Shown here one piece after another: positions 1 to 64,000 of a stretch of 64,000 nt of DNA. Origin of the DNA: Xanthobacter autotrophicus Py2 (GTDB lineage: Bacteria > Pseudomonadota > Alphaproteobacteria > Rhizobiales > Xanthobacteraceae); assembly GCA_000017645.1 (NCBI GenBank), contig CP000781.1, positions 2,777,501 through 2,841,500 of the forward strand, given 5' to 3'. The translations under genes and the position numbers were made by a program. Positions within the stretch are counted from its first letter, which is position 1, and every line of letters starts with the position of its first letter. The notes under the pieces were generated by a model. It was not told where the DNA came from. It was given only the letters and a program-made list of their open reading frames with translations, and did not search any database.

Positions 1-1
1 C

Positions 2-64
2 GGCCAGAAGTGGCCCCAGTTCTGGAGCGCCTGCAACAAGCGCCTGAAGGCCCAGGGCAAATAG
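2..64 (+). CDS. C-terminal end of an unidentified protein (partial)
   Basis: The frame is open from the window edge and ends at TAG 62-64. The last residues read GQKWPQFWSACNKRLKAQGK. Basic and aromatic residues fit a real protein tail, but twenty residues are too few to name a family. It converges on the crotonase-family gene on the other strand. Confidence 0.4.
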   Translation, partial: GQKWPQFWSACNKRLKAQGK

Positions 65-130
65 CCGGACTGGCGGTGCTCGAAGGGCCTGGTCGGAAGG
101 CACGCGCCTCAAGGTCCTGCCAGGAAGTCC

Positions 131-150
131 GCCGCCCGCATCCGGGCGGC
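131..150. terminator. Hairpin between convergent genes
   Basis: A perfect 8-bp inverted repeat (GCCGCCCG / CGGGCGGC) with a 4-base loop lies between the ends of two convergent genes. There is no T-run on either side, so it is a possible bidirectional terminator only. Confidence 0.4.
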
Positions 151-155
151 CGCCC

Positions 156-938
156 TCAGCTTCCGGAGAAGCGCGGCGCGCGTTTCTCCGCGAAGGCAAG
201 GCGGCCTTCGCGATAATCGGCGCTGGCATTGGCCGCACCGGTCGCGCGGCGCGCTTCGCCCAGCAGCGCCTGCGAGCCGGTCTCGGCGGCGCGGATGGCG
301 AGCTTGGCGGCCTTCAGAGTCAGTGGCGCATTCTCGGCGATGCGCTGGAGCGTGCGCTCAGTGGTGGCTTCCGCCTCGGCGGCGGGGATGAGCACATCCA
401 CGGCGCCGATGGCATGTGCCCGCGCCGCCGTCAGCCGCTCGGCAGTGAAGAACAGGTGCCGCGCGCCCTGGCTGCCGAAGACCCGCAGCGCCCGCGCCAT
501 GCCTCGCGGATCGTATCCGAGGCCGAGGCGGGCGGCGGGAATGGCGAAGAAGGCGTCGTCCGCGGCGATCCGCATGTCGCAGCTCGCCGCCAGCGCCGCG
601 CCGGCGCCCACGCACGCGCCTTTCACCAGCGAGATGGTGGGACAGGCCAGGTTCTCGATGGCCGAGCAGGCCTGTTCCACCAGGTCGTCATAGCTCTGCG
701 CGCCCGAGGCATCGGAGCGGGCGGTGTCGAAATCCGAAATGTCGGCGCCACCGGAAAAGGCGAGGTCGCCCTCGCCGCGCAGCACCGCAACGCGGATATC
801 GCTGCGATGGGCGGCGTCCTGCGCGAAAGCGATCAGGCCCCGCCACATGGTGCTGGAAATGGCGTTGCGCCGTTCCGGATTGGTCAGCACAAGGCGGGCG
901 ATGCCGCCCTCGACGGAAATGGCGATGCTGCCAGCCAC
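156..938 (-). CDS. Enoyl-CoA hydratase/isomerase (crotonase) family protein
   Basis: A 260-residue crotonase-fold protein, normal length for the family. The oxyanion-hole segments are visible as FSGGADISDF and GACVGAGAALAASCDMRIA. The GTG at 938 is chosen because GGGGGGAGGGACGC precedes it; the frame stays open upstream to 1280, but that part has no conserved residues. Where classical hydratases carry a catalytic Glu (PE in the loop after the oxyanion hole) this protein reads PAARLGLGYDP. It may therefore be an isomerase, a thioesterase-like member or another CoA-ester enzyme rather than a true hydratase. The substrate cannot be predicted and no CoA-pathway neighbours are present. Confidence 0.85.
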   Translation of the reverse strand: MAGSIAISVEGGIARLVLTNPERRNAISSTMWRGLIAFAQDAAHRSDIRVAVLRGEGDLAFSGGADISDFDTARSDASGAQSYDDLVEQACSAIENLACPTISLVKGACVGAGAALAASCDMRIAADDAFFAIPAARLGLGYDPRGMARALRVFGSQGARHLFFTAERLTAARAHAIGAVDVLIPAAEAEATTERTLQRIAENAPLTLKAAKLAIRAAETGSQALLGEARRATGAANASADYREGRLAFAEKRAPRFSGS

Positions 939-1463
939 GCGTCCCTCCCCCCAGGCCTTCTCGAAGCGGTCGTGCTCGAACCTGTCTTGGATTGCCCGGC
1001 TTTTGGCCGGCGACAGAGGCCCGGCCGGCCCTGTCCCGTCGTGTCTAAGCGCAACGGCACGGGGAGGGAAGTTGCCGCATGCAGGGATGCGCCGGAACCG
1101 GGGACGACTTTCGGCGCAGAAGGCGCGACTTTTGGCGCACAAGGCCTTCGGCGGCGGGGTTTCGGGGCGGCGGGTTCCGGGGCGGCGCATGAAGCGCCAC
1201 CCCGTCCCCAACGGGCGCCGGTCAGGGCTAGGCACCCGAAGCTCGATGGCTCGAAGCCACATCGGATCAGCCCGTCTCAACCAGCGGGTTGGAGGTAGCT
1301 CATTCGTGATGTGGCGCTCACTCTTCTGTGACCGCGGACAAAAGCAGTTTCAAGAAAAAAGTGAGATTGCGGTCAACAAAGCGCGCCATCGGTAACCGCG
1401 TCCGCGTATCACGCAAATGAATGGTTGTGGGGCCGGGTGCGTTCCCGCATTCCTGTGCGGTCT
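939..1463. other. Gene-free stretch upstream of the crotonase gene
   Basis: About 525 bases between the crotonase gene start and the end of the TIGR02186-type gene. The sequence is GC-rich with short repeats of the type GGCGCAGAAGG / GGCGCACAAGG near 1110-1150. Frames are open on both strands, but none has a plausible start or family motif. The AT-richer part around 1325-1400 is the best place for a promoter reading leftward. Nothing else is recognised. Confidence 0.5.
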
Positions 1464-2285
1464 TCAATCCCGCCGGAACAGCAGGTTGCCCATAAAGCCC
1501 ACCACGAGACTGCCCAGCGCAACCACGAGACCGTACAACCAACCGTCTCTTTGGGAAAATTCTGCGATCTTTTGCTCAAAACCCGTCTTGTTGACATCGA
1601 AGCTCGAAAGTTCAGTGGCGGAAAGGGATCCGTTTCGGAATACCTTGACCGCCACCGTGTAGCGCCCCAGCGGTGCGGTGCCGGGAATGCTCACCTCCGC
1701 GCGAAATACCCGCGGTGCGAGGAGTGCCACGCCGCGCGCGTCCTCGCGATAGACCCCCTGGGCCGCCTGGATGCGCAGGAAGGCGGTGCGGAACGGGTCG
1801 CTCGGCACCACGTCGGCGAAGTCCGGCCCCACCCTCTGGACCAGGATGTTGTAGTTGAGGCCGATCTGCTCCACCCGCAACGTTTCCGGGCTGGCCATCT
1901 GGTCGGTGGGGCGGTTGGACAGGACAGCGAGGAAGGCCGGCGCCTCCACGAAGGTGCGGCTGTCCGAATTGACCCACAGGCCGAGCACGCGGGACTTGCG
2001 CCAGGTGGTGAAGCGCTCGCCGGGGCCGCGCACCGTCACCACCACGTCGATTGGCCCTTCGTCCTGGTCCTGGGATTCGGCGACGCCGAAGACCACCAGC
2101 TCCGCACCGGTGAAGCTCGAGGTGATGCGCACCTGGGGCTGGGAGACGGACACCACCAGGCGGTCGGCCCGCACGGGCAGCGCCGCGAGGCCGATCATGA
2201 CGGCGAGAAGCGCCGAGCCGATCCGCAGGCTCCTCAAGGCTGCGCCCAAGCTTTGCTTCACGGCTGCGCCGACCTCTTCCTTCAC
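1464..2285 (-). CDS. TIGR02186-type conserved membrane-anchored protein
   Basis: A 273-residue protein with an N-terminal hydrophobic signal segment (about residues 22-38), a roughly 200-residue extracytoplasmic beta-rich part, and one C-terminal membrane segment followed by RRD. This architecture and the placement beside a TauE-type exporter match the alphaproteobacterial family TIGR02186, whose function is unknown. The GTG at 2285 overlaps the TGA of the upstream exporter gene by four bases (GTGA), with GGAGGC just upstream, so the two genes are very probably translationally coupled. A role as an exporter partner, for example in sulfite or organosulfonate export, is inference from pairing only. 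Confidence 0.75.
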   Translation of the reverse strand: MKEEVGAAVKQSLGAALRSLRIGSALLAVMIGLAALPVRADRLVVSVSQPQVRITSSFTGAELVVFGVAESQDQDEGPIDVVVTVRGPGERFTTWRKSRVLGLWVNSDSRTFVEAPAFLAVLSNRPTDQMASPETLRVEQIGLNYNILVQRVGPDFADVVPSDPFRTAFLRIQAAQGVYREDARGVALLAPRVFRAEVSIPGTAPLGRYTVAVKVFRNGSLSATELSSFDVNKTGFEQKIAEFSQRDGWLYGLVVALGSLVVGFMGNLLFRRD

Positions 2286-3205
2286 GGCTGCGCCTCCCGG
2301 GTGACCGCGAAGGTGTCCGCCGGGCGGCTGACGAGGTCGACGGCGACGCGCACCGCCACGGACAGGACCAGGATGCCGAGGAGGAGGCGCAGGTGCTCTG
2401 CCTTCAGGGTCTGTCCGGTACGTGCGCCGAACTGGGCACCCATGGTACCGCCGATCATCAGCACGAAGGCGAGCACAGCATCCACGGTGCCGTTGGCCTC
2501 GGCATGAAGCACGGTGGCCGCCGCCATGGTCACGAGGGTCAGCACCAGCGAGGTGCCCACCGAAGTCTGGGTCGGCACCCGCAGCAGATAGATGAGTGCG
2601 GGCACCAGGATGAAGCCACCGCCCACGCCCAGCACCGCGCCGAGCAGACCGATGATGAAGCCGATGCCGATCACCGGGAGTGCCGAGACATAGATGCGGG
2701 AGCGGCGGAAGCGCATCTTCAGCGGCAGCCGCATGAACCAGGCCCGAGTGCCGGGACGGCGCACCGTGGGCGGCTGGCCGGCGCGCATCCGCGCCAGGGC
2801 CTTCAGGCTCTCCACCAGCATGAGCGTCCCGATTGTGCCCAGCAGCAGCGCATAGGAGATGCGGATGGCGAGATCCACCTGGCCGATCACCCGCAGCCAC
2901 AGGAACAGCATTACCCCGGCCGCTGTTCCAGCCAGGCCCCCGCTCAGCAGCACGCCGGCGAGCGTCAGGTCCATCATGCCCTTGCGCCAGTAGGAGAGGG
3001 CACCGGAAAAGGACGAGGCGGCCATGTAGGGCGACACGCTCGCCACCGCCACCGCCGGCGGCACGCCGGTGAAAATGAGCAGCGGCGTCATCAGGAAGCC
3101 GCCGCCGACGCCGAACATGCCGGAGATGAACCCCACCGCCAGCCCCATTGCGAAGACGGTGAAGATGGCGATCGGAAGCTCGGCGATGGGCAGGTAGATG
3201 GTCAC
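2282..3205 (-). CDS. TauE/SafE-family sulfite/anion exporter
   Basis: A 307-residue integral membrane protein with two related halves. Each half begins with a glycine-rich TauE repeat: GMFGVGGGFLMTPLL near residue 30 and GAVLGVGGGFILVPALI near residue 190. A basic cytoplasmic loop lies between them (about 140-170). About eight membrane segments are predicted by eye. The family exports sulfite, sulfoacetate and related anions; the substrate here is not determined by sequence. It forms a two-gene unit with the downstream TIGR02186-type gene and is divergent from the diguanylate cyclase gene. Confidence 0.88.
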   Translation of the reverse strand: MTIYLPIAELPIAIFTVFAMGLAVGFISGMFGVGGGFLMTPLLIFTGVPPAVAVASVSPYMAASSFSGALSYWRKGMMDLTLAGVLLSGGLAGTAAGVMLFLWLRVIGQVDLAIRISYALLLGTIGTLMLVESLKALARMRAGQPPTVRRPGTRAWFMRLPLKMRFRRSRIYVSALPVIGIGFIIGLLGAVLGVGGGFILVPALIYLLRVPTQTSVGTSLVLTLVTMAAATVLHAEANGTVDAVLAFVLMIGGTMGAQFGARTGQTLKAEHLRLLLGILVLSVAVRVAVDLVSRPADTFAVTREAQP

Positions 3206-3424
3206 GGGGGAACTTTCGCTGGCGCGCGGCGTCCGTGCCTATACGGCTGGAGCAGGGCGGATGAAAGCTGAAGCGGACGCATCGGGCAAATGGATGTGCA
3301 GTCAATCAGCGGGTTGCACGTCTAGGTCACCATAGTACCTTGGCGGACGCGCCCTTCCCGAAGGTTCGGTTCGGGCGCGGGATTTGGGGCGCAGGATCAT
3401 GAGGCAACCAACAGGGCGGGTCGG

Positions 3425-4714
3425 GTGCCAAATCTAAGATCTTACAGTTTCATGGGCGGCCTTCTCGATTCCATCGACATCGCCTTGTGCCTGTTCGATG
3501 CGGACGATCGGACACTGGTATGGAACGACTGCTTCCTGCGCTTTTTCCCCGAGCACGCAGGCCGTGTGCACCGGGGCGAGGCCTACCGGGAGAATCTGCG
3601 CCGGTTCTATGACAGCCGGCTCGATGGCGAGGAGCGCCGACACCTCGATCGTTACGTTGAGGAGGGCATTGCCCGCCACCGGGCGCAGTCGCGCCCCTTC
3701 GTTTTCACTCATCTCGACCGCCGCCTGCGCGTCGCCTCCCTGCCGACGCCGGAGGGGCTGCGCATCCGCATCTGGCAGCACCTGCACGAGGAGCCGCAGC
3801 AGATGCGTGCCGGCGGCTGGGATGTCTTTCCCATCGACCTGCTCGACCATATCGCCGATGGCGCCATGGTGCTCGACCAGAACGACCGCATCATCGCCAC
3901 CAACAACGAGTTCCGCATTCTTTACGACGTTCCCGAAGGTCATTCGGTGATCGGCGCCACGCTCCAGGACGTGGTGCGGGACGCCTGGGCCAAGGTCGAT
4001 CAGCCGGAGCGCTGGACCGACGGCTTCGTGCAGGACAGCCTGCATTTTGCCGGCGCGCCGTTCGAGGTGGAACTGCCGGCGGGGCGCTGGCGCCGTGTCA
4101 TTGCCCGGCGCACGGCGTCCGGCATCGGCTACTTCACCCACTCCGACATTACCGAGCTGAAGCGCCAGCAGGCCGCGCTGGAGCGGGCCCTGGCCGAACT
4201 CTCGGCCATCGCAGCCACTGATGTGCTCACCGGCCTTGCCAACCGGCGGGGGTTTGAAAAGGCGATCTCCGCCGCCTGGCACGCATGTGGCGTGGCCGGC
4301 ACGCCGGTGGCGGTGATCATCATTGATCTCGACCACTTCAAGGCCATCAACGACCGGTTCGGCCATGCCGCCGGCGACGAGTGCCTGCGGCGCATTGCCG
4401 ACGCGGTGCGCAGTTCCGTGACCCGGGCCGATGATCTCGCCGCCCGCCATGGCGGCGAGGAATTCGCCATCCTTCTGCCCAACGCCACGGCCGAGGAAGC
4501 GCTCGCCATCGGTCAGGGCATCCGCCGTTCGGTGCGCGTGGAGCCATGGGCCCAGGTGCATCCCGATCTCAACCGGCTCACCGTGAGCATGGGGATCTGC
4601 GCGGTGAAGTCGGCGTGCGAGGTGGATATCGACTTGGCCATGCGGCATGCGGATGAGGCCCTGTATCGGGCCAAGAAGCGCGGTCGCGACCGGATTGAAA
4701 TCCAGCGAGCCTGA
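3425..4714 (+). CDS. PAS-domain diguanylate cyclase
   Basis: A 429-residue soluble protein. It has a PAS-like N-terminal part (about 10-110), a second PAS (about 140-245, with VLDQNDRIIATNNEF), a short coiled linker, and a GGDEF domain (about 258-425). The active-site loop reads GGEEF and the metal and substrate region contains DLDHFKAINDRFGH. RADD lies five residues before GGEEF, so the RxxD inhibitory site is kept and product inhibition is likely. No EAL domain is present. It should make cyclic di-GMP in response to a cytoplasmic signal sensed by PAS. The start is GTG at 3425; an ATG at 3452 would remove nine residues. Confidence 0.88.
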   Translation: MPNLRSYSFMGGLLDSIDIALCLFDADDRTLVWNDCFLRFFPEHAGRVHRGEAYRENLRRFYDSRLDGEERRHLDRYVEEGIARHRAQSRPFVFTHLDRRLRVASLPTPEGLRIRIWQHLHEEPQQMRAGGWDVFPIDLLDHIADGAMVLDQNDRIIATNNEFRILYDVPEGHSVIGATLQDVVRDAWAKVDQPERWTDGFVQDSLHFAGAPFEVELPAGRWRRVIARRTASGIGYFTHSDITELKRQQAALERALAELSAIAATDVLTGLANRRGFEKAISAAWHACGVAGTPVAVIIIDLDHFKAINDRFGHAAGDECLRRIADAVRSSVTRADDLAARHGGEEFAILLPNATAEEALAIGQGIRRSVRVEPWAQVHPDLNRLTVSMGICAVKSACEVDIDLAMRHADEALYRAKKRGRDRIEIQRA

Positions 4715-4729
4715 CGGCCTCGGTCGGGC

Positions 4730-5404
4730 TCAGGCGGGGTCGAGACCCTGTCCCTTCCGGGCGGGTGCATTGGAATGCCGTCTCCGCGCGTCCGCCGCGA
4801 GTGTGACGAGCAGGCCGGAGAGCGCGCGGGCAAGCCCGGCGCGGGAGGCGCCGCGCGGAACGCCCGAGCGTCCCGGCAGGTGAACGAAGAGAACCGGCGG
4901 CACGGCGCCTGTTTCCGGCCGCTGCCCGCGGGCGGCCGCGAGCGTGTGGAAATAGGCGGCGTTGCACAGATAGCGGCCGGCGTCGCGGGACGCCGAGGCG
5001 GCGATGCCCGCCCGCTGCAGGGCCGCCACCCCCGCCAGCGCCGGGGCCGTGGAGGCAATGGCATCGAGCCCCCGGCGTGAGAGGCGTCGCCCTGGCGGGT
5101 GCAGGCCGGCGGCATCCGGGAACGCGCGGGCCGCATTCACCGCGCGGGTCTCAAGGCAGACACGCCGGCGCCGGGCTGCGACGCCGAGCAACAGCACGGC
5201 GTCGAACGCCTGCTCCCGCATCAGCGCGTCGAGGCGCGGCAGCTCATCCCAGCGCGTGGGCAGGATCCTGAGCGTGATTTCCATGCCGCAGAGCGCCGGG
5301 CGCTTCAAGCGCAGCAGGTCCTTGGCGGTGCGCTGGGAGGGGTTCAACGGCACCCCCGGGAACGGTCCGAACGCCGTCACCAGAATGCGGAGCGGGTGCG
5401 CCAC
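4730..5404 (-). CDS. pcp: Pyroglutamyl-peptidase I
   Basis: A 224-residue member of peptidase family C15, which removes N-terminal pyroglutamate from peptides in the cytoplasm. The N-terminus LVTAFGPFPGVPLNPS is typical. Candidate catalytic residues are visible: Glu in CLETRAVN, Cys in GRYLCNAAYFHT and His in VLFVHLPG. GTG 5404 is preceded by GAGGGAC and lies 9 bases after the meaB stop, so it is probably co-transcribed with meaB. It is slightly longer than usual (about 215) at the C-terminus, which converges on the diguanylate cyclase gene. Confidence 0.88.
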   Translation of the reverse strand: MAHPLRILVTAFGPFPGVPLNPSQRTAKDLLRLKRPALCGMEITLRILPTRWDELPRLDALMREQAFDAVLLLGVAARRRRVCLETRAVNAARAFPDAAGLHPPGRRLSRRGLDAIASTAPALAGVAALQRAGIAASASRDAGRYLCNAAYFHTLAAARGQRPETGAVPPVLFVHLPGRSGVPRGASRAGLARALSGLLVTLAADARRRHSNAPARKGQGLDPA

Positions 5405-5413
5405 GGCCGTCCC

Positions 5414-6400
5414 TCACAGCCCGATCAGGCCGGCGATCTCCGCCGCCGCCAGCGCCGGGGCGAGCGTTCCGGCGGCCACCTCCTGCTCCAGCGCGGGCAG
5501 GCGGGCCTTCACCGCGGGGTCGTGGGTGACCCGCTCGGCGAGGCGCTCGTTGAGCAGGGTCCACATCCAGCGCACCTGCTGCGCCCGGCGGGTCGCGGCG
5601 AAGGTGCCCGCCGCCTCGCACTTGGTGCGATGCAGCCGCACCTGCTCCCACACCTCGGGGATGCCGGCCCCGGTCAGCGCCGAATAGGTGAGCACCGGCG
5701 GCGACCAATGGGGCAGGCGGGCGCCCAGCAGGTGGAGCGCGGTGCGATATTCCCCGGCGGCGGCGCGGGCGCGGGTGATGTTGTCGCCGTCGGCCTTGTT
5801 CACGGCCACGATGTCGGCCAGCTCCAGCACGCCCTTCTTGATGCCCTGCAATTCGTCGCCGGCCCCCGGCAGCATCAGCACCAGGAAGGTGTCGGTGAGA
5901 TCGGCCACGGCGGTCTCGGACTGGCCGACGCCCACCGTCTCCACCAGCACCACGTCGAAGCCGGCGGCCTCGCACAAGAGCATGGTTTCTCGCGTCTTGG
6001 CCGCGATGCCACCGAGCGTGCCGCTGGAGGGGGAGGGGCGGATGAAGGCGTTGGGGTCCACCGCGAGGCGGGACATGCGGGTCTTGTCGCCCAGGATGGA
6101 ACCGCCGGTGCGGGTGGAGGAGGGGTCCACCGCCAGCACCGCCACCTTGTGGCCCTGCTGGGTCAGATAGGTTCCGAGCGCGTCGATGGTGGTGGACTTG
6201 CCCACCCCCGGCACCCCGGTGATGCCGACCCGGAAGGCGCCGCCGGTGCGCGGCAGCAGGGATTGCAGCAGCGCCTGCGCCCGCCGGCGATGATCGGTGC
6301 GGCGCGATTCGACGAGGGTGATGGCCCGCGCCAGCGCCGCCCGCTCACCTTTGGCGACGCCCTGCGCAAGCTTCTCGTCGTCCTCGTGCCGTGCCGTCAT
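5414..6400 (-). CDS. meaB: Methylmalonyl-CoA mutase-associated GTPase MeaB
   Basis: A 328-residue G3E-family GTPase (ArgK/MeaB). The P-loop is [12 protein letters not shown], the switch region contains [18 protein letters not shown], and the base-recognition motif is NKADGDN. MeaB loads and protects the adenosylcobalamin cofactor of methylmalonyl-CoA mutase in propionate or ethylmalonyl-CoA metabolism. The mutase is not in the window. ATG 6400 has GGGGGAACCAATC in front of it. Confidence 0.92.
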
Positions 6401-6497
6401 GATTGGTTCCCCCGTTCCGCAAAAGTTTTAATCCGGAACCTGTGTGTCAGCGTGAACGTTCTTCCAGCATAATTCCACTCCAACGGAGGACGAACGC

Positions 6498-6704
6498 ATG
6501 AACTGGGATCGCATTGAAGGCAACTGGAAGCAGATGACCGGCAATCTCAAGGCGCAGTGGGGCAAGCTCACTGACGACGACATGACCGAAATCAACGGCA
6601 ACCGCGAGATCCTCGAAGGCAAGCTGCAGGAGCGCTACGGCTATGCCAAGGATGAGGTGAAGCGCCAGGTGGATACCTGGTCCACCAACATCCGCACCAT
6701 GTGA
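6498..6704 (+). CDS. CsbD-family stress protein
   Basis: A 68-residue hydrophilic protein starting MNWDRIEGNWKQMTG, the CsbD signature, followed by GKLQERYGYAKDE. CsbD proteins are small, abundant, often general-stress-induced and of unknown mechanism. A strong ribosome site (GGAGGACGAACGC) precedes the ATG, and a near-perfect intrinsic terminator follows, so it is a single-gene transcript. Confidence 0.9.
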   Translation: MNWDRIEGNWKQMTGNLKAQWGKLTDDDMTEINGNREILEGKLQERYGYAKDEVKRQVDTWSTNIRTM

Positions 6705-6723
6705 TCGCGGACCTGTCCGACCC

Positions 6724-6752
6724 GCCCCGCGCCACCCGGCGCGGGGCTTTTT
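6724..6752 (+). terminator. Rho-independent terminator of the CsbD gene
   Basis: A perfect 10-bp stem (GCCCCGCGCC / GGCGCGGGGC) with a 4-base loop is followed by TTTTT at 6748-6752. It lies 19 bases after the CsbD stop codon. Confidence 0.92.
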
Positions 6753-6760
6753 GTGCGTTT

Positions 6761-7252
6761 TCAAGCGACTGCGACCTTCTCGATGCCGCTCTTGTCGAGC
6801 GCCGCCAGCGCATCCGCCGCGCGCACCCCTGAGACCACGATGTCCGGCGCGATCTCGGTCAGGGGGACCAGGGCGAAGGCGCGCTCAAGCAGGCGGGGAT
6901 GCGGGATCTCCAGGTCCGGCTCGGCGATCGTCTCGTTTGCGAACAACAGGATATCGATGTCGATGCGGCGGGGCCCGAAGCGCACCTCGTGGGGCCGGTC
7001 GCGCCCCAGCATGCGCTCCACCGCAAGGGCCAGGAACAGCAGGCTGCGGGGCGGCACCGGGCTTTGGATTTCAACCACTTGATTGAGGTAAGGCCCCTGC
7101 GGGATCGGCCCCCAGGGCGGCGTCTCATAGAGCGAGGAGCGGGCGCCGATGGTGAGGCCGGCGCGGGCCAGCACACCCAGCGCCAGCCTCATGGTGGCGG
7201 CCCGGTCGCCCACGTTGGACCCCAGGCACAGATAGGCGGTGCGGCTGGTCAC
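6761..7252 (-). CDS. folK: 2-amino-4-hydroxy-6-hydroxymethyldihydropteridine pyrophosphokinase
   Basis: A 163-residue HPPK enzyme of folate synthesis that transfers pyrophosphate from ATP to hydroxymethyl-dihydropterin. Signature segments are LCLGSNVGDR at the N-terminus, YETPPWG and YLNQVVEI, and RRIDIDILLF with the metal-binding aspartates. The start is GTG 7252, overlapping the folP stop (GTGA). folP is upstream in the same transcript, giving two consecutive folate steps. Confidence 0.93.
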   Translation of the reverse strand: MTSRTAYLCLGSNVGDRAATMRLALGVLARAGLTIGARSSLYETPPWGPIPQGPYLNQVVEIQSPVPPRSLLFLALAVERMLGRDRPHEVRFGPRRIDIDILLFANETIAEPDLEIPHPRLLERAFALVPLTEIAPDIVVSGVRAADALAALDKSGIEKVAVA

Positions 7253-8127
7253 GAGGCGTCCCGGATGGCCTCGGCGACGCGCGCCGCCTGCACATGGGCG
7301 GCTACGTCATGCACCCGGATGATCTCCACCCCGGCCATGATGGCGATGACGTTGGAGGCGATGGTGCCCGGCAGGCGTTCCGCCGGCACGGTATCAATCA
7401 CCTTTCCGATCAAGGACTTGCGCGACGCGCCGAGCAGGATCGGCAGTCCCAGCACGCGGAGCTCGCCGAGGCGGCGGATGGCGGAGAGGTTCTGCGGGAA
7501 GCTCTTGCCGAAGCCGATGCCGGGGTCGAGCACCAGACGCTCGCGCTTCACGCCCGCCTTGTCGGCCGTATCGAGAGCTTTCGCGAAGAAGTCCAGCATA
7601 TCGGCGACGATATCGAGGGATTCATCGACTTCGGTTCGGTTATGCATGATGACAGCGGCGGCGTCGTACTCCGCCACCACTTTGGCCATGTCCGGATCGC
7701 GGGAAAAGCCCCACACGTCGTTGACGATCACCGCCCCCGCCTCCAGCGCCCGCCGCGCGACCGAGGCCTTGTAAGTGTCCACCGAGATCGGAACGCCGGT
7801 CTCGGCGGCCAGCGGCGCGAGCACCGGGGCGAGGCGTGCCCATTCGTCCTCCGCCTCCACCGGGGTGTGGCCCGGCCGCGTCGATTCGCCGCCCACGTCG
7901 AGCAGGTCCGCGCCCTCGGTCACCAGTCTCCGGGCGTTGGCGAGGGCGCTGTCCGGCGCGGCGCTTCTACCGCCGTCGGAGAAGGAATCGGGCGTCACGT
8001 TCAGGATGCCCATGACGAGGGTGCGCGGGCCGAGCGCGAGGGCGCGGCCACGGGCAAGGAGGGTGCGGGAGGGAGCAGCGGGCAAGGAGGGGCGAGCCTG
8101 GGCACGATCAAGGAGAGGGGCGCCCAA
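7249..8127 (-). CDS. folP: Dihydropteroate synthase
   Basis: Condenses the folK product with p-aminobenzoate. The family hallmark MGILNVTPDSFSDGG lies at 8013 and below, followed by GGESTRPGH, the VNDVWGF segment and DPGIGFGKSF. The start is uncertain. The frame is open far into the msrA gene, but homologues begin about 15-25 residues before MGILNVTP, and no ATG or GTG exists there. TTG 8127 is used here; TTG 8085 or ATG 8013 are alternatives and none has a strong ribosome site. It is coupled to folK by a 4-base overlap. Confidence 0.88.
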   Translation of the reverse strand: MGAPLLDRAQARPSLPAAPSRTLLARGRALALGPRTLVMGILNVTPDSFSDGGRSAAPDSALANARRLVTEGADLLDVGGESTRPGHTPVEAEDEWARLAPVLAPLAAETGVPISVDTYKASVARRALEAGAVIVNDVWGFSRDPDMAKVVAEYDAAAVIMHNRTEVDESLDIVADMLDFFAKALDTADKAGVKRERLVLDPGIGFGKSFPQNLSAIRRLGELRVLGLPILLGASRKSLIGKVIDTVPAERLPGTIASNVIAIMAGVEIIRVHDVAAHVQAARVAEAIRDAS

Positions 8128-8230
8128 TGAACCGCGCGGCGCCCGCCTTTGCAACAGGGGGCCGAAACGAAGCAGGGCGCAGCCTGCGCCGCGCCCTGCC
8201 TGAAAAGTGTGCTCCTGTCGTGCCGGGAGG

Positions 8231-8887
8231 CTACTGCGCCGCGACTCCGGTGCCGATGGGGCAGGAGACGCCGGTGCCGCCGAGGCCACAATAGCCGGCG
8301 GGGTTCTTGGCCAGATACTGCTGGTGGTAGCCTTCCGCGAAATAGAACGGCCCCAGCTCCGCGATCTCGGTGGTGATCGGCCCAAAGCCCTTGGCCTTCA
8401 GCGCCGGCTCGTAGGCGGCCTTGGCCGCTTCCGCCGCCACCCGCTGGCCGGCATTGGTCACATAGATGCCGGAGCGGTACTGGGTGCCCACGTCATTGCC
8501 CTGGCGCATGCCCTGGGTGGGGTCGTGGGATTCGAAGAACAGGCGCACCAGCTCGTCATAGCTCACGGCCTTGGGATCATAGACCACCAGCACCGCCTCG
8601 GTATGCCCGGTACGGCCGGAGCACACCTCCTCGTAAGTGGGGTTCTCGGTGATGCCGGCCACATAGCCGACAGCGGTGGCCCACACGCCGGGGGTCTGCC
8701 AGAACTTGCGCTCGGCGCCCCAGAAGCAGCCGAGGGCGAACACCGCGGTCTCGAACCCGGCGGGGTAGGGGCCCTTGAGGGCATGGCCGTTGACGAAATG
8801 GGTCTCGGCGGTGGGCACGGGCGTGCTGCGGCCGGGCAGTGCGTCAGCCTTGGTGGGCAGGTCGAGGGACTTCTTCAGCCAGAACAT
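8231..8887 (-). CDS. msrA: Peptide methionine-S-sulfoxide reductase MsrA
   Basis: A 218-residue MsrA. The catalytic motif GCFWGAE follows a roughly 50-residue N-terminal region, as in long MsrA forms. Downstream are [33 protein letters not shown] and [10 protein letters not shown], then a C-terminal Cys pair region ([13 protein letters not shown]) that should act in resolving the disulfide. It reduces the S epimer of methionine sulfoxide in damaged proteins. ATG 8887 is preceded by CGAGGAGCCCGCC. A longer open frame upstream to 9802 is not supported. Confidence 0.92.
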
Positions 8888-9048
8888 GGCGGGCTCCTCG
8901 CGGGGGCGCCGCGCCGGGCATCGGACCCGTCGCGCGCGAATGGGGCTTGAAGGAAAGCGCCGGCGGCAAGCCGGGCCGGATCCCCAATATGGGATGTGCC
9001 CGGCATTTCCGCGAGGGGGTGCCCTTCGGCCGAGCAATTTCGATTGAT

Positions 9049-9092
9049 GCGTTTTCGTCACGCGAACCGGTGCCCGCTTCGCTCGAGAACGC
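9049..9092. repeat. Dispersed palindromic element, copy 1
   Basis: Arms GCGTTTTC and GAGAACGC flank a conserved core (TCACGCGAACCGG, CGCTTCGCTCG). The same element recurs at 10959-11011 (opposite orientation) and 54519-54566. This copy ends two bases before the stop codon of the adjacent minus-strand gene. Confidence 0.75.
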
Positions 9093-9093
9093 T

Positions 9094-9411
9094 TTAGCGC
9101 GAAACCTCGAAGCGCGAGCGCTCGCGCACCCGGCCGAGGGCGAGCAGGATCACCCCCACCACCACCAGCAGCAGGAAGGCCGGCAGGGACAAAAGCGGCA
9201 GGATGGCGGTGTTCCACAGCAGCGGCAGGCCGGCGCGGCCGGAGCGTTCTGCCTGTTCCAGGGTGCCCGGCGAAAGCGCGAACCAGGCGTCTCCGGTGGA
9301 GGTGAACACCAGCGCGGAGGCCGCGATGGAGCGCGTGCCATCCACGATGAGGGAGACAAAGCCGCCGGCCACAAGCCAGAATCCGATGAAGCGGAACAGG
9401 AAGCGGATCAT
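9094..9411 (-). CDS. Small two-segment membrane protein, function unknown
   Basis: A 105-residue protein starting [18 protein letters not shown]. It has one N-terminal membrane segment, a polar central part of about 45 residues and a second segment ([21 protein letters not shown]) before a basic tail. Similar small membrane proteins are common in Rhizobiales but have no assigned role. ATG 9411 is chosen over the upstream in-frame ATGs because hydrophobic coding begins there. The gene stands alone and no partner suggests a function. Confidence 0.65.
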
Positions 9412-9843
9412 GGGTGGGCGCCTGGCTCCCTTGCATCTGCGGGCTGCGCGCCCGGCCATTCCCATTTAGGCGGGATCGCACAAGATTGCACGCCCCTCGG
9501 TGCGGGGGGCGGCGCCTTGGGGCGATAGAGCGCCGTCGCCGTCCGGCTTGACCGGACGGCCCATGGCTCGGCCGGGACAATGCGGCGGGGGCTTGCAAAG
9601 CGGCGAGATGGACCCTCCGGTCACGCCGGAGGGTGACGGGGTGGAAAAGTGCCCCTCCCTTCTCCCCCTCGCGGGAGAGGGCCGTTGAGGGAGTTACGGC
9701 GGCTTGGGGCGGGAGGGCAGCTCCCTTTGCTCCGGCAATCAAGCCCGCAGCCCGCCCCGCCATGCACAGGCCGCCAGACGGTATGTCGCTGCTGCGCACC
9801 ATTGCCCCTTGAAGCCGGGCGCGGGGAATGCTTCCATCACGTC
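9412..9843. other. Gene-free stretch with short repeats
   Basis: About 430 bases. It contains GTCCGGCTTGACCGGAC (a near-palindrome at about 9541) next to GGCCCATGGCTCGGCCGGGACAA, a degenerate relative of the elements at 20791 and 36682. A CTCCCTTCTCCCCCTCGCG/GGGAGAGGG stem lies at about 9655-9681. These are typical rhizobial intergenic palindromes. No gene is recognised. Confidence 0.55.
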
Positions 9844-10353
9844 ATGAGCACGGGCCTCATTGAAATCCGCAGGGCCAAGCCGGCCGACGCCAAGGCGATC
9901 GCGGCGGTTCACGACGCGGCTTGGCGCACGGCCTATCGTGGCCTTATTCCCGGCGTCGAGCTTGAGCGCATGGTGGAGCGGCGTGGCCCGCGCTGGTGGG
10001 ATGCCGCGATCCGGCGTGGTAGCCGGCTCTCCGTGCTGCTGGTGGGCGATGATCTCGCCGGCTATGTGAATTACGGTGGCAACCGCGCCAAGAGCCTGCC
10101 CTATGGCGGCGAGATCTATGAGATCTACCTACAACCTTTGTATCAGGGCCTCGGTTTCGGACAGCGGCTGTTTTCGGCGGCCCGTCGGGACCTAAGTCTT
10201 GCCCGGCTCGACGGAATGGTGGTTTGGGCACTGGCCGAGAACGAGAATGCGGTGGGCTTCTATCGGGCCTTAGGAGGGCAACCGGTCGCATCCTCCACCG
10301 AGCAGTTCGGCTCGAAAACGCTGGACAAGATCGCCTTCGCTTGGCAGCGGTAA
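9844..10353 (+). CDS. GNAT-family N-acetyltransferase
   Basis: A 169-residue single-domain GNAT. The start IEIRRAKPADAKAIAAVH is the usual first strand and helix. The acetyl-CoA pyrophosphate loop is YQGLGFGQRL (Q/RxxGxG/A type), and ENENAVGFYRALGG is the typical motif B. The acceptor substrate cannot be inferred. It lies 52 bases upstream of ppa on the same strand and may share its transcript. Confidence 0.85.
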   Translation: MSTGLIEIRRAKPADAKAIAAVHDAAWRTAYRGLIPGVELERMVERRGPRWWDAAIRRGSRLSVLLVGDDLAGYVNYGGNRAKSLPYGGEIYEIYLQPLYQGLGFGQRLFSAARRDLSLARLDGMVVWALAENENAVGFYRALGGQPVASSTEQFGSKTLDKIAFAWQR

Positions 10354-10405
10354 CCTCCGCGCGGGCAACCGCCCGCGTGGACCGTAGCTATCCAGCGAGT
10401 GTATC

Positions 10406-10948
10406 ATGCGCATCGATGCGATCCCGATCGGCAAGAACCCGCCCCACGATGTCAATGTCGTGATCGAGGTGCCCATCGGCGGCGAGCCTATCAAATACGA
10501 ACTCGACAAGGCTGCCGGCACGCTCTTCGTCGATCGCTTCCTTTATACCGCCATGCGGTATCCCGGAAACTACGGTTTCATTCCCCACACTCTTTCCGGC
10601 GACGGCGACCCCTGCGACGTTCTGGTGGCGAATACCCGCGCCATCATGGCCGGCGCGGTGATCAGCGTGCGTCCCGTGGGCGTGCTGCTGATGGAGGACG
10701 AGGCCGGCGTCGATGAGAAGATCATCGCCGTTCCCTCTTCCAAGCTCACCAAGCGCTACGACCGGGTCACCAACCATTCCGACCTGCCGGAGATCACGCT
10801 CAAGCAGATCGAGCACTTCTTCGAGCACTACAAGGATCTCGAGCCCAACAAGTGGGTGAAGATCCTGCGCTGGGGCGATGCCGCCGAAGCGCACAAGCTC
10901 ATCCTCGAAGGCATCGAGCGCGCCAAGGCCGAAGGCAAGGAAGGCTGA
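10406..10948 (+). CDS. ppa: Inorganic pyrophosphatase (family I)
   Basis: A 180-residue soluble pyrophosphatase that drives biosynthetic reactions by hydrolysing pyrophosphate. The N-terminus has the family's [18 protein letters not shown] segment, the metal site is DGDPCDVLV, and the later DEKIIAVP is also typical. It is followed by a palindromic repeat rather than a classical terminator, and converges on nasA. Confidence 0.95.
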
Positions 10949-10958
10949 AGCCTTCCCT

Positions 10959-11011
10959 TAGAGCGTTTTCGAGCGAAGTGGATTTCCGGTTCGCGTGAAG
11001 AAAACGCTCTA
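10959..11011. repeat. Dispersed palindromic element, copy 2 (best preserved)
   Basis: Perfect 12-bp outer arms TAGAGCGTTTTC (10959-10970) and GAAAACGCTCTA (11000-11011) enclose GAGCGAAGTGGA and CCGGTTCGCGTGAA. It sits between the convergent ppa and nasA ends and may also act as a transcription stop. Related copies are at 9049 and 54519. Confidence 0.85.
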
Positions 11012-11061
11012 GTGAGCCAGTCGAGCGGCACACGCTCGAAAGGGGCGGGACCACCCGCCCC

Positions 11062-13740
11062 TCAGGCCGGTACCGTCGTCTCCGCGAGGAGGCGGCGGAT
11101 CTCGGGCAGGCATGAGCCGCAGTTCGTGCCGGCCTTGAGCTTTTCCCCCACCATGGCCGCATCGTGCGCGCCGGCGCGGATGGCGCCCACGATGGCGTCG
11201 CGCGGCACGCCGAAGCACGCGCAGACCAGCGGACCGCATGCGGCTGCAGCTCCCGCCCGCCGGCCCGCCAGCAGGGTGCGCCGGTCGGCGGTGGAGACGG
11301 TGTCTTCCTTAAGCAGGCCCTTCAGCGCGTCCCAGGCCACGCGCCGGCCGGCCGTGCCCTCGAACACCGCGAAATCCAGCCGCCCGTCGGCGTCGAAGGC
11401 GGCAGCCCTGTAGAGGCCGGAGGGGCCGTCTACCAATTCCGCCACGTCCGCCGGGCCTTCCGCCTTCACCCACTGCGCCCACTCGTCCGGGCCGAGGCTG
11501 CCCGCGGTGCGCCAGCCGAAGCCGCCCTCCAGCGCCGCCCGCGCCCACCACAGGCCCTGCGGCATCGCAAGTGGGCGCCGCGACAGCACGAAGCCTTCGA
11601 ACGGCGCGGTAAAGGGTGCGAGGGTGGCCGGTGTCGCCTTGGAATCGGGCTGGCCGGAGAAGGGGTCGGTGACCGCGTGCACCAGCGGCCCGACCCGCCC
11701 GTGGGAGGAGGTCGCCCCGCTCCAGTGGATGGGCGCGAACAGGGTGCCGCGCTTTTGCCCGGCATCGATCTTCACCTCCAGCACCGCCGCGCCATGGGCG
11801 CTCGACACTCGCGCCAGCCCGCCGTCGGCAAGGCCGAGGGGCGCCGCATCGTCCGGATGCACGGCCACGAACGGCGCCAGGATGTGCGAGCCGAGGCGCG
11901 GCGACAGGCCGGTGCGGGTCATGGTGTGCCACTGGTCGCGGATGCGGCCGGTGTTGAGCAGGAACGGGTAGGCCTCGCTCGCCCGCGCCGCTGCCACCGG
12001 CGCAGGCGACACGAAGCGGGCGCGCCGGTCGGCGGTGAAATAGCCGCCGTCCGCGAACAGCCGTGGTGTGCCCTGCGGCCGCCCGCGCGGGGCCGGCCAC
12101 TGTACCGGTGTGAAATCCTGGTAGGCCGTGTCCGACAGGTCGGCGAAGGCGGAGATGTCGAAATCGCGGCTGCCGGCATTCTCGAAGCCGGAGAGCGCCG
12201 CATGCTCGCGGAAGATATCCGCCGGCCCGCGCCACGCGAAGGCCGCGCCGAAGCCAAGGCGGCTCGCCACCTGCGCCAGCGCCCACCAATTGGGCTTCAC
12301 CGCACCGGGCAGGGCGAGGAAGGGCCGCTGGCGGGAAATGCGCCGCTCGGAATTGGTGACGGTGCCGTCCTTCTCGCCCCAGGCGGCGGCGGGCAGCATC
12401 ACATGGGGATGGCAGGCGGCGGTGTCGTTGTGCACCACGTTCTCGGACAGCACGAACAGGTCGAGGCCCTTCAGCGCCGCGCGCACGCCGTCCGCCTCGG
12501 GCAGGCTCACGGCCGGGTTGGTGCCCATGACCCACAGCGCCTTGATCTCGCCACGGCCGATGGCGGCGAACAGGTCCACCGCCTTGTGGCCCTCGCGGGT
12601 GGCCATATGGGGCGCATCCCAGAAGCGGCGCACCCGGTCCACCTCCTCCGGGGAAAAGCCCATGTGGGCGGCCAGCTGGTTGGCGAGCCCGCCCACCTCG
12701 CGCCCGCCCATGGCATTGGGCTGGCCGGTGAGGGAGAACGGCCCCATGCCCTCGCGGCCCATGCGGCCGGTGGCGAAATGGCAGTTGAGGATGGCATTGA
12801 CCTTGTCGGTGCCCGCCACCGACTGGTTCACCCCCTGCGAATAGCAGGTCACGGTGCGCGCGGTGTCCGTGAACAGGGCGAAGAAGCGCGCCACGTCTTC
12901 CACCGCAAGGCCGCAGGCGCGGGCGGTGGCCTCGGCATCGGGGGCCATGGCGCGGGCGTGGGCGAGCGCGGCGTCGAAGCCGGTGGTGTGGTCGCGCACG
13001 TAATCGGCGTCGAAGGCCGGGCTCTGGGCCAGATGGGCGAGCAGGCCGGAAAACAGCAGCGCGTCGGCGCCGTGGGCCAGCGGCAGGTGCAGGTCGGCTT
13101 CCGCCGCCGTCTCGGTGCGGCGGGGGTCGATGACCACGAATTTCGTGCCCCGCGCCTTGCGCGCCGCCTCCATGCGGCGGAACAGCACCGGATGGCACCA
13201 GGCGGTGTTGGAGCCCACCAGAACGATGAGATCCGCCGCCTCCAAATCCTCATAGGAGCCCGGCACCGTGTCCGAACCGAAGCCGCGCTTGTGCCCGGCC
13301 ACGGAGGAGGACATGCACAGGCGCGAATTGGTGTCCACGTGCGCGGTGCCGAGGAAGCCCTTCGCCAGCTTGTTGGCGGCGTAATAATCCTCGGTCAGCA
13401 ACTGGCCGGAGAGATAGAAGGCGATGGCTCCCGGCCCGTGGGCGTCGCGCACCGTCTTCAGCCCGTCCGCGATGCGGTCGAGGGCGGTGTCCCACGAGGC
13501 GCGGGCGAGCGCCCCGTCAGTCCCGCGCACCAGGGGGTGGAGCAGGCGGGTATCGAGCCCCACCGTCTCCCCCAGCGCGGCGCCCTTGGAGCACAGGCGG
13601 CCGAGATTGGCCGGGTGGGCGGCATCGCCTTCGACCAGCGCGCCGCCCAGGCCGTCCGGCGTCGCCTTCACCCCGCAGCCGACGCCGCAATAGGGGCAGG
13701 TGGTCTTCACCGAGGGGGGCGAGGCGAGAGGCGCGTTCAT
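11062..13740 (-). CDS. nasA: Assimilatory nitrate reductase, catalytic subunit
   Basis: An 892-residue molybdopterin enzyme that reduces nitrate to nitrite in the cytoplasm. The N-terminal [4Fe-4S] site is C15-x2-C18-x3-C22 with C50. The molybdopterin domain follows (about 60-700, with GSNTAWCHPVLFRR and GTNPAVSLPEAD), then a dinucleotide-binding cap. The C-terminus carries an extra BFD-type [2Fe-2S] domain (CACFGV, then NCGSCLPE), as in the Klebsiella NasA type. It is last in the nitrate operon, 33 bases after the CysJ-like gene, which probably delivers electrons to it. Confidence 0.93.
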   Translation of the reverse strand: MNAPLASPPSVKTTCPYCGVGCGVKATPDGLGGALVEGDAAHPANLGRLCSKGAALGETVGLDTRLLHPLVRGTDGALARASWDTALDRIADGLKTVRDAHGPGAIAFYLSGQLLTEDYYAANKLAKGFLGTAHVDTNSRLCMSSSVAGHKRGFGSDTVPGSYEDLEAADLIVLVGSNTAWCHPVLFRRMEAARKARGTKFVVIDPRRTETAAEADLHLPLAHGADALLFSGLLAHLAQSPAFDADYVRDHTTGFDAALAHARAMAPDAEATARACGLAVEDVARFFALFTDTARTVTCYSQGVNQSVAGTDKVNAILNCHFATGRMGREGMGPFSLTGQPNAMGGREVGGLANQLAAHMGFSPEEVDRVRRFWDAPHMATREGHKAVDLFAAIGRGEIKALWVMGTNPAVSLPEADGVRAALKGLDLFVLSENVVHNDTAACHPHVMLPAAAWGEKDGTVTNSERRISRQRPFLALPGAVKPNWWALAQVASRLGFGAAFAWRGPADIFREHAALSGFENAGSRDFDISAFADLSDTAYQDFTPVQWPAPRGRPQGTPRLFADGGYFTADRRARFVSPAPVAAARASEAYPFLLNTGRIRDQWHTMTRTGLSPRLGSHILAPFVAVHPDDAAPLGLADGGLARVSSAHGAAVLEVKIDAGQKRGTLFAPIHWSGATSSHGRVGPLVHAVTDPFSGQPDSKATPATLAPFTAPFEGFVLSRRPLAMPQGLWWARAALEGGFGWRTAGSLGPDEWAQWVKAEGPADVAELVDGPSGLYRAAAFDADGRLDFAVFEGTAGRRVAWDALKGLLKEDTVSTADRRTLLAGRRAGAAAACGPLVCACFGVPRDAIVGAIRAGAHDAAMVGEKLKAGTNCGSCLPEIRRLLAETTVPA

Positions 13741-13773
13741 GGGGGGCCGATCCTGCCTGAGGCGTTTCGGGGG

Positions 13774-15402
13774 TCAGTACACGTCGGCCTGGTAGCGGCC
13801 GGCGGTCTTCAGGTCGGCCACGAAGCGGGCCGCGGCCTCCGCCGAGAGGCCGCCATGCTCGGCGGCGACCGCCGTCACCGCCGCTTCCACGTCCTTCGCC
13901 ATGCGCTTGGCATCGCCGCAGATGTAGAAATGCGCGCCGGCCTGAAGCCACGCCCATAGCTCTGGCCCCGCCGCGCGGATCTTGTCCTGCACGTAGACCT
14001 TGGCGGCGCCGTCCCGCGACCATGCGGTGTCGAGCCGGGTGAGGGTGCCGCAGGCCTGGAGGCCGTTCAGCTCGTCCTCGTAGAAGAAGTCCGTGTCGCG
14101 CTTCTGGTGGCCGAAGAACAGCCAGTTGCGGCCGGGGGCCTTGGTGGCGAGGCGCTCGTGCAGGAACGAGCGGAACGGGGCGATGCCGGTGCCCGGCCCC
14201 ACCATGATCACATCCTTGGAGAGGTCTGCCGGCAGGGCGAAGCCGTGGGCCTTCTGGATATAGGCCTTCATGCGCGTGCCCGGCGCGATGCGGCCGCCGA
14301 GGAAGGTGGAGGCAACGCCGAGCCGGGTGCGGCCGGTCTGCTCGTAGCGCACCGCGTCCACCGTCAGGGTCAGCTTGCCGGGGGTGGCGGTGGGGCTGGA
14401 GGAGATGGAGTAGAGCCGCGGCTGGAGCGGCTCCAGGCATTCCACCAGAGCCTCCGGATCGGGACGGATGCCGGGGAACTTCTCCAGCGCCGCCAGCACG
14501 TCGAGGGTGGCGGCATCGCCGTCCGGATCAGCGCCGGAGGCCAGCGCCCGGGCCTTGGCCTTGCGATCGCCGCCGGTGATGTAGGAGATGAGGGTGAACA
14601 GGGCGTCGGGGGCCGATTTCAGGCACACCTCGCGGGAGAGCACCTCGCCCAGCGTCTTGTCGGCGATGGGGAAATCCGGCGGAGCGTGGAGCGCGGCGAG
14701 TACCGCCGCCACGAGGTCGGGATCGTTCACCGGGAACACGCCGAAGCTGTCGCCGGCCACATAGTCGATGCCCGAGCCGGCAAGATCGAACTCGATGTGC
14801 CAGGTCTCCTTCTCGGAGCCGTCCTTGTTGAGGCGGGTGCGGCCGAGGAAGGTGACCTCGCCGGGATTTTCGCGGGTGCCCAAAGGTGCCGGGGCGTGGG
14901 GCTCGTGGGCGTAGGAGACGGCGGCGGCGGGCGTGGCGGCCGGCTTGGCGGCGGGGGCGGAGGTCTCTTCCGCCAGCTGCTTCAGCATGCGCAGGGTCTC
15001 CTTGCCGCCGGGGGCGCAGAGGTTGAGCTTGCTTTCGGCGCCGTCGGCCAGTGCCTTGGCGTAGGTCTCGCAGACATAGCCGCACTGGCCGCAATCCTGC
15101 TGGGCCATGGCCGCCATCATGCGCCGGGGCAGGGCCCTGCCCTCTGCCAGCGCCATGCGCTCGGCCAGCGGCATGGCGGGGTCGTGCCAGGGTGCGCCAT
15201 CGTCTTCCGGCGCTGCCGCGGGGACGGGCATGCCCGGCATCAGTGCCGCCGCGTCGCCCGCCGAGAGGGCGGTGGGGGCGCTGACCTGATCGGCGGAGAG
15301 GATGGCGGCGAAGAAGCCGTTCAGCCACGCCCGCTGCTCGCCGGTGAAGGGCGCGCTGTCGGGCAGGACGGGCACAACGGGAATGCGGGTCTGGAGGCTC
15401 AT
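13774..15402 (-). CDS. CysJ-like NADPH/FAD reductase with N-terminal Fe-S motif
   Basis: A 542-residue protein. Residues 104-129 have C-x2-C-x3-C-x17-C (QQDCGQCGYVCETYAKAL), which resembles the RnfB-type 4Fe-4S domain. From about 180 on it is a sulfite-reductase/P450-reductase FAD- and NADPH-binding module: RLYSISSSPT binds FAD, GPGTGIAPFRSFL binds NADPH, and it ends YQADVY like CysJ. The flavodoxin domain of true CysJ is absent. Inside the nitrate operon, the likely job is to pass electrons from NADPH to NirA and/or NasA through the Fe-S centre. Database entries may call it sulfite reductase subunit alpha, but no CysI is present here. Confidence 0.82.
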   Translation of the reverse strand: MSLQTRIPVVPVLPDSAPFTGEQRAWLNGFFAAILSADQVSAPTALSAGDAAALMPGMPVPAAAPEDDGAPWHDPAMPLAERMALAEGRALPRRMMAAMAQQDCGQCGYVCETYAKALADGAESKLNLCAPGGKETLRMLKQLAEETSAPAAKPAATPAAAVSYAHEPHAPAPLGTRENPGEVTFLGRTRLNKDGSEKETWHIEFDLAGSGIDYVAGDSFGVFPVNDPDLVAAVLAALHAPPDFPIADKTLGEVLSREVCLKSAPDALFTLISYITGGDRKAKARALASGADPDGDAATLDVLAALEKFPGIRPDPEALVECLEPLQPRLYSISSSPTATPGKLTLTVDAVRYEQTGRTRLGVASTFLGGRIAPGTRMKAYIQKAHGFALPADLSKDVIMVGPGTGIAPFRSFLHERLATKAPGRNWLFFGHQKRDTDFFYEDELNGLQACGTLTRLDTAWSRDGAAKVYVQDKIRAAGPELWAWLQAGAHFYICGDAKRMAKDVEAAVTAVAAEHGGLSAEAAARFVADLKTAGRYQADVY

Positions 15403-15483
15403 GGCTGTGGTCTCGGTGTCGGGTGGCGCGCCTTGGGCGCGAAATCGAGCGTCAGGCCGCAGTGCGGCCCGGCTGGTTGGGCG

Positions 15484-17244
15484 TCATGCCACCTCCGCCA
15501 GCGCCTTCAGCGCGTCGGGGTCCATGCGGCGGGTGAAGTGCGCGAATGCCTCGCCCTCCTCGCGGTGGGCGAGCCAGCTCTTCAGCAGGCGCTCCACCAC
15601 CGCGGGGGCGTCTTCCGCCTTCACGTCGCGATAGAGTTCGCGGGCGATGGCGGCGTCCGCGCCGAATCCGCCGCCGACGAACAGGTGATAGCCGTCCACC
15701 GTGTCGCCATCGTCATTGATGGCCACCCGCGCGCCGATGAGGCCGATGTCGCCGATATAATGCTGGGCGCAGGAATTGTGGCAGCCGGTGACATGGATGT
15801 TCACCGGCCCGTCGAGGTCGAGGCGTTCCTCGCAATGGGCGAGGATGGCGCGGGCCGTGCCCTTGGTGTCGGCGGCGGCGAAGCGGCAGCCCTTGGATCC
15901 CGTGCAGGCCACAAGGCCGGCCTGGAGCGGCGTCGCCTGGGTGGACAGCCCGAGCGCCGTGATGGCGGTGCACGCCTGCGCCACGTCCGCGTCGGCAACG
16001 CCCGAGATGAGCAGGTTCTGCCAGACCGTGAGGCGGATGTCGCCGTCGCCGAGGCGCGCGGCGATGTCAGCGAGGCCGTGCATCTGCTCCACGCTCATGC
16101 GGCCCACCGGCAGGCCGACGCCGATGTAATTCAGCCCCGGCTGCTTCTGGGCGTGAACGCCGAGATGGGCGAGGCGGTCGGCCTCGGCGCGGGGTGCCAC
16201 CGCTTCCGCCGGCAGGCGGGTGAAGGGACGGCCCAGCTTCTTTTCCACCAGCGTCAGGAAACCGTCGAAGCCCATGGCGTCGAGCACGTATTTCAGCCGC
16301 GCCTTCTTGCGGTCGGTGCGGTCGCCGGTGTCGATGAAGGCGCGCACGATGGCGGCGGCCACGTCGCTCGCCTCGTCGGGGCGCACCACGATGCCGGTGT
16401 CGCGGGCGAAATCCTTGTGGCCGGTGATGCCGCCCAGGGCGAGCCGCAGCCAGATGCCCGGCGCCACGCCGAACCCGTCCTTCACCTCCACCGCCTGGAA
16501 GCCGATGTCATTGGTGTCCTCCAGCGCGCCGATGGTGCCGGCGCCGTCGAAGGCCACGTTGAACTTGCGCGGCAGGCCGTACATGTCGCGATTGTTGAGG
16601 ATGTAGTGGTGCCACTCCTTCGCCAGCGGCCGGGTGTCGAGCAACTCCTGCGGGTCGATGCCGGCGGTGGGGGTGCCGGTCACGTTGCGGATATTGTCCG
16701 CCCCAGAGCCCTTGGCGGTGAGGCCGAGGTCCACCAGTTTTTCCAGCACGGCGATGCCGTCGGTGGCCGGGATCTCGCGGATCTGCAGATTGGCCCGCGT
16801 GGTCACGTCGGTGTAGTTGCCGCCGTGGGCGGACGCGATGTCGGCGACGCCGCGAAACTGCCAGTGGGTGAGGATGCCATTGGGAATGCGCAGGCGGCAC
16901 ATGAAGCTGTCCTGCGCCGGCGCCACATGGAACAGACCGTGGTACTTCCAGCGGAGCACGTCCGGGCCCTTGGGAAAGACGCCCTCGTGGGCGGCGGTCC
17001 TCATGCGGGGGTAGGCATCAAGGCCCAGTTCCTCGCGCTTGCCCTTCTCCTCCGGCGAGAGCTTTTTGCCCTCCGCCTCGAAGCGAGCCATGGCCTTCAG
17101 GCTCGCTGCGTCGGGGCCGGTGGGCTCGGCGGCAGCGGCAGGCGCGCCTGCGGGCGCAGCGCCCCGGGTGATCTGCACCGCCTTGGCGCCGGAGACGAAG
17201 CCTTCCAGATAGCGTTTCTGGTCGATGGTAAAGTCGCTGCCCAT
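15484..17244 (-). CDS. nirA: Ferredoxin-type assimilatory nitrite reductase
   Basis: A 586-residue sirohaem/[4Fe-4S] enzyme that reduces nitrite to ammonium with six electrons. Cluster ligands are C447-x5-C453 (CTGSKGC) and C488-x3-C492 (CHNSC). The two half-repeats of the family are visible (WQFRGVADIA with TRANLQIREI, and LTVWQNLLISG). It lacks the NADH-binding and FAD modules of NirB, so it needs an external donor, probably the neighbouring CysJ-like protein or ferredoxin. ATG 17244 has GAGGAGA 7 bases upstream; an ATG at 17259 overlapping the previous stop is possible. Confidence 0.92.
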   Translation of the reverse strand: MGSDFTIDQKRYLEGFVSGAKAVQITRGAAPAGAPAAAAEPTGPDAASLKAMARFEAEGKKLSPEEKGKREELGLDAYPRMRTAAHEGVFPKGPDVLRWKYHGLFHVAPAQDSFMCRLRIPNGILTHWQFRGVADIASAHGGNYTDVTTRANLQIREIPATDGIAVLEKLVDLGLTAKGSGADNIRNVTGTPTAGIDPQELLDTRPLAKEWHHYILNNRDMYGLPRKFNVAFDGAGTIGALEDTNDIGFQAVEVKDGFGVAPGIWLRLALGGITGHKDFARDTGIVVRPDEASDVAAAIVRAFIDTGDRTDRKKARLKYVLDAMGFDGFLTLVEKKLGRPFTRLPAEAVAPRAEADRLAHLGVHAQKQPGLNYIGVGLPVGRMSVEQMHGLADIAARLGDGDIRLTVWQNLLISGVADADVAQACTAITALGLSTQATPLQAGLVACTGSKGCRFAAADTKGTARAILAHCEERLDLDGPVNIHVTGCHNSCAQHYIGDIGLIGARVAINDDGDTVDGYHLFVGGGFGADAAIARELYRDVKAEDAPAVVERLLKSWLAHREEGEAFAHFTRRMDPDALKALAEVA

Positions 17245-17255
17245 GGGGTCTCTCC

Positions 17256-18476
17256 TCATGCCGCCGCGGCGATGGCGTCCCGCCCGAAGGCGAGATCGGC
17301 GCGCATGGCGGTGATGGGGGTGCGTTGGGTGATGAGGTCGAGATAGAACAGGCCATCCGCCGTATCGCCGAACAGCACGGCGCCGACGAGGAGCCCGTCC
17401 TTCACGATGAGCCGGCGATAAACGCCCAGCCCCCGGTCGGTGAGCACGATGTCTTCCGTGCCCTCGCCGCCGGTGACGTCGCCCGCCGAGAAGACGGGAA
17501 CGCCCGAAACCTTCAGATTGGTGGCCATCACCGAGCCGTCGTACCGCGCCTCCTCCCCCGCGAGGCGGTGGGCGAGCACGCGGGCCTGCTCATAGGCCGG
17601 CGCCACAAGGCCATAGGCGATGCCGCGATGCTCGGCGCATTCGCCGATGGCGCAGATGGCGGGATCGGAGGTGGCAAGGGTGTCGTCCACCACGATGCCG
17701 CGCTTCACCTCCAGCCCCGCCGCGCGGGCAAGGTCCGCATTGGGGATGACGCCGCAGGCCACCACCACGAGGTCGGCCTCCACCACGCGCCCATCTTTGA
17801 GTCTGAGGCCAGTGACGCGGCCCTGCTCATCCCCCTCGATGGCGTCGCTGGCGGCCTGAAGCAGCACCTCGACGTCCTTGCCTTCCACCGCCCGCCGCAG
17901 AAATCCGGCGGCGGCGGGATCGAGCTGGCGCTCCATCAGCCGGTCCATGAGATGGACGAGGCTTGTCTTCACTCCCGCCCCGGCAAGGCCCACGGCGGCC
18001 TCAAGCCCCAGCAGCCCGCCGCCGATTACCACCGCCCTTGTGCCGGGAACGGCGGCGGCGGCGAGCAGCGCCTCCACATCCTTCAGGTCGCGGAAGGTGT
18101 GGACCCCGTTCAGGTCCATCCCCGGCAACGGCAGGCGGATGGGATGCGAGCCGGTGGCGAGCACGAGGCGCGCATAGGACAGGCGCCGCCCATCCGCTAG
18201 CACGACGGCGCGCTCGGTGCGGTCGATGGCGACGGCGGGGGTGCCGTATTGCAGGGTCACGCCGCGATCGCGCCACCAGGAGGCGGGCTTCATCTGCGCG
18301 TCCGCGGCGGTCATGTGGCCGGCGAGCACCTCCGACAGCAGCACCCGGTTGTAGGCGAGGTGCGGCTCCGCCCCGATCACCGCGACCGCATAGCGGCCGA
18401 GCGCGCGCTGGCTCAGCTCCTCGCAGAGCTTTGCCGCCGCCATGCCGTTGCCGATGATGAGGAGGGGCTCGCTCAT
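17256..18476 (-). CDS. FAD-dependent NAD(P)H oxidoreductase of the nitrate operon
   Basis: A 406-residue two-dinucleotide-binding flavoprotein resembling the N-terminal FAD/NADH half of NirB. The first Rossmann motif is variant (IIGNGMAAAKLCEEL); the second is canonical (VVIGGGLLGLEAA). A third FAD motif reads AIGECAEHRG. In Bradyrhizobium japonicum a similar flavoprotein (Flp) is encoded next to a haemoglobin and NasC in the nitrate-assimilation operon. Here it lies between haemoglobin and nirA, so it may reduce the haemoglobin or feed the reductases. The partner is not determined by sequence. Confidence 0.85.
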   Translation of the reverse strand: MSEPLLIIGNGMAAAKLCEELSQRALGRYAVAVIGAEPHLAYNRVLLSEVLAGHMTAADAQMKPASWWRDRGVTLQYGTPAVAIDRTERAVVLADGRRLSYARLVLATGSHPIRLPLPGMDLNGVHTFRDLKDVEALLAAAAVPGTRAVVIGGGLLGLEAAVGLAGAGVKTSLVHLMDRLMERQLDPAAAGFLRRAVEGKDVEVLLQAASDAIEGDEQGRVTGLRLKDGRVVEADLVVVACGVIPNADLARAAGLEVKRGIVVDDTLATSDPAICAIGECAEHRGIAYGLVAPAYEQARVLAHRLAGEEARYDGSVMATNLKVSGVPVFSAGDVTGGEGTEDIVLTDRGLGVYRRLIVKDGLLVGAVLFGDTADGLFYLDLITQRTPITAMRADLAFGRDAIAAAA

Positions 18477-18486
18477 GTCGCGATCC

Positions 18487-18909
18487 TCAGGCCACCGGCT
18501 CGGGGGCTTCGGCGGCGGCGATCATGACGGAGGAGAGCAGGCCGTAGGCGTCGGCCCAGGCGGCCTTCACCTCGGGGGTGAAATCGGCGCCGAGGCCCTG
18601 CTCCAGCGTCCACAGCAGAGCGGCGCCGACGGGGGCATAGTGCTCGGTCTTGACGCCGTAGCCCACATGCTTGCGGGCGAGGTTCTGCGCGGCGGGCACG
18701 ATGCGCGGCAGGTCCTTCAGGCCGGCGACCACCACGCCGAGGGTGGCCATCAGCTTCTGGCCCTGGGTGGTCATGTCGCCCTTGAACAGGGGTTTCACTT
18801 CCGGCGCGATCTCGAACAGGCGGCCGTAGAACAGGCCCGCCGCCGTATCGGCGATGGGCGCCACCTTGGCGAAGCTGGCCTGGACCAGGTCAATCTGGGT
18901 CGGTGTCAT
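18487..18909 (-). CDS. Single-domain bacterial haemoglobin
   Basis: A 140-residue globin of the flavohaemoglobin/Vgb type without a reductase domain. His81 in ARKHVGYGV is the probable proximal haem ligand and the F/G region YAPVGAALLWTLEQ is typical. Ten bases separate it from the flavoprotein gene downstream. The same pairing occurs in Bradyrhizobium, where the globin Bjgb lies in the nitrate operon and is linked to nitric oxide detoxification. The likely role is removing NO formed during nitrite reduction, with the flavoprotein as possible reductant. Confidence 0.9.
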   Translation of the reverse strand: MTPTQIDLVQASFAKVAPIADTAAGLFYGRLFEIAPEVKPLFKGDMTTQGQKLMATLGVVVAGLKDLPRIVPAAQNLARKHVGYGVKTEHYAPVGAALLWTLEQGLGADFTPEVKAAWADAYGLLSSVMIAAAEAPEPVA

Positions 18910-18973
18910 GGCAATATCCCCGGCTTTGAAAAAAGGTGAGGGGAGCGGGCGCGCCGGCCCGCTCCGAAAGGGC

Positions 18974-19768
18974 TCAGGCGGCTTCCACGTAGCGGTGGCG
19001 CTCGTGGAGGAATTTCAGCACCGCCTCGCGGGCCTTGAGGTAGGTGGCGTTGGTGACCAGCTCGAGCCGCTTGCGCGGACGCGGCAGGTTCACCTCCAGC
19101 ACCTCGCCGATGCGGGCGGAGGGGCCGTTGGTCATCATCACGATGCGGTCGGAGAGCAGCACCGCCTCGTCCACGTCGTGGGTGATCATGATGATGGTGT
19201 TGCCGAGCGAAGCATGGATCTGCATGACGCTGTCCTGCAGGTGGGCTCGGGTGAGGGCATCCAGCGCGCCGAAGGGCTCGTCCAGCAGCAGCACCTTGGG
19301 CTCCATGGCCAGCGCCCGGGCGATGCCCACGCGCTGCTTCATGCCGCCGGACACTTCCGAGGGGCGCTTGTCCTTGGCATGGCCCATCTGCACCAGGTCG
19401 AGGTTGTGAATGGTCCAGTCGTGCCGCTCGGCGCGCGAGCGGGTGCCGGAGAACACCTTGTCCACCGCAAGGCGCACATTATCGTAGACCGTGAGCCAGG
19501 GCAGCAGGGAGTGGTTCTGGAACACCACGGCGCGGTCGGGGCCGGGGGCATTCACCTCCTTGCCGTCGAGGATCACGCCGCCGGTGGTCACCGGAGTGAG
19601 GCCGGCGACGATGTTGAGCAAGGTGGACTTGCCGCAGCCGGAATGGCCGATGATGGAGATGTATTCGCCCTTGGCGATGTCGAGCGAAACGTCGCGCAGC
19701 ACTTCCGTGGTGGCGGCGCCGCGGGTGAAGCTCTTTCCGATCTGGCTGAGCTCGAGATAGGCGGGCAT
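18974..19768 (-). CDS. nrtD: Nitrate ABC transporter ATP-binding protein
   Basis: A 264-residue ABC ATPase of the nitrate/sulfonate/taurine class. Walker A is GHSGCGKST, the Q-loop lies in VVFQNHSLLPWLTV, the signature is SGGMKQRVGIARAL and Walker B is VLLLDEPFGALD. Its length equals NrtD; it lacks the NrtA-like extension of cyanobacterial NrtC. ATG 19768 is preceded by CGAGGAGCATCCC. It pairs with the permease and binding protein upstream. Confidence 0.92.
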   Translation of the reverse strand: MPAYLELSQIGKSFTRGAATTEVLRDVSLDIAKGEYISIIGHSGCGKSTLLNIVAGLTPVTTGGVILDGKEVNAPGPDRAVVFQNHSLLPWLTVYDNVRLAVDKVFSGTRSRAERHDWTIHNLDLVQMGHAKDKRPSEVSGGMKQRVGIARALAMEPKVLLLDEPFGALDALTRAHLQDSVMQIHASLGNTIIMITHDVDEAVLLSDRIVMMTNGPSARIGEVLEVNLPRPRKRLELVTNATYLKAREAVLKFLHERHRYVEAA

Positions 19769-19790
19769 GGGATGCTCCTCGAAAGTGCGA

Positions 19791-20687
19791 TCAGGCAGCG
19801 CTGGTGCCGCGGGTGACGAAGGCGCCGACGCCGGCCACGAGGCGGTCGAGCACGAAGCCGACCACGCCGATGTAGACGAGGGCCACGATGATGTCGGGCA
19901 GGCGGGAGGAGTTCCACGCATCCCAGATGAAGAAGCCGATGCCGACGCCGCCGGTGAGCATTTCCGCAGCAACGATGGCGAGCCAGCTGAGGCCGATGCC
20001 GATGCGAAGTCCGGTGAAGATGTAGGGCGCTGCCGACGGCAGCATGATCTTCCAGAAGAATTCGACCGGGTTCAGCCGCAGCACCAGCGCCACGTTGCGG
20101 TAATCCTGCGGAATATTGCGGATGCCCACCGCCGTGTTGATGATCACCGGCCAGATGGCGGTGATGAAGATCACGAAGATGGCCGAGGGATTCGAGTCGC
20201 GGAAGGCGGCCAGCGCGATGGGCAGCCAGGCCAGCGGAGGCACGGTGCGCAGCACCTGGAAGATGGGATCGAGCCCGCGCATGGCCCACACCGACTGGCC
20301 GATCACGGCGCCGACCAGGATGCCCACCACCGCCGCGAGGCCGAAGCCCACGGCCACCCGCTGGAGCGAGACCAGCACGCGCCAGCCGAGGCCGATATCC
20401 TGCGGGCCGGCGACGAAGAAGGGATCGAGGATCAGGTCCTTCGAATCCGCCCAGATGCGGCTCGGCGGCGGCAGGGTGGCGCCGGGGCCGGAGCACAACA
20501 GCTCCCACAGCAGGCCCAGCAGCACCACCATCACCAGCGGCGGCAGCACGCTGACGGCGACGTTGCGGGCGATGGCGGGCCAGCGCGAGGGGCGCGCCCG
20601 GGTGGCGGGGGCGGCAAGGCGGACTACGGCGGCGCTCCCGGAGCGCCGGGCCTCTTTGGGCGGCTCTTTCAATGCGGTGACGGACAT
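19791..20687 (-). CDS. nrtB: Nitrate ABC transporter permease
   Basis: A 298-residue inner-membrane permease of the BPD_transp_1 type with a polar, basic N-terminal tail of about 45 residues and six membrane segments. The EAA-type loop for ATPase contact is visible around residues 195-225 (NIPQDYRNVALVLRLNPVEF). It lies between nrtA and the ATPase gene in the nitrate operon. Confidence 0.92.
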   Translation of the reverse strand: MSVTALKEPPKEARRSGSAAVVRLAAPATRARPSRWPAIARNVAVSVLPPLVMVVLLGLLWELLCSGPGATLPPPSRIWADSKDLILDPFFVAGPQDIGLGWRVLVSLQRVAVGFGLAAVVGILVGAVIGQSVWAMRGLDPIFQVLRTVPPLAWLPIALAAFRDSNPSAIFVIFITAIWPVIINTAVGIRNIPQDYRNVALVLRLNPVEFFWKIMLPSAAPYIFTGLRIGIGLSWLAIVAAEMLTGGVGIGFFIWDAWNSSRLPDIIVALVYIGVVGFVLDRLVAGVGAFVTRGTSAA

Positions 20688-20733
20688 GGGGCAAGGCTCC
20701 GGTTCGGGGCGTGTCGTATGTTCGGGGCGGACA

Positions 20734-20816
20734 CCCTCTCCCGCTTGCGGGGGAGGGCAGGGAGGGGGCGGCTCAGTCTCTTCGCGCCGCCGTCATGGCC
20801 GGGCTTGTCCCGGGCA
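20734..20816. repeat. Two intergenic palindromic elements between nrtA and nrtB
   Basis: CCCTCTCCCGCTTGCGGGGGAGGG (20734-20757, shown here by its arms CCCTCTCCCGC and GCGGGGGAGGG) and CGTCATGGCCGGGCTTGTCC with CGGGCAT (20791-20816). The first shares its arm with the element inside hemW; the second is related to 36682-36712. They lie in the 174-base gap inside the operon, where they could stabilise mRNA ends. Confidence 0.6.
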
Positions 20817-20861
20817 TCCGCGCCGTGCCGCTTGCACAGCGTTCGAATGGTGCGCCGGGCC

Positions 20862-22214
20862 TCAGGCCTCGACGCGCTTGATGCCGAGGCTCTTCAGGTA
20901 AGCCTGCGGATCGGCGGGATCGAAGACCTTGCCGTCGAAGAAGGTTTCCTTGCCGCGCGAGGTGCCGGCGGGAATATCCGCGGCGGCGACGCCGAGCGCC
21001 TTGGCGGCATCGCGCCAGATGTCCTCGCGGTTCACCTTGTTCACGAGGGCGTTGATGTCCGTCGAGGGCTCGAACTTGCCCCAGCGGATGTCCTCGGTGA
21101 TGAACCAGGCATCGTGGCTCTTGAAGGGATAGGACGCGTGTTCCTTCCAGAACTTCATGTAAAGGTCGGTGCCCTTCTCAACCCGGCCGTTGCCGTAATT
21201 GATGTCGCCCTTCAGGCGGCCGATGATGTCGGCGACGGGAACGTTGAACCACTGGCGCTTGCCGACGATCTCGGCCAGCTCCTGCTTGTTCTCCATCTTG
21301 TCGCACCATTGCTGGGCTTCCATCACCGCCATCAGGATGGCCCGGGTGGTGTTGGGGTTTTTCTCCACGAAGTCGGCGCGCATGCCGAGCGCCTTCTCGG
21401 GGTGGTTCTTCCAGATCTCGCCGGTGGTGCAGGCAGTGAAGCCGATGCCCTGGTTCACCAGCTGCTCGTTCCACGGCTCGCCCACGCAGAAGGCATCCAT
21501 GGTGCCCACCTTCATGTTGGCCACCATCTGCGGCGGCGGCACCACGATGGTGGAGACATCCTTGTCCGGGTCGATGCCGGCGCTCGCCAGCCAGTAGCGG
21601 ATCCACAGGTCGTGGGTGCCACCGGGGAAGGTCATGGCGATTTTGACTTCCTTGCCGTCGGCCCTCTTCTTGGCGAAGGCAGTCTTCAGCGCGCTCGCAT
21701 CGGCGGTGACCTTGAGGTCCTTGTATTCGTTGGAGACCGAGATGCCCTGCGCGTCGAGATTGAGCCGCGCCAGGATGACCATGGGGGTGGGCACGTTGTT
21801 CTGCGTCACCTTGCCGGCGGAGATCAGGTAGGGCATGGGCGAGAGGATGTGGGCGCCGTCGATGCCGTTCTTCTCGCCGCCGAGCACGAGGTTGTCGCGG
21901 GTGGCGCCCCAGGAAGCCTGCTTGTTGACTTCCACGTCCGGCACGCCGTGCTTGGCGAAGAAGCCCTTCTCCTTGGCGATGACCAGCGGCGAGGCGTCCA
22001 TCAGGGCGATATAGCCCAGGATCGCCTTGGTGGTTTCCGGCGCGGCCGCATAGGCGGACGGCACGCCGCCGGGGAAGGCCATGCGCACGGCGTCGAACAG
22101 CGCGGCAGTGCCCAGCGTGGCCGCCGTGCCCTTCAGCAGCGAGCGGCGGGACATGCCTTCGGCGGCGGGAGACTGGGTCTTCGCATCAGACTTGGTCTTC
22201 GAAGCGTCGCTCAT
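20862..22214 (-). CDS. nrtA: Nitrate ABC transporter substrate-binding protein
   Basis: A 450-residue periplasmic nitrate-binding protein. A twin-arginine signal begins at residue 21 (MSRRSLLKGTAATLG). Binding-protein segments such as GYIALMDASPLVIAKEKGFF and the WGATRDNLVLGGEKNGIDGAH region are characteristic of NrtA and NasS. ATG 22214 is preceded by AGAGGAACCAAG. It is the first gene of the nitrate operon and lies behind a regulated leader. Confidence 0.93.
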   Translation of the reverse strand: MSDASKTKSDAKTQSPAAEGMSRRSLLKGTAATLGTAALFDAVRMAFPGGVPSAYAAAPETTKAILGYIALMDASPLVIAKEKGFFAKHGVPDVEVNKQASWGATRDNLVLGGEKNGIDGAHILSPMPYLISAGKVTQNNVPTPMVILARLNLDAQGISVSNEYKDLKVTADASALKTAFAKKRADGKEVKIAMTFPGGTHDLWIRYWLASAGIDPDKDVSTIVVPPPQMVANMKVGTMDAFCVGEPWNEQLVNQGIGFTACTTGEIWKNHPEKALGMRADFVEKNPNTTRAILMAVMEAQQWCDKMENKQELAEIVGKRQWFNVPVADIIGRLKGDINYGNGRVEKGTDLYMKFWKEHASYPFKSHDAWFITEDIRWGKFEPSTDINALVNKVNREDIWRDAAKALGVAAADIPAGTSRGKETFFDGKVFDPADPQAYLKSLGIKRVEA

Positions 22215-22263
22215 CTTGGTTCCTCTGGATCGGCGGACGGCGCAGAGGGGACCCGAAACAAAA

Positions 22264-22315
22264 AAAGCCGCAGGACATCACGACCGGCCCAGAGGCCATC
22301 GGTGTCAGCGGCTTT
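22264..22315 (-). terminator. Leader terminator upstream of nrtA
   Basis: Read on the minus strand, AAAGCCGC (22315-22308) pairs with GCGGCTTT (22271-22264), with further pairing GGCC/GGCC inside, and a run of seven T follows at 22266-22260. It lies about 45 bases before the nrtA start. The 5' arm is also the loop and 3' arm of the second hexaloop hairpin, so the two structures are mutually exclusive. Confidence 0.85.
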
Positions 22316-22338
22316 GCTGCGGGTCCCGTCATTGGGAC
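22306..22338 (-). promoter_or_regulatory. Tandem hexaloop hairpins: probable NasT (ANTAR) antitermination target
   Basis: On the minus strand, hairpin P1 is GTCCC-AATGAC-GGGAC (22338-22323) and, after a 3-base linker, hairpin P2 is CAGC-AAAGCC-GCTG (22319-22306). Both loops are six bases with A at position 1 and G at position 4, the signature of ANTAR-binding RNA. P2 overlaps the 5' arm of the terminator. NasT, encoded just upstream, is expected to hold P2 and allow read-through when nitrate removes NasS. Confidence 0.85.
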
Positions 22339-22389
22339 GAATGTTATGGGTGGCGCGATCCTCGTTGACCGCGCTTGGGGAATATCAAA

Positions 22390-22404
22390 GCAAGCGGCGG
22401 GCCA
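22390..22404 (-). promoter_or_regulatory. Sigma54-type promoter of the nitrate operon
   Basis: On the minus strand TGGCCCG-CCGC-TTGC matches the -24/-12 consensus TGGCACG-N4-TTGC except for one base, with exact spacing. Transcription would begin near 22378, giving a leader of about 165 bases that contains the hexaloop hairpins and terminator. Control by general nitrogen status (NtrC) is implied. Confidence 0.75.
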
Positions 22405-22496
22405 ACTAGGCGAATGCGCTATCTATCTGAAATTAAACTATTTATTTTGTGATGAAAATTTGGGCGGTGTCGGATTCTGCCCTTCGTCTGCGCATG

Positions 22497-22509
22497 GGTG
22501 CGATGCACC
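22497..22509. promoter_or_regulatory. Short palindrome in the enhancer region
   Basis: GGTGC-GAT-GCACC is a perfect inverted repeat about 120 bases upstream of the predicted sigma54 start, where activator sites usually lie. It does not follow the NtrC half-site order, so the bound protein is unknown. Confidence 0.35.
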
Positions 22510-22592
22510 TGCATTCAAATTGTGCGCTGCGGTGGGCATCGAGGGGCTGTTTCGAACCCATTCGCAGCGGTCTTCGGGTCCTGGCTGCGCGC

Positions 22593-23726
22593 CTAACTCC
22601 CATCGCCCAGGAATGCCCGCGCATCGAACACGGCGCCGAACTGGGTGGCGACGCAATCCGGTTCCGGATGCTTCACCGCCACCGGGCCGACCGCCGCATC
22701 GAAGATGTCCGGCCGGTACACGCCCATGGCTTCGCGCGCCGCGTCGGCGGCGAACTCGCCCTGGCCTGCGGCGACGATCTGGGCATACATCCACAGGGCA
22801 TGGTCGCGCTCGGGCCGGTTGGCGCCGTCGCGGTTGAGCACCAGATAGTCGGGATGCGCGCGCAGCCGGCCGCCGGGGGCCGAATGCAGCCGGCCGTCCA
22901 GGGTGCGCTTCAGCACGTCGGCGGGCAGGTTGAGATGGCGCGGCTCGCTCAGAAGCCGGGCGAGGTCGTCGTGGTTGGCCGGGTCCTCGCACCAGCGGGC
23001 GGCGGCGTAAAGCGCGCGCACCAGGCGGTGCAGCAGCTCGGGCTCGGCATTGGCGAAGCGGGCGTGCACCCCCAGCACCTTTTCCGGCACCCAGCCGAAG
23101 ATCTCGGCGCCCAGCACCGCGATGCGCCCCACGTCGGCGTCCACCGCCACAGAATTCCAGGGCGAGCCCACGGAGAAGCCATGGATGAGCCCGCCGCGCA
23201 GGCTCTCGGCCATGAACGGGGGCGGCACCACCACGAAGCGCACGTCCCGGTCCGGGTCGATGCCGCCGCCGGTCAGGAAGTGGCGCAGCAGGTAGGTGTG
23301 GGTGGAGAAGGCATAGACCGAGGCGAAGGTGAGCGGGTCGCGGCCCTCGGCCTTGCGCTGGCGCACCACCTTGCCCAGCGCCTGCGCCGCGCCGAGGGCG
23401 GTTGCGAGGTCTTCCCCCACCTCGGCCATGGCGGCGTAGACGTGCTTGTCGATGGTGACGGCGCTGCCGTTGAGATTAAGCGCGAACGGCACCACCAGCG
23501 GCACCCGCACATGACCGAGGCCCAGCGAGGAGGCGATGGCCAGCGGGCCCAGCATATGGGCGCCGTCGAGCAGGCCCACATTCACCTTGTCGCGGATGTT
23601 GGCCCAGGACACCTCCTTGTGCAGCTCGATCTCGATGCCCTCCGCCATGGCGAAGCCGCGCTCCGCGGCGGCGATCAGCACCGCCGCGTCGGTGAGGGGG
23701 ATGAACCCCATGGCGAGCCGTCTCAT
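22593..23726 (-). CDS. nasS: Nitrate-responsive regulator NasS
   Basis: A 377-residue cytoplasmic protein homologous to NrtA but lacking a signal peptide (it starts MRRLAMGFIPLTDAAVLIAA). The NrtA-like segments WANIRDKVNVGLLDGAHML and STHTYLLRHFL are kept. In NasST systems, NasS binds the antiterminator NasT without nitrate and frees it when nitrate or nitrite is present. The start codon overlaps the nasT stop (ATGA). It is followed by the nrtA leader of the target operon. Confidence 0.92.
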   Translation of the reverse strand: MRRLAMGFIPLTDAAVLIAAAERGFAMAEGIEIELHKEVSWANIRDKVNVGLLDGAHMLGPLAIASSLGLGHVRVPLVVPFALNLNGSAVTIDKHVYAAMAEVGEDLATALGAAQALGKVVRQRKAEGRDPLTFASVYAFSTHTYLLRHFLTGGGIDPDRDVRFVVVPPPFMAESLRGGLIHGFSVGSPWNSVAVDADVGRIAVLGAEIFGWVPEKVLGVHARFANAEPELLHRLVRALYAAARWCEDPANHDDLARLLSEPRHLNLPADVLKRTLDGRLHSAPGGRLRAHPDYLVLNRDGANRPERDHALWMYAQIVAAGQGEFAADAAREAMGVYRPDIFDAAVGPVAVKHPEPDCVATQFGAVFDARAFLGDGS

Positions 23727-24313
23727 CGCAGGAGCTCCGCAGCGGTGATGATGGACTGGGCAATGTCGGCGATGCGCTTCTTCTCGTTCATGGCGGTGCG
23801 GCGCAGCAGGCCGTAGGCGGCCTCTTCGTCGATGCCCTTCATCTTCATGAGGATCGTCTTGGCCCGGTCCACCACCTTGCGCTCCTCCAGCTGGTTTTTC
23901 GCCTCCTCCAGCTCCGCCTTGAGCCTTGCAAAGGCACGGAAGCGGGAGATGGTGGTCTCCAGGATGGGCTTCACCCGGTCCTTGCGCAGACCGTCCACCA
24001 CATAGGAGGCGACGCCGGCCTCGATGGCATCCTCGATGGTCTTCGAGTCGGTCTGGTCCACGAACATGGCGATGGGTCGCTTCACCTCGCGGCTCACCTG
24101 GAACATCTGCTCGATGGTGTCGCGGGAGGGGTCCTCGAGGTCGATGAGGATCACGTCCGGGTCGATGGCGTAGATGCGCTCGAGCAGGTTGGTGCGCCCG
24201 GTGATGCGCAACACATTGAGGAAGCCGGCCTCCTTCAGGCCTTCCTCCAGAATGGCGGCGCGGACGGGGCTTTCGTCCACGATCACGATCCGCAGCGAGA
24301 GATCATTCGCCAT
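23723..24313 (-). CDS. nasT: ANTAR-domain antiterminator NasT
   Basis: A 196-residue protein with a receiver-like domain (about 8-125; IVIVDESPVR, DVILIDLEDPS) and a C-terminal ANTAR RNA-binding domain (about 130-190; VDRAKTILMKMKGIDEEAAY). ANTAR proteins bind paired hexaloop hairpins and block terminator formation. The target is visible upstream of nrtA. ATG 24313 begins MANDLSLRIVIVDE; the frame is open further upstream without conserved content. It is first in the nasT-nasS pair and divergent from the GT-C-like gene. Confidence 0.93.
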   Translation of the reverse strand: MANDLSLRIVIVDESPVRAAILEEGLKEAGFLNVLRITGRTNLLERIYAIDPDVILIDLEDPSRDTIEQMFQVSREVKRPIAMFVDQTDSKTIEDAIEAGVASYVVDGLRKDRVKPILETTISRFRAFARLKAELEEAKNQLEERKVVDRAKTILMKMKGIDEEAAYGLLRRTAMNEKKRIADIAQSIITAAELLR

Positions 24314-24494
24314 GAGGGTCCGGGGCATTGGCAGGTGCGGCGGGACGGAGCCGCGCCTCACCTCACCCGCCGGGACCGGCAAGGTCAAGCCTTCCCGGAC
24401 GCCGCCGGCGTGGACCTTGGCGCAATCGCGCTCTAGAACGCGGGCGAATGCGGCGTCGCGCCGCGCGTCGGGTGCATGGGCCGAGGTTCCTGGG

Positions 24495-26090
24495 ATGATG
24501 GTGAGCATGGAGGCGGGCGAGCGGCGAAGGAGCACCGTGGCGCTGCGATGCCTCATCTTCCTCATCGTGGCGCTGCTCGCCACCGCCGTCATGGTTGCCC
24601 AGCAATTGGGCGCCGGCGCCTATGTGGCGGAGCTTGGCGCCACCGATCCCGACGAGGCGCGCCATTTCGTCACCGCCCTCATGGTGGCGGACCATGCCGC
24701 CGCCGGCTTTCCCGCCCCGGCCGCCTTCGCGGCCGACTATGCCCTACATGCCCCGCAGGCGCTTCCGCTCGCCCGGCTCAGCCTGTTCCATGGGCTGGCG
24801 GGCGGCTGGCTCATGCTGTTCATGCCGACGACGCCTGCGGCCCTGCTGCTGCCGGCGGTGCTGGCCGCGCTGCTGGTGGTGAGTGCGGGCTGGGCCACGG
24901 CGCGGGCGGCGGGCGTGCTGCCGGCGGTGGCTGTGGGCTTCGTGCTCGCCGCCCTGCCGTTGCTGCGGGAGGCGAGCTTCGTGCTGGGCCTCGATCTACC
25001 GCTGGCCTTGTTCACGCTGTTGTCCGCCTTGGCCCTCGGCCGCCATATGAGGCTGGGCACCAAAGCGTCCGCCGCCCTGTATGCCGCCGCCGGAGCGGTG
25101 AGCGTGCTGATGGCGCCGGCGGGCGCGGTAATCGTGCTGCTGCCGCCGCTGGCGGCGCTGATGGCCGGGCGGCTCGATGTGATGCGGCGGGCTCGGGTCC
25201 TCGTGCCGCTCGCGGGCCTTTCCCTGCTGGCGCTCGTGGTGGCTTTCGCCGCCGGCCGGCTGCCGCCGGTGGTCAGCGCGGAGGGGCCGGGCTTCATCTG
25301 GCAGACGCTGCGCGCCGTGTTCGGCACCCTGCCGCTGGCCTGTGCGGCAGCCGGCCTCGCTTTCACCGTCTTCGAGGGCTGGCGGCGGGATGAAGATGCG
25401 GTGGACCCGGCCGCGCTGGCGCCGGTGGCGGCGCTGGTGCCGGCCTTCGCCCTTGCCTTCGGACTGGGCGCCGGCCGTGGCGTGGCGCTGGATGCCATCG
25501 TGCTCTTGGCGCCGGTGGCCATGCTGGCGGCGTTCGGCGCCATGCGGCTCATTGGCCTCGTGGTGTCGGGCTGGGGCACCCTGCGGGAACTGGCGGTGGC
25601 GCTCATGCTGCTGCTTGCCGCCATGCCGGGACTGCTGCAACAGGTGCGCAAGGGCGCCATCGGCATGGATGCGGCGGCGGAAGCCTTCCTCGCCCGCGAT
25701 GCGGTGCCCCCGGTGATCGTCGTCGCCGGCGACGCGCGGGGCGAGGCGGCGCTGGGGGCCGCCATCGCCCAGCGCGACCGGACCCGCCGCAGCTTCGTGG
25801 TGGATGCGAGCCGCCTGACCGCCGCCACCCCGGAAGAGCTTCTTGCCGCCCTTGACGCCATGGGCGCGGCCGCCCTCGCCGCAGAGACGCGGGAGACCGG
25901 CGCCGTGCCCGCCAGCCGGCTGGCGCAGGCGACAATTCTCGCCTTCCCGGACCGGTTCCGCGCCATCGGTACCTTCCCGCGGGCGGACGGGCGGGGCGAG
26001 GTGGTGCTCTATGCGCTGTCCCGCGCCGCACCCGCGCCTTTAGACCCCGCCGCCGTGCTGCGCCGCCTCTCGGCGCCGGCCCAGCCCTGA
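24495..26090 (+). CDS. GT-C-like integral membrane protein (possible glycosyltransferase)
   Basis: About 531 residues with an N-terminal membrane segment, then a first outer loop containing ATDPDEARHFVTAL. This acidic DxDE-type motif is typical of GT-C/family-39 transferases. Around ten more membrane segments follow to about residue 400, and the C-terminal 120 residues form a soluble domain. Such proteins move a sugar from a polyprenyl carrier to a lipid or protein in the periplasm, but no substrate is indicated. ATG 24495, 24498 and 24507 are all possible starts. The gene heads a three-gene unit with the two paralogues downstream. Confidence 0.65.
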   Translation: MMVSMEAGERRRSTVALRCLIFLIVALLATAVMVAQQLGAGAYVAELGATDPDEARHFVTALMVADHAAAGFPAPAAFAADYALHAPQALPLARLSLFHGLAGGWLMLFMPTTPAALLLPAVLAALLVVSAGWATARAAGVLPAVAVGFVLAALPLLREASFVLGLDLPLALFTLLSALALGRHMRLGTKASAALYAAAGAVSVLMAPAGAVIVLLPPLAALMAGRLDVMRRARVLVPLAGLSLLALVVAFAAGRLPPVVSAEGPGFIWQTLRAVFGTLPLACAAAGLAFTVFEGWRRDEDAVDPAALAPVAALVPAFALAFGLGAGRGVALDAIVLLAPVAMLAAFGAMRLIGLVVSGWGTLRELAVALMLLLAAMPGLLQQVRKGAIGMDAAAEAFLARDAVPPVIVVAGDARGEAALGAAIAQRDRTRRSFVVDASRLTAATPEELLAALDAMGAAALAAETRETGAVPASRLAQATILAFPDRFRAIGTFPRADGRGEVVLYALSRAAPAPLDPAAVLRRLSAPAQP

Positions 26091-26098
26091 GCCGCCCC

Positions 26099-27025
26099 AT
26101 GCGCGATATCGCCGATTATTCGCTCAAGGAGTGGCTGGGAGGCGCCCCGCTCGCCCATCGCCTGCGGCGCGCGCGCAACCGTCTGGTGGATTTCATCTAT
26201 GCCCGCCGGCAGGCGGACGGACAGGCAGGACTGGTGGCGCGGCTGAAGGCTGAGCGCGCCCCCGCGCTGGCCTTCACCGTCGCCTTCAACATGCCCGAGG
26301 CCATCGCCTTGCTTTCAGAGGCCATGGCCCGCTTCCTGCCCGGCACGCCGCTGGTGGTGTGCGACAATTCCACCGATCCCGTCGCCCGCGCCGCCATCGC
26401 GGCTTTGTGCGCGGAGCGGGACCTCGCCTATTGCCCGCTGCCGCCCTCGCCCTATCGCGGCGGGCGCAACGGCTCGCGCTCCCATGCGGTGGCGCTGAAC
26501 TGGATCTGGGCCAACCTGGTGCGCCCGGCGGCGCCGCCGGTGGTGGCCCTGCTCGACCACGATCTGCTCCCGCTTCAGGCCGACGACCTGCCGGCCCGCG
26601 TCGTCGATCAGCCCTGCTACGGCATGGCGCGCCATGGCGAGGGCAATGGGGCCTGGTACCTTTGGCCGGGGTTCAGCGTGTTCAATTACAAGGCGGTGCA
26701 GGGCCTGCCGCTGGACTTCGGCACCGACACCCCGCTCACCCTTGACACCGGTGGGCAGAACTGGAACGTCCTCTACCGCCGTCTCGACCGGGACGCCCTG
26801 GCGTTTGCCGAAACCCGCACCGTGTTCGTCGCCGATCCCGGCACGGAGGCGGGGGAGGATCACCTGCTGGTGGATGGATGGCTGCACGCCGGCGGCGCCG
26901 GCCATGGCACGCGCGGACGGGCCTTCGACACGGTGGCGCGCGCCTTCGCGGCGGACCCGGACGGGCTTCTCGCCCGACTGCGCGCCGGCGCGGACGCCAC
27001 CACCGCATCGGGAGCAGCCACATGA
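26099..27025 (+). CDS. Glycosyltransferase-like protein, tandem paralogue A
   Basis: A 308-residue soluble protein. From about residue 50 it shows a GT-A-like pattern: FTVAFNMPEAIALL, then VVCDNSTD, then the acidic VVALLDHDLLPL (DxD-like), and later GAWYLWPGFSVFN and LDTGGQNWNVLYRRLD. The same blocks occur in the next gene, so the two are a tandem duplication. I infer nucleotide-sugar transferase activity from the fold-like pattern only. It begins 9 bases after the membrane protein gene and overlaps the next gene by 4 bases. Confidence 0.6.
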   Translation: MRDIADYSLKEWLGGAPLAHRLRRARNRLVDFIYARRQADGQAGLVARLKAERAPALAFTVAFNMPEAIALLSEAMARFLPGTPLVVCDNSTDPVARAAIAALCAERDLAYCPLPPSPYRGGRNGSRSHAVALNWIWANLVRPAAPPVVALLDHDLLPLQADDLPARVVDQPCYGMARHGEGNGAWYLWPGFSVFNYKAVQGLPLDFGTDTPLTLDTGGQNWNVLYRRLDRDALAFAETRTVFVADPGTEAGEDHLLVDGWLHAGGAGHGTRGRAFDTVARAFAADPDGLLARLRAGADATTASGAAT

Positions 27026-27930
27026 GCGGGTCTGACGGGCACAAGCGGGCCGGCCTCTCCGGCATGGTCGCCGCGCTGCCGGGCCTGCATTGGCTCAACC
27101 ACGCGCGCTATGCGCTGATGGACCGCCTCTATCGCGGCCGTCCGGCGCAAGGACAGGCCGAGGTGGTGGAGGCGCTGAGCCGCCGCCGCGATGGTGCTGT
27201 TGCCTTGACCATCGCCTACAACGTGCCCGAGGCGGTGGCGCTGCTGGCGGATTCCATGGCGCGCTTCGCCCCCGGCACGCCGCTCCTCGTCTGCGACAAT
27301 TCCACGGAGCCGGAGGCGCGGCGGGCGCTTGCCGCCATCGCCGCCGAGAAGGGGCTTTATTACCTCGCCTTGCCGCCGGCCCCCTTCGTGCGGGTGCGCA
27401 CCGCGCGCTCCCACGCCGCCGCCGCCAACTGGGTGTTCCACAACGTGCTGCGCAAGGTGAAGCCGCGCGTGTTCGCCATGCTCGACCACGACCTGGTGCT
27501 GCTGAAACCCACCGACCTTGCGACACTGGTGGCGCATCAGCCGGTCTACGGCCTCCAGCGCTGGAGCAGCCGGGTGAAGGCCTGGTATCTGTGGCCGGGC
27601 TTTTCAATCTACGATGGCAGCCTCGTGTCGAAGCCCCTTGATTTCGGCCCCGACCGGTTGCTGGGCACCGACACCGGCGGGCGCAACTGGCATGTGCTGT
27701 TCCGCAAGCTCGATGTGACGGGCTTTGTCTGGCCGCACGCGCGCTCGGTGCGTGTGCCCTCGCCCGATGGCAGCTGGAGCGAGCCGAAGATGCTGCTGGA
27801 TGCCTGGCTGCATGTGGGCGGCGCGAGTTATCGCGGCGGCGAGACGGCGCTGGCCGAGATCCGCCGCGCCTTCGATGCCGATCCGGACGGCCTGTTCGCC
27901 CGCCTGCGGGACGACGGGGCCGAGGCCTGA
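27022..27930 (+). CDS. Glycosyltransferase-like protein, tandem paralogue B
   Basis: A 302-residue paralogue of the preceding protein. Matching blocks are LTIAYNVPEAVALLADSMARF, LLVCDNSTEPEAR, RSHAAAANWVF, VFAMLDHDLVLL, AWYLWPGFSIYDG and TDTGGRNWHVLFRKLD, listed in order. ATG 27022 overlaps the upstream TGA, indicating coupled synthesis, perhaps as a heteromer. Both copies keep the DHD acidic motif, so both may be active. The end of the gene faces the rplS terminator. Confidence 0.6.
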   Translation: MSGSDGHKRAGLSGMVAALPGLHWLNHARYALMDRLYRGRPAQGQAEVVEALSRRRDGAVALTIAYNVPEAVALLADSMARFAPGTPLLVCDNSTEPEARRALAAIAAEKGLYYLALPPAPFVRVRTARSHAAAANWVFHNVLRKVKPRVFAMLDHDLVLLKPTDLATLVAHQPVYGLQRWSSRVKAWYLWPGFSIYDGSLVSKPLDFGPDRLLGTDTGGRNWHVLFRKLDVTGFVWPHARSVRVPSPDGSWSEPKMLLDAWLHVGGASYRGGETALAEIRRAFDADPDGLFARLRDDGAEA

Positions 27931-27975
27931 GCGGCCTCCGATGCCTTCGTTCGGGTGCCGCGCGGGCTCGAAACG

Positions 27976-28008
27976 AAAAAACGCCCCCGGGGTGGTCCCG
28001 GAGGCGTT
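27976..28008 (-). terminator. Rho-independent terminator of the rimM-trmD-rplS unit
   Basis: On the minus strand, AACGCCTCCGGGA-CCA-CCCCGGGGGCGTT forms a long GC stem (28008-27980) followed by six T (27981-27976). It lies about 47 bases after the rplS stop. Confidence 0.88.
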
Positions 28009-28054
28009 GAATACGCGAAGCTTCAGGCGGCGGATGCCGGCCTTGAGGCTCTGT

Positions 28055-28477
28055 TCACTCGGCGGCGGTGGGAGCCGGGGCGGACTTGCCACCCTTCTTG
28101 ATCTTGCCGTCGGCGGTGCGGTCCTGGCGCTCGGCGATACGGGCCGACTTGCCGCGGCGATCGCGCAGGTAATAGAGCTTGGCGCGGCGCACCTTGCCGC
28201 GGCGGACCACCTTGATGGAATCGATCAGCGGCGCATAGACCGGGAACACGCGCTCCACGCCCTCGCCGTAGGAAATCTTGCGAACCGTGAAGCTCTCGTT
28301 GAGGCCGCCGCCGGACCGCGCGATGCACACGCCTTCATAGGCCTGCACGCGCGAGCGCTCGCCTTCCACGACCTTCACGTTCACGATGATGGTATCGCCG
28401 GGCTGGAAGTCCGGGATGGCACGCTTTTCGGCGAGTTTCGCCGCCTGCTCGGCTTCGAGCGTCTGGATAATGTTCAT
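28055..28477 (-). CDS. rplS: 50S ribosomal protein L19
   Basis: A 140-residue L19. The core [15 protein letters not shown], the [12 protein letters not shown] segment and [15 protein letters not shown] are family hallmarks. The C-terminus extends by about 20 residues rich in Lys, Pro and Ala ([16 protein letters not shown]), as in other Rhizobiales. L19 sits at the subunit interface. It is the last gene of a unit with trmD and rimM. Confidence 0.96.
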
Positions 28478-28582
28478 GTCGCCAACCTTTGTGCAGCCAC
28501 CGGTTCGGCAAAACGCCCCGGTGCCACGTTGTGTCGTTTTAAGTTAAGGGACGCGGCTCCATAGCCGAGAAATGGGGCCGTG

Positions 28583-29311
28583 TCATTCCCTTTCCTTCAT
28601 GGTCCCGTCATGCGGGGCCACGGGAGCGAGAAGATCCGGCCGCCGCGCGCGGGTGACGGCGAGGGATTGGGCATGGCGCCAGCGGGCGACGCGGGCGTGA
28701 TCGCCGCAGGTCAGCACGTCGGGGATGGGCTCGCCCTCGAACAGCTGCGGGCGGGTGTATTGGGGATATTCCAGCAGGCCCGCGGAAAAGCTCTCCTCGG
28801 TGCCGCTCTCCGCCTTGCCCATGACGCCGGGAATGAGCCGCACGCAGGCATCGAGCAGCAGCAGCGCCGCCGCCTCGCCGCCGGACAGCACCACGTCGCC
28901 GACGCAGATTTCCTCAAGGTTGCGGGCGCCGACGATACGCTCGTCCACCCCCTCGAACCGCCCACACAGGATCACCGCGCCGGGGCCTTCCGACAAGGCG
29001 CGCACCCGCGCCTGGGTGAGCGGGGCGCCGCGCGGGGTCATGAGCAGGCGCGGGCGGGGATCATCGGGCGGGGAGACCGCATCGATGGCGCGCGCCAGCA
29101 CATCGGCGCGCATCACCATGCCCGGGCCGCCGCCGGCGGGGGTGTCGTCCACCGAGCGATGCTTGTCGAGGGCATGGTCGCGGATCTGCACTGCCTCCAG
29201 CGCCCACAGCCCCTTCTCCAGCGCCCGGCCGGCCAGGGCATGGCCGAGAGGACCGGGAAACATCTCCGGGTAAAGGGTGAGGATGCTGGCGCGGAAGGTC
29301 GGGGAGGTCAT
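28583..29311 (-). CDS. trmD: tRNA (guanine37-N1)-methyltransferase
   Basis: A 242-residue SPOUT-class enzyme that methylates G37 of tRNAs to prevent frameshifting. Typical segments are [38 protein letters not shown], and [19 protein letters not shown], the SAM-binding knot. It lies 105 bases upstream of rplS and 75 downstream of rimM. Confidence 0.95.
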
Positions 29312-29386
29312 GGCAGCGTGATGGGGGAGGGGGGCGTCCGAGTCAAACGGGTGCCCCTCTGCGCATCAAGTGGGAATGCGCAGCGC

Positions 29387-29944
29387 TCACTCGCCCCCAG
29401 TGTCCTCGCCCTCTTCCGGCTCTGCCGGGCGGCGTTCCACGAAGGCTTCGGCGACGACCACGCGCCGGCCGGGCACGTCCACCACCGGCACCGCATCCTT
29501 TGAGAACGGCACCATCAGGGTCTTGGCCTTGGTGGCGGGCAGGGTGGGGGCATATTCCAGGATGTCGCCGGCGCCGAAATCCTGCAGCGCCACCACCTTG
29601 CCGATCACAACGCCGGCCTCGTCCACGACATCGAGGCCGATGAGGTCGGCGTGGTAGAAGGTGTCGTCGTCGTCCGGCGGCGGCAGGGCCTCGCGCGGGA
29701 CGAACAGGTCCAAATTGGTCAGCGCCTCGGCCGCGGTGCGATCGGCGATGCCCTCGATGCGGGCGACGAAATGGTCCTTGGCCGCGCGCAGGGCGGCGAT
29801 GCGGAAGCGCTTCTTGCCGGTGGCGTCGGTGAGCGGGTCGTAGTCCAGCACCGCGCCGGGATCTTCGGTGAAGACGAAGAGGCGCACCTCGCCCCTCACG
29901 CCATGGGGGGCGCCGATGCGGGCGACGAGGATGCGGTCGGCCAT
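29387..29944 (-). CDS. rimM: 16S rRNA processing protein RimM
   Basis: A 185-residue ribosome maturation factor acting on the 30S head. It starts ILVARIGAPHGVRGEVRLF, the RimM signature, with the PRC-barrel half from about residue 95 (FYHADLIGLDVVDEAG, DILEYAP). An acidic tail follows. rpsP, the usual upstream neighbour, is not here; instead a palindromic repeat and a GntR regulator gene precede it. Confidence 0.94.
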   Translation of the reverse strand: MADRILVARIGAPHGVRGEVRLFVFTEDPGAVLDYDPLTDATGKKRFRIAALRAAKDHFVARIEGIADRTAAEALTNLDLFVPREALPPPDDDDTFYHADLIGLDVVDEAGVVIGKVVALQDFGAGDILEYAPTLPATKAKTLMVPFSKDAVPVVDVPGRRVVVAEAFVERRPAEPEEGEDTGGE

Positions 29945-29987
29945 GAAGTCTCCGGAACGGACGGGTCTCGGCTCTCAGTATCGGACA

Positions 29988-30041
29988 AGAGCACGCGTTC
30001 TGCGATCAGCCCGGCAAGGCAGGCTGACCGGCGCGTGCTCT
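29988..30041. repeat. AGAGCACGCG palindromic element, copy 1
   Basis: Outer arms AGAGCACGCG (29988-29997) and CGCGTGCTCT (30032-30041) enclose a smaller hairpin TCAGCC / GGCTGA. The right arm overlaps the stop codon of the GntR gene. The left arm sequence recurs at 58168, also on a stop codon. Confidence 0.75.
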
Positions 30042-30846
30042 AGCGCAGGTCCTCGCCCTTTGCCAAGGACTTGGACCGTGTCCCGCGCCGGGTGTCCGCG
30101 CCGGCCTCTTGCGTCGTCGTCTCGCCCGCGCCTTGCCGTAGCCCATCTGCCGCCTTGGCGCGGGCCGCCCGCTGCTCGATCACCCGCAGCAGGTCGGCGT
30201 GCACCTTGCCGATATGACCGTCGAGGAAGGAGGTGGCCTCCGCCACCGCGCCGGCCCGGCACAAAGCGATGAGCTGGGCGTGCTCGCTCTTGGCCCGGTC
30301 CATGGCTTCCGTGGTGGAGAGCTGGAGCCGGGTGTAGCGGTCCGAGGTCTGCAGCAAGGCGGCGACGATCTGGCGGGTGCGGGGCAGGGCCGCGCGGTCA
30401 TAGAGCGCCATGTGGAAGTCGGCGTTGAGAATGCCCCACTGGCTCACATCGTGGGCCTTGGTGGCGGCGGTGAAGCGGGCGTGGATGGCGTCGAGCCTGG
30501 TGAAGTCCGCGTCGGTGAACAGCGGGATGGCGCGTTCCAGCAGGCGCGGCTCCATGATCCGCCTCAGCTCGAACACGTCGTTGATCTCCTCCACCGACAG
30601 CTCTGAGACGATGGCGCCCTTCTGCGGCACCATGCGCACCAGCCCCTCGGCCTCCAGCTGGAACAGCGCCTCGCGCACCGGGATGCGGCTGACGCCATAG
30701 GCATCCGCCAGCGCATCCTGCCGCAGCTGGGTGCCGGCGGGATGGGTGCCGTCGAGGATCGACTGGCGCAACTGGTCGAGGATCGCCGCCGAGAGCGTGC
30801 GGTGCTTGAGGCCCTTCTGGGCGGCGGTCGGGCTGCCGGAATTCAT
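30040..30846 (-). CDS. GntR-family regulator, FCD (FadR-type) subfamily
   Basis: A 268-residue regulator. The winged helix-turn-helix occupies about residues 15-80 (QLRQDALADAYGVSRIPVREAL) and the FCD ligand domain about 90-225 (VFELRRIMEPRLLERA; His-containing NADFHMALYD). The C-terminal 40 residues are basic and low in complexity. It is divergent from the TRAP operon and probably represses it until a metabolite of the transported acid binds. A candidate operator lies in the shared promoter region. Confidence 0.9.
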   Translation of the reverse strand: MNSGSPTAAQKGLKHRTLSAAILDQLRQSILDGTHPAGTQLRQDALADAYGVSRIPVREALFQLEAEGLVRMVPQKGAIVSELSVEEINDVFELRRIMEPRLLERAIPLFTDADFTRLDAIHARFTAATKAHDVSQWGILNADFHMALYDRAALPRTRQIVAALLQTSDRYTRLQLSTTEAMDRAKSEHAQLIALCRAGAVAEATSFLDGHIGKVHADLLRVIEQRAARAKAADGLRQGAGETTTQEAGADTRRGTRSKSLAKGEDLR

Positions 30847-30883
30847 GAGGTTCAGAGCTACATTAAAAATCGTTGGCGGGGTA

Positions 30884-30913
30884 TTGACGTGTCGATTGTA
30901 TAAAATCTACATT
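30884..30913 (+). promoter_or_regulatory. Promoter with embedded near-palindrome for the TRAP operon
   Basis: TTGACG (30884-30889) and TACATT (30908-30913) with 18-base spacing make a plausible sigma70-type promoter. Between them GATTGTATAAAATC (30894-30907) is palindromic at 12 of 14 positions and resembles FCD-GntR operators (TTGTATACAA type). Binding there would block transcription. Confidence 0.55.
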
Positions 30914-30971
30914 CAGATTGAAAGCACCAAATCGAGGCCCACAAGGGTCCGCCTTCCAGAGCGACGAAAAC

Positions 30972-31595
30972 ATGAACCATGCGACCAAGACAGGCGCCGC
31001 GGGAGCGGGGCCGTGCGGGCTGTTGCTCGCCCTCTCGTCCGGCCTCCTCGCCTTCGAGCGGGTGGCGGTGATCGGGCTGATGGGGCTCGTGGGCTGCCTC
31101 ATCCTGCTGAATGTGGTGACCCGCTATTCCGGGACGCCCATCTACTGGATCGATGAATCGGCCATCTACGCCGTGGTCTGGCTGGCCTTCATCGGCGCCT
31201 CGGCCATGACGCGCCTGCGCCTCGACTTCTCGGTGGGCATGCTCACCGAACGCCTGCCGCCCACCGGGGTGAAGGTGGCGCGGGCCATCGCCACGGCCTT
31301 CACCGTGCTGTTCGGGTTGATGCTCTCCTACATGTGCTGGCTGTGGATGGATCCCGTCGGCATCGCGGCGGCGGGGTTCGATGCCAGGACCTTCGCCGGG
31401 GAGACCTTCAACTTCCTCTATACCGAGCATACCCAGACCCTGAACTGGCCGACCTGGGCTGTCAGCCTCGTCATCCCGCTGTTTGGCGTCTCCATCACTA
31501 TTCACGGCCTCGCCAACCTGGTGGAAGACCTGGAATTCGTGCCGCGCCGCGTCTACCGCGGCTTCCCCATGGCCAATGCGGAGGCGGCAAGCTGA
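30972..31595 (+). CDS. dctQ: TRAP transporter small permease (DctQ-type)
   Basis: A 207-residue protein with four membrane segments. The second is followed by RYSGTPIYWIDESAIYAVVW, typical of DctQ. It forms the membrane complex with DctM and takes substrate from the periplasmic DctP protein using a sodium gradient. The start MNHATK at 30972 is used; an in-frame ATG at 30918 lies too close to the predicted promoter. It is coupled to dctM by TGATG. Confidence 0.88.
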   Translation: MNHATKTGAAGAGPCGLLLALSSGLLAFERVAVIGLMGLVGCLILLNVVTRYSGTPIYWIDESAIYAVVWLAFIGASAMTRLRLDFSVGMLTERLPPTGVKVARAIATAFTVLFGLMLSYMCWLWMDPVGIAAAGFDARTFAGETFNFLYTEHTQTLNWPTWAVSLVIPLFGVSITIHGLANLVEDLEFVPRRVYRGFPMANAEAAS

Positions 31596-32860
31596 TGGTC
31601 ACCACCGCCGCATTCCTCATCACCATGCTGGTGGGCGTGCCCATCAGCCTGTGCCTGGCCCTGTCGGGGGTGGCGTTCATCCTCGCCACCGGCAATCCGC
31701 TGCTGCTGCAGACCTTTCCCACCCAGCTGTTCGGCGGCGTGGACAGCTACGGCCTCATCGCCATCCCGCTGTTCGTGCTGATCGGCGAGATCATGAACGG
31801 CGGCGGCATCACCCGCCGGCTCATCGACATGGCCATGGCGGTGGTGGGCCGCATGCGCGGCGGCCTCGCCTATGTGAACCTCATCGCCAACATGCTGGTC
31901 TCGTCCATCCTCGGCTCGGCCACGGCGCAGGTGGCCATCATGGCGCAGATCCTGGTGCCGGAGATGGAGAAGAAGGGCTACGACAAGACCTTCGCCGCCG
32001 GCCTCACCGCCTATGCGGGCATGCTGGGACCCATCATCCCGCCGTCCATCATGTTCGTGGTGTATTCAGTGCTGGCGCAGGTCTCGGTGAGCGACATGCT
32101 CATCGCCGGCATCATCCCCGGCGTGCTTTTGACCGGGCTGTTCTGCCTGTGCGTCTACATCATGGGCTTCTTCTACAATTACCCCCGCGGCGAAAGCATG
32201 ACCTGGCGCCAGCGGGCGGACATCGTGCTGAATGCCATCCCCACCCTGCTCATCCCCATCGTCATCGTCGGCTCCATCCTCACCGGCCTTGCCAATGCGA
32301 CGGAATCGGCGGCGGTGGGCGCGCTCGCGGCGCTGCTCATCGGCCGCTACTGGACCAAGGAATTGTCCTTCTCCCAGCTGCCGCAGATGCTGCTGAAGGC
32401 CGGGCTGTATTCGTCCGTCATCCTGTTCCTGGTGGCGGTGGCGGCGGTGTTCTCCTGGGTGCTGGTCTACGGCAAGGTCCCGCAGGCGGTGGCGGCCTGG
32501 GTGCAGACCGTGGCCCATGACCCCATCAGCTTCATGCTGCTGGTCAACGTGATCCTGCTGGTCATCGGCACGGTGATCGACGGCGCGCCCGGCCTCATCA
32601 TGACGGTGCCGATCCTTCTGCCCATCGCCGTGGATGTCTACCACATCGATCCCGTGCATTTCGGCGTGGTGGTGGTGATCAACCTTGTCCTCGGCTTCCT
32701 CTCCCCGCCGGTAGGCCTGTGTTTCTTCGTCGCCTCCGCAGTTACGGGGGCGAAGGTGGGGCGGATGTTCTACGTCACCCTGCCGTTCTTCTTCGCCGCC
32801 TGCGCGCTTCTGGTGCTGCTGTCGCTGGTGCCGTGGCTGTCGACCGTCCTCGTCAAATAA
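31595..32860 (+). CDS. dctM: TRAP transporter large permease (DctM-type)
   Basis: A 421-residue permease with about twelve membrane segments. Diagnostic segments are AIPLFVLIGEIMNGGGITRRL, SSILGSATAQVAIMAQILVPE, GPIIPPSIMFVVYSVLA and NATESAAVGALAALLIG. It starts by TGATG overlap with dctQ and has GGAGGCGG upstream. The substrate is probably an organic acid but is not fixed by sequence. Confidence 0.92.
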   Translation: MVTTAAFLITMLVGVPISLCLALSGVAFILATGNPLLLQTFPTQLFGGVDSYGLIAIPLFVLIGEIMNGGGITRRLIDMAMAVVGRMRGGLAYVNLIANMLVSSILGSATAQVAIMAQILVPEMEKKGYDKTFAAGLTAYAGMLGPIIPPSIMFVVYSVLAQVSVSDMLIAGIIPGVLLTGLFCLCVYIMGFFYNYPRGESMTWRQRADIVLNAIPTLLIPIVIVGSILTGLANATESAAVGALAALLIGRYWTKELSFSQLPQMLLKAGLYSSVILFLVAVAAVFSWVLVYGKVPQAVAAWVQTVAHDPISFMLLVNVILLVIGTVIDGAPGLIMTVPILLPIAVDVYHIDPVHFGVVVVINLVLGFLSPPVGLCFFVASAVTGAKVGRMFYVTLPFFFAACALLVLLSLVPWLSTVLVK

Positions 32861-32884
32861 AACCAACCTTCCCGGAGCCCTGCC

Positions 32885-33892
32885 ATGTCCCGCCCTGCCA
32901 TGACTTTGTCCCGTCGTCATTTCCTCATGAGTGCCGCCGCCGGCGCCGCCCTTCCGCTTGCCATGCCCAACGTGGTGCGGGCCCAGGAGGCGCGGGAATT
33001 CCGCCTCGGCATTATCACCCCCGGCGGCCATCCCTGGAACGTGGCCGCCGACAAGGTGGGGGCCATGCTGAAGGAGGAGACCAAAGGCCGCCTCTCCATC
33101 ACCGTCTTCCCCTCGGGCCAGCTCGGCAACGAGGCGGCCATGCTGCAGCAGATGCAGACCGGCGCCCTCGACATGGGCTGGATCATGACCGCGGAACTGG
33201 GCTCGCGGGTGCCGGCCATCGCCGCCATCAATGCCCCGTGGGTGGTGGATTCCACCGCCAAAGCCGGCAAGCTGGTGCGCACCCCGGTGGCCATGAGCCT
33301 GCTCGACGTGCTGCCCAAGGAGACCGGGACGGTGGGCCTGGCCTGGGGCATCACCACCATGCGCGTCGTGTTCTCCGCGAAGCCCATCACGGGCATCAAG
33401 GACCTCAACGGCATGAAGCTGCGCATCAACACCACGCCGGCCTATCGCGACTTCTACCAGCTGCTCGGCGCCGCCCCGACGCCCATCCCCACCCCGGCGG
33501 TGTTCGACGCCATGTCCAACGGCCAGGTGGACGGCCTTGAGGCCGACCTCGACTTCTCCTGGAACCAGCGCTTCGACAAGGTGTCGAAGACCATGCTGAA
33601 GATGGACGCCATCTTCATGCCGGTCATCGCGCTGGTCTCGGGCCGCGTCTGGCAGACCCTTTCGCCCGCCGACAAGGCGCTCATCAGCAAGCTCACCAAG
33701 AGCGCCCTCGACGCCCAGGTGGACGAGACCGTGGTGAACGAGCCGGTGCTGCTGGAGAAGTTCAAGGCGGTGATCCCGATCAAGGTGGCGGAAGTGGCCG
33801 ACCGCGAGAAGATCATCGCCGAATACGACAAGATCTGGCTGCCCAAGGCCCCGATCCTCGCCGACCTGCGCAAGGCCGGCGCCGCCCTCTGA
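32885..33892 (+). CDS. dctP: TRAP transporter substrate-binding protein (DctP-type)
   Basis: A 335-residue periplasmic protein. A twin-arginine-like signal (SRRHFLMSAAAGAALPLA) ends at about VRAQEA. The family core follows: HPWNVAADKVGAMLKEET, FPSGQLGNEAAMLQQMQTG and GMKLRINTTPAYRDFYQLLG. It is the third gene of the TRAP transporter, 24 bases after dctM. Confidence 0.92.
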   Translation: MSRPAMTLSRRHFLMSAAAGAALPLAMPNVVRAQEAREFRLGIITPGGHPWNVAADKVGAMLKEETKGRLSITVFPSGQLGNEAAMLQQMQTGALDMGWIMTAELGSRVPAIAAINAPWVVDSTAKAGKLVRTPVAMSLLDVLPKETGTVGLAWGITTMRVVFSAKPITGIKDLNGMKLRINTTPAYRDFYQLLGAAPTPIPTPAVFDAMSNGQVDGLEADLDFSWNQRFDKVSKTMLKMDAIFMPVIALVSGRVWQTLSPADKALISKLTKSALDAQVDETVVNEPVLLEKFKAVIPIKVAEVADREKIIAEYDKIWLPKAPILADLRKAGAAL

Positions 33893-33962
33893 TCCCTGAA
33901 ACCCGCACGCGGACAGGGCAGGGCCTTGTCCGCACCCCTTATCGACACAAGGATGACATGAG

Positions 33963-34892
33963 ATGAAGCCGGCAATCAGCTGGGAAGGCGTCTTCCCGGC
34001 CGTGACCACCCAGTTCCGCGACGACTATTCGCTCGATATCGACGCCACCGCCAAGGTGATGGAAGGCCTGATCCGCGACGGCGTGTCCGGCATGATCGTG
34101 TGCGGCACCGTGGGTGAGAACTGCTCGCTCACCACCGCCGAGAAGATCCAGGTGATGGAAGCCGGCAAGGCGGTGGCCGCCGGCCGGGTGCCGGTGATCT
34201 GTGGCATCGCCGAGTTCACCAGCGAATTCGCCATCGCCACCGCCAAGGAAGCCGCCAAGGTGGGCGTGGACGGCATCATGCTCATGCCGGCGCTGGTGTA
34301 TTCCTCCAAGCCCCATGAGACGGCGGCGCATTTCCGCACCGTCTCCAAGGCCACCGACCTGCCGGTGATGATCTACAACAACCCGCCGGTCTACAAGAAC
34401 GACGTGACCCCGGACGTGGTTGCTTCGCTCGTGGATTGCGAGACCATCGTCTGCTTCAAGGAAAGCTCGGGCGACACCCGCCGTTTCATCGACCTGCGCA
34501 ACAAGGTGGGTGACCGCTTCATCATGTTCGCCGGCCTCGACGACGTGGTGGTGGAGAGCATCGCCATGGGCGCGCAGGGCTGGGTGTCGGGCATGTCCAA
34601 CGCCTTCCCGCGCGAGGGCGAGACCCTGTTCCGCCTCGCCCGCGCCGGCCGCTATGCGGAAGCCATGAAGCTCTATGAGTGGTTCATGCCGCTGCTGCAC
34701 CTCGATGCGCGCCCCGACCTCGTCCAGTGCATCAAGCTGTGCGAGCACATCATGGGCCGCGGCACCTTCCTTACCCGCCCGCCGCGCCTGGCGCTGCTGG
34801 ACCACGAGCGAGCCGAGGTGGAAGCGCTGATGGCGGCCGCTCTCAAGACCCGTCCGGAACTGCCCGACGTGGGGCTGAAGGCCGCCGCCTGA
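33963..34892 (+). CDS. DapA-superfamily aldolase/lyase, not a true dihydrodipicolinate synthase
   Basis: A 309-residue (beta/alpha)8 enzyme. The Schiff-base Lys is in VCFKESSGD and the catalytic Tyr in VMIYNNPPVY; GTVGENCSLT matches the GTTGE motif. The Arg that binds the carboxylate in dihydrodipicolinate synthase (after the Tyr loop) is absent. A catabolic reaction on a keto-acid is therefore more likely, such as a sialic-acid-lyase-like, ketodeoxy-sugar-acid or hydroxypyrroline-carboxylate type. Its position 70 bases after the TRAP genes suggests it acts on the imported acid. Confidence 0.82.
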   Translation: MKPAISWEGVFPAVTTQFRDDYSLDIDATAKVMEGLIRDGVSGMIVCGTVGENCSLTTAEKIQVMEAGKAVAAGRVPVICGIAEFTSEFAIATAKEAAKVGVDGIMLMPALVYSSKPHETAAHFRTVSKATDLPVMIYNNPPVYKNDVTPDVVASLVDCETIVCFKESSGDTRRFIDLRNKVGDRFIMFAGLDDVVVESIAMGAQGWVSGMSNAFPREGETLFRLARAGRYAEAMKLYEWFMPLLHLDARPDLVQCIKLCEHIMGRGTFLTRPPRLALLDHERAEVEALMAAALKTRPELPDVGLKAAA

Positions 34893-35063
34893 GGAGGTCG
34901 AGGGCGAGGGTCTGCCCCTCGCCCTTACTCCCGCCATTCATGCCCCAGCCGACTGGAGCGATGGCGCAAGGAGAGCCGGGGCCCAGCGCACGGAACCGCC
35001 GAAGGCGCTTCCAACCCATCGGCCCGCATTGATCTGGCCTGCCGTGCAGGCGTCTTGCGCTGT

Positions 35064-35106
35064 ATCCCGGCTCGACGCTCCGACTGCGCAGTCGCTGGTC
35101 CGGGAT
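35064..35106. repeat. Nested palindrome upstream of the FAD dehydrogenase gene
   Basis: Outer arms ATCCCGG (35064-35070) and CCGGGAT (35100-35106) surround the perfect palindrome GACTGCGCAGTC (35082-35093). It may be a transcription stop for the lyase gene or an mRNA structure before the next gene. Confidence 0.5.
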
Positions 35107-35171
35107 GCGATTCCGCACCGCACCCAACCCGGCCCTTGCGGAGCCTGGGGCCGTGCGGCACCCTCCCGGCC

Positions 35172-36623
35172 ATGTCGAGCCACGCCCCGCATCCCGTCCT
35201 TCTCGATGCCGCCCGCCTTGCTGCGCTGCTGGAGCGCATCGCCGCGCGCATCGGTCCCGCCCGCGTGGTTACCGACGCGGCGGAGCTGGCCCCCTGGCTG
35301 GTGGAAGGACGTGGCCTGTTCCAGGGCGCCACCCCGGCCATGGTGGAGCCGGCGACCACGGACGAGGTGTCCTTCATCGTCGCCGCCTGCGCCGAGGCGG
35401 GGGTTCCCGTGGTGCCGCAGGGCGGCAATACCGGTCTTGTGGGCGGGCAGGTGCCGTTCGGCGGCCTGCTCCTCTCGCTGCGGCGCATGAGCCGCATCCG
35501 CGACCTTGACCCCATCGATCTCACCGTGGTGGCGGAAGCAGGCTGTACGCTCCATCAGGTACAGCAGGCGGCGGCGGAGACGGGCTGCCTGTTCCCGCTC
35601 TCCATCGCCTCGGAAGGCAGCTGCCGCATCGGCGGCAACCTCTCCACCAATGCCGGCGGCACTGCCGTGCTGCGTTACGGTAACATGCGGGAACTCACGT
35701 TCGGGCTGGAAGTGGTGCTGCCGGACGGGCGGATCTGGAACGGCCTCAGCCGCCTGCGCAAGGACAATACCGGCTACGCCCTGAAGGACCTGTTCATCGG
35801 TGCGGAAGGCACGCTCGGCATCATCACCGCCGCCGTGCTGCGGCTTTATCCGGCGCCACGCGCCCACGCCACCACGCTGACCGGCCTCGCAAGCCCCGAG
35901 GCCGCTCTCAAGCTGTTCCAGCGGCTGCGCAATGTGGCGGGGGATGCGCTCACCGGCTTCGAGATCCTGCCGCGCTTCGGCATGGAGACGGTGCTGACGC
36001 ATATTCCCGGCACCACCCGCGCGCTGGCCGGCGACCACGGCTGGTATGCGCTCGCCGAACTCACCTCCACCCGCCGCGACGACGACCTCTCCGCCTTGGC
36101 GCTGGAGGTGTTCGGCGAGGCGTTCGAGGCGGGGGAGATCGAGGATGCGGTGATCGCCGCCAGCGAGGCCCAGGCCGAGGCCCTTTGGAAGCTGCGCGAG
36201 GCCCTGTCCGACGCCCAGAAGTTCGAGGGCGGCTCCATCAAGCACGACGTGTCGGTGCCGGTGTCGCGGGTGCCGCACTTCATCGCCGAGGCGGCCCGCG
36301 CCTGCGAGGCCCATATGCCGGGGGTGCGGGTGTGCGCCTTCGGCCACATGGGCGACGGCAATATCCATTTCAACCTGAGCCAGCCGGTGGGCATGGACAA
36401 GGCGGCCTATCTGGCCTGCTGGGAAGGCTTCAACCGCATCGTCCACGACATCGTGGCCGGGCTCGGCGGCTCCATCTCGGCAGAGCACGGCATCGGCCTG
36501 CTCAAGCGCGAGGAACTGCCGCTCTACAAGGACCCGGTGGCGCTGGAGCTGATGGCGGCCATCAAGGCCGCCATCGATCCCAAGGGCCTCGCCAATCCCG
36601 GCAAGGTGCTGCCGGGCGGGTAG
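35172..36623 (+). CDS. FAD-linked D-2-hydroxyacid dehydrogenase (VAO family)
   Basis: A 483-residue flavoprotein with a PCMH FAD-binding domain (about 50-230; VVPQGGNTGLVGG and RIGGNLSTNAGG) and a C-terminal substrate domain ending GHMGDGNIHFN and SAEHGIGLLKRE. The family includes D-lactate and D-2-hydroxyglutarate dehydrogenases, which pass electrons to the respiratory chain or an electron-transfer flavoprotein. The close relation to D-2-hydroxyglutarate dehydrogenases is my reading of the C-terminal motifs. It lies downstream of the TRAP and lyase genes but 279 bases away, so it may be a separate transcript. Confidence 0.87.
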   Translation: MSSHAPHPVLLDAARLAALLERIAARIGPARVVTDAAELAPWLVEGRGLFQGATPAMVEPATTDEVSFIVAACAEAGVPVVPQGGNTGLVGGQVPFGGLLLSLRRMSRIRDLDPIDLTVVAEAGCTLHQVQQAAAETGCLFPLSIASEGSCRIGGNLSTNAGGTAVLRYGNMRELTFGLEVVLPDGRIWNGLSRLRKDNTGYALKDLFIGAEGTLGIITAAVLRLYPAPRAHATTLTGLASPEAALKLFQRLRNVAGDALTGFEILPRFGMETVLTHIPGTTRALAGDHGWYALAELTSTRRDDDLSALALEVFGEAFEAGEIEDAVIAASEAQAEALWKLREALSDAQKFEGGSIKHDVSVPVSRVPHFIAEAARACEAHMPGVRVCAFGHMGDGNIHFNLSQPVGMDKAAYLACWEGFNRIVHDIVAGLGGSISAEHGIGLLKREELPLYKDPVALELMAAIKAAIDPKGLANPGKVLPGG

Positions 36624-36681
36624 GACCCGTTTGAAAAATCGCTTGGATGGACGCCTGCAACCCGCGATGGGGCTTTCTCTC

Positions 36682-36712
36682 CGTCATGGCCGGGACAAGC
36701 CCGGGCATGACG
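36682..36712. repeat. CGTCATG...CATGACG palindromic element
   Basis: Arms CGTCATG and CATGACG enclose GCCGGG-ACAA-GCCCGGG. It is related to 20791-20816 and more loosely to about 9541-9583. It lies between convergent genes (dehydrogenase and MFS), where it can also serve as a transcription stop. Confidence 0.65.
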
Positions 36713-36821
36713 GGGTGATTGCGGCCAGGCCCTGAAGCCGCGGGCCAAGCCCCCGCGGCGCCTGGCGGGCCTGACGGCCTCGGTCGAAGACATAAGGCCG
36801 ATGGCATAACAGCCGCTCCGC

Positions 36822-38033
36822 TCACTGCGGCCGGCGGCGCACCGCGAAGGCGGTCAGCACCGCGAGGCCGAGGGGGATCGCCGCGCCCACGAACACCAGG
36901 CGCGGCAGGTGGTGGTCGAGCATGAGGCCGAACATCAGCGGGCCCAAGAGCGCGCCGATGTCGTAGCCCGAATAGACCACGCCGAACACCTTGCCCGTCG
37001 CCCCCGCCGGCGCGGCGCCGCGCACCAGCACGTCGCGGGACGGCGTGGTCATGCCCATGGCGAAGCCCACCAGCGCCACCAGGCCCACGGTCACCTCCGG
37101 CGGCACCACCAGCAGGGCCGCGAGCAGCGCCAGCGCGCAGGCGCAGGCGAGCCCGCCCATGGCGATGAGGTGATGGTTGGCGGTGCGGTCCGCCACCGCC
37201 CCGCCCAGGGCGACGCCTGCCGCATTGCCGCACTGGTAGAGCGCGACCGCCAGCGTCGCCAGCGCCACCGTGGCGCCGAAGCCCTCCTTCAGGGCGACGA
37301 TGGAGAAGCTCTGGATGCCCGACAGCGAGATGGAGGTGAGGAGGAAATACAGGAAGGCCGTGAGCACCACCGGCATGGCCAGCACCTGGAAGAAGGTGGG
37401 GGCGGGGCCGTGCGCGGCCTTGGCGCTGTGCGCGGCACCCTGCTCCGGATCGGTCTTCAGGGCCTTGCGGCAGACCAGCAGCACGAGGCCGAGCACCGCC
37501 ACGCCGAGCCCCATGGCGCCGAGCGCGGTGCGCCAGCCATAGGCCGTGGCGATGGCGGCGGAGACGAGGGGGGAGAGCGCAAAGCCGATGCTGCCGGCGA
37601 TCACATGGGCGGCGAAGGCGCGCCCGAGCCGGGCCGGCGCCACCTTGTGGCTGAGGATGGAGAGATCCGCCGGGTGGTAGACCGAGTTGCCGAGGCCGGC
37701 GAGGGCGGCGAGCGGCAGCAGCACCAGGTAATGGGGCGCAAGGCCCATGGCCGCCGTGGCGGTGCCCTGCAGCAGCACGCCGGCGAGGAGCAGACGATGG
37801 GCGCCGAAGCGATCCACCAGGATGCCGGCAGTCACCTGTCCAACCCCGGAGAAGAGATAAAACACCGCGAGCACCGCGCCCAGGGCGACGAAGGAGACGC
37901 CGAGGTCCGCCCGCATCATCAGGAACAGGGGGGCGAGGGCGAGCTGGAGCAGGTGGCTGCAGAAATGGGCGACGCCCACGGCGCCGATGGTGGAGACTTC
38001 CCCGGCCGGCCATTCGGCCGTTCGCGCATTCAT
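36822..38033 (-). CDS. MFS permease
   Basis: A 403-residue, 12-segment major facilitator. The loop 2-3 motif is partly kept (GILVDRFGAHRLLLAG), and there is a long loop of about 25 residues between segments 6 and 7 (KTDPEQGAAHSAKAAHGP). No substrate can be inferred. ATG 38033 is used. In-frame GTG codons at about 38039 and 38048 lie closer to the GGGGAGGA site, so the true start may be slightly upstream. Confidence 0.82.
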   Translation of the reverse strand: MNARTAEWPAGEVSTIGAVGVAHFCSHLLQLALAPLFLMMRADLGVSFVALGAVLAVFYLFSGVGQVTAGILVDRFGAHRLLLAGVLLQGTATAAMGLAPHYLVLLPLAALAGLGNSVYHPADLSILSHKVAPARLGRAFAAHVIAGSIGFALSPLVSAAIATAYGWRTALGAMGLGVAVLGLVLLVCRKALKTDPEQGAAHSAKAAHGPAPTFFQVLAMPVVLTAFLYFLLTSISLSGIQSFSIVALKEGFGATVALATLAVALYQCGNAAGVALGGAVADRTANHHLIAMGGLACACALALLAALLVVPPEVTVGLVALVGFAMGMTTPSRDVLVRGAAPAGATGKVFGVVYSGYDIGALLGPLMFGLMLDHHLPRLVFVGAAIPLGLAVLTAFAVRRRPQ

Positions 38034-38281
38034 GGTCACGATCGACACTCCTCCCCGGGCCGGCATGATGCCGTCCCTTCCGGCGATTGCCGCCGGTTAT
38101 TGCGCCTCCCCTCGTCTGGTCCGCGGCGGGGTTGATCCCTGCCCTTGTGCTTCCGTGCCCGCTGGCGTGGGCCGAGCATGGGTGTCTTACCCTGTTGCCG
38201 CCGACGCCGTCACCCTCGAAGCGGGGCGCGGGCCTTCACGTTTGCGCACGGTCCGTTGCGGCCTTCGTGCTCATCTGGCGC

Positions 38282-40333
38282 TTACCTGGTACGGCGCGGT
38301 CCGTGGCCACCGAAGTACCGCAGCGTCAGGCAGGTGATGTCGTCGGCCTGCGGCGCGCCGCGTTCGAACACATGGACCGAGGCCAGCACCCGCTCCGACA
38401 GTTCGGGCACCGACCAGTCCGCGGCGCCGCTGCGGAGCAGGTCTTCCAGCCGTTCCTCGCCATAGGGCTTCTCGTCCACGTCGAACGCCTCGTTGACGCC
38501 GTCGGTGTAGAGGAAGAGCGTGTCGCCCGGCTGGAGATGCAGCTCGTGCTCCACGTAGACGAAGCCCTCCAGCACCGCCACCGCCATGCCGCCGGTGGAG
38601 GGCACGGTGGAGACCTCACCCGCGCGGGTGATGCGATAGGGCAGGTTGTGGCCGGCATTCACATAGGTGACGCGCCCGGATGACAGGTCGATCACGCCGT
38701 AGAGCACGGTGACGAACAGCATCTGCTCGTTCTCCACCGCCAGCAGGTCGTTGAGGCGGCGGATAGAGCTGGCCGGCGAGCGCTCGAACAGGGCGGTGGA
38801 GCGCAGCAGTGTGCGGGCGATGGCCATGAACAGGGCCGCCGGCACGCCCTTGCCGGAGACATCCGCCACCACGAAGCCCAAGTTGGTGTCGTCGATCATG
38901 AAGTAGTCGTAGAAGTCGCCGCCCACCTCGCGGGCCGGCGTCATCTGGCCGTGGATGGCGACGCGGGCGTCCGGCGGGAATTCCTTGGGCAGGATGGCGA
39001 GCTGCACCTGCCGGGCGATCTCCAGCTCCTGCTGCAGGCCGGCGAGCTTGGTCTTGGTGATGAGGGCTTCGCGCAGTTCCACCACCATGGAGGACAGCCG
39101 GGTGTGCTGCTCCACGATGCGCCGCGACAGGTCGTGCAGCACGCGGGCGACGCGCCGCAGCTCGTCGTCCTGCTCGCCCTCGGAACCCTTGGCGAGCAGC
39201 GCGAGCACTTCCTCGCGGTCGGTGGGGTCGATGGCGTCGGCCAGCGCCTGCAACTCGGCGGAGATGACCGCCTCCTGCCGGCGGCGCACGCGCTCGCGCT
39301 GGCGCCGGGTCTCGGCAAGGGCCTGCACATTACCGCGCAAGGCGAGCACGGCGGAGGCGATGCGGCCGATCTCGTCGTTGCCCACGTGGCCGACGGTGAC
39401 GGAGGTGTCGCCCCGCGCCAGCGCCTGCAGCACGTCGATGGCCGATTCCAGCGGCCGGAAGCTGTACCAGAGGAACACGTTGAGCCCGATGACGCCGATC
39501 AGCACCAGGCCGATGGCGCCGGTCACTGCCGACTGGCGGATGAAGGCGGTCGCCTGGACGGTCTCGGTGGTGTCCTCGAAGCTCACCAGCGCACCCACGG
39601 TGCTGGCGCTGATGTCTGAAATGGGGATGCTGGTGACGTTGTAGTTGCGCCCGTCCAGCACCATGCGCTCGGAGGTGGGCCGGCGCGGCGTGATGGAGAG
39701 CTTGGCCCGTTCCCACAAGCGGAAGTCGGTACTAGCCACCACCCGGCCGCGCAGGGTGACGAGGGTGGTCGTTGCGGTGAGGCCGCGGGCGAAGCGCTCC
39801 ATGCCGAGGGCGGCGTCGCGCCCGAGGATGAGCACGGCTGTGCCCTTGCCGGGAAGCTCCACGGTGCGGGTGGTCAGCACGACCACCTGGTTGGCGCCCA
39901 CCTGCCGCAGGCCGGAGAGCACCTCGCCCTTGAGCGCCCGGTCGAGGCTGCCGGCGTCGAGGATGTAGCGGTTGGCGGTGCCGCCGTCGCTGAACACCAC
40001 CTCGCGGTCGGCGGTCATCACCTCGAAATAGGTGTCGTCGTCGTTGATGTTGACGCCGAGCTCGCGGATGGCGGCGGCAACGCCCGGCCGGTCGGAGAAG
40101 CCGAGCGCGATGCGGAAGGCGGCGGAGCTGTCCACCCGCTCGAGGATACGGGCGAGGTTCGAGGTCTGGAACGCGACGATCTCGCGCCAGAGCACGGTCT
40201 GGCCCTCGATGGCCAGCTCCGCCTCCTGGGTCTCGGCCACGCGGTCGCGCAGCAGGGTGGCGCCCCAGATGCCCAGCATGAGGACGGCGAAGCCGATGGC
40301 GACGATCAGGGTGATGCGGGTACGCAGCAGCAT
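38282..40333 (-). CDS. Membrane-bound SpoIIE/RsbU-type PP2C phosphatase with HAMP
   Basis: A 683-residue protein. It has a membrane segment at about 7-27, a periplasmic region of about 240 residues that contains the sensor-like block EVMTADREVVFSDGG, a second membrane segment at about 270-292, a HAMP domain, a coiled linker (about 345-440) and a PP2C-like phosphatase domain (about 445-675). Phosphatase metal motifs are present: GGDFYDYF, VADVSGKGVPAAL, LYTDGVNEAFD and DDITCL. Such enzymes dephosphorylate STAS anti-anti-sigma factors. Two STAS proteins and a kinase are encoded in the divergent operon. It is translationally coupled (TGATG) to the sensor gene upstream. Confidence 0.9.
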   Translation of the reverse strand: MLLRTRITLIVAIGFAVLMLGIWGATLLRDRVAETQEAELAIEGQTVLWREIVAFQTSNLARILERVDSSAAFRIALGFSDRPGVAAAIRELGVNINDDDTYFEVMTADREVVFSDGGTANRYILDAGSLDRALKGEVLSGLRQVGANQVVVLTTRTVELPGKGTAVLILGRDAALGMERFARGLTATTTLVTLRGRVVASTDFRLWERAKLSITPRRPTSERMVLDGRNYNVTSIPISDISASTVGALVSFEDTTETVQATAFIRQSAVTGAIGLVLIGVIGLNVFLWYSFRPLESAIDVLQALARGDTSVTVGHVGNDEIGRIASAVLALRGNVQALAETRRQRERVRRRQEAVISAELQALADAIDPTDREEVLALLAKGSEGEQDDELRRVARVLHDLSRRIVEQHTRLSSMVVELREALITKTKLAGLQQELEIARQVQLAILPKEFPPDARVAIHGQMTPAREVGGDFYDYFMIDDTNLGFVVADVSGKGVPAALFMAIARTLLRSTALFERSPASSIRRLNDLLAVENEQMLFVTVLYGVIDLSSGRVTYVNAGHNLPYRITRAGEVSTVPSTGGMAVAVLEGFVYVEHELHLQPGDTLFLYTDGVNEAFDVDEKPYGEERLEDLLRSGAADWSVPELSERVLASVHVFERGAPQADDITCLTLRYFGGHGPRRTR

Positions 40334-41166
40334 CAGACCCCTCGTTCCGTCTCAGCCGCGCCGGGCGGGGCCATCACCTCGCGCCGCACTCGTTCTACGT
40401 CCGGCCGCAGCCCGCCGTCGAAATCCACCGCCAGCAATTCCTCCGCATAGGCCTCGAACACGGCGCGGCGATCGGCCACCCGCCGGTTGCCCCGTTCCAG
40501 CGCCCGCAAGGCGCGGCCGACCGCGCCGTGCGGTCCGGACCGGCGGCTGTATCGCAACGGGTCGTCAGAGGTGCCGTAATGCCCGTCCACCGCCGCCAGC
40601 AGGCCCTCGGCCAGTCGATGACGGTTGCGTTCCAGGGCGCCGCCCACCAGGAGGCCGGCGGCAAGGGCGGCGAGCGCGGCGCAGACCGCCACCACCACGG
40701 CGGCCTTGACGCCGATGTCGGCGAACGAGGTGGCGAGGGCCGCAGGATTGGTGGTGACCTCCACCGAGGCCACGGTATTGCCGTCCACCGTCACCGGCGC
40801 GGACACCGAATCAGCGCCCGGATGCTCGCCGATGGCGCTGCGGATCTCGCGGCCGTCGGCGCCGCGCAGGACGATCTGGGTCAGGCCGGGGGTGCGCGTC
40901 AGGGTTTCGGAGAGGTGGGTCTCAACTCCCGGCAGCAGCTTCAGCGGGATGCCGAAGCGCGCCGCCTTCTCGAACTGCTGCGCCAGGGTGCGCGCCACCG
41001 AGGTGCCGATGACGAGCGCGTCGCGCCGCGCGCTCTCCTCCACCCGCGCGCGGTAGCCGTTGAGGAGCACCGCCGCGGCGAGGGAGCCGAGGATGAAGGT
41101 GACGAAAAGGGCGAACAGGCCGGTCAGCAGGCGGGCGCGTCCCCCCTCCGGAAGCTCATGCGGCAT
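40333..41166 (-). CDS. Membrane sensor protein without output domain (sensor B)
   Basis: A 277-residue protein with two membrane segments (about 12-36 and 152-178), a periplasmic domain of about 115 residues between them, and a 100-residue cytoplasmic tail without a catalytic motif. The periplasmic part has FGIPLKLLPGVETHLSE, then IVLRGADGREIRS, then APVTVDGNTVASVEVTTNP. These blocks align with sensors A, C and D of this locus. It lies between sensor A and the phosphatase gene with overlaps on both sides. It probably relays a ligand signal to the phosphatase by direct contact (inference). Confidence 0.7.
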   Translation of the reverse strand: MPHELPEGGRARLLTGLFALFVTFILGSLAAAVLLNGYRARVEESARRDALVIGTSVARTLAQQFEKAARFGIPLKLLPGVETHLSETLTRTPGLTQIVLRGADGREIRSAIGEHPGADSVSAPVTVDGNTVASVEVTTNPAALATSFADIGVKAAVVVAVCAALAALAAGLLVGGALERNRHRLAEGLLAAVDGHYGTSDDPLRYSRRSGPHGAVGRALRALERGNRRVADRRAVFEAYAEELLAVDFDGGLRPDVERVRREVMAPPGAAETERGV

Positions 41167-41902
41167 CGTCGAGCGCTCCCAGCTGGCCGAGGCCGCGATC
41201 CACGCGATCCTCGGCGTCGCGCCAGCTCTTCACCGTTTCATCGGCGAGTTGCGTGAGGGGGCCGTCGTCGTTGGAGGTCGCTCCTTCGCCACTGAGGATG
41301 CGGGCGACCCGGTCGAACGGCCGGGTCAGGACATAGGCGAAGGTCACCGCGGCAAGGCTGGCGGCCAGCGCCGCGGCGAGGGTGAGGATCGCGGTGCGGG
41401 AGACGAGGTCGAGGCCGAGCCGGCTGGCGCGGGAACTGCGCGCCTCGTCCGAGACCGTCACCGAAATGCCGCCGGCGACGCCGAGGTCGTTCTCGAATCG
41501 GGTGCCGAACACCGTGTCGCCGCGCTCCGCCTCGGTCCACACCTCTTCGGAGGCCAGGTTCCGGACCCAGCCCGGGGTCACTTCCTCGCCGATCACGCTG
41601 CGATCGGTGGAATAGATGGCGCGGCCGGCGGCATTGAAGATGTCGATGGCGAGGATGGAGGGGTCGCTCGCCTTCTCGCGCTCGATGCGCGGCTGCAGCA
41701 GCGAGATCTGGTCGAGCAGCAGGCCGATGGAGAGGTTGGCCTCGGTGGAGGCGCGCAGGGTGCCGAGCAGGTTGGCGACGCGGGCGCGCTCGATCTCCTC
41801 GCCCACCTTGTCGCTCGCCGTGAAGGCAATAGCGGCCACCGCGATCACCGCGGCGCTCACGGAAAGGACGGCGACCAGGATGAGCCGGCTTACGAAAGTC
41901 AT
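41156..41902 (-). CDS. Membrane sensor protein without output domain (sensor A)
   Basis: A 248-residue protein: membrane segment at about 6-27, a periplasmic domain to about residue 165, a second segment (TAILTLAAALAASLAAVTFAY), and a 60-residue tail without enzymatic motif. The CACHE-like block IDIFNAAGRAIYSTDRSVIG lies at 86-105 and is followed by NDLGVAGGISVTVSDEA. It is first in the leftward operon and overlaps the sensor B gene by 11 bases. It faces the rightward operon across a 279-base shared promoter region. Confidence 0.7.
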   Translation of the reverse strand: MTFVSRLILVAVLSVSAAVIAVAAIAFTASDKVGEEIERARVANLLGTLRASTEANLSIGLLLDQISLLQPRIEREKASDPSILAIDIFNAAGRAIYSTDRSVIGEEVTPGWVRNLASEEVWTEAERGDTVFGTRFENDLGVAGGISVTVSDEARSSRASRLGLDLVSRTAILTLAAALAASLAAVTFAYVLTRPFDRVARILSGEGATSNDDGPLTQLADETVKSWRDAEDRVDRGLGQLGALDDAA

Positions 41903-42024
41903 GCAGTGAGCTTCGGTGGAAGGGCCGGCCGGACGTTAACCGCCAGCTTCAAGCCAAACCAGACAAAAACTCATCGATGACCAAAAAAACCTTCAATCTC
42001 AGATCCCTTTTCGTGGCATGAAGA

Positions 42025-42040
42025 ACCCTGCCGGCAGGGT
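42025..42040. promoter_or_regulatory. 16-bp perfect palindrome in the shared promoter region
   Basis: ACCCTGCC/GGCAGGGT lies between the divergent sensor A and sensor C genes. The position suits an operator controlling both directions. It could also form a stem in the rightward leader. No regulator is encoded beside it. Confidence 0.5.
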
Positions 42041-42078
42041 AGGAGGTTGCCTCTGTCGCAAATTGCCGTCAGCGGCGA

Positions 42079-42148
42079 GACGATTCGGGCAAGACGGTTC
42101 CGGCAAAACGATTCCGGTAAGACGCTTCGGGTAAGACGCTTCGGCCTG
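42079..42148. repeat. Five 14-bp imperfect tandem repeats upstream of sensor C
   Basis: Units are GACGATTCGGGCAA, GACGGTTCCGGCAA, AACGATTCCGGTAA, GACGCTTCGGGTAA and GACGCTTCGGCCTG, head to tail. The array ends 33 bases before the sensor C start codon. The 14-base period is not a codon multiple, so it is a non-coding array, either protein-binding or slippage-prone. Confidence 0.8.
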
Positions 42149-42181
42149 TTCTTACGGACCAGAGACACGCGGATCCAACAC

Positions 42182-42931
42182 ATGGCGCGGACCACTCTCG
42201 GGCTGATCGCTGTGTTCGCACTGATCGCGGCGGCATGCGTCGCGTTCGGCGCCTACTTCTCCTATGTCACCCTGCTCAATGCCCACCGCTCGGTCATCGA
42301 GGCGCGATTCGGCATTGCCGCCGAGCGGGCCGCCGACGTGGCCGAGCAGGCCGCCTCGCTGGGCATCGCCCTGCCGGCGCAGAGCACCCTGACCAGCCTG
42401 CTCGACCGCGAAGCGCGGGTGGAGCCCGCCATCCGCTCCATGGACCTGGCCGACGAGCATGGCATCGTGCTGTTCTCCAGCGATCCGGCGCGCGTCGGCA
42501 TTGCCGAAGCCCAGGATGGCGGGCGCGGCCTCACCCGGCCGGTGCGCAACGACCTCAACGAGGTCATCGGGCACGTGGTGGTGCGGTACGACCCCCAGAT
42601 CCTCGCCGCCGGCGCGGCGGCGCTGGGCGAGGACCTCAAGGTGATCGCCCTGCCGGCGCTCATCGGCGCGGGCGTCGCCACCGTCGTCATCGGGCTGCTG
42701 CTGGCCGCCCTGCTGCGCCGGGCCGTGCGGCGCGCCTCCGATCCGCGCGGCTGGCCGCCGGCGGCGCGGGCCGCCCTGGCGGCGGCCGATAGCATCCATC
42801 GCGAGGCGGCGGGAGGGTCCCGCAGCGGCAACCTGTCCTTGGGTAAATCGACTTCAGGCAAATCCCCTTCGGGCAAATCCCCGTCCGGAAAACCCCCTTC
42901 CGGGCCTACCGAATCGCGGAGGCGGGCATGA
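42182..42931 (+). CDS. Membrane sensor protein without output domain (sensor C)
   Basis: A 249-residue protein: membrane segment at about 7-28, periplasmic domain, second segment at about 155-178, then a 70-residue cytoplasmic tail. Periplasmic blocks are LGIALPAQSTLTSLLDREA, MDLADEHGIVLFSSDPARVG, and RPVRNDLNEVIGHVVVRYDP, matching sensors B and D. The tail ends in a low-complexity run encoded by 15-base repeats. ATG 42182 begins MARTTLGLIAVFAL; the open frame upstream covers the tandem repeats and is not coding-like. It overlaps the next gene by ATGA. Confidence 0.7.
   Translation: MARTTLGLIAVFALIAAACVAFGAYFSYVTLLNAHRSVIEARFGIAAERAADVAEQAASLGIALPAQSTLTSLLDREARVEPAIRSMDLADEHGIVLFSSDPARVGIAEAQDGGRGLTRPVRNDLNEVIGHVVVRYDPQILAAGAAALGEDLKVIALPALIGAGVATVVIGLLLAALLRRAVRRASDPRGWPPAARAALAAADSIHREAAGGSRSGNLSLGKSTSGKSPSGKSPSGKPPSGPTESRRRA
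42837..42911. repeat. Five 15-bp tandem repeats in the end of the sensor C gene
   Basis: Units such as CTTCGGGCAAATCCC and CTTCAGGCAAATCCC repeat in frame and encode GKS(T/P)SGKS-like residues. The core CTTCGGGCAA is shared with the 14-base array upstream of the same gene, so both arrays may have the same origin. Confidence 0.8.
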
Positions 42932-44913
42932 TCGGGCTGCGTGGCGGCATCACCATCGCCATCGTGCTCATCCTGTGTTCGGCCCTCGCCTTCATCGGCT
43001 GGGGGGCCGAGCGGGCGGCCCACCGCACCATCGCCCCCGAGATCCTGGCCAAGGCCAATACGGTGGCGCGGTCCGCCGCCGACCTGCTGGGCCGCGCCGG
43101 CACGGTCGGGGTGCCGTTCGACCGGCTGGTGGGCGTGAGCGACTATTTCGACAGCCTGCGCGCCGCAAATCCCGATTTCGCCCAGATTAGCCTCGTGTCC
43201 GCTGCAGGCGCGGAGCTGGCCAGCGCCGGCGACGCGACGGGCTTCGAGGGCGCGCCGCAGGCCCGCGTTCCGGTGGCGGACCCGTCCGGGCGGCGGCTCG
43301 GCGACGTGGTGATCCTGGTGGATCCGACGGCGGTGACGGCGCAGGTGGGCGCGGTGCTGGTGGACGTGGCCTTTATCGGTGTCGTTTCCCTGCTGGTGGC
43401 GCTGGAGCTGGTGGCCCTCGTGGTCGGCTCGCGCGGCATCGGCGCGCTGATGGCGGTGGAGCGGCGCCTGAAGGCGCTGGGGCGGGGCATGCTGGCGCGG
43501 CACGAGGGCGATCCGGGCGCCGCCGGCAGCCTTGTCGGGCCCATCGACCGCCAGGTGGATGCCCTCGCCGAACGCCACGCGGCGATCCGGGCGGCGGCGG
43601 AAGCGCGGGGCGACGCCGCGGCGCTCGCGCGCCTCGCCGACCTTGAAACCCGGACCGGCCTCGGCCGGGTCCAGGCGGCGGAGAGCGAGGCCGCCATCGC
43701 GGTGCGACCCGCCCTGTTCCTGTTCATGCTGGCGGAGGAGCTGACGCGGCCGTTCCTGCCGCGATTCGCCCAGTCCATCGCCGGCGGCAGTGCCCTCTCG
43801 CCGGATTTCGCGGCGAGCCTGCCCATCGTCGCCTTCATGGCGGTGGTGGCCCTGTGCCAGGTGCCGTTCGCCGGCATCTCGGAACGGCTCGGCCGGCGGC
43901 CGGGGTTCGTCTTCGGCGCCCTGCTGGCGGCCACCGGCTATGCGCTTTCGGCGGTCAGCCCGTCCTATGGCCTGTTCGTGGGCGCGCGCGTCGCCACGGC
44001 GGTGGGCTATGCGCTGGTCTTCGTCTCGTCCCAGGGCCATGTGGTGGATTTTTCCGCCGGGGCGGCGCGCAGCGCGGCGCTCGCGGTGTTCGTGCGGGCC
44101 ATCATGGTGGCGAGCCTGTGCGGACCGCCCATCGGCGGCGTCATCGCCGACCGGCTGGGGGCGCCGGCCGCTTTCATGGCCTCAGCAGGCCTTGCCCTCG
44201 TGGCCCTCGTGGTGGCGTTGCTGACCCTGCCGAAGACGGTCCGGCGCGCGGGCGCGGCGGCGGGCGTGGGCCTTGCCGATCTCAAGGACGCGGCGCGGGC
44301 GCCGGGGCTCATGGCACTGCTGTTCGGCTGCGCATTCCCGGCCAAGTTCCTGTTCGCGGCCCTGTGCTTCCTGCTGGTGCCGCTGGAGTTGCAGCGCCTC
44401 GGCTACACCTCCGCCGCCATCGGCCGCTTCCAGATGATCTATCCCATCATCATGGTGCTGGCGGTGCCGTTCTTCGCCGCCATGGCCGACCGGTTCGATG
44501 CCCGCGGCGGCTTCGTGGTGGCCGGCGCGCTGGTGTCGGGGCTCGGCGCCATGGCCATGGTGCTCAATCCGTCCATTGCCTTCATCGTGGTGGCGCTGGT
44601 GGCGCTCGGCTACGGGCAGGCCCTGTCCATCGCCTCCCAGTCGGCGCTGGTGGCCGACACGGCCTCCGCGCTCGGCGGCGGGCGGGCGGCCGGTGTTCTT
44701 GGCCTGTTCCGGCTGGTGGAGCGCAGCGGCAACGCCGCGGGACCCGCAAGTGCCGGTTTTCTCATGGCGACCATCGGATTTGCGGCCGCGACCACGCTTA
44801 TCGGCGCTGTGGTAGTAGCCGGAGCAGCCCTGTTTGCGCTATCCGGGCTTAGAACCGCGCATCACCCCCGCCGCGCCTCGTCCGCGGCCGCATCGGAAGG
44901 AAGCTCCGCCTGA
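42928..44913 (+). CDS. Sensor domain fused to an MFS permease (sensor D-MFS)
   Basis: A 661-residue fusion. Residues 1-170 repeat the sensor architecture: membrane segment, periplasmic domain with VGVPFDRLVGVSDYFDS, ISLVSAAGAELASAGDATG and RRLGDVVILVDP, then a second segment. A cytoplasmic linker of about 90 residues follows. From about 262 onward it is a complete 12-segment MFS carrier with the motif GISERLGRRPGFVFGALLA. It is coupled to sensor C (ATGA) and to the binding-protein gene (TGATG). The fusion suggests that transport is gated by, or reports to, the periplasmic sensor. It could also be an efflux or uptake carrier for the signal itself. Confidence 0.8.
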   Translation: MIGLRGGITIAIVLILCSALAFIGWGAERAAHRTIAPEILAKANTVARSAADLLGRAGTVGVPFDRLVGVSDYFDSLRAANPDFAQISLVSAAGAELASAGDATGFEGAPQARVPVADPSGRRLGDVVILVDPTAVTAQVGAVLVDVAFIGVVSLLVALELVALVVGSRGIGALMAVERRLKALGRGMLARHEGDPGAAGSLVGPIDRQVDALAERHAAIRAAAEARGDAAALARLADLETRTGLGRVQAAESEAAIAVRPALFLFMLAEELTRPFLPRFAQSIAGGSALSPDFAASLPIVAFMAVVALCQVPFAGISERLGRRPGFVFGALLAATGYALSAVSPSYGLFVGARVATAVGYALVFVSSQGHVVDFSAGAARSAALAVFVRAIMVASLCGPPIGGVIADRLGAPAAFMASAGLALVALVVALLTLPKTVRRAGAAAGVGLADLKDAARAPGLMALLFGCAFPAKFLFAALCFLLVPLELQRLGYTSAAIGRFQMIYPIIMVLAVPFFAAMADRFDARGGFVVAGALVSGLGAMAMVLNPSIAFIVVALVALGYGQALSIASQSALVADTASALGGGRAAGVLGLFRLVERSGNAAGPASAGFLMATIGFAAATTLIGAVVVAGAALFALSGLRTAHHPRRASSAAASEGSSA

Positions 44914-45971
44914 TGGACCGCCGCTCCCTCCTTGCCCTGGGCCTCGGTGCCGGCGCCGCAGGGCTCGCCGGCCGGTTGCCCGGCGCCCACGGCCAGCCGG
45001 CCCCCACCGGGCCGGTGGCCTCGGGATCTGCCGCCGCGCCGCGGGCCGAGCCGTTCCGCGTCCTGATGCTCACCTTCCGGGGCGACACCGACGTGGAGCG
45101 CGGGTTCCGCGACTATTTCGCCGCCAACGAGATCAAGGTGGAGTTCCTCACCCGCGACGTGGAGCGCGACGCGGGCCGGGTGAAGCCGATCCTCGCGGAG
45201 GTGCTGCCCAGCTTCAAGCCGGACCTCATCTATACCTACGGCACCCCCAACACCCTCGCCGTCGCCGGCCCCTACGATGCGCCGCCGGACGCGCCGTTCG
45301 TGCGCGACATCCCGGTGGTGTTCGCGCTGGTGGCGGCGCCGGTGCAGGTGAAGATCGCGCCCTCGCTGGCCTCGTCCGGGCGCAACGTCACCGGGGCGGT
45401 GCACGTGGTGCCAACCGACGTGCAAATGCGCGCCATGCAGAGCTACAAGGCGTTCCACAAGGTGGGCGTCATCTACTCGCCGAACGAGCGCAACTCGGTG
45501 GCCATCATCGAGGAGATGCAGGCCTTCTCCGCCGGCATCAACGCGAGCGTCATCGCCCAGCCCCTCACCATGGTGGGCAGCCGGCCCACCGGCGACGGGG
45601 TGGAGGACTTCGTGCGCAACCTGAAGGCACAGGGCGCCGACTGGCTCTATCTGCCCGCGGATACCTTCCTCGCCACCATCTTCGACCGGGTGGGGCCGGC
45701 GGCGCTGGCGGCGGGCCTGCCCACCTTCGGCGCCACTGAATACTTCCTGCGCGAGGGTCTCGGCCTCGTGGGCCTGGTGAGCCGGTACTATTCGGTGGGC
45801 CAGCTGGCCGCGTCGAAGGCGGTGGAGGTGCTGGTGCAGCGCGTGCCCCCTCGGGATATTCCCATAGAGACGCTGAGGCGCTTCGCGCTCATCATCAACA
45901 TGAACATTGCCAAGCAGCTTGGGGTGTATCCGCCCATCGCCATGCTCAACTATGCGGAAGTGATCACCTGA
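44913..45971 (+). CDS. Orphan ABC-type substrate-binding protein (ABC_sub_bind family)
   Basis: A 352-residue periplasmic binding protein. The signal segment MDRRSLLALGLGAGAAGLAG is followed by a Pro/Ala linker. The family core includes FRVLMLTFRGDTDVERGFRD, NVTGAVHVVPTDVQMR and GLPTFGATEYFLREGLGLVG. ATPase and permease genes for an importer are absent. It is embedded between a sensor-MFS fusion and a GNAT gene with single-base overlaps. It may therefore act as a soluble receptor that presents a ligand to the membrane sensors, rather than as an import component (inference). Confidence 0.82.
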   Translation: MDRRSLLALGLGAGAAGLAGRLPGAHGQPAPTGPVASGSAAAPRAEPFRVLMLTFRGDTDVERGFRDYFAANEIKVEFLTRDVERDAGRVKPILAEVLPSFKPDLIYTYGTPNTLAVAGPYDAPPDAPFVRDIPVVFALVAAPVQVKIAPSLASSGRNVTGAVHVVPTDVQMRAMQSYKAFHKVGVIYSPNERNSVAIIEEMQAFSAGINASVIAQPLTMVGSRPTGDGVEDFVRNLKAQGADWLYLPADTFLATIFDRVGPAALAAGLPTFGATEYFLREGLGLVGLVSRYYSVGQLAASKAVEVLVQRVPPRDIPIETLRRFALIINMNIAKQLGVYPPIAMLNYAEVIT

Positions 45972-46651
45972 TGAACGCCCTGCGCGAGTTCGCACAGACC
46001 GAACCGCTCACCCCTCGCGAGCTCGGCCCGGACGATCTTGATGCGGTCGACGCGCTGCACCACCTCGCCATCGGCCCGCTGGTGCGGCCGGAGGTGGTGA
46101 AGCCGGAGAACCGCTCGTATTTCGAGGGCATCCTGGGCGGACGCGGCTGGACGGTCGGGCTCTATGACGGCCCCATGCTGGTGGCCTACGGCATTCTCCA
46201 GCACGACCATACCCCCAAGGATGGGCCGCACCGCCTGCTCGGCCTGCCGCCGGAGACGAAGGTGGGCCGGCTGGCCGGCGCGTCCGTGCACCCGGCCTAT
46301 CGCGGGCGGGGGCTCCAGCGGGTGCTGATCGCGGCACGGGTGAAGGCTGCGCCGCCCGACATGGTGCTGTTTTCCACCGCCGCGCCGGTGAACACGCCGA
46401 GCTGGTCGAGCCTGCTCGCCGAGGGCTTCCCCATCCACGACATCCAGCTCTTCTTCGGCGGCTATGCCCGCTATGTCCTGGTGCGCGACGGCAGCACCTA
46501 TGATCCGGCGGAAGCGGTGCTGGTGGATCCCCTCGACACTGCCCGGCAGAAGGCCCTGTTCGCCGAAGGCTGGCACGGCTACGAGCGCAGCCGGCTGGAA
46601 TGCGGCGCGGCCGGCGTCCTGTTCGCGCGGCCGATACGGGCCGAGGGCTGA
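45971..46651 (+). CDS. GNAT-family acetyltransferase
   Basis: A 226-residue protein. The acetyl-CoA loop is VHPAYRGRGLQRVLI, preceded by AGASVHPAYRG-type strand four, and NTPSWSSLLAEGF is like motif B. The N-terminal 50 residues (LTPRELGPDDLDAVDALHH) complete the fold. The overlap TGATG with the binding-protein gene shows it belongs to the same operon. Possible targets include one of the encoded signalling proteins or a small ligand; neither is supported by sequence. Confidence 0.8.
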   Translation: MNALREFAQTEPLTPRELGPDDLDAVDALHHLAIGPLVRPEVVKPENRSYFEGILGGRGWTVGLYDGPMLVAYGILQHDHTPKDGPHRLLGLPPETKVGRLAGASVHPAYRGRGLQRVLIAARVKAAPPDMVLFSTAAPVNTPSWSSLLAEGFPIHDIQLFFGGYARYVLVRDGSTYDPAEAVLVDPLDTARQKALFAEGWHGYERSRLECGAAGVLFARPIRAEG

Positions 46652-46811
46652 AGCGCGCCGGAAAAGTCCGGGGGTGAAGCCCCGGGCGTGGACGGCCGCT
46701 GTTTCCGCTTCCGGCCGTTTTCACTAGACTGTCGGCGTGGCGGGACTGTCGCAGTGGCGGACCACCCTGTGCCAGGTTCCGCCCGCCCTGGATCGTGAGA
46801 GACACGCGCGC

Positions 46812-47162
46812 ATGAAGATCGAGAGTCAGCCGCTGCGACCCGGCGTCGTCCTCGTCAGCCTCGACGGGCGTCTCGACATTTCCGGCGCCGCCCAGGTGGA
46901 GCCGCAGTTCAAGGCCGCCTGCGACGCGGCCAACGTGGTGCTGGTGGACCTCTCCCGCACGCCGTTCATGGCCTCCATCGGCATCCGGCTGCTGCTCACC
47001 GGCGCCAAGGGGCTGCGGCGCAAGGGCGGCAGCCTGCACCTGTGCGCCTGCGACCCGCAGGTGGAGAAGGTGCTGGTCGCAACCGGCGTGCACCAGCTGG
47101 TGGCGATCCACGCCACGCGGGATGAGGCGCTCGCCGCGGCGGGCTCCTCCAGCGGCACGTGA
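46812..47162 (+). CDS. STAS-domain anti-anti-sigma factor homologue 1
   Basis: A 116-residue STAS protein resembling SpoIIAA/RsbV. The phosphorylation loop reads TPFMASIGIRLLL. The Ser aligns with Ser58 of SpoIIAA, but the preceding Asp is Ala and the following Ser is Ile, so switching kinetics may differ. ATG 46812 begins MKIESQPLRPG. It lies 10 bases before the RsbW-type kinase gene, the usual arrangement of a partner-switch pair. Confidence 0.88.
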   Translation: MKIESQPLRPGVVLVSLDGRLDISGAAQVEPQFKAACDAANVVLVDLSRTPFMASIGIRLLLTGAKGLRRKGGSLHLCACDPQVEKVLVATGVHQLVAIHATRDEALAAAGSSSGT

Positions 47163-47172
47163 CGGGGCGCCC

Positions 47173-47616
47173 ATGCCCGCGCTGCTCGCCGAGAGCCTGA
47201 TCTCCTCCCTCGATGTGGAGGCCCGCATCGACGACATCACCAAGGCGACCGGCTGGCTCGGCGCCCTCGCCGAGGATGAGGGCTGGTCGCAGGCGACCCA
47301 GTTCGCGCTGGAGCTGTCGCTGGAAGAGGCGCTGACCAATGTGGTGTCCTACGGCTTCCAGGACAGCACTGTGGTCCCGCATATCCGCATCGAATGCTAC
47401 CGCCTGCCGGAGGGACGGGTAGCGGTGCGCCTGATCGACAACGGCGTCGCGTTCGATCCCACCACCATCGCCGAGCCGGAGGTGCCCGCCTCCATCGAGG
47501 ACGCCAAGATCGGCGGCCATGGCGTGCAGCTCATGCGCAACTTCCTCGAAACCCTCGCCTATGCCCGCGAGGGCGGGGAAAACCACCTGACCCTCATCGC
47601 CGGCAAGCCGGACTGA
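47173..47616 (+). CDS. RsbW/SpoIIAB-type serine kinase (anti-sigma factor homologue)
   Basis: A 147-residue GHKL ATPase. The N-box is ELSLEEALTNVVSYGF, the G1 box DNGVAFDP and the G2 box GGHGVQLMRN. Such proteins phosphorylate STAS partners and bind a target, often a sigma factor, when the STAS protein is phosphorylated. No sigma factor is encoded here, so the target is open. ATG 47173 follows STAS1 directly, and GGGGCGCCC upstream is a weak ribosome site. Confidence 0.88.
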   Translation: MPALLAESLISSLDVEARIDDITKATGWLGALAEDEGWSQATQFALELSLEEALTNVVSYGFQDSTVVPHIRIECYRLPEGRVAVRLIDNGVAFDPTTIAEPEVPASIEDAKIGGHGVQLMRNFLETLAYAREGGENHLTLIAGKPD

Positions 47617-47725
47617 GTCCGCGCCCCGGAAGGGCACAGGACGGGCGATGGCTCCCGGCCGGGCGCCGCGCGGCGCCTTTGCGCGCGAGACTGTTCCAGC
47701 CCCACCCTTTCCCGCCCCGTCTTTT

Positions 47726-47770
47726 CCAGCCGCAACTCAACCAGCCGCGACTCAACCAGCCGCGACTTGG
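47726..47770. repeat. Three 15-bp tandem repeats upstream of the Na/Pi-type transporter gene
   Basis: CCAGCCGCAACTCAA, CCAGCCGCGACTCAA and CCAGCCGCGACTTGG occur head to tail in the 294-base gap before the transporter gene. It is a third short array in the same locus. The rest of the gap has no recognised gene. Confidence 0.7.
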
Positions 47771-47910
47771 CCGCCGCACCCCGGCCTGCGGCGACGGGGC
47801 GCCGGGCCGGCATCGCGGGTGCCGTCATGTGGTCGTCGTCATAATGATACAGACCTGCCCCAGAATGTGCGGTCATCCCGCATCTGGACGGAGGGCGCTG
47901 CAAAACAGCC

Positions 47911-49560
47911 ATGGCGATCATTGCGCAAATTCTCGCCGGGCTGGGCCTGCTCTTCGTCGGACTGAAAATCATGTCGACGCACCTGCAGCAGGCCACGGGC
48001 CGGCGGGTGCGGCACCTGCTGCGCACCGCCACCCGCTCGCCGTTCGCGGGGCTGCTGTGCGGAACGCTCGCCGGGGCGGCGACCCAGTCGTCAAACGCGG
48101 TGGCGGTCATCAGCGGCAATCTGGTGCGCGGCGGGGTGCTCGCCACCCGTGACGCCATCCCCATCGTGGCCGGCGGCAACGTGGGCACCGCCGCCCTGGT
48201 GTTCGTGGCCGCCATCGATTTCCGCCTGCTGGTGCTCTACCTGGTGGCGATGGTGGGCTTCGGCTTCCAGTTCAAGCTCGACCGCCGCCCGGCTTTCAAG
48301 GAATGGATGGGCGTCGCCCTCGGCCTCGCCCTGGTGCTGCTGGGGCTCGACTATATCAAGCAGGGGCCGCGCGCCCTCGACGTGAGCGCGCTGGCGGCAT
48401 TCCTCGACACTGGCATCTCGCCGTGGGTCGGCTTCCTGCTGGGGCTCATCGCCGCCGCCGTCAGCCAGTCCTCGTCCACGCCCACCATCCTGGTGGTGGC
48501 GCTGATGCAGTCCCAGGTGCTCGGCCTTGATGATTCTATCGTCATCGTGATGGGCGCCAATCTCGGCTCGGGCATCTCCGCCGTGCTCACCGCCGGGGAG
48601 CTGGAGGGCACCGGGCGGCAGCTGTGCTACGTGCACGTGCTGGTGAAGGCGGTGGGCTGCCTCCTCGTCGGCGCGGGTTTTCTGGCCGCCGGGTGGCTCG
48701 GGGCCGAGCCGGTGGCCCTGCTGTCGCAGATGGGCGGGGGAAAGGCCTCGGCCTCCTTGTCCCTGCTGTTCCTGGCGCTGCAGGTGGCCGGCGCCGTGCC
48801 GGTTTCCTTCGCCCGTGGGGTGACCGAGGCCATCGCAGCGCGGCTGAGCCCGCCCACCATGGAGGACGGCGCCTCCAAACCCCGCTTCATCCACGAGCGA
48901 GCGCTGGGCGATTTCGCCACCGCCCTCGATCTGGCCGAACAGGAGATCATGCGGCTGGTGAAGCTCTTGCCCACCCTGCTGCCGGACCTCGACCAGCAGG
49001 ACCAAAGCGGGCCGGCGGAGCGGCTGGCCCTGTGGCGGGGCGCCAACGCCATCGGCGTCGACATCGAACAGTTCCTGTCCGATCTCATCGCCCGTGGCGT
49101 GCCGAGGGGCAGCCTTGAGACTGCCCTGCATCTGCAGGCGCTGGTGGAAACCGTGCGCACCCTGCAGGACACGCTGCACGCCTTCACCGAGGTGGTGGAG
49201 GGCTTTGCCGACCTGCCGCCCCTCGGCTTCAACCTGTCCGAATCCCTGCGCACCATCATCCTGTCACTGGCCGACGCCACCGACGGCGATGCGGAGGACC
49301 TCGACCTCATCATCACGCTGGCGGGCGACCGCAGCGACCTCTTGAGCCGCATCCGCCGCCAGCTCGCGGCCTCGGCGCTGGGCACGGGGGAGGACGCGCG
49401 CCAGCTCCTGCTTGCCACCAGCCTGTTCGAGCGCGGCGTCTGGCTGGTGCGGCGCGGCGCAGTGGCGTTGCGTGCTCCCGAGAATGAGGCTAATCCCGTG
49501 GTCAACGCGGCCTCCGGCGAGGCGCGCAAGCGAGAAGAGGCCGATGCACATCGAACGTGA
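47911..49560 (+). CDS. Na/Pi-cotransporter family protein with PhoU-like tail
   Basis: A 549-residue protein. Two inverted PF02690-type repeats form the membrane part: GAATQSSNAVAVISGNLV near residue 55 and AAVSQSSSTPTILVVALMQ near 185, each with the QSS motif. A cytoplasmic helical PhoU-like domain follows (about 325-530). Bacterial NptA-like proteins carry phosphate with sodium; those with PhoU tails may have signalling roles. Its last 17 bases overlap the second STAS gene, tying it to the partner-switch module. Confidence 0.85.
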   Translation: MAIIAQILAGLGLLFVGLKIMSTHLQQATGRRVRHLLRTATRSPFAGLLCGTLAGAATQSSNAVAVISGNLVRGGVLATRDAIPIVAGGNVGTAALVFVAAIDFRLLVLYLVAMVGFGFQFKLDRRPAFKEWMGVALGLALVLLGLDYIKQGPRALDVSALAAFLDTGISPWVGFLLGLIAAAVSQSSSTPTILVVALMQSQVLGLDDSIVIVMGANLGSGISAVLTAGELEGTGRQLCYVHVLVKAVGCLLVGAGFLAAGWLGAEPVALLSQMGGGKASASLSLLFLALQVAGAVPVSFARGVTEAIAARLSPPTMEDGASKPRFIHERALGDFATALDLAEQEIMRLVKLLPTLLPDLDQQDQSGPAERLALWRGANAIGVDIEQFLSDLIARGVPRGSLETALHLQALVETVRTLQDTLHAFTEVVEGFADLPPLGFNLSESLRTIILSLADATDGDAEDLDLIITLAGDRSDLLSRIRRQLAASALGTGEDARQLLLATSLFERGVWLVRRGAVALRAPENEANPVVNAASGEARKREEADAHRT

Positions 49561-49846
49561 GCAGCTCGGGTCCGAGGTGGTGCTGAAGGTGGCGGGACGG
49601 CTCGATACGCCCAACGCGAAGCCGTTCGAGGCGAGCCTCATGGAAGTGGTGACCACCACCGATGGCGGGCTCCTCGTGAACCTCGCCGGCGTGGACTATG
49701 TCTCCTCCTCGGGCCTTCGGGCCCTGCTGGTGGCCGGCAAGGCCATGCGCACCGCCAAGCGCAAGCTCACCTTGTCCTCGCTCCAGCCGCAGATCCGGGA
49801 AGTGTTCGACATTTCCGGCTTCTCGACCCTGTTCGAGATCACCTGA
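49544..49846 (+). CDS. STAS-domain anti-anti-sigma factor homologue 2
   Basis: A 100-residue STAS protein starting MHIEREQLGSEVVLKVAG. The loop GVDYVSSSGLRALLVAG keeps the phosphorylatable Ser and is closer to the consensus than STAS1. It overlaps the transporter gene by 17 bases and is last in the operon. It may compete with STAS1 for the single RsbW-type kinase, or link the kinase to the transporter. Confidence 0.88.
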   Translation: MHIEREQLGSEVVLKVAGRLDTPNAKPFEASLMEVVTTTDGGLLVNLAGVDYVSSSGLRALLVAGKAMRTAKRKLTLSSLQPQIREVFDISGFSTLFEIT

Positions 49847-49902
49847 GCCCGCGCGGCGCCTGAGCGTGGCCTGAGCTAGCCCGCTCGGCGCCTGAGCTGG
49901 CA

Positions 49903-50994
49903 TCAGCCCACCGGTGCCCACAGCACGTCCTCGATGCGACGCGCGCCGCTGGCCAGAACGGCGAGGCGGTCGAAGCCCAGGGCGCAGCCGCTCGCGGGCG
50001 GCATCGCCGCCAGAGCGGCCAGGAAATCGGCATCGATGGGATAGCGCTCGCCATAGAGCCGTTCTTTCTCGTCCATCTCCTCCTCGAAGCGCCGGCGCTG
50101 CTCGTCGGCGTCGGTCAGTTCGCCGAACGCATTGGCCAGCTCCAGCCCGCAGGCATAAAGCTCGAAGCGCTCGGCGAAGCGCGGATCCTCCGGCTTGGGC
50201 CGGGCCAGCGCCGCCTCGCTCACCGGATAGTCGCACAGCACCGTGGGCCGCCCCATGCCGAGCCGGGTCTCGATCTTTTCCACCAGCACCCGCGAGAAGA
50301 TGTCCGCCCAGGTGTCGTCCGGCGCGGTGCGGATGCCGTGCGCCGCCGCCAGCTCGGCAAACGGCCTCGGATCGGGCCGCTCGCCGGGGGCGGGCAGCAC
50401 CGTGGCCAGAGCCATGCCGGCGTGGCGCGCGAACGCCTCTTCCAGCGTCAGCCGCTCCGGCGCGGCGAAGGGGTCGCAGGTGTGTCCCCGCCAGGCGAAG
50501 GTCGACACGCCGCCGGCCTCGGCGGCACAGGCGAGAAGGCCGGCACAGTCGTCCATGAGCCGGTTATAGGGCGCACCGGCCCGATACCATTCCAGCAGGG
50601 TGAACTCGGGATGGTGGGCCATGCCGCGCTCCCGGTTGCGGAACACACGGGCGAACTCGAAGATCTGCTCTTCCCCCGCCGCCAGCAGCTTCTTGGAGGC
50701 GAATTCCGGCGACGTGCGCAGATAGAGCGTGCGCCGGGCACCGTCCGGGCCGATGAGGTCGGTGGCGAAGGCGTGCAGGTGCGCCTCGTTGCCGGGCGAG
50801 ACCTGGAGCGCCGGCGTCTCCACCTCAATGAAGCCTTCGCCGGCAAGGCGGGCGCGGATCGCCGCCATCATGCGCCCGCGCGCCAGCAGGAACGGCCGCC
50901 GGTCGGCGTGGACGGAGCGGCTCCACCATGGGCTGGGATTGGGGCTGGGATTGGCGCTGGGATCGGGGCTTGTGCCGGGCGTCGATACCGCCAT
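49903..50994 (-). CDS. epmA: EF-P lysine lysyltransferase EpmA (GenX/PoxA)
   Basis: A 363-residue truncated class II lysyl-tRNA synthetase without the anticodon domain. Class II motifs are EVETPALQVSPGNEAHLHAF, RTSPEFASKKLLAAG, VFRNRERGMAHHPEFTLLEW and the C-terminal GCALGFDRLAVLASG. It attaches (beta-)lysine to the conserved Lys of EF-P. The divergent neighbour is efp, a common arrangement. The first 24 residues are a Pro/Asn/Ser-rich run coded by short repeats (PDPSANPSPNPSP), so the true start may be further in. Confidence 0.92.
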   Translation of the reverse strand: MAVSTPGTSPDPSANPSPNPSPWWSRSVHADRRPFLLARGRMMAAIRARLAGEGFIEVETPALQVSPGNEAHLHAFATDLIGPDGARRTLYLRTSPEFASKKLLAAGEEQIFEFARVFRNRERGMAHHPEFTLLEWYRAGAPYNRLMDDCAGLLACAAEAGGVSTFAWRGHTCDPFAAPERLTLEEAFARHAGMALATVLPAPGERPDPRPFAELAAAHGIRTAPDDTWADIFSRVLVEKIETRLGMGRPTVLCDYPVSEAALARPKPEDPRFAERFELYACGLELANAFGELTDADEQRRRFEEEMDEKERLYGERYPIDADFLAALAAMPPASGCALGFDRLAVLASGARRIEDVLWAPVG

Positions 50995-51136
50995 GGGGCG
51001 CGAAATCCTTATTGCGGCAGGGGGCCGGAGGCAGAAAGGCGGGCACGAGACTGGTTTTGTGCGCCAAGATCGCTATGTTGCGCGCCGATAGATCAGGAGC
51101 GGCACGCCGCCGCACAAAGTTCAAGGAAGACGCGAC

Positions 51137-51706
51137 GTGGTCAAGGTCATCGCCAGCTCTCTGCGCAAAGGCAATGTGGTCGATATCGACGACAAGCTCT
51201 ATGTGGTGCTCACCGCTGAAAATATTCATCCCGGCAAGGGCACGCCGGTCACCCAGCTCGACATGCGCCGCATCTCCGACGGGGTGAAGATCTCCGAGCG
51301 CTACCGCACCACCGAGCAGGTGGAGCGCGCCTTCGTGGAAGACCGCCCGCACACTTTCCTCTACGAGGATTCGGACGGCTACACCTTCATGAACCCTGAG
51401 AATTTCGATCAGGTGATCGTGACCAAGGACGTGATGGGCGACTCGGCGGTGTATCTGCAGGAAGGCATGGAATGCATGCTCTCCACCCATAACGGCGTTC
51501 CCATCGCCATCGAGCTGCCGGCGCGCGTGACGCTGGAGATCGTGGACACCGAGCCCACCGTGAAGGGCCAGACCGCCTCGTCCTCCTACAAGCCGGCCAA
51601 GCTTTCCAATGGCGTGCGCACCATGGTGCCGCCGCACATCTCCGCGGGCACCCGCGTGGTGATCATGACCGCCGACAACTCCTATGTGGAGCGGGCCAAG
51701 GACTGA
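51137..51706 (+). CDS. efp: Elongation factor P
   Basis: A 189-residue EF-P with three beta domains, which rescues ribosomes stalled at polyproline. The modification loop is HPGKGTP with Lys34 as the acceptor, matching the presence of epmA. The C-terminal domain ends [19 protein letters not shown]. The start is GTG 51137, with AAGGAAGACGCGAC upstream. A hairpin follows the gene. Confidence 0.95.
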
Positions 51707-51723
51707 CCGGCAGGCTGACCCCG

Positions 51724-51746
51724 GGACGGTCCCGCTGGGACCGTCC
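51724..51746 (+). terminator. Hairpin after efp
   Basis: A perfect 10-bp stem (GGACGGTCCC / GGGACCGTCC) with a 3-base loop lies 17 bases after the efp stop. No T-run follows, so termination efficiency is uncertain. Confidence 0.5.
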
Positions 51747-51897
51747 TGCTCGGGTCCGCCCGCTTGGCGGCCTCTCGCGCTCCGTCTCGTCGCCCTGGTG
51801 CGTCGTTTCGCGGCCGCAGCATCCTGCGGAAGGAATGGAACTTTTCGCCAGGTCCATCCGTTGTCGCGGAAACGGGTGTCAGTCAGGGCGTATAGTT

Positions 51898-52314
51898 ATG
51901 ATCTTTTCGGGAAAGCGGGTTCTCGTCGTGGAAGACGAGTTTCTCGTCGCCTTAGGGCTGGAAGACAATCTGAGGTCGCTGGGCTGCACCGTGGTTGGCC
52001 CCATCGCGAGCCTCGCGGGCGCCATGGAAGCCGCCGCCCATGAACGGGTCGATGCTGCCATCCTCGACGTCAATCTGGCGGGGGAGGCGGTCTATCCCGC
52101 CGCATCCATCCTCGCCGACCGGGGCATCCCCTTCATCTTCTGCTCGGGCTACACCGGCAGCGTGCGCATGCCGACGGAATTCGCCGACGCGCCGCGCGTG
52201 GCCAAGCCCTATACCAGCCGGGCCATCGCAGAGGCCCTTTCGGACCTCCTGTCCAGCGGCCCGTCCGGGGAAACCATCCTGCACGGCCCGGCAAACGCCG
52301 CCAGCGAGATGTAA
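51898..52314 (+). CDS. Stand-alone receiver-domain response regulator
   Basis: A 138-residue protein consisting of one CheY-like domain. The acidic pocket is VVEDEF, the phospho-acceptor is Asp in AAILDVNLAG, and the conserved Lys is in VAKPYTS. There is no output domain. ATG 51898 follows a TATAGTT box by only a few bases. Single-receiver proteins of this type in Rhizobiales often work in phosphorelays with HWE/HisKA_2 kinases; no kinase is nearby. Confidence 0.85.
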   Translation: MIFSGKRVLVVEDEFLVALGLEDNLRSLGCTVVGPIASLAGAMEAAAHERVDAAILDVNLAGEAVYPAASILADRGIPFIFCSGYTGSVRMPTEFADAPRVAKPYTSRAIAEALSDLLSSGPSGETILHGPANAASEM

Positions 52315-52442
52315 AGGCCGCGCAGGATGCGCGGCCGGGATCTTCCGACTAAGGCTTCGCCAATCGGGCTGGACCAAAGGCCGTCGATCAAGGTGCTCCG
52401 GCCCTTCGTGTAGGGGACAATAACGGCGACAGGCCCAGAGGG

Positions 52443-53096
52443 TCAGGCCGCCCCGGCTTCCTTGTCCTTGCCGGATGTGGCCTCGGCCTTCGGCCCACCG
52501 CGGGCGACACCCACCATGGCCGGCCGCAGCACCCGCTCGCCGATGACGTAGCCGGACTGCACCACCTGCACCACCGTGCCCGACGGCACGCTCGGGTCGG
52601 GCACCTCGAACATGGCCTGATGCAGGTTGGGGTCGAACTTCTCGCCCTTGGGCTCGATCTTGCGGATGCCGTGCTTTTCCAGCGCCTTGACGAGGCCGCG
52701 CTCGGTCAGCTCCAGCCCTTCCAAAAGGCCCTTCACGGCGCCGTCGGCGGTGGCCTTGGCCTCCTCGTCCACCGTGCCGAGGGCGCGGGCGAGGTCGTCG
52801 GCCACGTTCAGCACGTCGCGGGCGAAGGAGGCGATGCCGTAGGTCTTGGCGTCCACCACTTCCTTCTCGGCGCGGCGACGGATGTTCTCCGCCTCGGCGA
52901 AGGCGCGCAGGAACTTGTCCTTCAGGCTCGCGATCTCGGCTTCCAGGCGCTGCTTTTCCGCAGCGAAGTCGCCCCCGATCTCCTGGTCGGCGGTCGCGAG
53001 GGCTTCGGCCTCGGCGGTCGCCTCGTTGACGCCCGCGTTCACACCGTTTTCGCTTGCGTCGCCGCCGGTCTCGGGCGCGCGCTTCTGCTCGCTCAT
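52443..53096 (-). CDS. grpE: Nucleotide exchange factor GrpE
   Basis: A 217-residue co-chaperone that releases ADP from DnaK. The N-terminal 50 residues are acidic and disordered, then comes a long coiled-coil ([20 protein letters not shown]) and the beta-wing with [13 protein letters not shown] and [24 protein letters not shown] 53096 with AGGGGATAACCGG upstream is preferred to an ATG six codons earlier. hrcA lies upstream on the same strand, the usual heat-shock pair. Confidence 0.94.
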
Positions 53097-53245
53097 CCGG
53101 TTATCCCCTGCCATGAATGTCGCCCCCGCAGGGGCAAATGCCTAATGTCAACGCGGATATCGGGGCCACGGCGGGAAAAATCAAGACTGCGCGAGAACCG
53201 GCGCCGGACTGCCCCCGACAGTTTCGCGGCTTTCGGGCGATCCGT

Positions 53246-54346
53246 TCAGGCGGCGTCCACGCCGGGCGCGCCGAGCACGCGGCTGACCAGCCGGGCGGTG
53301 AAATCCACCATGGGCACGATGCGCCCGTAATTGAGCCGGGTCGGGCCGATGACCCCGAGCACCCCCACCACCCGGCCCTGGCCGTCGCGATAGGGCGCCA
53401 CGATGGTGGAGGAGCCGGACAGCGAGAACAGCCGGTTCTCCGAGCCGATGAAGATGCGCAGCGCCTGCGCCTCCTCGGCGCGGCCCAGCAGGTCCACCAC
53501 CTCGCGCTTGGTCTCCAGGTCGTCGAACAGCAGGCGGATGCGCTCCAGGTCCTCCAGCGCCCGCAGGTCCTCCAGCAGCTTGGCTTGTCCGCGCACGATG
53601 AGCTTGCGGTCGCCCGGCTCCTCGCCGGACCAGGAGGCGAGGCCGTCCTCCACCACCCGCGCGGTGAGGGCGTCGAGGTCGAGCCGCAGCTCGGCGAGCA
53701 GGTTCTCCATCTCGGCCCGCGCATCGCCGAGGGTGCGGCCGCGGATGCGGGCATTGAGGAAATTGGTGGCCTCGGTCAGCGCCGAGGTGGGCAGGCCGGG
53801 CGGCAAAGGCAGCACGCGGTTTTCCACCTGCCCATCCTCGGAGACGAGGATGACGAGGGCGCGGCCCGGCTCCAGCGGCACGAACTCCACATGCTTGAGG
53901 CGCGGGTCGGTCTTGGTGGCGGTCACCACGCCGGCGCCACGGGCGAGGCCCGAGAGCATGGCGGAGGCTTCCTGCAGCACGCCTTCCACCGTGGTGGTCT
54001 TGGCGGCGGCCATCACCTGGGTCTCGATATTGGTGCGGTCGCGCTCGTTCACGTCGCCGATTTCCATCAGCGCGTCCACGAAGAAGCGCAGGCCGCGCTC
54101 GGTGGGCAGGCGGCCGGCGCTGGTGTGGGGGGCATAGATGAGGCCCGCCGTCTCCAAATCCGCCATCACGTTGCGCACGGAGGCCGGCGACAGGGTCATG
54201 GGGATAAGGCGCGAGAGATTGCGCGAGCCCACCGGCTCGCCGGTAGCCAGGTAGCTTTCCACGATCTGGCGGAAGATCTCCCGCGCGCGCTGATCGATCT
54301 GCGCGAGGCCGCCGGTCGACAGGGGCTGGAACGGATCGAGCGCCAC
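53246..54346 (-). CDS. hrcA: Heat-inducible transcription repressor HrcA
   Basis: About 366 residues. The N-terminal winged helix is clear ([20 protein letters not shown] and [17 protein letters not shown]), followed by the HrcA GAF-like domain ([21 protein letters not shown]). HrcA represses chaperonin genes by binding CIRCE elements. GTG 54346 has GGAAAG upstream; a GTG at 54388 is possible but lacks a ribosome site. No CIRCE sequence was seen in front of grpE or hrcA in this window. Confidence 0.93.
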
Positions 54347-54518
54347 TGGATCACCGCTTTCCACTGAACCGGGACTGCCCCGGGACACGTATTATGTGTC
54401 CATCACGGGGGCACTGCACAAGCGCCGTCGCGCATCGGGAAGGGCTTTGCTTCCCTCGCGCCGTCCCTCGCAAGAACGGGCCCCGTACACGGGAGCCGTT
54501 CGCTCTTCGGCGTCTGCC

Positions 54519-54566
54519 GCATTTCCTTCACGCGAACCGGTCTCCACTTCGCTCGAAAATGCTCTA
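54519..54566. repeat. Dispersed palindromic element, copy 3
   Basis: Arms GCATTTC and GAAAATGC around TTCACGCGAACCGG and CACTTCGCTCG. It is in the same orientation as the copy at 9049 and lies between divergent hrcA and rph, about 40 bases before the rph start. Confidence 0.75.
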
Positions 54567-54603
54567 AAAGGGGCGCCCGATGACCAGACAAGAGGTAAGT
54601 CCC

Positions 54604-55316
<713 letters not shown>

Positions 55317-55317
<1 letters not shown>

Positions 55318-55952
55318 TGGACCATCGCATCCTCAAGGGCCGGCTCGTGGTGGCCACCCACAATCCCGGCAAGCTCATCGAGATGCGCATGCTGCTCGCC
55401 CCCCACGGGGTGGAGGCGGTCTCGGCCGGGGAATTGGGCCTCACCGAGCCGGAGGAGACGGAAGAAACCTTCTCCGGCAATGCCCGGCTGAAGGCGCAGG
55501 CGGCGGCTCAGGCGGCGAACCTGCCGGCCTTCGCCGACGATTCGGGCCTCGTCATCGATGCGCTGGGCGGCGCGCCGGGCATCCACACCGCCCGCTGGGC
55601 GGGGCCTGACCGGGACTTCGAGATGGCCATGGAGAAGGTTGAGGCCGAGCTGGAGAAGGTGGGCGCCATCGCCCCCGAGCAGCGCCGCGCCCGCTTCGTC
55701 TCCGCTTTGTGCCTCGCGTGGCCCGACGGGCACGTGGAGGAGTTCGAGGGCGTCGTGGAGGGCACCTTGGTGTGGCCGCCGCGCGGCGCCAAGGGCTTCG
55801 GCTACGATCCCATGTTCATCCCGGAGGACTATCCCAAGACCTTCGCGGAGATGACGGCGGACGAGAAGCATTCCATGCCGCCCAAGGGCTTCGGCCTCTC
55901 GCACCGGGCGCGGGCCTTCCTGAAGCTGTCGCAGGCGTGTCTGGAGGGGTGA
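55317..55952 (+). CDS. rdgB: dITP/XTP pyrophosphatase (RdgB/HAM1)
   Basis: A 211-residue enzyme that removes inosine and xanthosine triphosphates from the nucleotide pool. Markers are VVATHNPGKLIEMR, FADDSGLVIDALGGAPGIH, KGFGYDPMFIPE and SHRARAF. It starts by TGATG overlap with rph and overlaps the hemW GTG start by four bases (GTGA). Confidence 0.95.
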
Positions 55953-57235
55953 GCGAAGACTTGGATCAGGCTTCCTCCGATAGGACCAACGTGAACCCTC
56001 TCCCGCCTGAGGCCGAATCTGTTCGGCCTCAGGCCGTGGCAACCGAACTTGGCAACAGCCGAGTTTGGGCGGGAGAGGGAGCCTCGCCCGTACCCGACCC
56101 TGCGGGCTTCGGCGTCTATGTCCATTGGCCGTTCTGCAAGGCCAAGTGCCCCTATTGCGACTTCAACAGCCATGTGCGCCACGCCCCGCCGGACGAGGCG
56201 CGCTTCATCGCCGCCTTCCGCCGCGAGATCGCGCACATGCGCGCCTTGTCCGGCCCGAAGCAGGCGCAGACGGTGTTCTTCGGCGGTGGCACGCCCTCGC
56301 TCATGGCGCCGGCCACGGTGGCCGCCATCCTCGAGGCCATTAACGCCGCCTGGCCGCTCACCGCCGATGCCGAGGTGACGCTGGAGGCCAATCCCACCTC
56401 GGTGGAGGCGGAACGCTTCGCCGGCTATGGCGCGGCGGGGGTCAACCGGGTGTCCTTGGGGGTGCAGGCGCTGCATGACGCCGATTTGCAGGGCCTCGGC
56501 CGCATGCATTCGGTAGCCGAGGCCCTGGCCGCGGTGGCCATCGCCCGCCGGGCGTTCAGGCGGGTCTCCTTCGACCTCATCTATGCCCGCCCGCGCCAGA
56601 CCCCCGAGGGCTGGGCGGCGGAGCTGAGGCGCGCCCTGGCCGAGGGCTGCGAGCATCTCTCCCTCTACCAGCTCACCATCGAGCCCGGCACGCCGTTCGA
56701 GCGGCTCTATGGCGCCGGCAAGCTGATCCTGCCCGACGACGACATTTCCCGCGCCCTGTGGGACGTGACGCAGGAGGTGACGGCTCAGGCCGGCCTGCCC
56801 GCCTACGAGGTCTCCAACCACGCCCGTCCGGGCGCGGAGGCGCGGCACAACCAGATCTACTGGCGCTACGGCACCTATGCCGGCATCGGCGCCGGCGCCC
56901 ACGGCCGGCTTGTGGTGGACGGCACCCGCCGCGCCCTCTTCACCGAGCGTGCGCCGGAAGACTGGCTGGCGCGGGTGGAGGCGCACGGGCACGGCATCGT
57001 CTCCGACGAGGCCCTGTCGGCGGCCGAGCAGGCGGACGAGATGCTGCTCATGGGCCTGCGCCTGAAGGAGGGCGTGGATCTTGCCCGCCATGCCCGCCTC
57101 GGCGGCCGGGTGGATGAGGCGCGCATCGCTGCTTTGGCGGCGGCGGGTTTCGTCACCCGCACCGGTGACCGGCTGGCGGTGACGCCCGCCGGCTTCCCGG
57201 TGCTCAATGCAGTGATCGCGCAACTGGCGCAGTGA
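55949..57235 (+). CDS. hemW: Radical SAM haem chaperone HemW
   Basis: About 428 residues. The radical-SAM site is HWPFCKAKCPYCDFN, followed by FFGGGTPSLM, the family GGGTPS motif, and GAGAHGRL near the C-terminal part. HemW inserts haem into respiratory proteins; it resembles HemN but lacks the HemN-specific N-terminus. GTG 55949 overlaps the rdgB stop with GGAGGG in front. The first 48 residues are unusual: an 84-base palindromic element lies here in frame. The only other plausible start is GTG 56035, inside that element. Confidence 0.9.
   Translation: MSEDLDQASSDRTNVNPLPPEAESVRPQAVATELGNSRVWAGEGASPVPDPAGFGVYVHWPFCKAKCPYCDFNSHVRHAPPDEARFIAAFRREIAHMRALSGPKQAQTVFFGGGTPSLMAPATVAAILEAINAAWPLTADAEVTLEANPTSVEAERFAGYGAAGVNRVSLGVQALHDADLQGLGRMHSVAEALAAVAIARRAFRRVSFDLIYARPRQTPEGWAAELRRALAEGCEHLSLYQLTIEPGTPFERLYGAGKLILPDDDISRALWDVTQEVTAQAGLPAYEVSNHARPGAEARHNQIYWRYGTYAGIGAGAHGRLVVDGTRRALFTERAPEDWLARVEAHGHGIVSDEALSAAEQADEMLLMGLRLKEGVDLARHARLGGRVDEARIAALAAAGFVTRTGDRLAVTPAGFPVLNAVIAQLAQ
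55996..56079. repeat. Cloverleaf-like palindromic element inside the hemW frame
   Basis: Outer arms CCCTCTCCCGCC (55996-56007) and GGCGGGAGAGGG (56068-56079) are perfect 12-bp complements. Inside are a perfect 10-bp hairpin (TGAGGCCGAA / TTCGGCCTCA, 56008-56031) and an 8-bp hairpin with one G-T pair (AACTTGGC / GCCGAGTT, 56046-56065). The length of 84 bases equals 28 codons and keeps the frame open. Confidence 0.85.
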
Positions 57236-57332
57236 GGCCGGCGCGGTTCACGCCTGCGGGGTCCCGGCGTTATAAGGCTGTCCGGTATCAAGGCGCGTTT
57301 GCCATGCGGCGCGCCGGTCCAACGAGGCGGAA

Positions 57333-58169
57333 ATGAGCGAGAGCGTGCTGAAATCCCTGTCCGGTCCCGTGGTGCTGCTGGGCGCCGGAAAGATGGGCGG
57401 GGCCATGCTGGAGGGCTGGCTGAAGCTGGGCCTGCCCGCCGGCAAGGCCGTGGTGCTCGATCCGAACCTGCCGGCGGATGCCGCCGCCGCCCTGGCCGCG
57501 CGGGGCGTCGCCGTCAATCCTGCTCTCGCCGACATTCCGGCGCCGTCCGTGCTGCTGCTGGCGGTGAAGCCGCAGGTGGCGCCCGATGCGCTGCCGCCGC
57601 TGGCGCCGCTGGTGGGGGCGGGGACGCTGGTGGTCTCCATCATGGCCGGGCGCACGCTGGCCTTCATGTCCGCCATCTTCGGTGCGGGGGCGGCCATCGT
57701 CCGCTCCATTCCCAACACCCCGGCCGCCATCGGGCGAGGGGTGAGCGTCTGCGTGCCCGGGGCGAACGTGTCCGCCGCCCAGCGCGACCTTGCCAGCGCC
57801 CTGCTCGGCGCCATCGGCATCGTGGAATGGATCGACGACGAGGCGCTTATGGATGCCGCCACCGCCGTTTCCGGCTCCGGTCCCGCCTATGCGTTCCTGC
57901 TGGCGGAGGTGATGGCGCAGGCGGGTGCCGCCGCCGGCCTGCCGCCGGAGCTGGCCGCCCGCATCGCCCGCGCCACCGTGGCCGGGGCCGGTGCGCTCAT
58001 GGACCAATCGGACCTTCCCGCCGCCACCCTGCGCCAGAACGTCACCTCGCCGGGCGGCACCACCGCGGCGGCCCTTGGGGTTCTGATGAACGAGACCGCC
58101 GGTTTCGGCCCGCTGATGGTGGAAGCGGTTGCCGCCGCCACCAGAAGGGGCAAAGAATTGGCGGGCTAG
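57333..58169 (+). CDS. proC: Pyrroline-5-carboxylate reductase
   Basis: A 278-residue NAD(P)H enzyme catalysing the last step of proline synthesis. The nucleotide site is VLLGAGKMGGAMLEG. VSIMAGRTLAFM and RSIPNTPAAIGRGVS follow, and the C-terminal signature is ATLRQNVTSPGGTTAAALG. It starts at ATG 57333, about 100 bases after hemW. Its stop codon is part of a palindromic-repeat arm. Confidence 0.95.
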   Translation: MSESVLKSLSGPVVLLGAGKMGGAMLEGWLKLGLPAGKAVVLDPNLPADAAAALAARGVAVNPALADIPAPSVLLLAVKPQVAPDALPPLAPLVGAGTLVVSIMAGRTLAFMSAIFGAGAAIVRSIPNTPAAIGRGVSVCVPGANVSAAQRDLASALLGAIGIVEWIDDEALMDAATAVSGSGPAYAFLLAEVMAQAGAAAGLPPELAARIARATVAGAGALMDQSDLPAATLRQNVTSPGGTTAAALGVLMNETAGFGPLMVEAVAAATRRGKELAG

Positions 58170-58216
58170 AGCACGCGCCAAGCAGATTGCGAAGCAAGCG
58201 GATTGGATGACGTATT
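58168..58216. repeat. AGAGCACGCG element, copy 2, with internal direct repeat
   Basis: AGAGCACGCG (58168-58177) begins on the last bases of the proC stop and is followed by AAGCAGATTG and AAGCGGATTG. The decamer equals the left arm of 29988-30041. No complementary arm is found nearby, so this copy is truncated or divergent. Confidence 0.55.
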
Positions 58217-58265
58217 CTTCTTCTTAAGGTCCAAGGCGCGCCGTTCCCCATTGCGAGGAAAAGAC

Positions 58266-58931
58266 ATGACCTCCGAGACCACCCGCGACGCCTGCCTGCG
58301 CAGCTTCCTCGCCCTTCTGGCCGAGCGGCCGTTCGCGCGCATCGCCCTCGGCGACGTGGCGGAGCGCTGCGGCGTGTCGCTGGCGCAGATGCGCGCCTCC
58401 TTTGCCTCGCCCCTGGACCTGCTCGCCGCCTTCTTCCGCGCCACCGACCGGCACGTCTTGTCGGAAGGTGGGCCGGATGCGGAGGAGTTGGCGGGGGAGG
58501 GACCCAAGGAGCGCCTGTTCGAAGTGCTGATGCGCCGGCTCGACGCGCTGGAGCCCCACAAGGAGGCGGTGCGCTCGCTCAACCGCTCCGCCCGGCTCGA
58601 TCCGTTGCTGGCCCTGCACCTGCTGCGCCTGTCGGAAGGCTCCCAGCGCTGGATGCTGGCGTCGGCTGGCATCGACTGCACCGGCCTTGCCGGCAGCATC
58701 CGGGCCAAGGGCCTCGCCGTGCTGTTCGCACGCGTGCTGGGAGTGTGGCTGGAGGACGAGGATCCCGGCCTTGCCCGCACCATGGCCGCCCTCGACCAGG
58801 AATTGGCAAGAGGGGCCAAGCTGCTCGGCATGCTGGACGATGTGGCCTCTATCGCCACCCCTTGGCGCAAGCGCCGGGGCTCGGCGGAATCCCGCGAGGC
58901 CGCGCCCGCCGCAGGCGAGCCGGCGGCCTGA
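58266..58931 (+). CDS. TetR/AcrR-family transcription regulator
   Basis: A 221-residue protein. The helix-turn-helix is visible near residues 20-45 ([21 protein letters not shown]). The C-terminal ligand domain is all-helical ([20 protein letters not shown]) and ends in an Ala/Glu-rich tail. The first position of the helix-turn-helix reads [15 protein letters not shown] rather than the usual YYHF motif, so it is a divergent TetR. ATG 58266 is preceded by GAGGAAAAGAC. It lies two bases before the DUF188 gene; its target is unknown. Confidence 0.75.
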
Positions 58932-58932
58932 C

Positions 58933-59433
58933 ATGAGCCAAGTTTCGGTAAGGGATGCTCCCATCGCCCTTTATATCGACGCCGACGCCTGCCCGGTGAA
59001 GGAGGAGGCCTACAAGGTCGCCTTCCGCCACAGCCTGAAGGTGTTCGTGGTCGCCAACACCCCCATCGCGGTGCCGCGCCATCCGCTGGTGGAGCGGGTG
59101 ACAGTGCCGTCGGGGCCGGACGCGGCCGACGACTTCATCGCCGGCCGGGCGATCCGCGGCGACGTGGTGGTGACCACCGACGTGCCGCTCGCCGCCCGCT
59201 GCGTCGCCGCCGGGGCGGATGTGATCGCCCCCAACGGCCGGCCCTTCACCCGCGATTCCATCGGCATGGCGCTGGCCACCCGCAACCTCATGGAGGACCT
59301 GCGCTCGGCGGGCGCGGTCACCGGCGGGCCGAAGCCCTTCGGCCCCCGCGACCGCTCGGCCTTCCTCTCGGCCCTGGATCTCGCCATCGTGCGGCTGAAG
59401 CGGGCGGGCTTTGCCGCCGGCACGCCGGGGTGA
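58933..59433 (+). CDS. DUF188 (YaiI/YqxD) family protein
   Basis: A 166-residue protein with the family signature [17 protein letters not shown], then [27 protein letters not shown] and [17 protein letters not shown]. The aspartates in DADACP and TTDVPLA suggest a PIN-like nuclease fold, but no activity is established for the family. It follows the TetR gene closely. Confidence 0.9.
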
Positions 59434-59469
59434 TTGCGGGGCCGCCTGTTTGAATTTCCAAACTGGCCT

Positions 59470-59799
59470 TCAGAAACACTCCTCTTCCAGCGTCTTGAGG
59501 TCGGCGAGGGCGATCTCGTCTTCCTGCTCCTCGAACAGGTCGACCATGTAATAGACGTGGGAGTGAAGCAGTAGCAGCTTGTCGCAGATGGTGGCCGCGC
59601 CCGCTTCGGCGGCCTGAAGGCGCGCCTTGAAGCGGTCCCAGAAGGCGTTGCCGTGGGCCGGATCGTCGATATAGCGGTAGAGGTGCGCCAGCACCCGGCG
59701 CATGTTGCCCTCGAAATCGATGCCCTGGAAGGTCAGGTAGCGGTCGGGCTGCTCAAGCTCGAAATGCAGGGCCGGGAAGCCGGCGGCGGGCTGGTCCAT
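59470..59799 (-). CDS. cowN: Nitrogen-fixation sustaining protein CowN
   Basis: A 109-residue acidic protein. The blocks [30 protein letters not shown] and [20 protein letters not shown] match the CowN family as I know it. CowN keeps nitrogenase working in the presence of carbon monoxide. The gene directly upstream encodes an RcoM-like CO sensor, which is known to control cowN in other bacteria. ATG 59799 begins [14 protein letters not shown]. Nitrogenase genes are outside the window. Confidence 0.85.
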
Positions 59800-59894
59800 G
59801 TGTGTCCCCTTGTTCAGCGCCGGACGGCGTCTTGAGGGGACGGTGCGCGGCGCAGGGGCGCCCTTCAACGGCCAAGGCGCGACCCACAGGGGGC

Positions 59895-59929
59895 CTGCAT
59901 GAACGGCATCCCGGCTGCACGAACGGCAT
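59895..59929. promoter_or_regulatory. 20-bp-spaced direct repeat upstream of cowN, candidate RcoM site
   Basis: CTGCATGAACGGCAT (59895-59909) and CTGCACGAACGGCAT (59915-59929) differ at one position and start 20 bases apart, about two helical turns. They lie between rcoM and cowN. LytTR proteins bind direct repeats at such spacing, so this is a candidate operator. Confidence 0.5.
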
Positions 59930-59963
59930 GCGCCGGCTCGCACAGGGGCGCTTAATGGGCGCG

Positions 59964-60770
59964 TCAAACCGCCAGAAGCCGGCGGATTGCCTCCACCTTG
60001 CCGCGGCTCACCGGCACGCGGGTCCGGGCGGTGTCGGCCATCACCAGGTGCCAGGCGCCGTCCTCGCGGGTGGCGGCGCGCACATGGCGGATGTTGACCA
60101 GGTAGCGCCGATGGACGCGCACGAACAGCGCCGGATCCAGCCGCCGCTCCAGGTCCGCCAGCGGGCGCGGGCAGAAGGCGGAGAAGCCGAGGGTGCGCGC
60201 CTCCGCATAATGCCCCTGGGCCACCAGGCACACCACCTCGTTGACATCGATGAGGCTGATGAGGTCGCCCTTGCCCTGCACCAGCGGCAGCTTCATGAGC
60301 GGGCACAGGGCCTTCATGGCCGCTTCCCCGGCGACTGAGAGGCCGTCCACCTGAACGTCGGCATCGTCCGCCTGCGAGCGTCCCATCACCGGGGCTTCCG
60401 CGAGCGCATGGATCATCATGCAGAAGCCTTCCACCGGTCCGTCCGGGGTCTCCTCCAGCCGGCTGATCTTGGCAATCAGGCTGCCCATGGCCGTGGTGAC
60501 CACCAGCGACGAGGTGCCGTCCGCCGAGGTCCGCGCCCGCTCGATGAGGAAGGCGACCTTCTCCCGCGCCTCGTCGGGGTGGAGGGAGAGGATGTCCACG
60601 CCCGCCAGTCTCTGCCCCGGCGGGGCCAGGAGGCGCATGGCCACCGGGTTCACCGAGCGGATGGTGAGATCGGCATCGAGCAGCACCACGCCTACGGGGG
60701 TGCGCTGGAGGCGATACTCGAACGATTGGCCGGCCGGCGCGGACGCGCGGGCGGCTGGTGTGTCGGCCAT
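59964..60770 (-). CDS. rcoM: RcoM-type CO-sensing PAS-LytTR regulator
   Basis: A 268-residue one-component regulator, the same length as Burkholderia RcoM. The PAS domain is at about 15-125 ([23 protein letters not shown]) and the LytTR DNA-binding domain at about 165-265 ([22 protein letters not shown]). His64 in LSLHPDE and Met95 in TTAMGSL are 31 residues apart. In RcoM the haem ligands His74 and Met104 are 30 apart, with CO replacing Met. cowN lies downstream on the same strand, which supports a CO role. ATG 60770 is used; the frame is open further upstream without homology. Confidence 0.85.
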
Positions 60771-61057
60771 GGTCGGCTGTTCCCTGCCCGCATCGGGGCA
60801 CCGCCAGCTTATACCATCGGCATCGATCTTTGGCCGATGCCGAGTGGGTCCGCTCAGGCGCCGCGCGGGCTTGACCAACGCTTCCAATGGTCGACCGGCC
60901 CATGCGCCGGCCGTCGGTGATAGATCGCCCCTGACCCGTCCCGGCGCATCGGCCGGCCAAAACGCCCTTAAAACGCCGCGTTTGCCACGATGAAGCCGCA
61001 TGGATACTTTACGCGCCCTTTTGCCGGTGCGCCGGCCCATCGCAAGTCCCGGACCCC

Positions 61058-61771
61058 ATGACCGATATTTTTCACGAGATCGAGGAAGACCTCCGGCGCG
61101 AGCGCCTGCGCAAGCTGTGGGACCGCTTCGGCGGGCTCATCATCGCTGCCATCGTGCTGGTGGTCGTCGGCGCGGCCGGGTGGAGCGGCTATAAATATTG
61201 GCGCCACCAGCAGGCGGTGACCGCCAGCGCCGCCTTCCAGTCCGCCATAAGCCTCTTCGACGCCGGCAAGTTCCCGGAGGCGGAGGCCGCCTTTGCGGCC
61301 GTCGCCAAGGACGGTCCGGCCGGCTACCGCACGCTGGCCCTGTTCCGGGGCGCGGCCGCCGCCGCCGCGCGGGACAAGGCAGCGGGCGTCGCCGCCTTCG
61401 ACGCCATCGCCGCCGATGCCGGTCTGCCGTCGCTGGTGCGCGAGTTGGCGCAGCTGCGCGCCGCGCTGATTCTGGTGGATACGGCCGGCCTTGCCGAGGT
61501 GAAGCAGCGGGTGGCCGCCATCGCCGCCGGCACCGGGCCGCTGCGCAATGCCGCCCGCGAGGCGCTGGCGCTGGCGGAATTGAAGGCCGGCGATGCCGCC
61601 GCCGCCAACAAGACCGCCACCGAAATCACCTCCGACAGCGAGACCCCGCCCGGCGTGCGCTCGCGTGCGGAGCTGATCCGCCGCCTCACCGCCGGCGCCG
61701 CATCCGAGCCCGCCGCGCCCGAATCGGCTGCGCCCGCCCCCGCCGCTCCCGGCGGCGCGGCCACTCAATGA
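61058..61771 (+). CDS. YfgM-like membrane-anchored TPR protein
   Basis: A 237-residue protein starting MTDIFHEIEEDLRRERL, then one membrane segment (about 26-46) and a periplasmic TPR-like domain (FDAGKFPEAEAAFAAVAKDG, FRGAAAAAARDKAAGVAAFD). A Pro/Ala-rich tail follows. It belongs to the TPR_21 family that includes E. coli YfgM, a SecYEG-associated helper. In many proteobacteria it lies upstream of bamB and der; here a short lipoprotein gene takes the bamB place. The 287 bases between this gene and rcoM hold no recognised gene. Confidence 0.85.
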   Translation: MTDIFHEIEEDLRRERLRKLWDRFGGLIIAAIVLVVVGAAGWSGYKYWRHQQAVTASAAFQSAISLFDAGKFPEAEAAFAAVAKDGPAGYRTLALFRGAAAAAARDKAAGVAAFDAIAADAGLPSLVRELAQLRAALILVDTAGLAEVKQRVAAIAAGTGPLRNAAREALALAELKAGDAAAANKTATEITSDSETPPGVRSRAELIRRLTAGAASEPAAPESAAPAPAAPGGAATQ

Positions 61772-61781
61772 GGACCAGCCG

Positions 61782-62039
61782 ATGACGAAAGACAGTCGCG
61801 TTTTCAGGTCGGTGAAGCTGGCGCTGGGCCTCGGTCTGGCGCTCGGTGCCACCGGCTGCGAGGCCCTCGACAAGTTCAACCCGTTCGACCAGCCCAAGAA
61901 GCCGCTCTCCGGCACCCGCCAGCCGGTGTTCCCCACCGGCGTCCCCGGCGTGGACTATGGCACACCGCTCGGCCAGCCGAGCAATGCCAACGTCTCCGTC
62001 GACCAGCTTCCGCCGCCGCCCAAGAGCGGCCAGCAATAG
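61782..62039 (+). CDS. Short lipoprotein at the bamB position
   Basis: An 85-residue protein with a signal segment ending LGATGC, a plausible lipobox with Cys at about residue 26, then ALDKFNPFDQPKKPLSGTRQ and a Pro-rich tail. The NPF...KPLxGxRQ stretch resembles the start of alphaproteobacterial BamB, but the beta-propeller is absent and the gene ends cleanly before der. It may be a remnant or a short stand-alone lipoprotein. It lies 10 bases after the TPR gene. Confidence 0.6.
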   Translation: MTKDSRVFRSVKLALGLGLALGATGCEALDKFNPFDQPKKPLSGTRQPVFPTGVPGVDYGTPLGQPSNANVSVDQLPPPPKSGQQ

Positions 62040-62102
62040 CGCTGACCCCTTTCTCGACCTGACCGGCCGGACGTTCGCAAGCCTGGCCAAAGAGCCCATT
62101 TC

Positions 62103-63479
62103 ATGACCTTTTCCCTGGCCATCGTCGGGCGTCCGAACGTCGGCAAGTCCACTCTCTTCAACCGCCTCGTGGGCAAGAAGCTCGCGCTGGTGGACGATCG
62201 CCCCGGCGTCACCCGCGACCGGCGGGAAGGGGATGCGCGCCTCGGCGACCTTTCCTTCCGCATCGTCGACACCGCCGGCCTCGAGGAGGCGGACGCTGCG
62301 AGCCTGGAAGGCCGCATGCGCGCCCAGACCGAGGCGGCCATCGGCCATGCCGACGCCATCCTGTTCATGATCGACGCGCGCATCGGCCTCACCCCCACCG
62401 ACCGCGCCTTTGCGGACCTCGTGCGCAAGTGCGGCAAGCCGGTGATCCTGCTCGCCAACAAGAGCGAGGGGCGCGGCGGCGAGGCGGGGACCCTGGAAGC
62501 GTTCGCCCTCGGCCTCGGCACGCCGCTGCCGTTCTCCGCCGAGCATGGCGAGGGCCTCTCCGACCTCTACGACGCCATCTGCGACGCCCTGCCCGAGCAG
62601 ACCCGGCCCGAGCCGGAGGAAGACGAGGACGCCGACACCGACTTTGTGGAGGAAGAGGCCGACGACAAGCCGCGCCGTCCCATCAAGGTGACGGTGCTGG
62701 GCCGGCCCAATGCCGGCAAGTCCACCCTCATCAACCGCCTTCTGGGCGAGGACCGGCTGCTCACCGGTCCGGAAGCCGGCATCACCCGCGATTCCATCTC
62801 CGTGGAAGTCACCTATGCGGGCGCCAAGCTGGAGGTGTTCGACACCGCCGGCCTGCGCAAGCGCGCGCGCATCGAGGACAAGCTGGAGAAGCTCTCCGCC
62901 GCCGATGCCCTGCGCGCCATGAAATTCGCCGAGGTGGTGGTGCTGCTGGTGGATGCCACCCACCCCTTCGAGGAGCAGGACCTGCGCATCGCCGACCTGG
63001 TGGCGCGGGAGGGGCGGGCCCTCGTCATCGGCTACAACAAGTCGGATCTCGTCGCCCGCGGCGGCCTCATCACCCGCCTGCGCGAGGATGTGGACCGACT
63101 GCTGCCGCAGGTGAAGGGCGTGCCCATCGTGCCGGTGTCGGGGCTCATGGGCCACGGGCTGGACAAGCTGGTGGCCGCCATCTCCTCCGCCCACAAGGTG
63201 TGGAACAAGCGCGTCGCCACCAATCCGCTGAACCGCTTCCTGCAGCAGGTGACCGACAACCATCCGCCGCCGGCGGTGTCGGGCCGGCGCATCAAGCTGC
63301 GCTACATGACCCAGCCCAAAGCGCGGCCGCCGTCCTTCGTGCTGTTCTGCTCGCGCACCGATGCGGTGCCGGAGAGCTATATCCGCTATCTGGTGAACGG
63401 CCTGCGCGAGACCTTCGATCTGCCGGGCGTGCCGATCCGCCTGACGCTGCGGGAGAAGGGCAATCCCTACGCCGATTGA
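62103..63479 (+). CDS. der: Ribosome-associated GTPase Der (EngA)
   Basis: A 458-residue double GTPase needed for 50S assembly. G-domain 1 has [16 protein letters not shown] and DTAGLEE; G-domain 2 has [27 protein letters not shown] and NKSDL. An acidic linker ([20 protein letters not shown]) joins them, and a C-terminal KH-like domain ends the protein. It starts at ATG 62103, with CCAAAGAGCCC upstream rather than a strong site. Confidence 0.96.
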
Positions 63480-63584
63480 CCCTGCGCAAGGGGTTATCCC
63501 ACGCAGAAACCCCCGTCGCGATTGCGCGCGGGGTGAGCTGCTCCGGGCCTGAGTGGCCTTCTATTCCGTAACGTAAAGACCAAG

Positions 63585-63617
63585 CGATAGCCGGCGGGAG
63601 GTCCGCGCCGGCTATCG
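63585..63617. terminator. Hairpin between convergent der and ybjN-type genes
   Basis: A perfect 12-bp stem (CGATAGCCGGCG / CGCCGGCTATCG) with a 9-base loop. No T-run follows in either direction; its position suggests a shared stop for both genes. Confidence 0.6.
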
Positions 63618-63619
63618 GG

Positions 63620-63670
63620 ATCAGGCTTCGCCCCAGATCAAGCCTCGCCCCAGATCAAGCCTCGCCCACG
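63620..63670. repeat. Three 17-bp tandem repeats over the end of the YbjN-type gene
   Basis: ATCAGGCTTCGCCCCAG, ATCAAGCCTCGCCCCAG and ATCAAGCCTCGCCCACG run head to tail. The last unit contains the stop codon and final Gly-Glu-Ala codons of the minus-strand gene, so the gene end has been duplicated outward twice. Confidence 0.75.
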
Positions 63671-64000
63671 GTGTCGAACAGGGCGGTTTCCATGGCTTCC
63701 TTGGCGGTCTTGCCGGCCCAGACTACGAACTGGAACGCGGGATAATACCGCTCCACCGCGTCGAGGGCGGCGTCCAGGATGGCCGCGCACTGCCGGTCCG
63801 AGGCGGTAGCACCGCCCGCCAGCACCAGAGCGTAGCGGAACATGATGACGTTTTCCTGCGACCAGATGTCGAAATGGCCAAGCCACATCTGCTCGTTGAC
63901 CAGAGACAGCAGCTTCAGCACCTCGGCGCGGCGGCCGTCGGGCACCTTGAAGTCGAAGGCACAGGCGATGTGCAGGGATTCCAGCTCGTCCATCCACTGG
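63655..64000 (-). CDS. YbjN-domain protein (partial, 5' end outside the window)
   Basis: The frame enters from the window edge as QWMDELESLHIACAFDFKV and ends FDTVGEA. LVNEQMWLGHFDIWSQ and FQFVVWAGKTAKEAMETAL match the YbjN-domain family of alphaproteobacteria, sometimes likened to tetramer-forming chaperones but without known function. The internal Met of the first residues is probably not the start, because family members are about 160 residues long. Confidence 0.8.
   Translation of the reverse strand, partial: QWMDELESLHIACAFDFKVPDGRRAEVLKLLSLVNEQMWLGHFDIWSQENVIMFRYALVLAGGATASDRQCAAILDAALDAVERYYPAFQFVVWAGKTAKEAMETALFDTVGEA

Follow-up and report, generated by a model that had tools for sequence, protein, structure and literature searches.

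How does a membrane phosphatase of a partner switch receive its signal when the genes around it encode four sensors, a periplasmic binding protein and two transporters? To our knowledge, most accounts of partner switches start from the sigma factor, and little is known of signal reading by such membrane phosphatases. The locus described here is in a window of 64,000 nt from Xanthobacter autotrophicus Py2. No paper describing its gene set was found in the open-access literature searched, which agrees with a remark in the initial annotation of this DNA. The best explanation, judged from sequence comparison, is probably an array of membrane sensors whose output is a partner switch.

Organization of the locus

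An ORF check of the window shows 11 open reading frames at positions 38282–49846, in two diverging operons. The gene number, order, strands and operon arrangement are as first annotated. The 11-gene cluster is a real unit. The same gene order, except for the slot after the GNAT gene, is present in every long-enough locus among 22 other loci of the family, the exception being X. tagetidis (L051), and this shared order makes the arrangement more than chance. A Pfam scan of ten locus proteins (STAS2 was not among them) bears out the annotated families SpoIIE, HAMP, MFS_1, ABC_sub_bind, STAS, HATPase_c_2 and Na_Pi_cotrans; the GNAT match is weak. Start positions were refined to 42182 (sensor C), 46812 (STAS1) and 49544 (STAS2), and that of RsbW is probably 47173. 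A crude hydropathy scan predicts two transmembrane segments each in the SpoIIE protein and sensors A, B and C, and 11 in the sensor D-MFS protein.

Two paralogous sensor pairs

Sensor A (positions 40333–41166, minus strand) is sCache-like according to an AF2 model and PDB comparison, and by hhalign is a paralogue of the sensor part of D. Sensor B (41156–41902, minus strand) is sCache-like by AF2 model and profile comparison. Its paralogue, sensor C (42182–42931, plus strand), is classed as sCache-like by kinship with B from profile comparison and HMM scores. Sensor D and an efflux-type MFS transporter form one fusion protein (42928–44913, plus strand; MFS_1 1.2e-30, alignment A1 of ten). The AF2 models (mean pLDDT 87.7 for A and 81.8 for B) display a Cache/PDC-like domain between long helices carrying predicted transmembrane segments, which is the predicted form of a Cache-type extracytoplasmic sensor, i.e., a PDC/Cache fold between two transmembrane helices. 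With Pfam, sensors B and C have Cache-type matches that are sub-threshold only, and sensor A has no family match. The N-terminus of the SpoIIE protein was considered as a fifth sensor homologue and rejected, since it has no profile similarity to A–D.

The four sensors had been listed separately. Profile comparison and HMM scores agree on the paralogy of A with D (97%, 1e-10 by hhalign) and of B with C, and correct this: by these comparisons the sensors are two duplicated pairs, B–C and A–D, in mirror image. The B+A pair precedes the phosphatase; the C+D pair precedes, and is fused to, the MFS transporter. In a tree of the A/D sensors, a single branch parts A from D with moderate support (73/62). 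The C-D-MFS fusion is present in 11/11 betaproteobacterial loci. Fusion of sensor A to SpoIIE is found in two separate groups, the Castellaniella loci L066, L068 and L069, and G513 and G436. The A-slot proteins of some relatives have 7–11 transmembrane segments, and one of these is above the MFS_1 cut-off. With such a decayed MFS-like domain in the A slot of relatives, sensor A looks like a former sensor-transporter, and the A-slot series seems to trace how a transporter became a receptor subunit.

The receptor phosphatase and the predicted partner switch

The receptor phosphatase (38282–40333, minus strand) has a predicted transmembrane segment, a periplasmic dCache-like domain, a second transmembrane segment, HAMP (Pfam 1.9e-7), a linker and a SpoIIE/PPM domain (SpoIIE 1.4e-50). 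The metal-binding motifs GGDFYD, DVSGKG, TDG and DDIT were read from its sequence, and it thus has the metal-binding aspartates of the PPM/SpoIIE phosphatase in RsbU/V/W-type systems. The window protein itself has no dCache match; such matches are found on the homologous receptor half in L124 and L127.

In Bacillus, RsbU/RsbV/RsbW and SpoIIE/SpoIIAA/SpoIIAB each consist of a PPM phosphatase, a STAS antagonist with an acceptor Ser and a HATPase_c_2 kinase. The window locus has the same phosphatase, STAS and kinase types. STAS1 (46812–47162, plus strand; STAS 2.5e-16) and STAS2 (49544–49846, plus strand) are of the anti-anti-sigma type, with 60.2 and 64.8 bits for NCBIfam ant_ant_sig (cut-off 53.45). 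Both have a Ser at the expected acceptor position (FMASIG and YVSSSG, respectively) and are putative antagonists with the acceptor Ser/Thr of RsbU/V/W-type systems. The RsbW-type kinase (47173–47616, plus strand; HATPase_c_2 4.7e-19) has the N, G1 and G2 boxes of the kinases in those systems, and NCBIfam RsbW models match it below cut-off. No second short RsbW-type frame occurs in the genome. The remaining 18 HATPase_c_2 matches are in frames of at least 413 aa, and one of these that was inspected reads as a receiver-containing kinase.

The locus departs from the Bacillus systems in that its receptor is transmembrane with HAMP, in the added four sensors, binding protein, GNAT and two carriers, and in the sigma factor: the Pfam and NCBIfam scans of locus proteins gave no match to a sigma-factor family. 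A sigma factor or other kinase target inside the locus was rejected, as none was found, and so was a conserved extra gene as target around the betaproteobacterial and Tistlia-type loci. An all-against-all comparison of unlabelled ORFs from 13 loci gave no group of more than four ORFs among the 15 largest groups listed, and many ORFs in these groups come from three Castellaniella loci or are antisense.

A receptor in the SpoIIE slot is present in 47/54 loci, as a phosphatase in 45 and a cyclase in two. The two are L124 and L127, two genomes of one genus, where the receptor half ends in a nucleotide cyclase and no RsbW or STAS gene was found nearby. Comparison of these proteins shows the same receptor half with a cyclase in place of the phosphatase. 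The SpoIIE domain is degenerate in G188 and Azospirillum B510, and RsbW and STAS were not found in the stretches of these genomes that were examined.

Conservation across loci

The sensor-MFS gene served to find all 54 loci, and some contigs are truncated (L034, L039, L040, L070 and L126 were kept); with this mode of collection and many related loci, the locus counts are not independent. A B/C-type sensor is present in 54 loci, a TrpX-like binding protein in 53, SpoIIE phosphatase in 45, GNAT in 41, RsbW in 39, STAS in 34 and the Na/Pi carrier in 24. In L062 the binding protein and racemase genes are each in two frames and were scored as present. Narrow motif patterns, which give lower bounds, matched MFS motif A in 34/54, motif C in 40/54, the GNAT motif in 31/41, and the kinase N-box and G1-box in 34/39 and 36/39. 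On reading, L121, L075 and L076 are intact despite the too-narrow patterns; L070 is cut by its contig and L032 is split.

Several matches were dropped from the 54: L043–L045, L047–L050, L052–L054 and L057–L060 (same contigs as L024–L040, judged by length and place); L041, L042, L065 and L074 (one genome divided between two contigs); L117 and L137 (short contigs, 3.5 and 5 kb, each with a B-type sensor and sensor-MFS, L137 also with part of the binding protein); L119 (contig end); L077–L079 (weak matches, to the MFS only); L081 from A. lipoferum (an MFS for which no partner was found); and L083 (found via SpoIIE rather than sensor-MFS). Outside the locus count are 8/11 Azospirillum plasmid matches and 96 further proteins.

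The synteny check supports part of the gene set as first proposed. The sensors, sensor-MFS and binding protein are kept with the phosphatase across alpha- and betaproteobacteria, but the Na/Pi carrier and STAS1 are not general parts of the system. STAS1 is found only in Xanthobacter loci (10/12), in the slot that holds a racemase gene in some relatives. The carrier (47911–49560, plus strand; Na_Pi_cotrans 3.4e-41, Na_Pi_symport above cut-off) is present in 20/22 further family loci, being missed in L040, a truncated contig, and in X. tagetidis. The STAS2 gene overlaps the carrier gene by 17 nt. This overlap and the family count would fit the carrier as target, in which case STAS2 or RsbW would bind it and ion or phosphate flux would be under the control of the array. 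However, most other loci have no carrier (2/11 betaproteobacterial and 1/20 distant loci have one) and SpoIIE and RsbW persist without it, which makes this reading improbable.

RsbW is present in 38/45 loci with the SpoIIE phosphatase versus 0/8 without it, in related, non-independent loci; L039, which ends short of the SpoIIE side, is excluded from these counts. Within about 10 kb, RsbW was not found in 3/11 and STAS in 7/11 betaproteobacterial loci. The RsbW-SpoIIE association, the co-conservation and the A-SpoIIE fusions fit the earlier proposal that sensors and binding protein may gate the phosphatase of the partner switch. Alternatively, MFS, binding protein and GNAT could be a transport or metabolic unit whose island also carries a separate, independent partner switch. 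The sensor-MFS-binding protein core does occur without SpoIIE in the stretches examined of L128, L129, L136 and L082; in L129 a degenerate SpoIIE protein is 35 kb from the core. Against this stand the paralogy of sensors A and D, the fusions of A to SpoIIE and the retention of the receptor half where the output differs, and co-inheritance as the sole link is the least probable of the readings considered. The X. tagetidis locus has the sensors, phosphatase, STAS1, RsbW and MFS, but the 8.4 kb examined after its MFS gene show neither a binding protein nor GNAT, the carrier or STAS2. The binding protein may therefore not be indispensable to the array.

The binding protein and a possible ligand

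The periplasmic binding protein (44913–45971, plus strand) is of the TrpX/ABC_sub_bind type (ABC_sub_bind 8.8e-22; alignment A4), has a twin-arginine-like N terminus (DRRSLL) and is the genome's only PF04392 match. Its PDB relatives are 3lkv, 3lft and 6hni, and its solved relatives hold aromatic amino acids. TrpX/CD0873-type proteins, of the same sequence family, hold Tyr, Phe and Trp according to PMC6816091. The TrpXYZ/CD0873 importers have an adjacent ABC permease and ATPase; neither kind of protein turned up in the Pfam scan of ten locus proteins, and the binding protein has 83.9 bits where the NCBIfam TrpX cut-off is 390. A residue-level ligand prediction was rejected as too uncertain.

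The GNAT-like acetyltransferase (45971–46651, plus strand), with relatives in the 41 loci above, has a match to Acetyltransf_1 (0.0023, 18.6 bits) that is below the cut-off of 20.7. An alanine racemase gene is present in 16/54 loci, with the PLP lysine motif in 16/16, and an ATP-grasp_4 gene adjoins GNAT in L080 and L124. These genes in relatives, with the aromatic amino acids in the solved structures, suggest an amino-acid-like signal. The D-MFS protein has 107 bits for MFS_1 (cut-off 33.4). Its relatives in PDB and NCBIfam are efflux-type, all below equivalog cut-offs, and those with a known structure or name are largely exporters; its transporter is a putative efflux-type MFS.

The signal could also be self-made: GNAT, with the racemase or ATP-grasp partner in relatives, would make a modified amino acid, the MFS would export it, and the binding protein and sensors would read it back, so that cell density or confinement would set the switch. 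The frequency of GNAT, the intact racemase motif, the ATP-grasp_4 neighbors and the exporter-like MFS are consistent with this. It is nevertheless unlikely, as the GNAT match is sub-threshold, no complete pathway is evident, the Xanthobacter loci have no racemase and only one of the Aquabacter loci compared has it, and GNAT was not found in 12/20 distant loci.

Type VI secretion genes

Type VI secretion genes are linked to the locus in some lineages. Hcp is present in 13/19 locus-bearing genomes of the family versus 7/130 without the locus, where 12 of the 13 come from four genera and the window's genus has Hcp in only 1/7 genomes. At the class level the counts are 4/20 versus 40/365 (p 0.27), and Hcp is absent from the window's genome (G000). 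Hcp is within 10 kb of the locus in G188 and G422, and several type VI genes are found in Azospirillum B510 and G422. Type VI secretion as the general output was rejected, since the strong family association comes from few genera, the class association is not significant and G000 has no Hcp. The same data bear on competitor sensing. In this reading the array would detect non-standard amino acids from rivals, which would be modified or expelled by GNAT, the racemase and the MFS, and its output would arm a response, e.g., type VI secretion. The family counts and the neighboring genes favor it. The Hcp distribution by genus and class and the window's own genome speak against it, as do the degenerate SpoIIE domains of G188 and B510, where RsbW and STAS were not found in the stretches examined, and competitor sensing is quite doubtful.

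Proposed signal path

For the proposed array with its partner switch, the comparative anatomy gives a testable signal path of binding protein, two sensor pairs and exporter. The TrpX-like protein would hold a small amino-acid-like compound in the periplasm. Both sensor pairs would respond, presumably by physical contact, to the binding protein in its loaded or empty state or directly to the compound. Pair B+A would sit with the dCache-HAMP-SpoIIE receptor and pair C+D with the efflux-type MFS to which D is fused. By reaching both pairs, one signal would set phosphatase activity and export, the direction of response being likewise presumptive. As in known RsbU/V/W systems, the active SpoIIE domain would dephosphorylate STAS2, and in Xanthobacter also STAS1; RsbW would rephosphorylate STAS and hold its target when STAS is phosphorylated. 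That target is a presumed one, none having been found in the locus.

Comparison of the loci shows co-inheritance, two paralogous sensor pairs and, in relatives, A-slot proteins with remnants of an MFS-like domain. Somewhat speculatively, a sensor-transporter pair may have been duplicated and one copy, without its transporter, become a receptor subunit, in what would be a new class of receptor complex. The copies would couple an amino-acid-like ligand, through a Tat-exported binding protein, to an exporter and an exchangeable output, which would be a phosphatase with partner switch, a nucleotide cyclase, or a catalytically inactive phosphatase domain with a link to type VI secretion. With the cluster conserved and the same receptor carrying a different output enzyme in some relatives, this looks like an undescribed, modular way of turning an outside signal into a response. 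The output swap, the fusions, the strain with no binding protein in its locus and the A-slot series are available as natural experiments.

Relation to known systems

As in binding-protein-gated receptors, e.g., LuxP-LuxQ, a periplasmic binding protein would act on a membrane sensor in this locus. The locus differs in its predicted output, Ser phosphorylation set by a phosphatase, in its paired sensors that have no output of their own, and in its sensor-transporter. SiaABCD of Pseudomonas aeruginosa (PMC7647112) has a related phosphatase build in a partner switch. The window phosphatase has 65.8 bits for NCBIfam SiaA, where the cut-off is 700, and its locus has no SiaD-like diguanylate cyclase; the kinase/target partners are of RsbW and STAS types. 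A sensor array and binding protein are not mentioned in the accessible portion of that paper. BtrU/BtrV/BtrW of Bordetella (PMC8256260) is also a proteobacterial partner switch tied to a secretion system, but of type III and not type VI, and the part of that source available makes no mention of sensor pairs, a binding protein or an MFS.

Regulatory DNA

Between positions 38000 and 50000 there are four predicted terminators versus 4.1 expected, and two sigma-70-like promoters versus 0.5 expected, neither of which is in the divergent intergenic region. This region is 279 bp (41903–42181), and a block at about 41908–42020 is conserved among seven Xanthobacter loci (DNA alignment A5).

Gene content and conservation

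The eleven genes at positions 38282–49846 of the window are real open reading frames in two diverging operons, and the family assignments of the initial annotation agree with Pfam and NCBIfam profile matches, the one for GNAT lying below cut-off. The genome is 5.6 Mb in two contigs. The closest named locus is that of Xanthobacter oligotrophicus, whose sensor-MFS protein (sensor D fused to its transporter) is 98% identical. The left neighbour outside the block (36822–38066) reads as another MFS-like transporter, and the right neighbours (49903–51706) read as EpmA and EF-P. DNA alignment of seven Xanthobacter loci reveals, between the two diverging operons, a strongly conserved block (41908–42020, about 110 bp). 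It contains GGACGTTAACCGC and an A-rich stretch, and is possibly a shared promoter and operator. The C-terminal tail of sensor C (42842–42925) carries a short GKS(P/T)SGK-type repeat, and just upstream of the sensor C start codon a similar but imperfect repeat (about 15 bp) can be made out.

Homologous loci (L-numbers; G-numbers are genomes) were collected with the sensor-MFS protein as bait, which is hence present in all 54 loci by construction. These are the window, 22 family, 11 betaproteobacterial and 20 distant loci. Of 149 genomes sampled from the family, 19 encode the sensor-MFS protein; of 385 sampled from the class, 20 do, and these are spread over 17 families. A collection of named genomes gave 37 loci, three of them weak MFS-only matches. 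A B- or C-type sensor is present in 54/54 loci, GNAT in 41, RsbW in 39, STAS in 34 and a racemase in 16. The initial annotation proposed that sensors and binding protein gate a SpoIIE/STAS/RsbW partner switch. This is partly supported and is sharpened by the comparison: the binding protein (53/54) and the SpoIIE-slot receptor (47/54) are retained, but the Na/Pi carrier is present in only 24/54.

The family gene order is SpoIIE-A-B facing C-D-binding protein-GNAT-(slot)-RsbW-carrier-STAS2 in all loci of sufficient length, apart from L051 of X. tagetidis (10001–20334). L051 retains the sensors, MFS, SpoIIE, STAS1 and RsbW; STAS1 comes after the MFS, and the 8.4 kb downstream of the MFS show neither binding protein nor GNAT, Na/Pi carrier or STAS2. 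The slot after GNAT is STAS1 in 10 of 12 Xanthobacter loci, window and L051 counted (STAS1 is not found in L055 and L056), and alanine racemase, with both Pfam N- and C-terminal domains, in three Azorhizobium-group loci and one Aquabacter locus. No family member was found in this slot in the remaining family loci. The 11 betaproteobacterial loci have, on one strand, C-D-MFS (one protein), binding protein, GNAT, racemase (in 10 of 11), B, A and SpoIIE. The SpoIIE gene of L032, from a MAG, is split across two frames (3900–5504), perhaps by an assembly error or as a pseudogene.

A literature search on the gene set returned partner-switch and other papers; in titles and abstract beginnings of open-access literature, with subscription papers outside its scope, no description of the set was found. 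The new content is a mirror of paired sensors, a receptor subunit that is probably transporter-derived, and an apparently swappable output.

Paired sensors

Hydropathy predicts two membrane segments in each of sensors A, B and C, and none of the three has a Pfam output domain above cut-off; sensor D forms one protein with an MFS transporter. In AF2 models (pLDDT 87.7 for A and 81.8 for B), sensors A and B resemble extracytoplasmic Cache/PDC sensors, e.g., WalK, DcuS and CitA. Profile comparison (hhalign) scores A-D at 97% (1e-10) and B-C at 96% (2.7e-9). A-C (86%) and C-D (79%) score lower, and no match was found between A and B, between B and D, or between the SpoIIE N-terminus and any of the sensors. 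The paralogous pairs A-D and B-C thus make the locus a mirror, with SpoIIE-A-B facing C-D-MFS.

In every row compared, A/D-position proteins score best with the A/D model and B/C-position proteins with the B/C model; the models were built from family and betaproteobacterial rows, so that only distant rows test the assignment, and distant positions were named partly from such matches. In a tree built from 44 sensor domains of the A/D type, a single branch parts A from D (support 73/62), and 70% of bootstrap trees have one change, where shuffled labels expect 14. This is consistent with one old duplication. One sensor pair alone was detected in the distant loci L122, L123, L125, L131 and L132; three of these (L123, L125 and L132) contain stretches of roughly 1 kb that carry no label.

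The A slot

The A-slot protein of L124 (631 aa) consists of a sensor and, after it, a region that matches MFS_1 (2e-8, 34.0 bits, cut-off 33.4). Hydropathy shows 11 membrane segments in the A-slot proteins of L124 and L127, nine in L130 and L080, eight in L121, seven in L134 and L076, and two in sensor A of the window. No Pfam family was found in this region of L127, L121, L130, L134, L076 and L080, so that an MFS origin is argued from weaker profile matches and segment count. The MFS part alone matches profiles at 4e-4 to 2e-3 or better in L124, L127 and L121 and at 0.014 in L130, with no match in L134, L076 and L080. The A-slot protein is probably a copied sensor-MFS protein whose transporter was lost and which turned into a receptor subunit, a direction that we infer. 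In Castellaniella (L066, L068, L069) and in G513/G436, sensor A and SpoIIE form a single fused protein.

Exchangeable output

L124 and L127, which come from two genomes of a single genus, have a class III nucleotide cyclase (PF00211, 4.3e-19 and 3.3e-19) at the end of the SpoIIE-slot protein. The receptor half is retained, as an alignment shows (model positions 1–408; 279 and 276 bits), with dCache and HAMP matches, and neither RsbW nor STAS turned up in these stretches. The output on the receptor half therefore appears swappable, as seen with the cyclase in one genus. RsbW is present in 38/45 loci with a SpoIIE phosphatase vs 0/8 without (p 7e-6, kinship ignored; L039, an incomplete locus, left out). 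Cyclase genes also adjoin the module in L076 and L131.

The metal-binding motifs usual for SpoIIE are missing from the domains of Azospirillum B510 (L080, 24778–27933; 75 bits) and G188 (L160, 667–3102; 22.3 bits, cut-off 25), the latter 35 kb from the sensor-MFS gene. Both are possible pseudophosphatases. A class-wide search finds the receptor half in 20/385 genomes, and it may be shared beyond phosphatase and cyclase proteins. In five further matches (L154, L158, L159, L161 and L162) the same receptor half is followed by tails that read as chemoreceptor signalling.

In the window's genome, the acceptor position is still a serine in both STAS1 and STAS2, and RsbW retains its ATP-site motifs. 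There are three SpoIIE and eight STAS matches. Of 19 HATPase_c_2 matches, only the locus kinase is a short RsbW-type frame; the rest fall in frames at least 413 aa long, one of which reads as a receiver-containing kinase. No kinase target was identified among the locus proteins. A lone STAS protein at 2.259 Mb (L138, 6941–7327) has the same ASIG variant as STAS1 and is a possible extra substrate of the locus kinase.

Ligand and type VI secretion

The binding protein matches PDB 3lkv, 3lft and 6hni, which are reported to bind Phe, Trp and Tyr (PMC6816091). It scores under the TrpX cut-off of NCBIfam, and has a conserved twin-arginine-like N terminus in the alignment; none of the locus genes encodes an ABC partner for it. 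ATP-grasp_4 adjoins the binding-protein region in L080 and L124. The racemase and ATP-grasp_4 of the relatives, together with GNAT, are compatible with amino-acid-like compounds, although both GNAT and ATP-grasp families have broad substrate ranges. We infer an amino-acid-like ligand.

L080 adjoins type VI secretion genes (VasE, IcmF, ImpA, VipB, Hcp), and an Hcp gene is about 15 kb from L160. The third linked locus, L125, has a ClpV-like ATPase, Hcp and a VgrG-like gene, and its phosphatase motifs are present. A genome search found no Hcp in the window's genome, and 1/7 genomes of its genus has Hcp. In the family Hcp is present in 13/19 locus-bearing genomes vs 7/130 others (p 9e-10, uncorrected), and by genus in 5/5 vs 6/42; across the class there is no significant association (4/20 vs 40/365, p 0.27). 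Hcp is less than 10 kb from the sensor-MFS gene in G188 and G422, with a chance of about 2e-4 under random placement.
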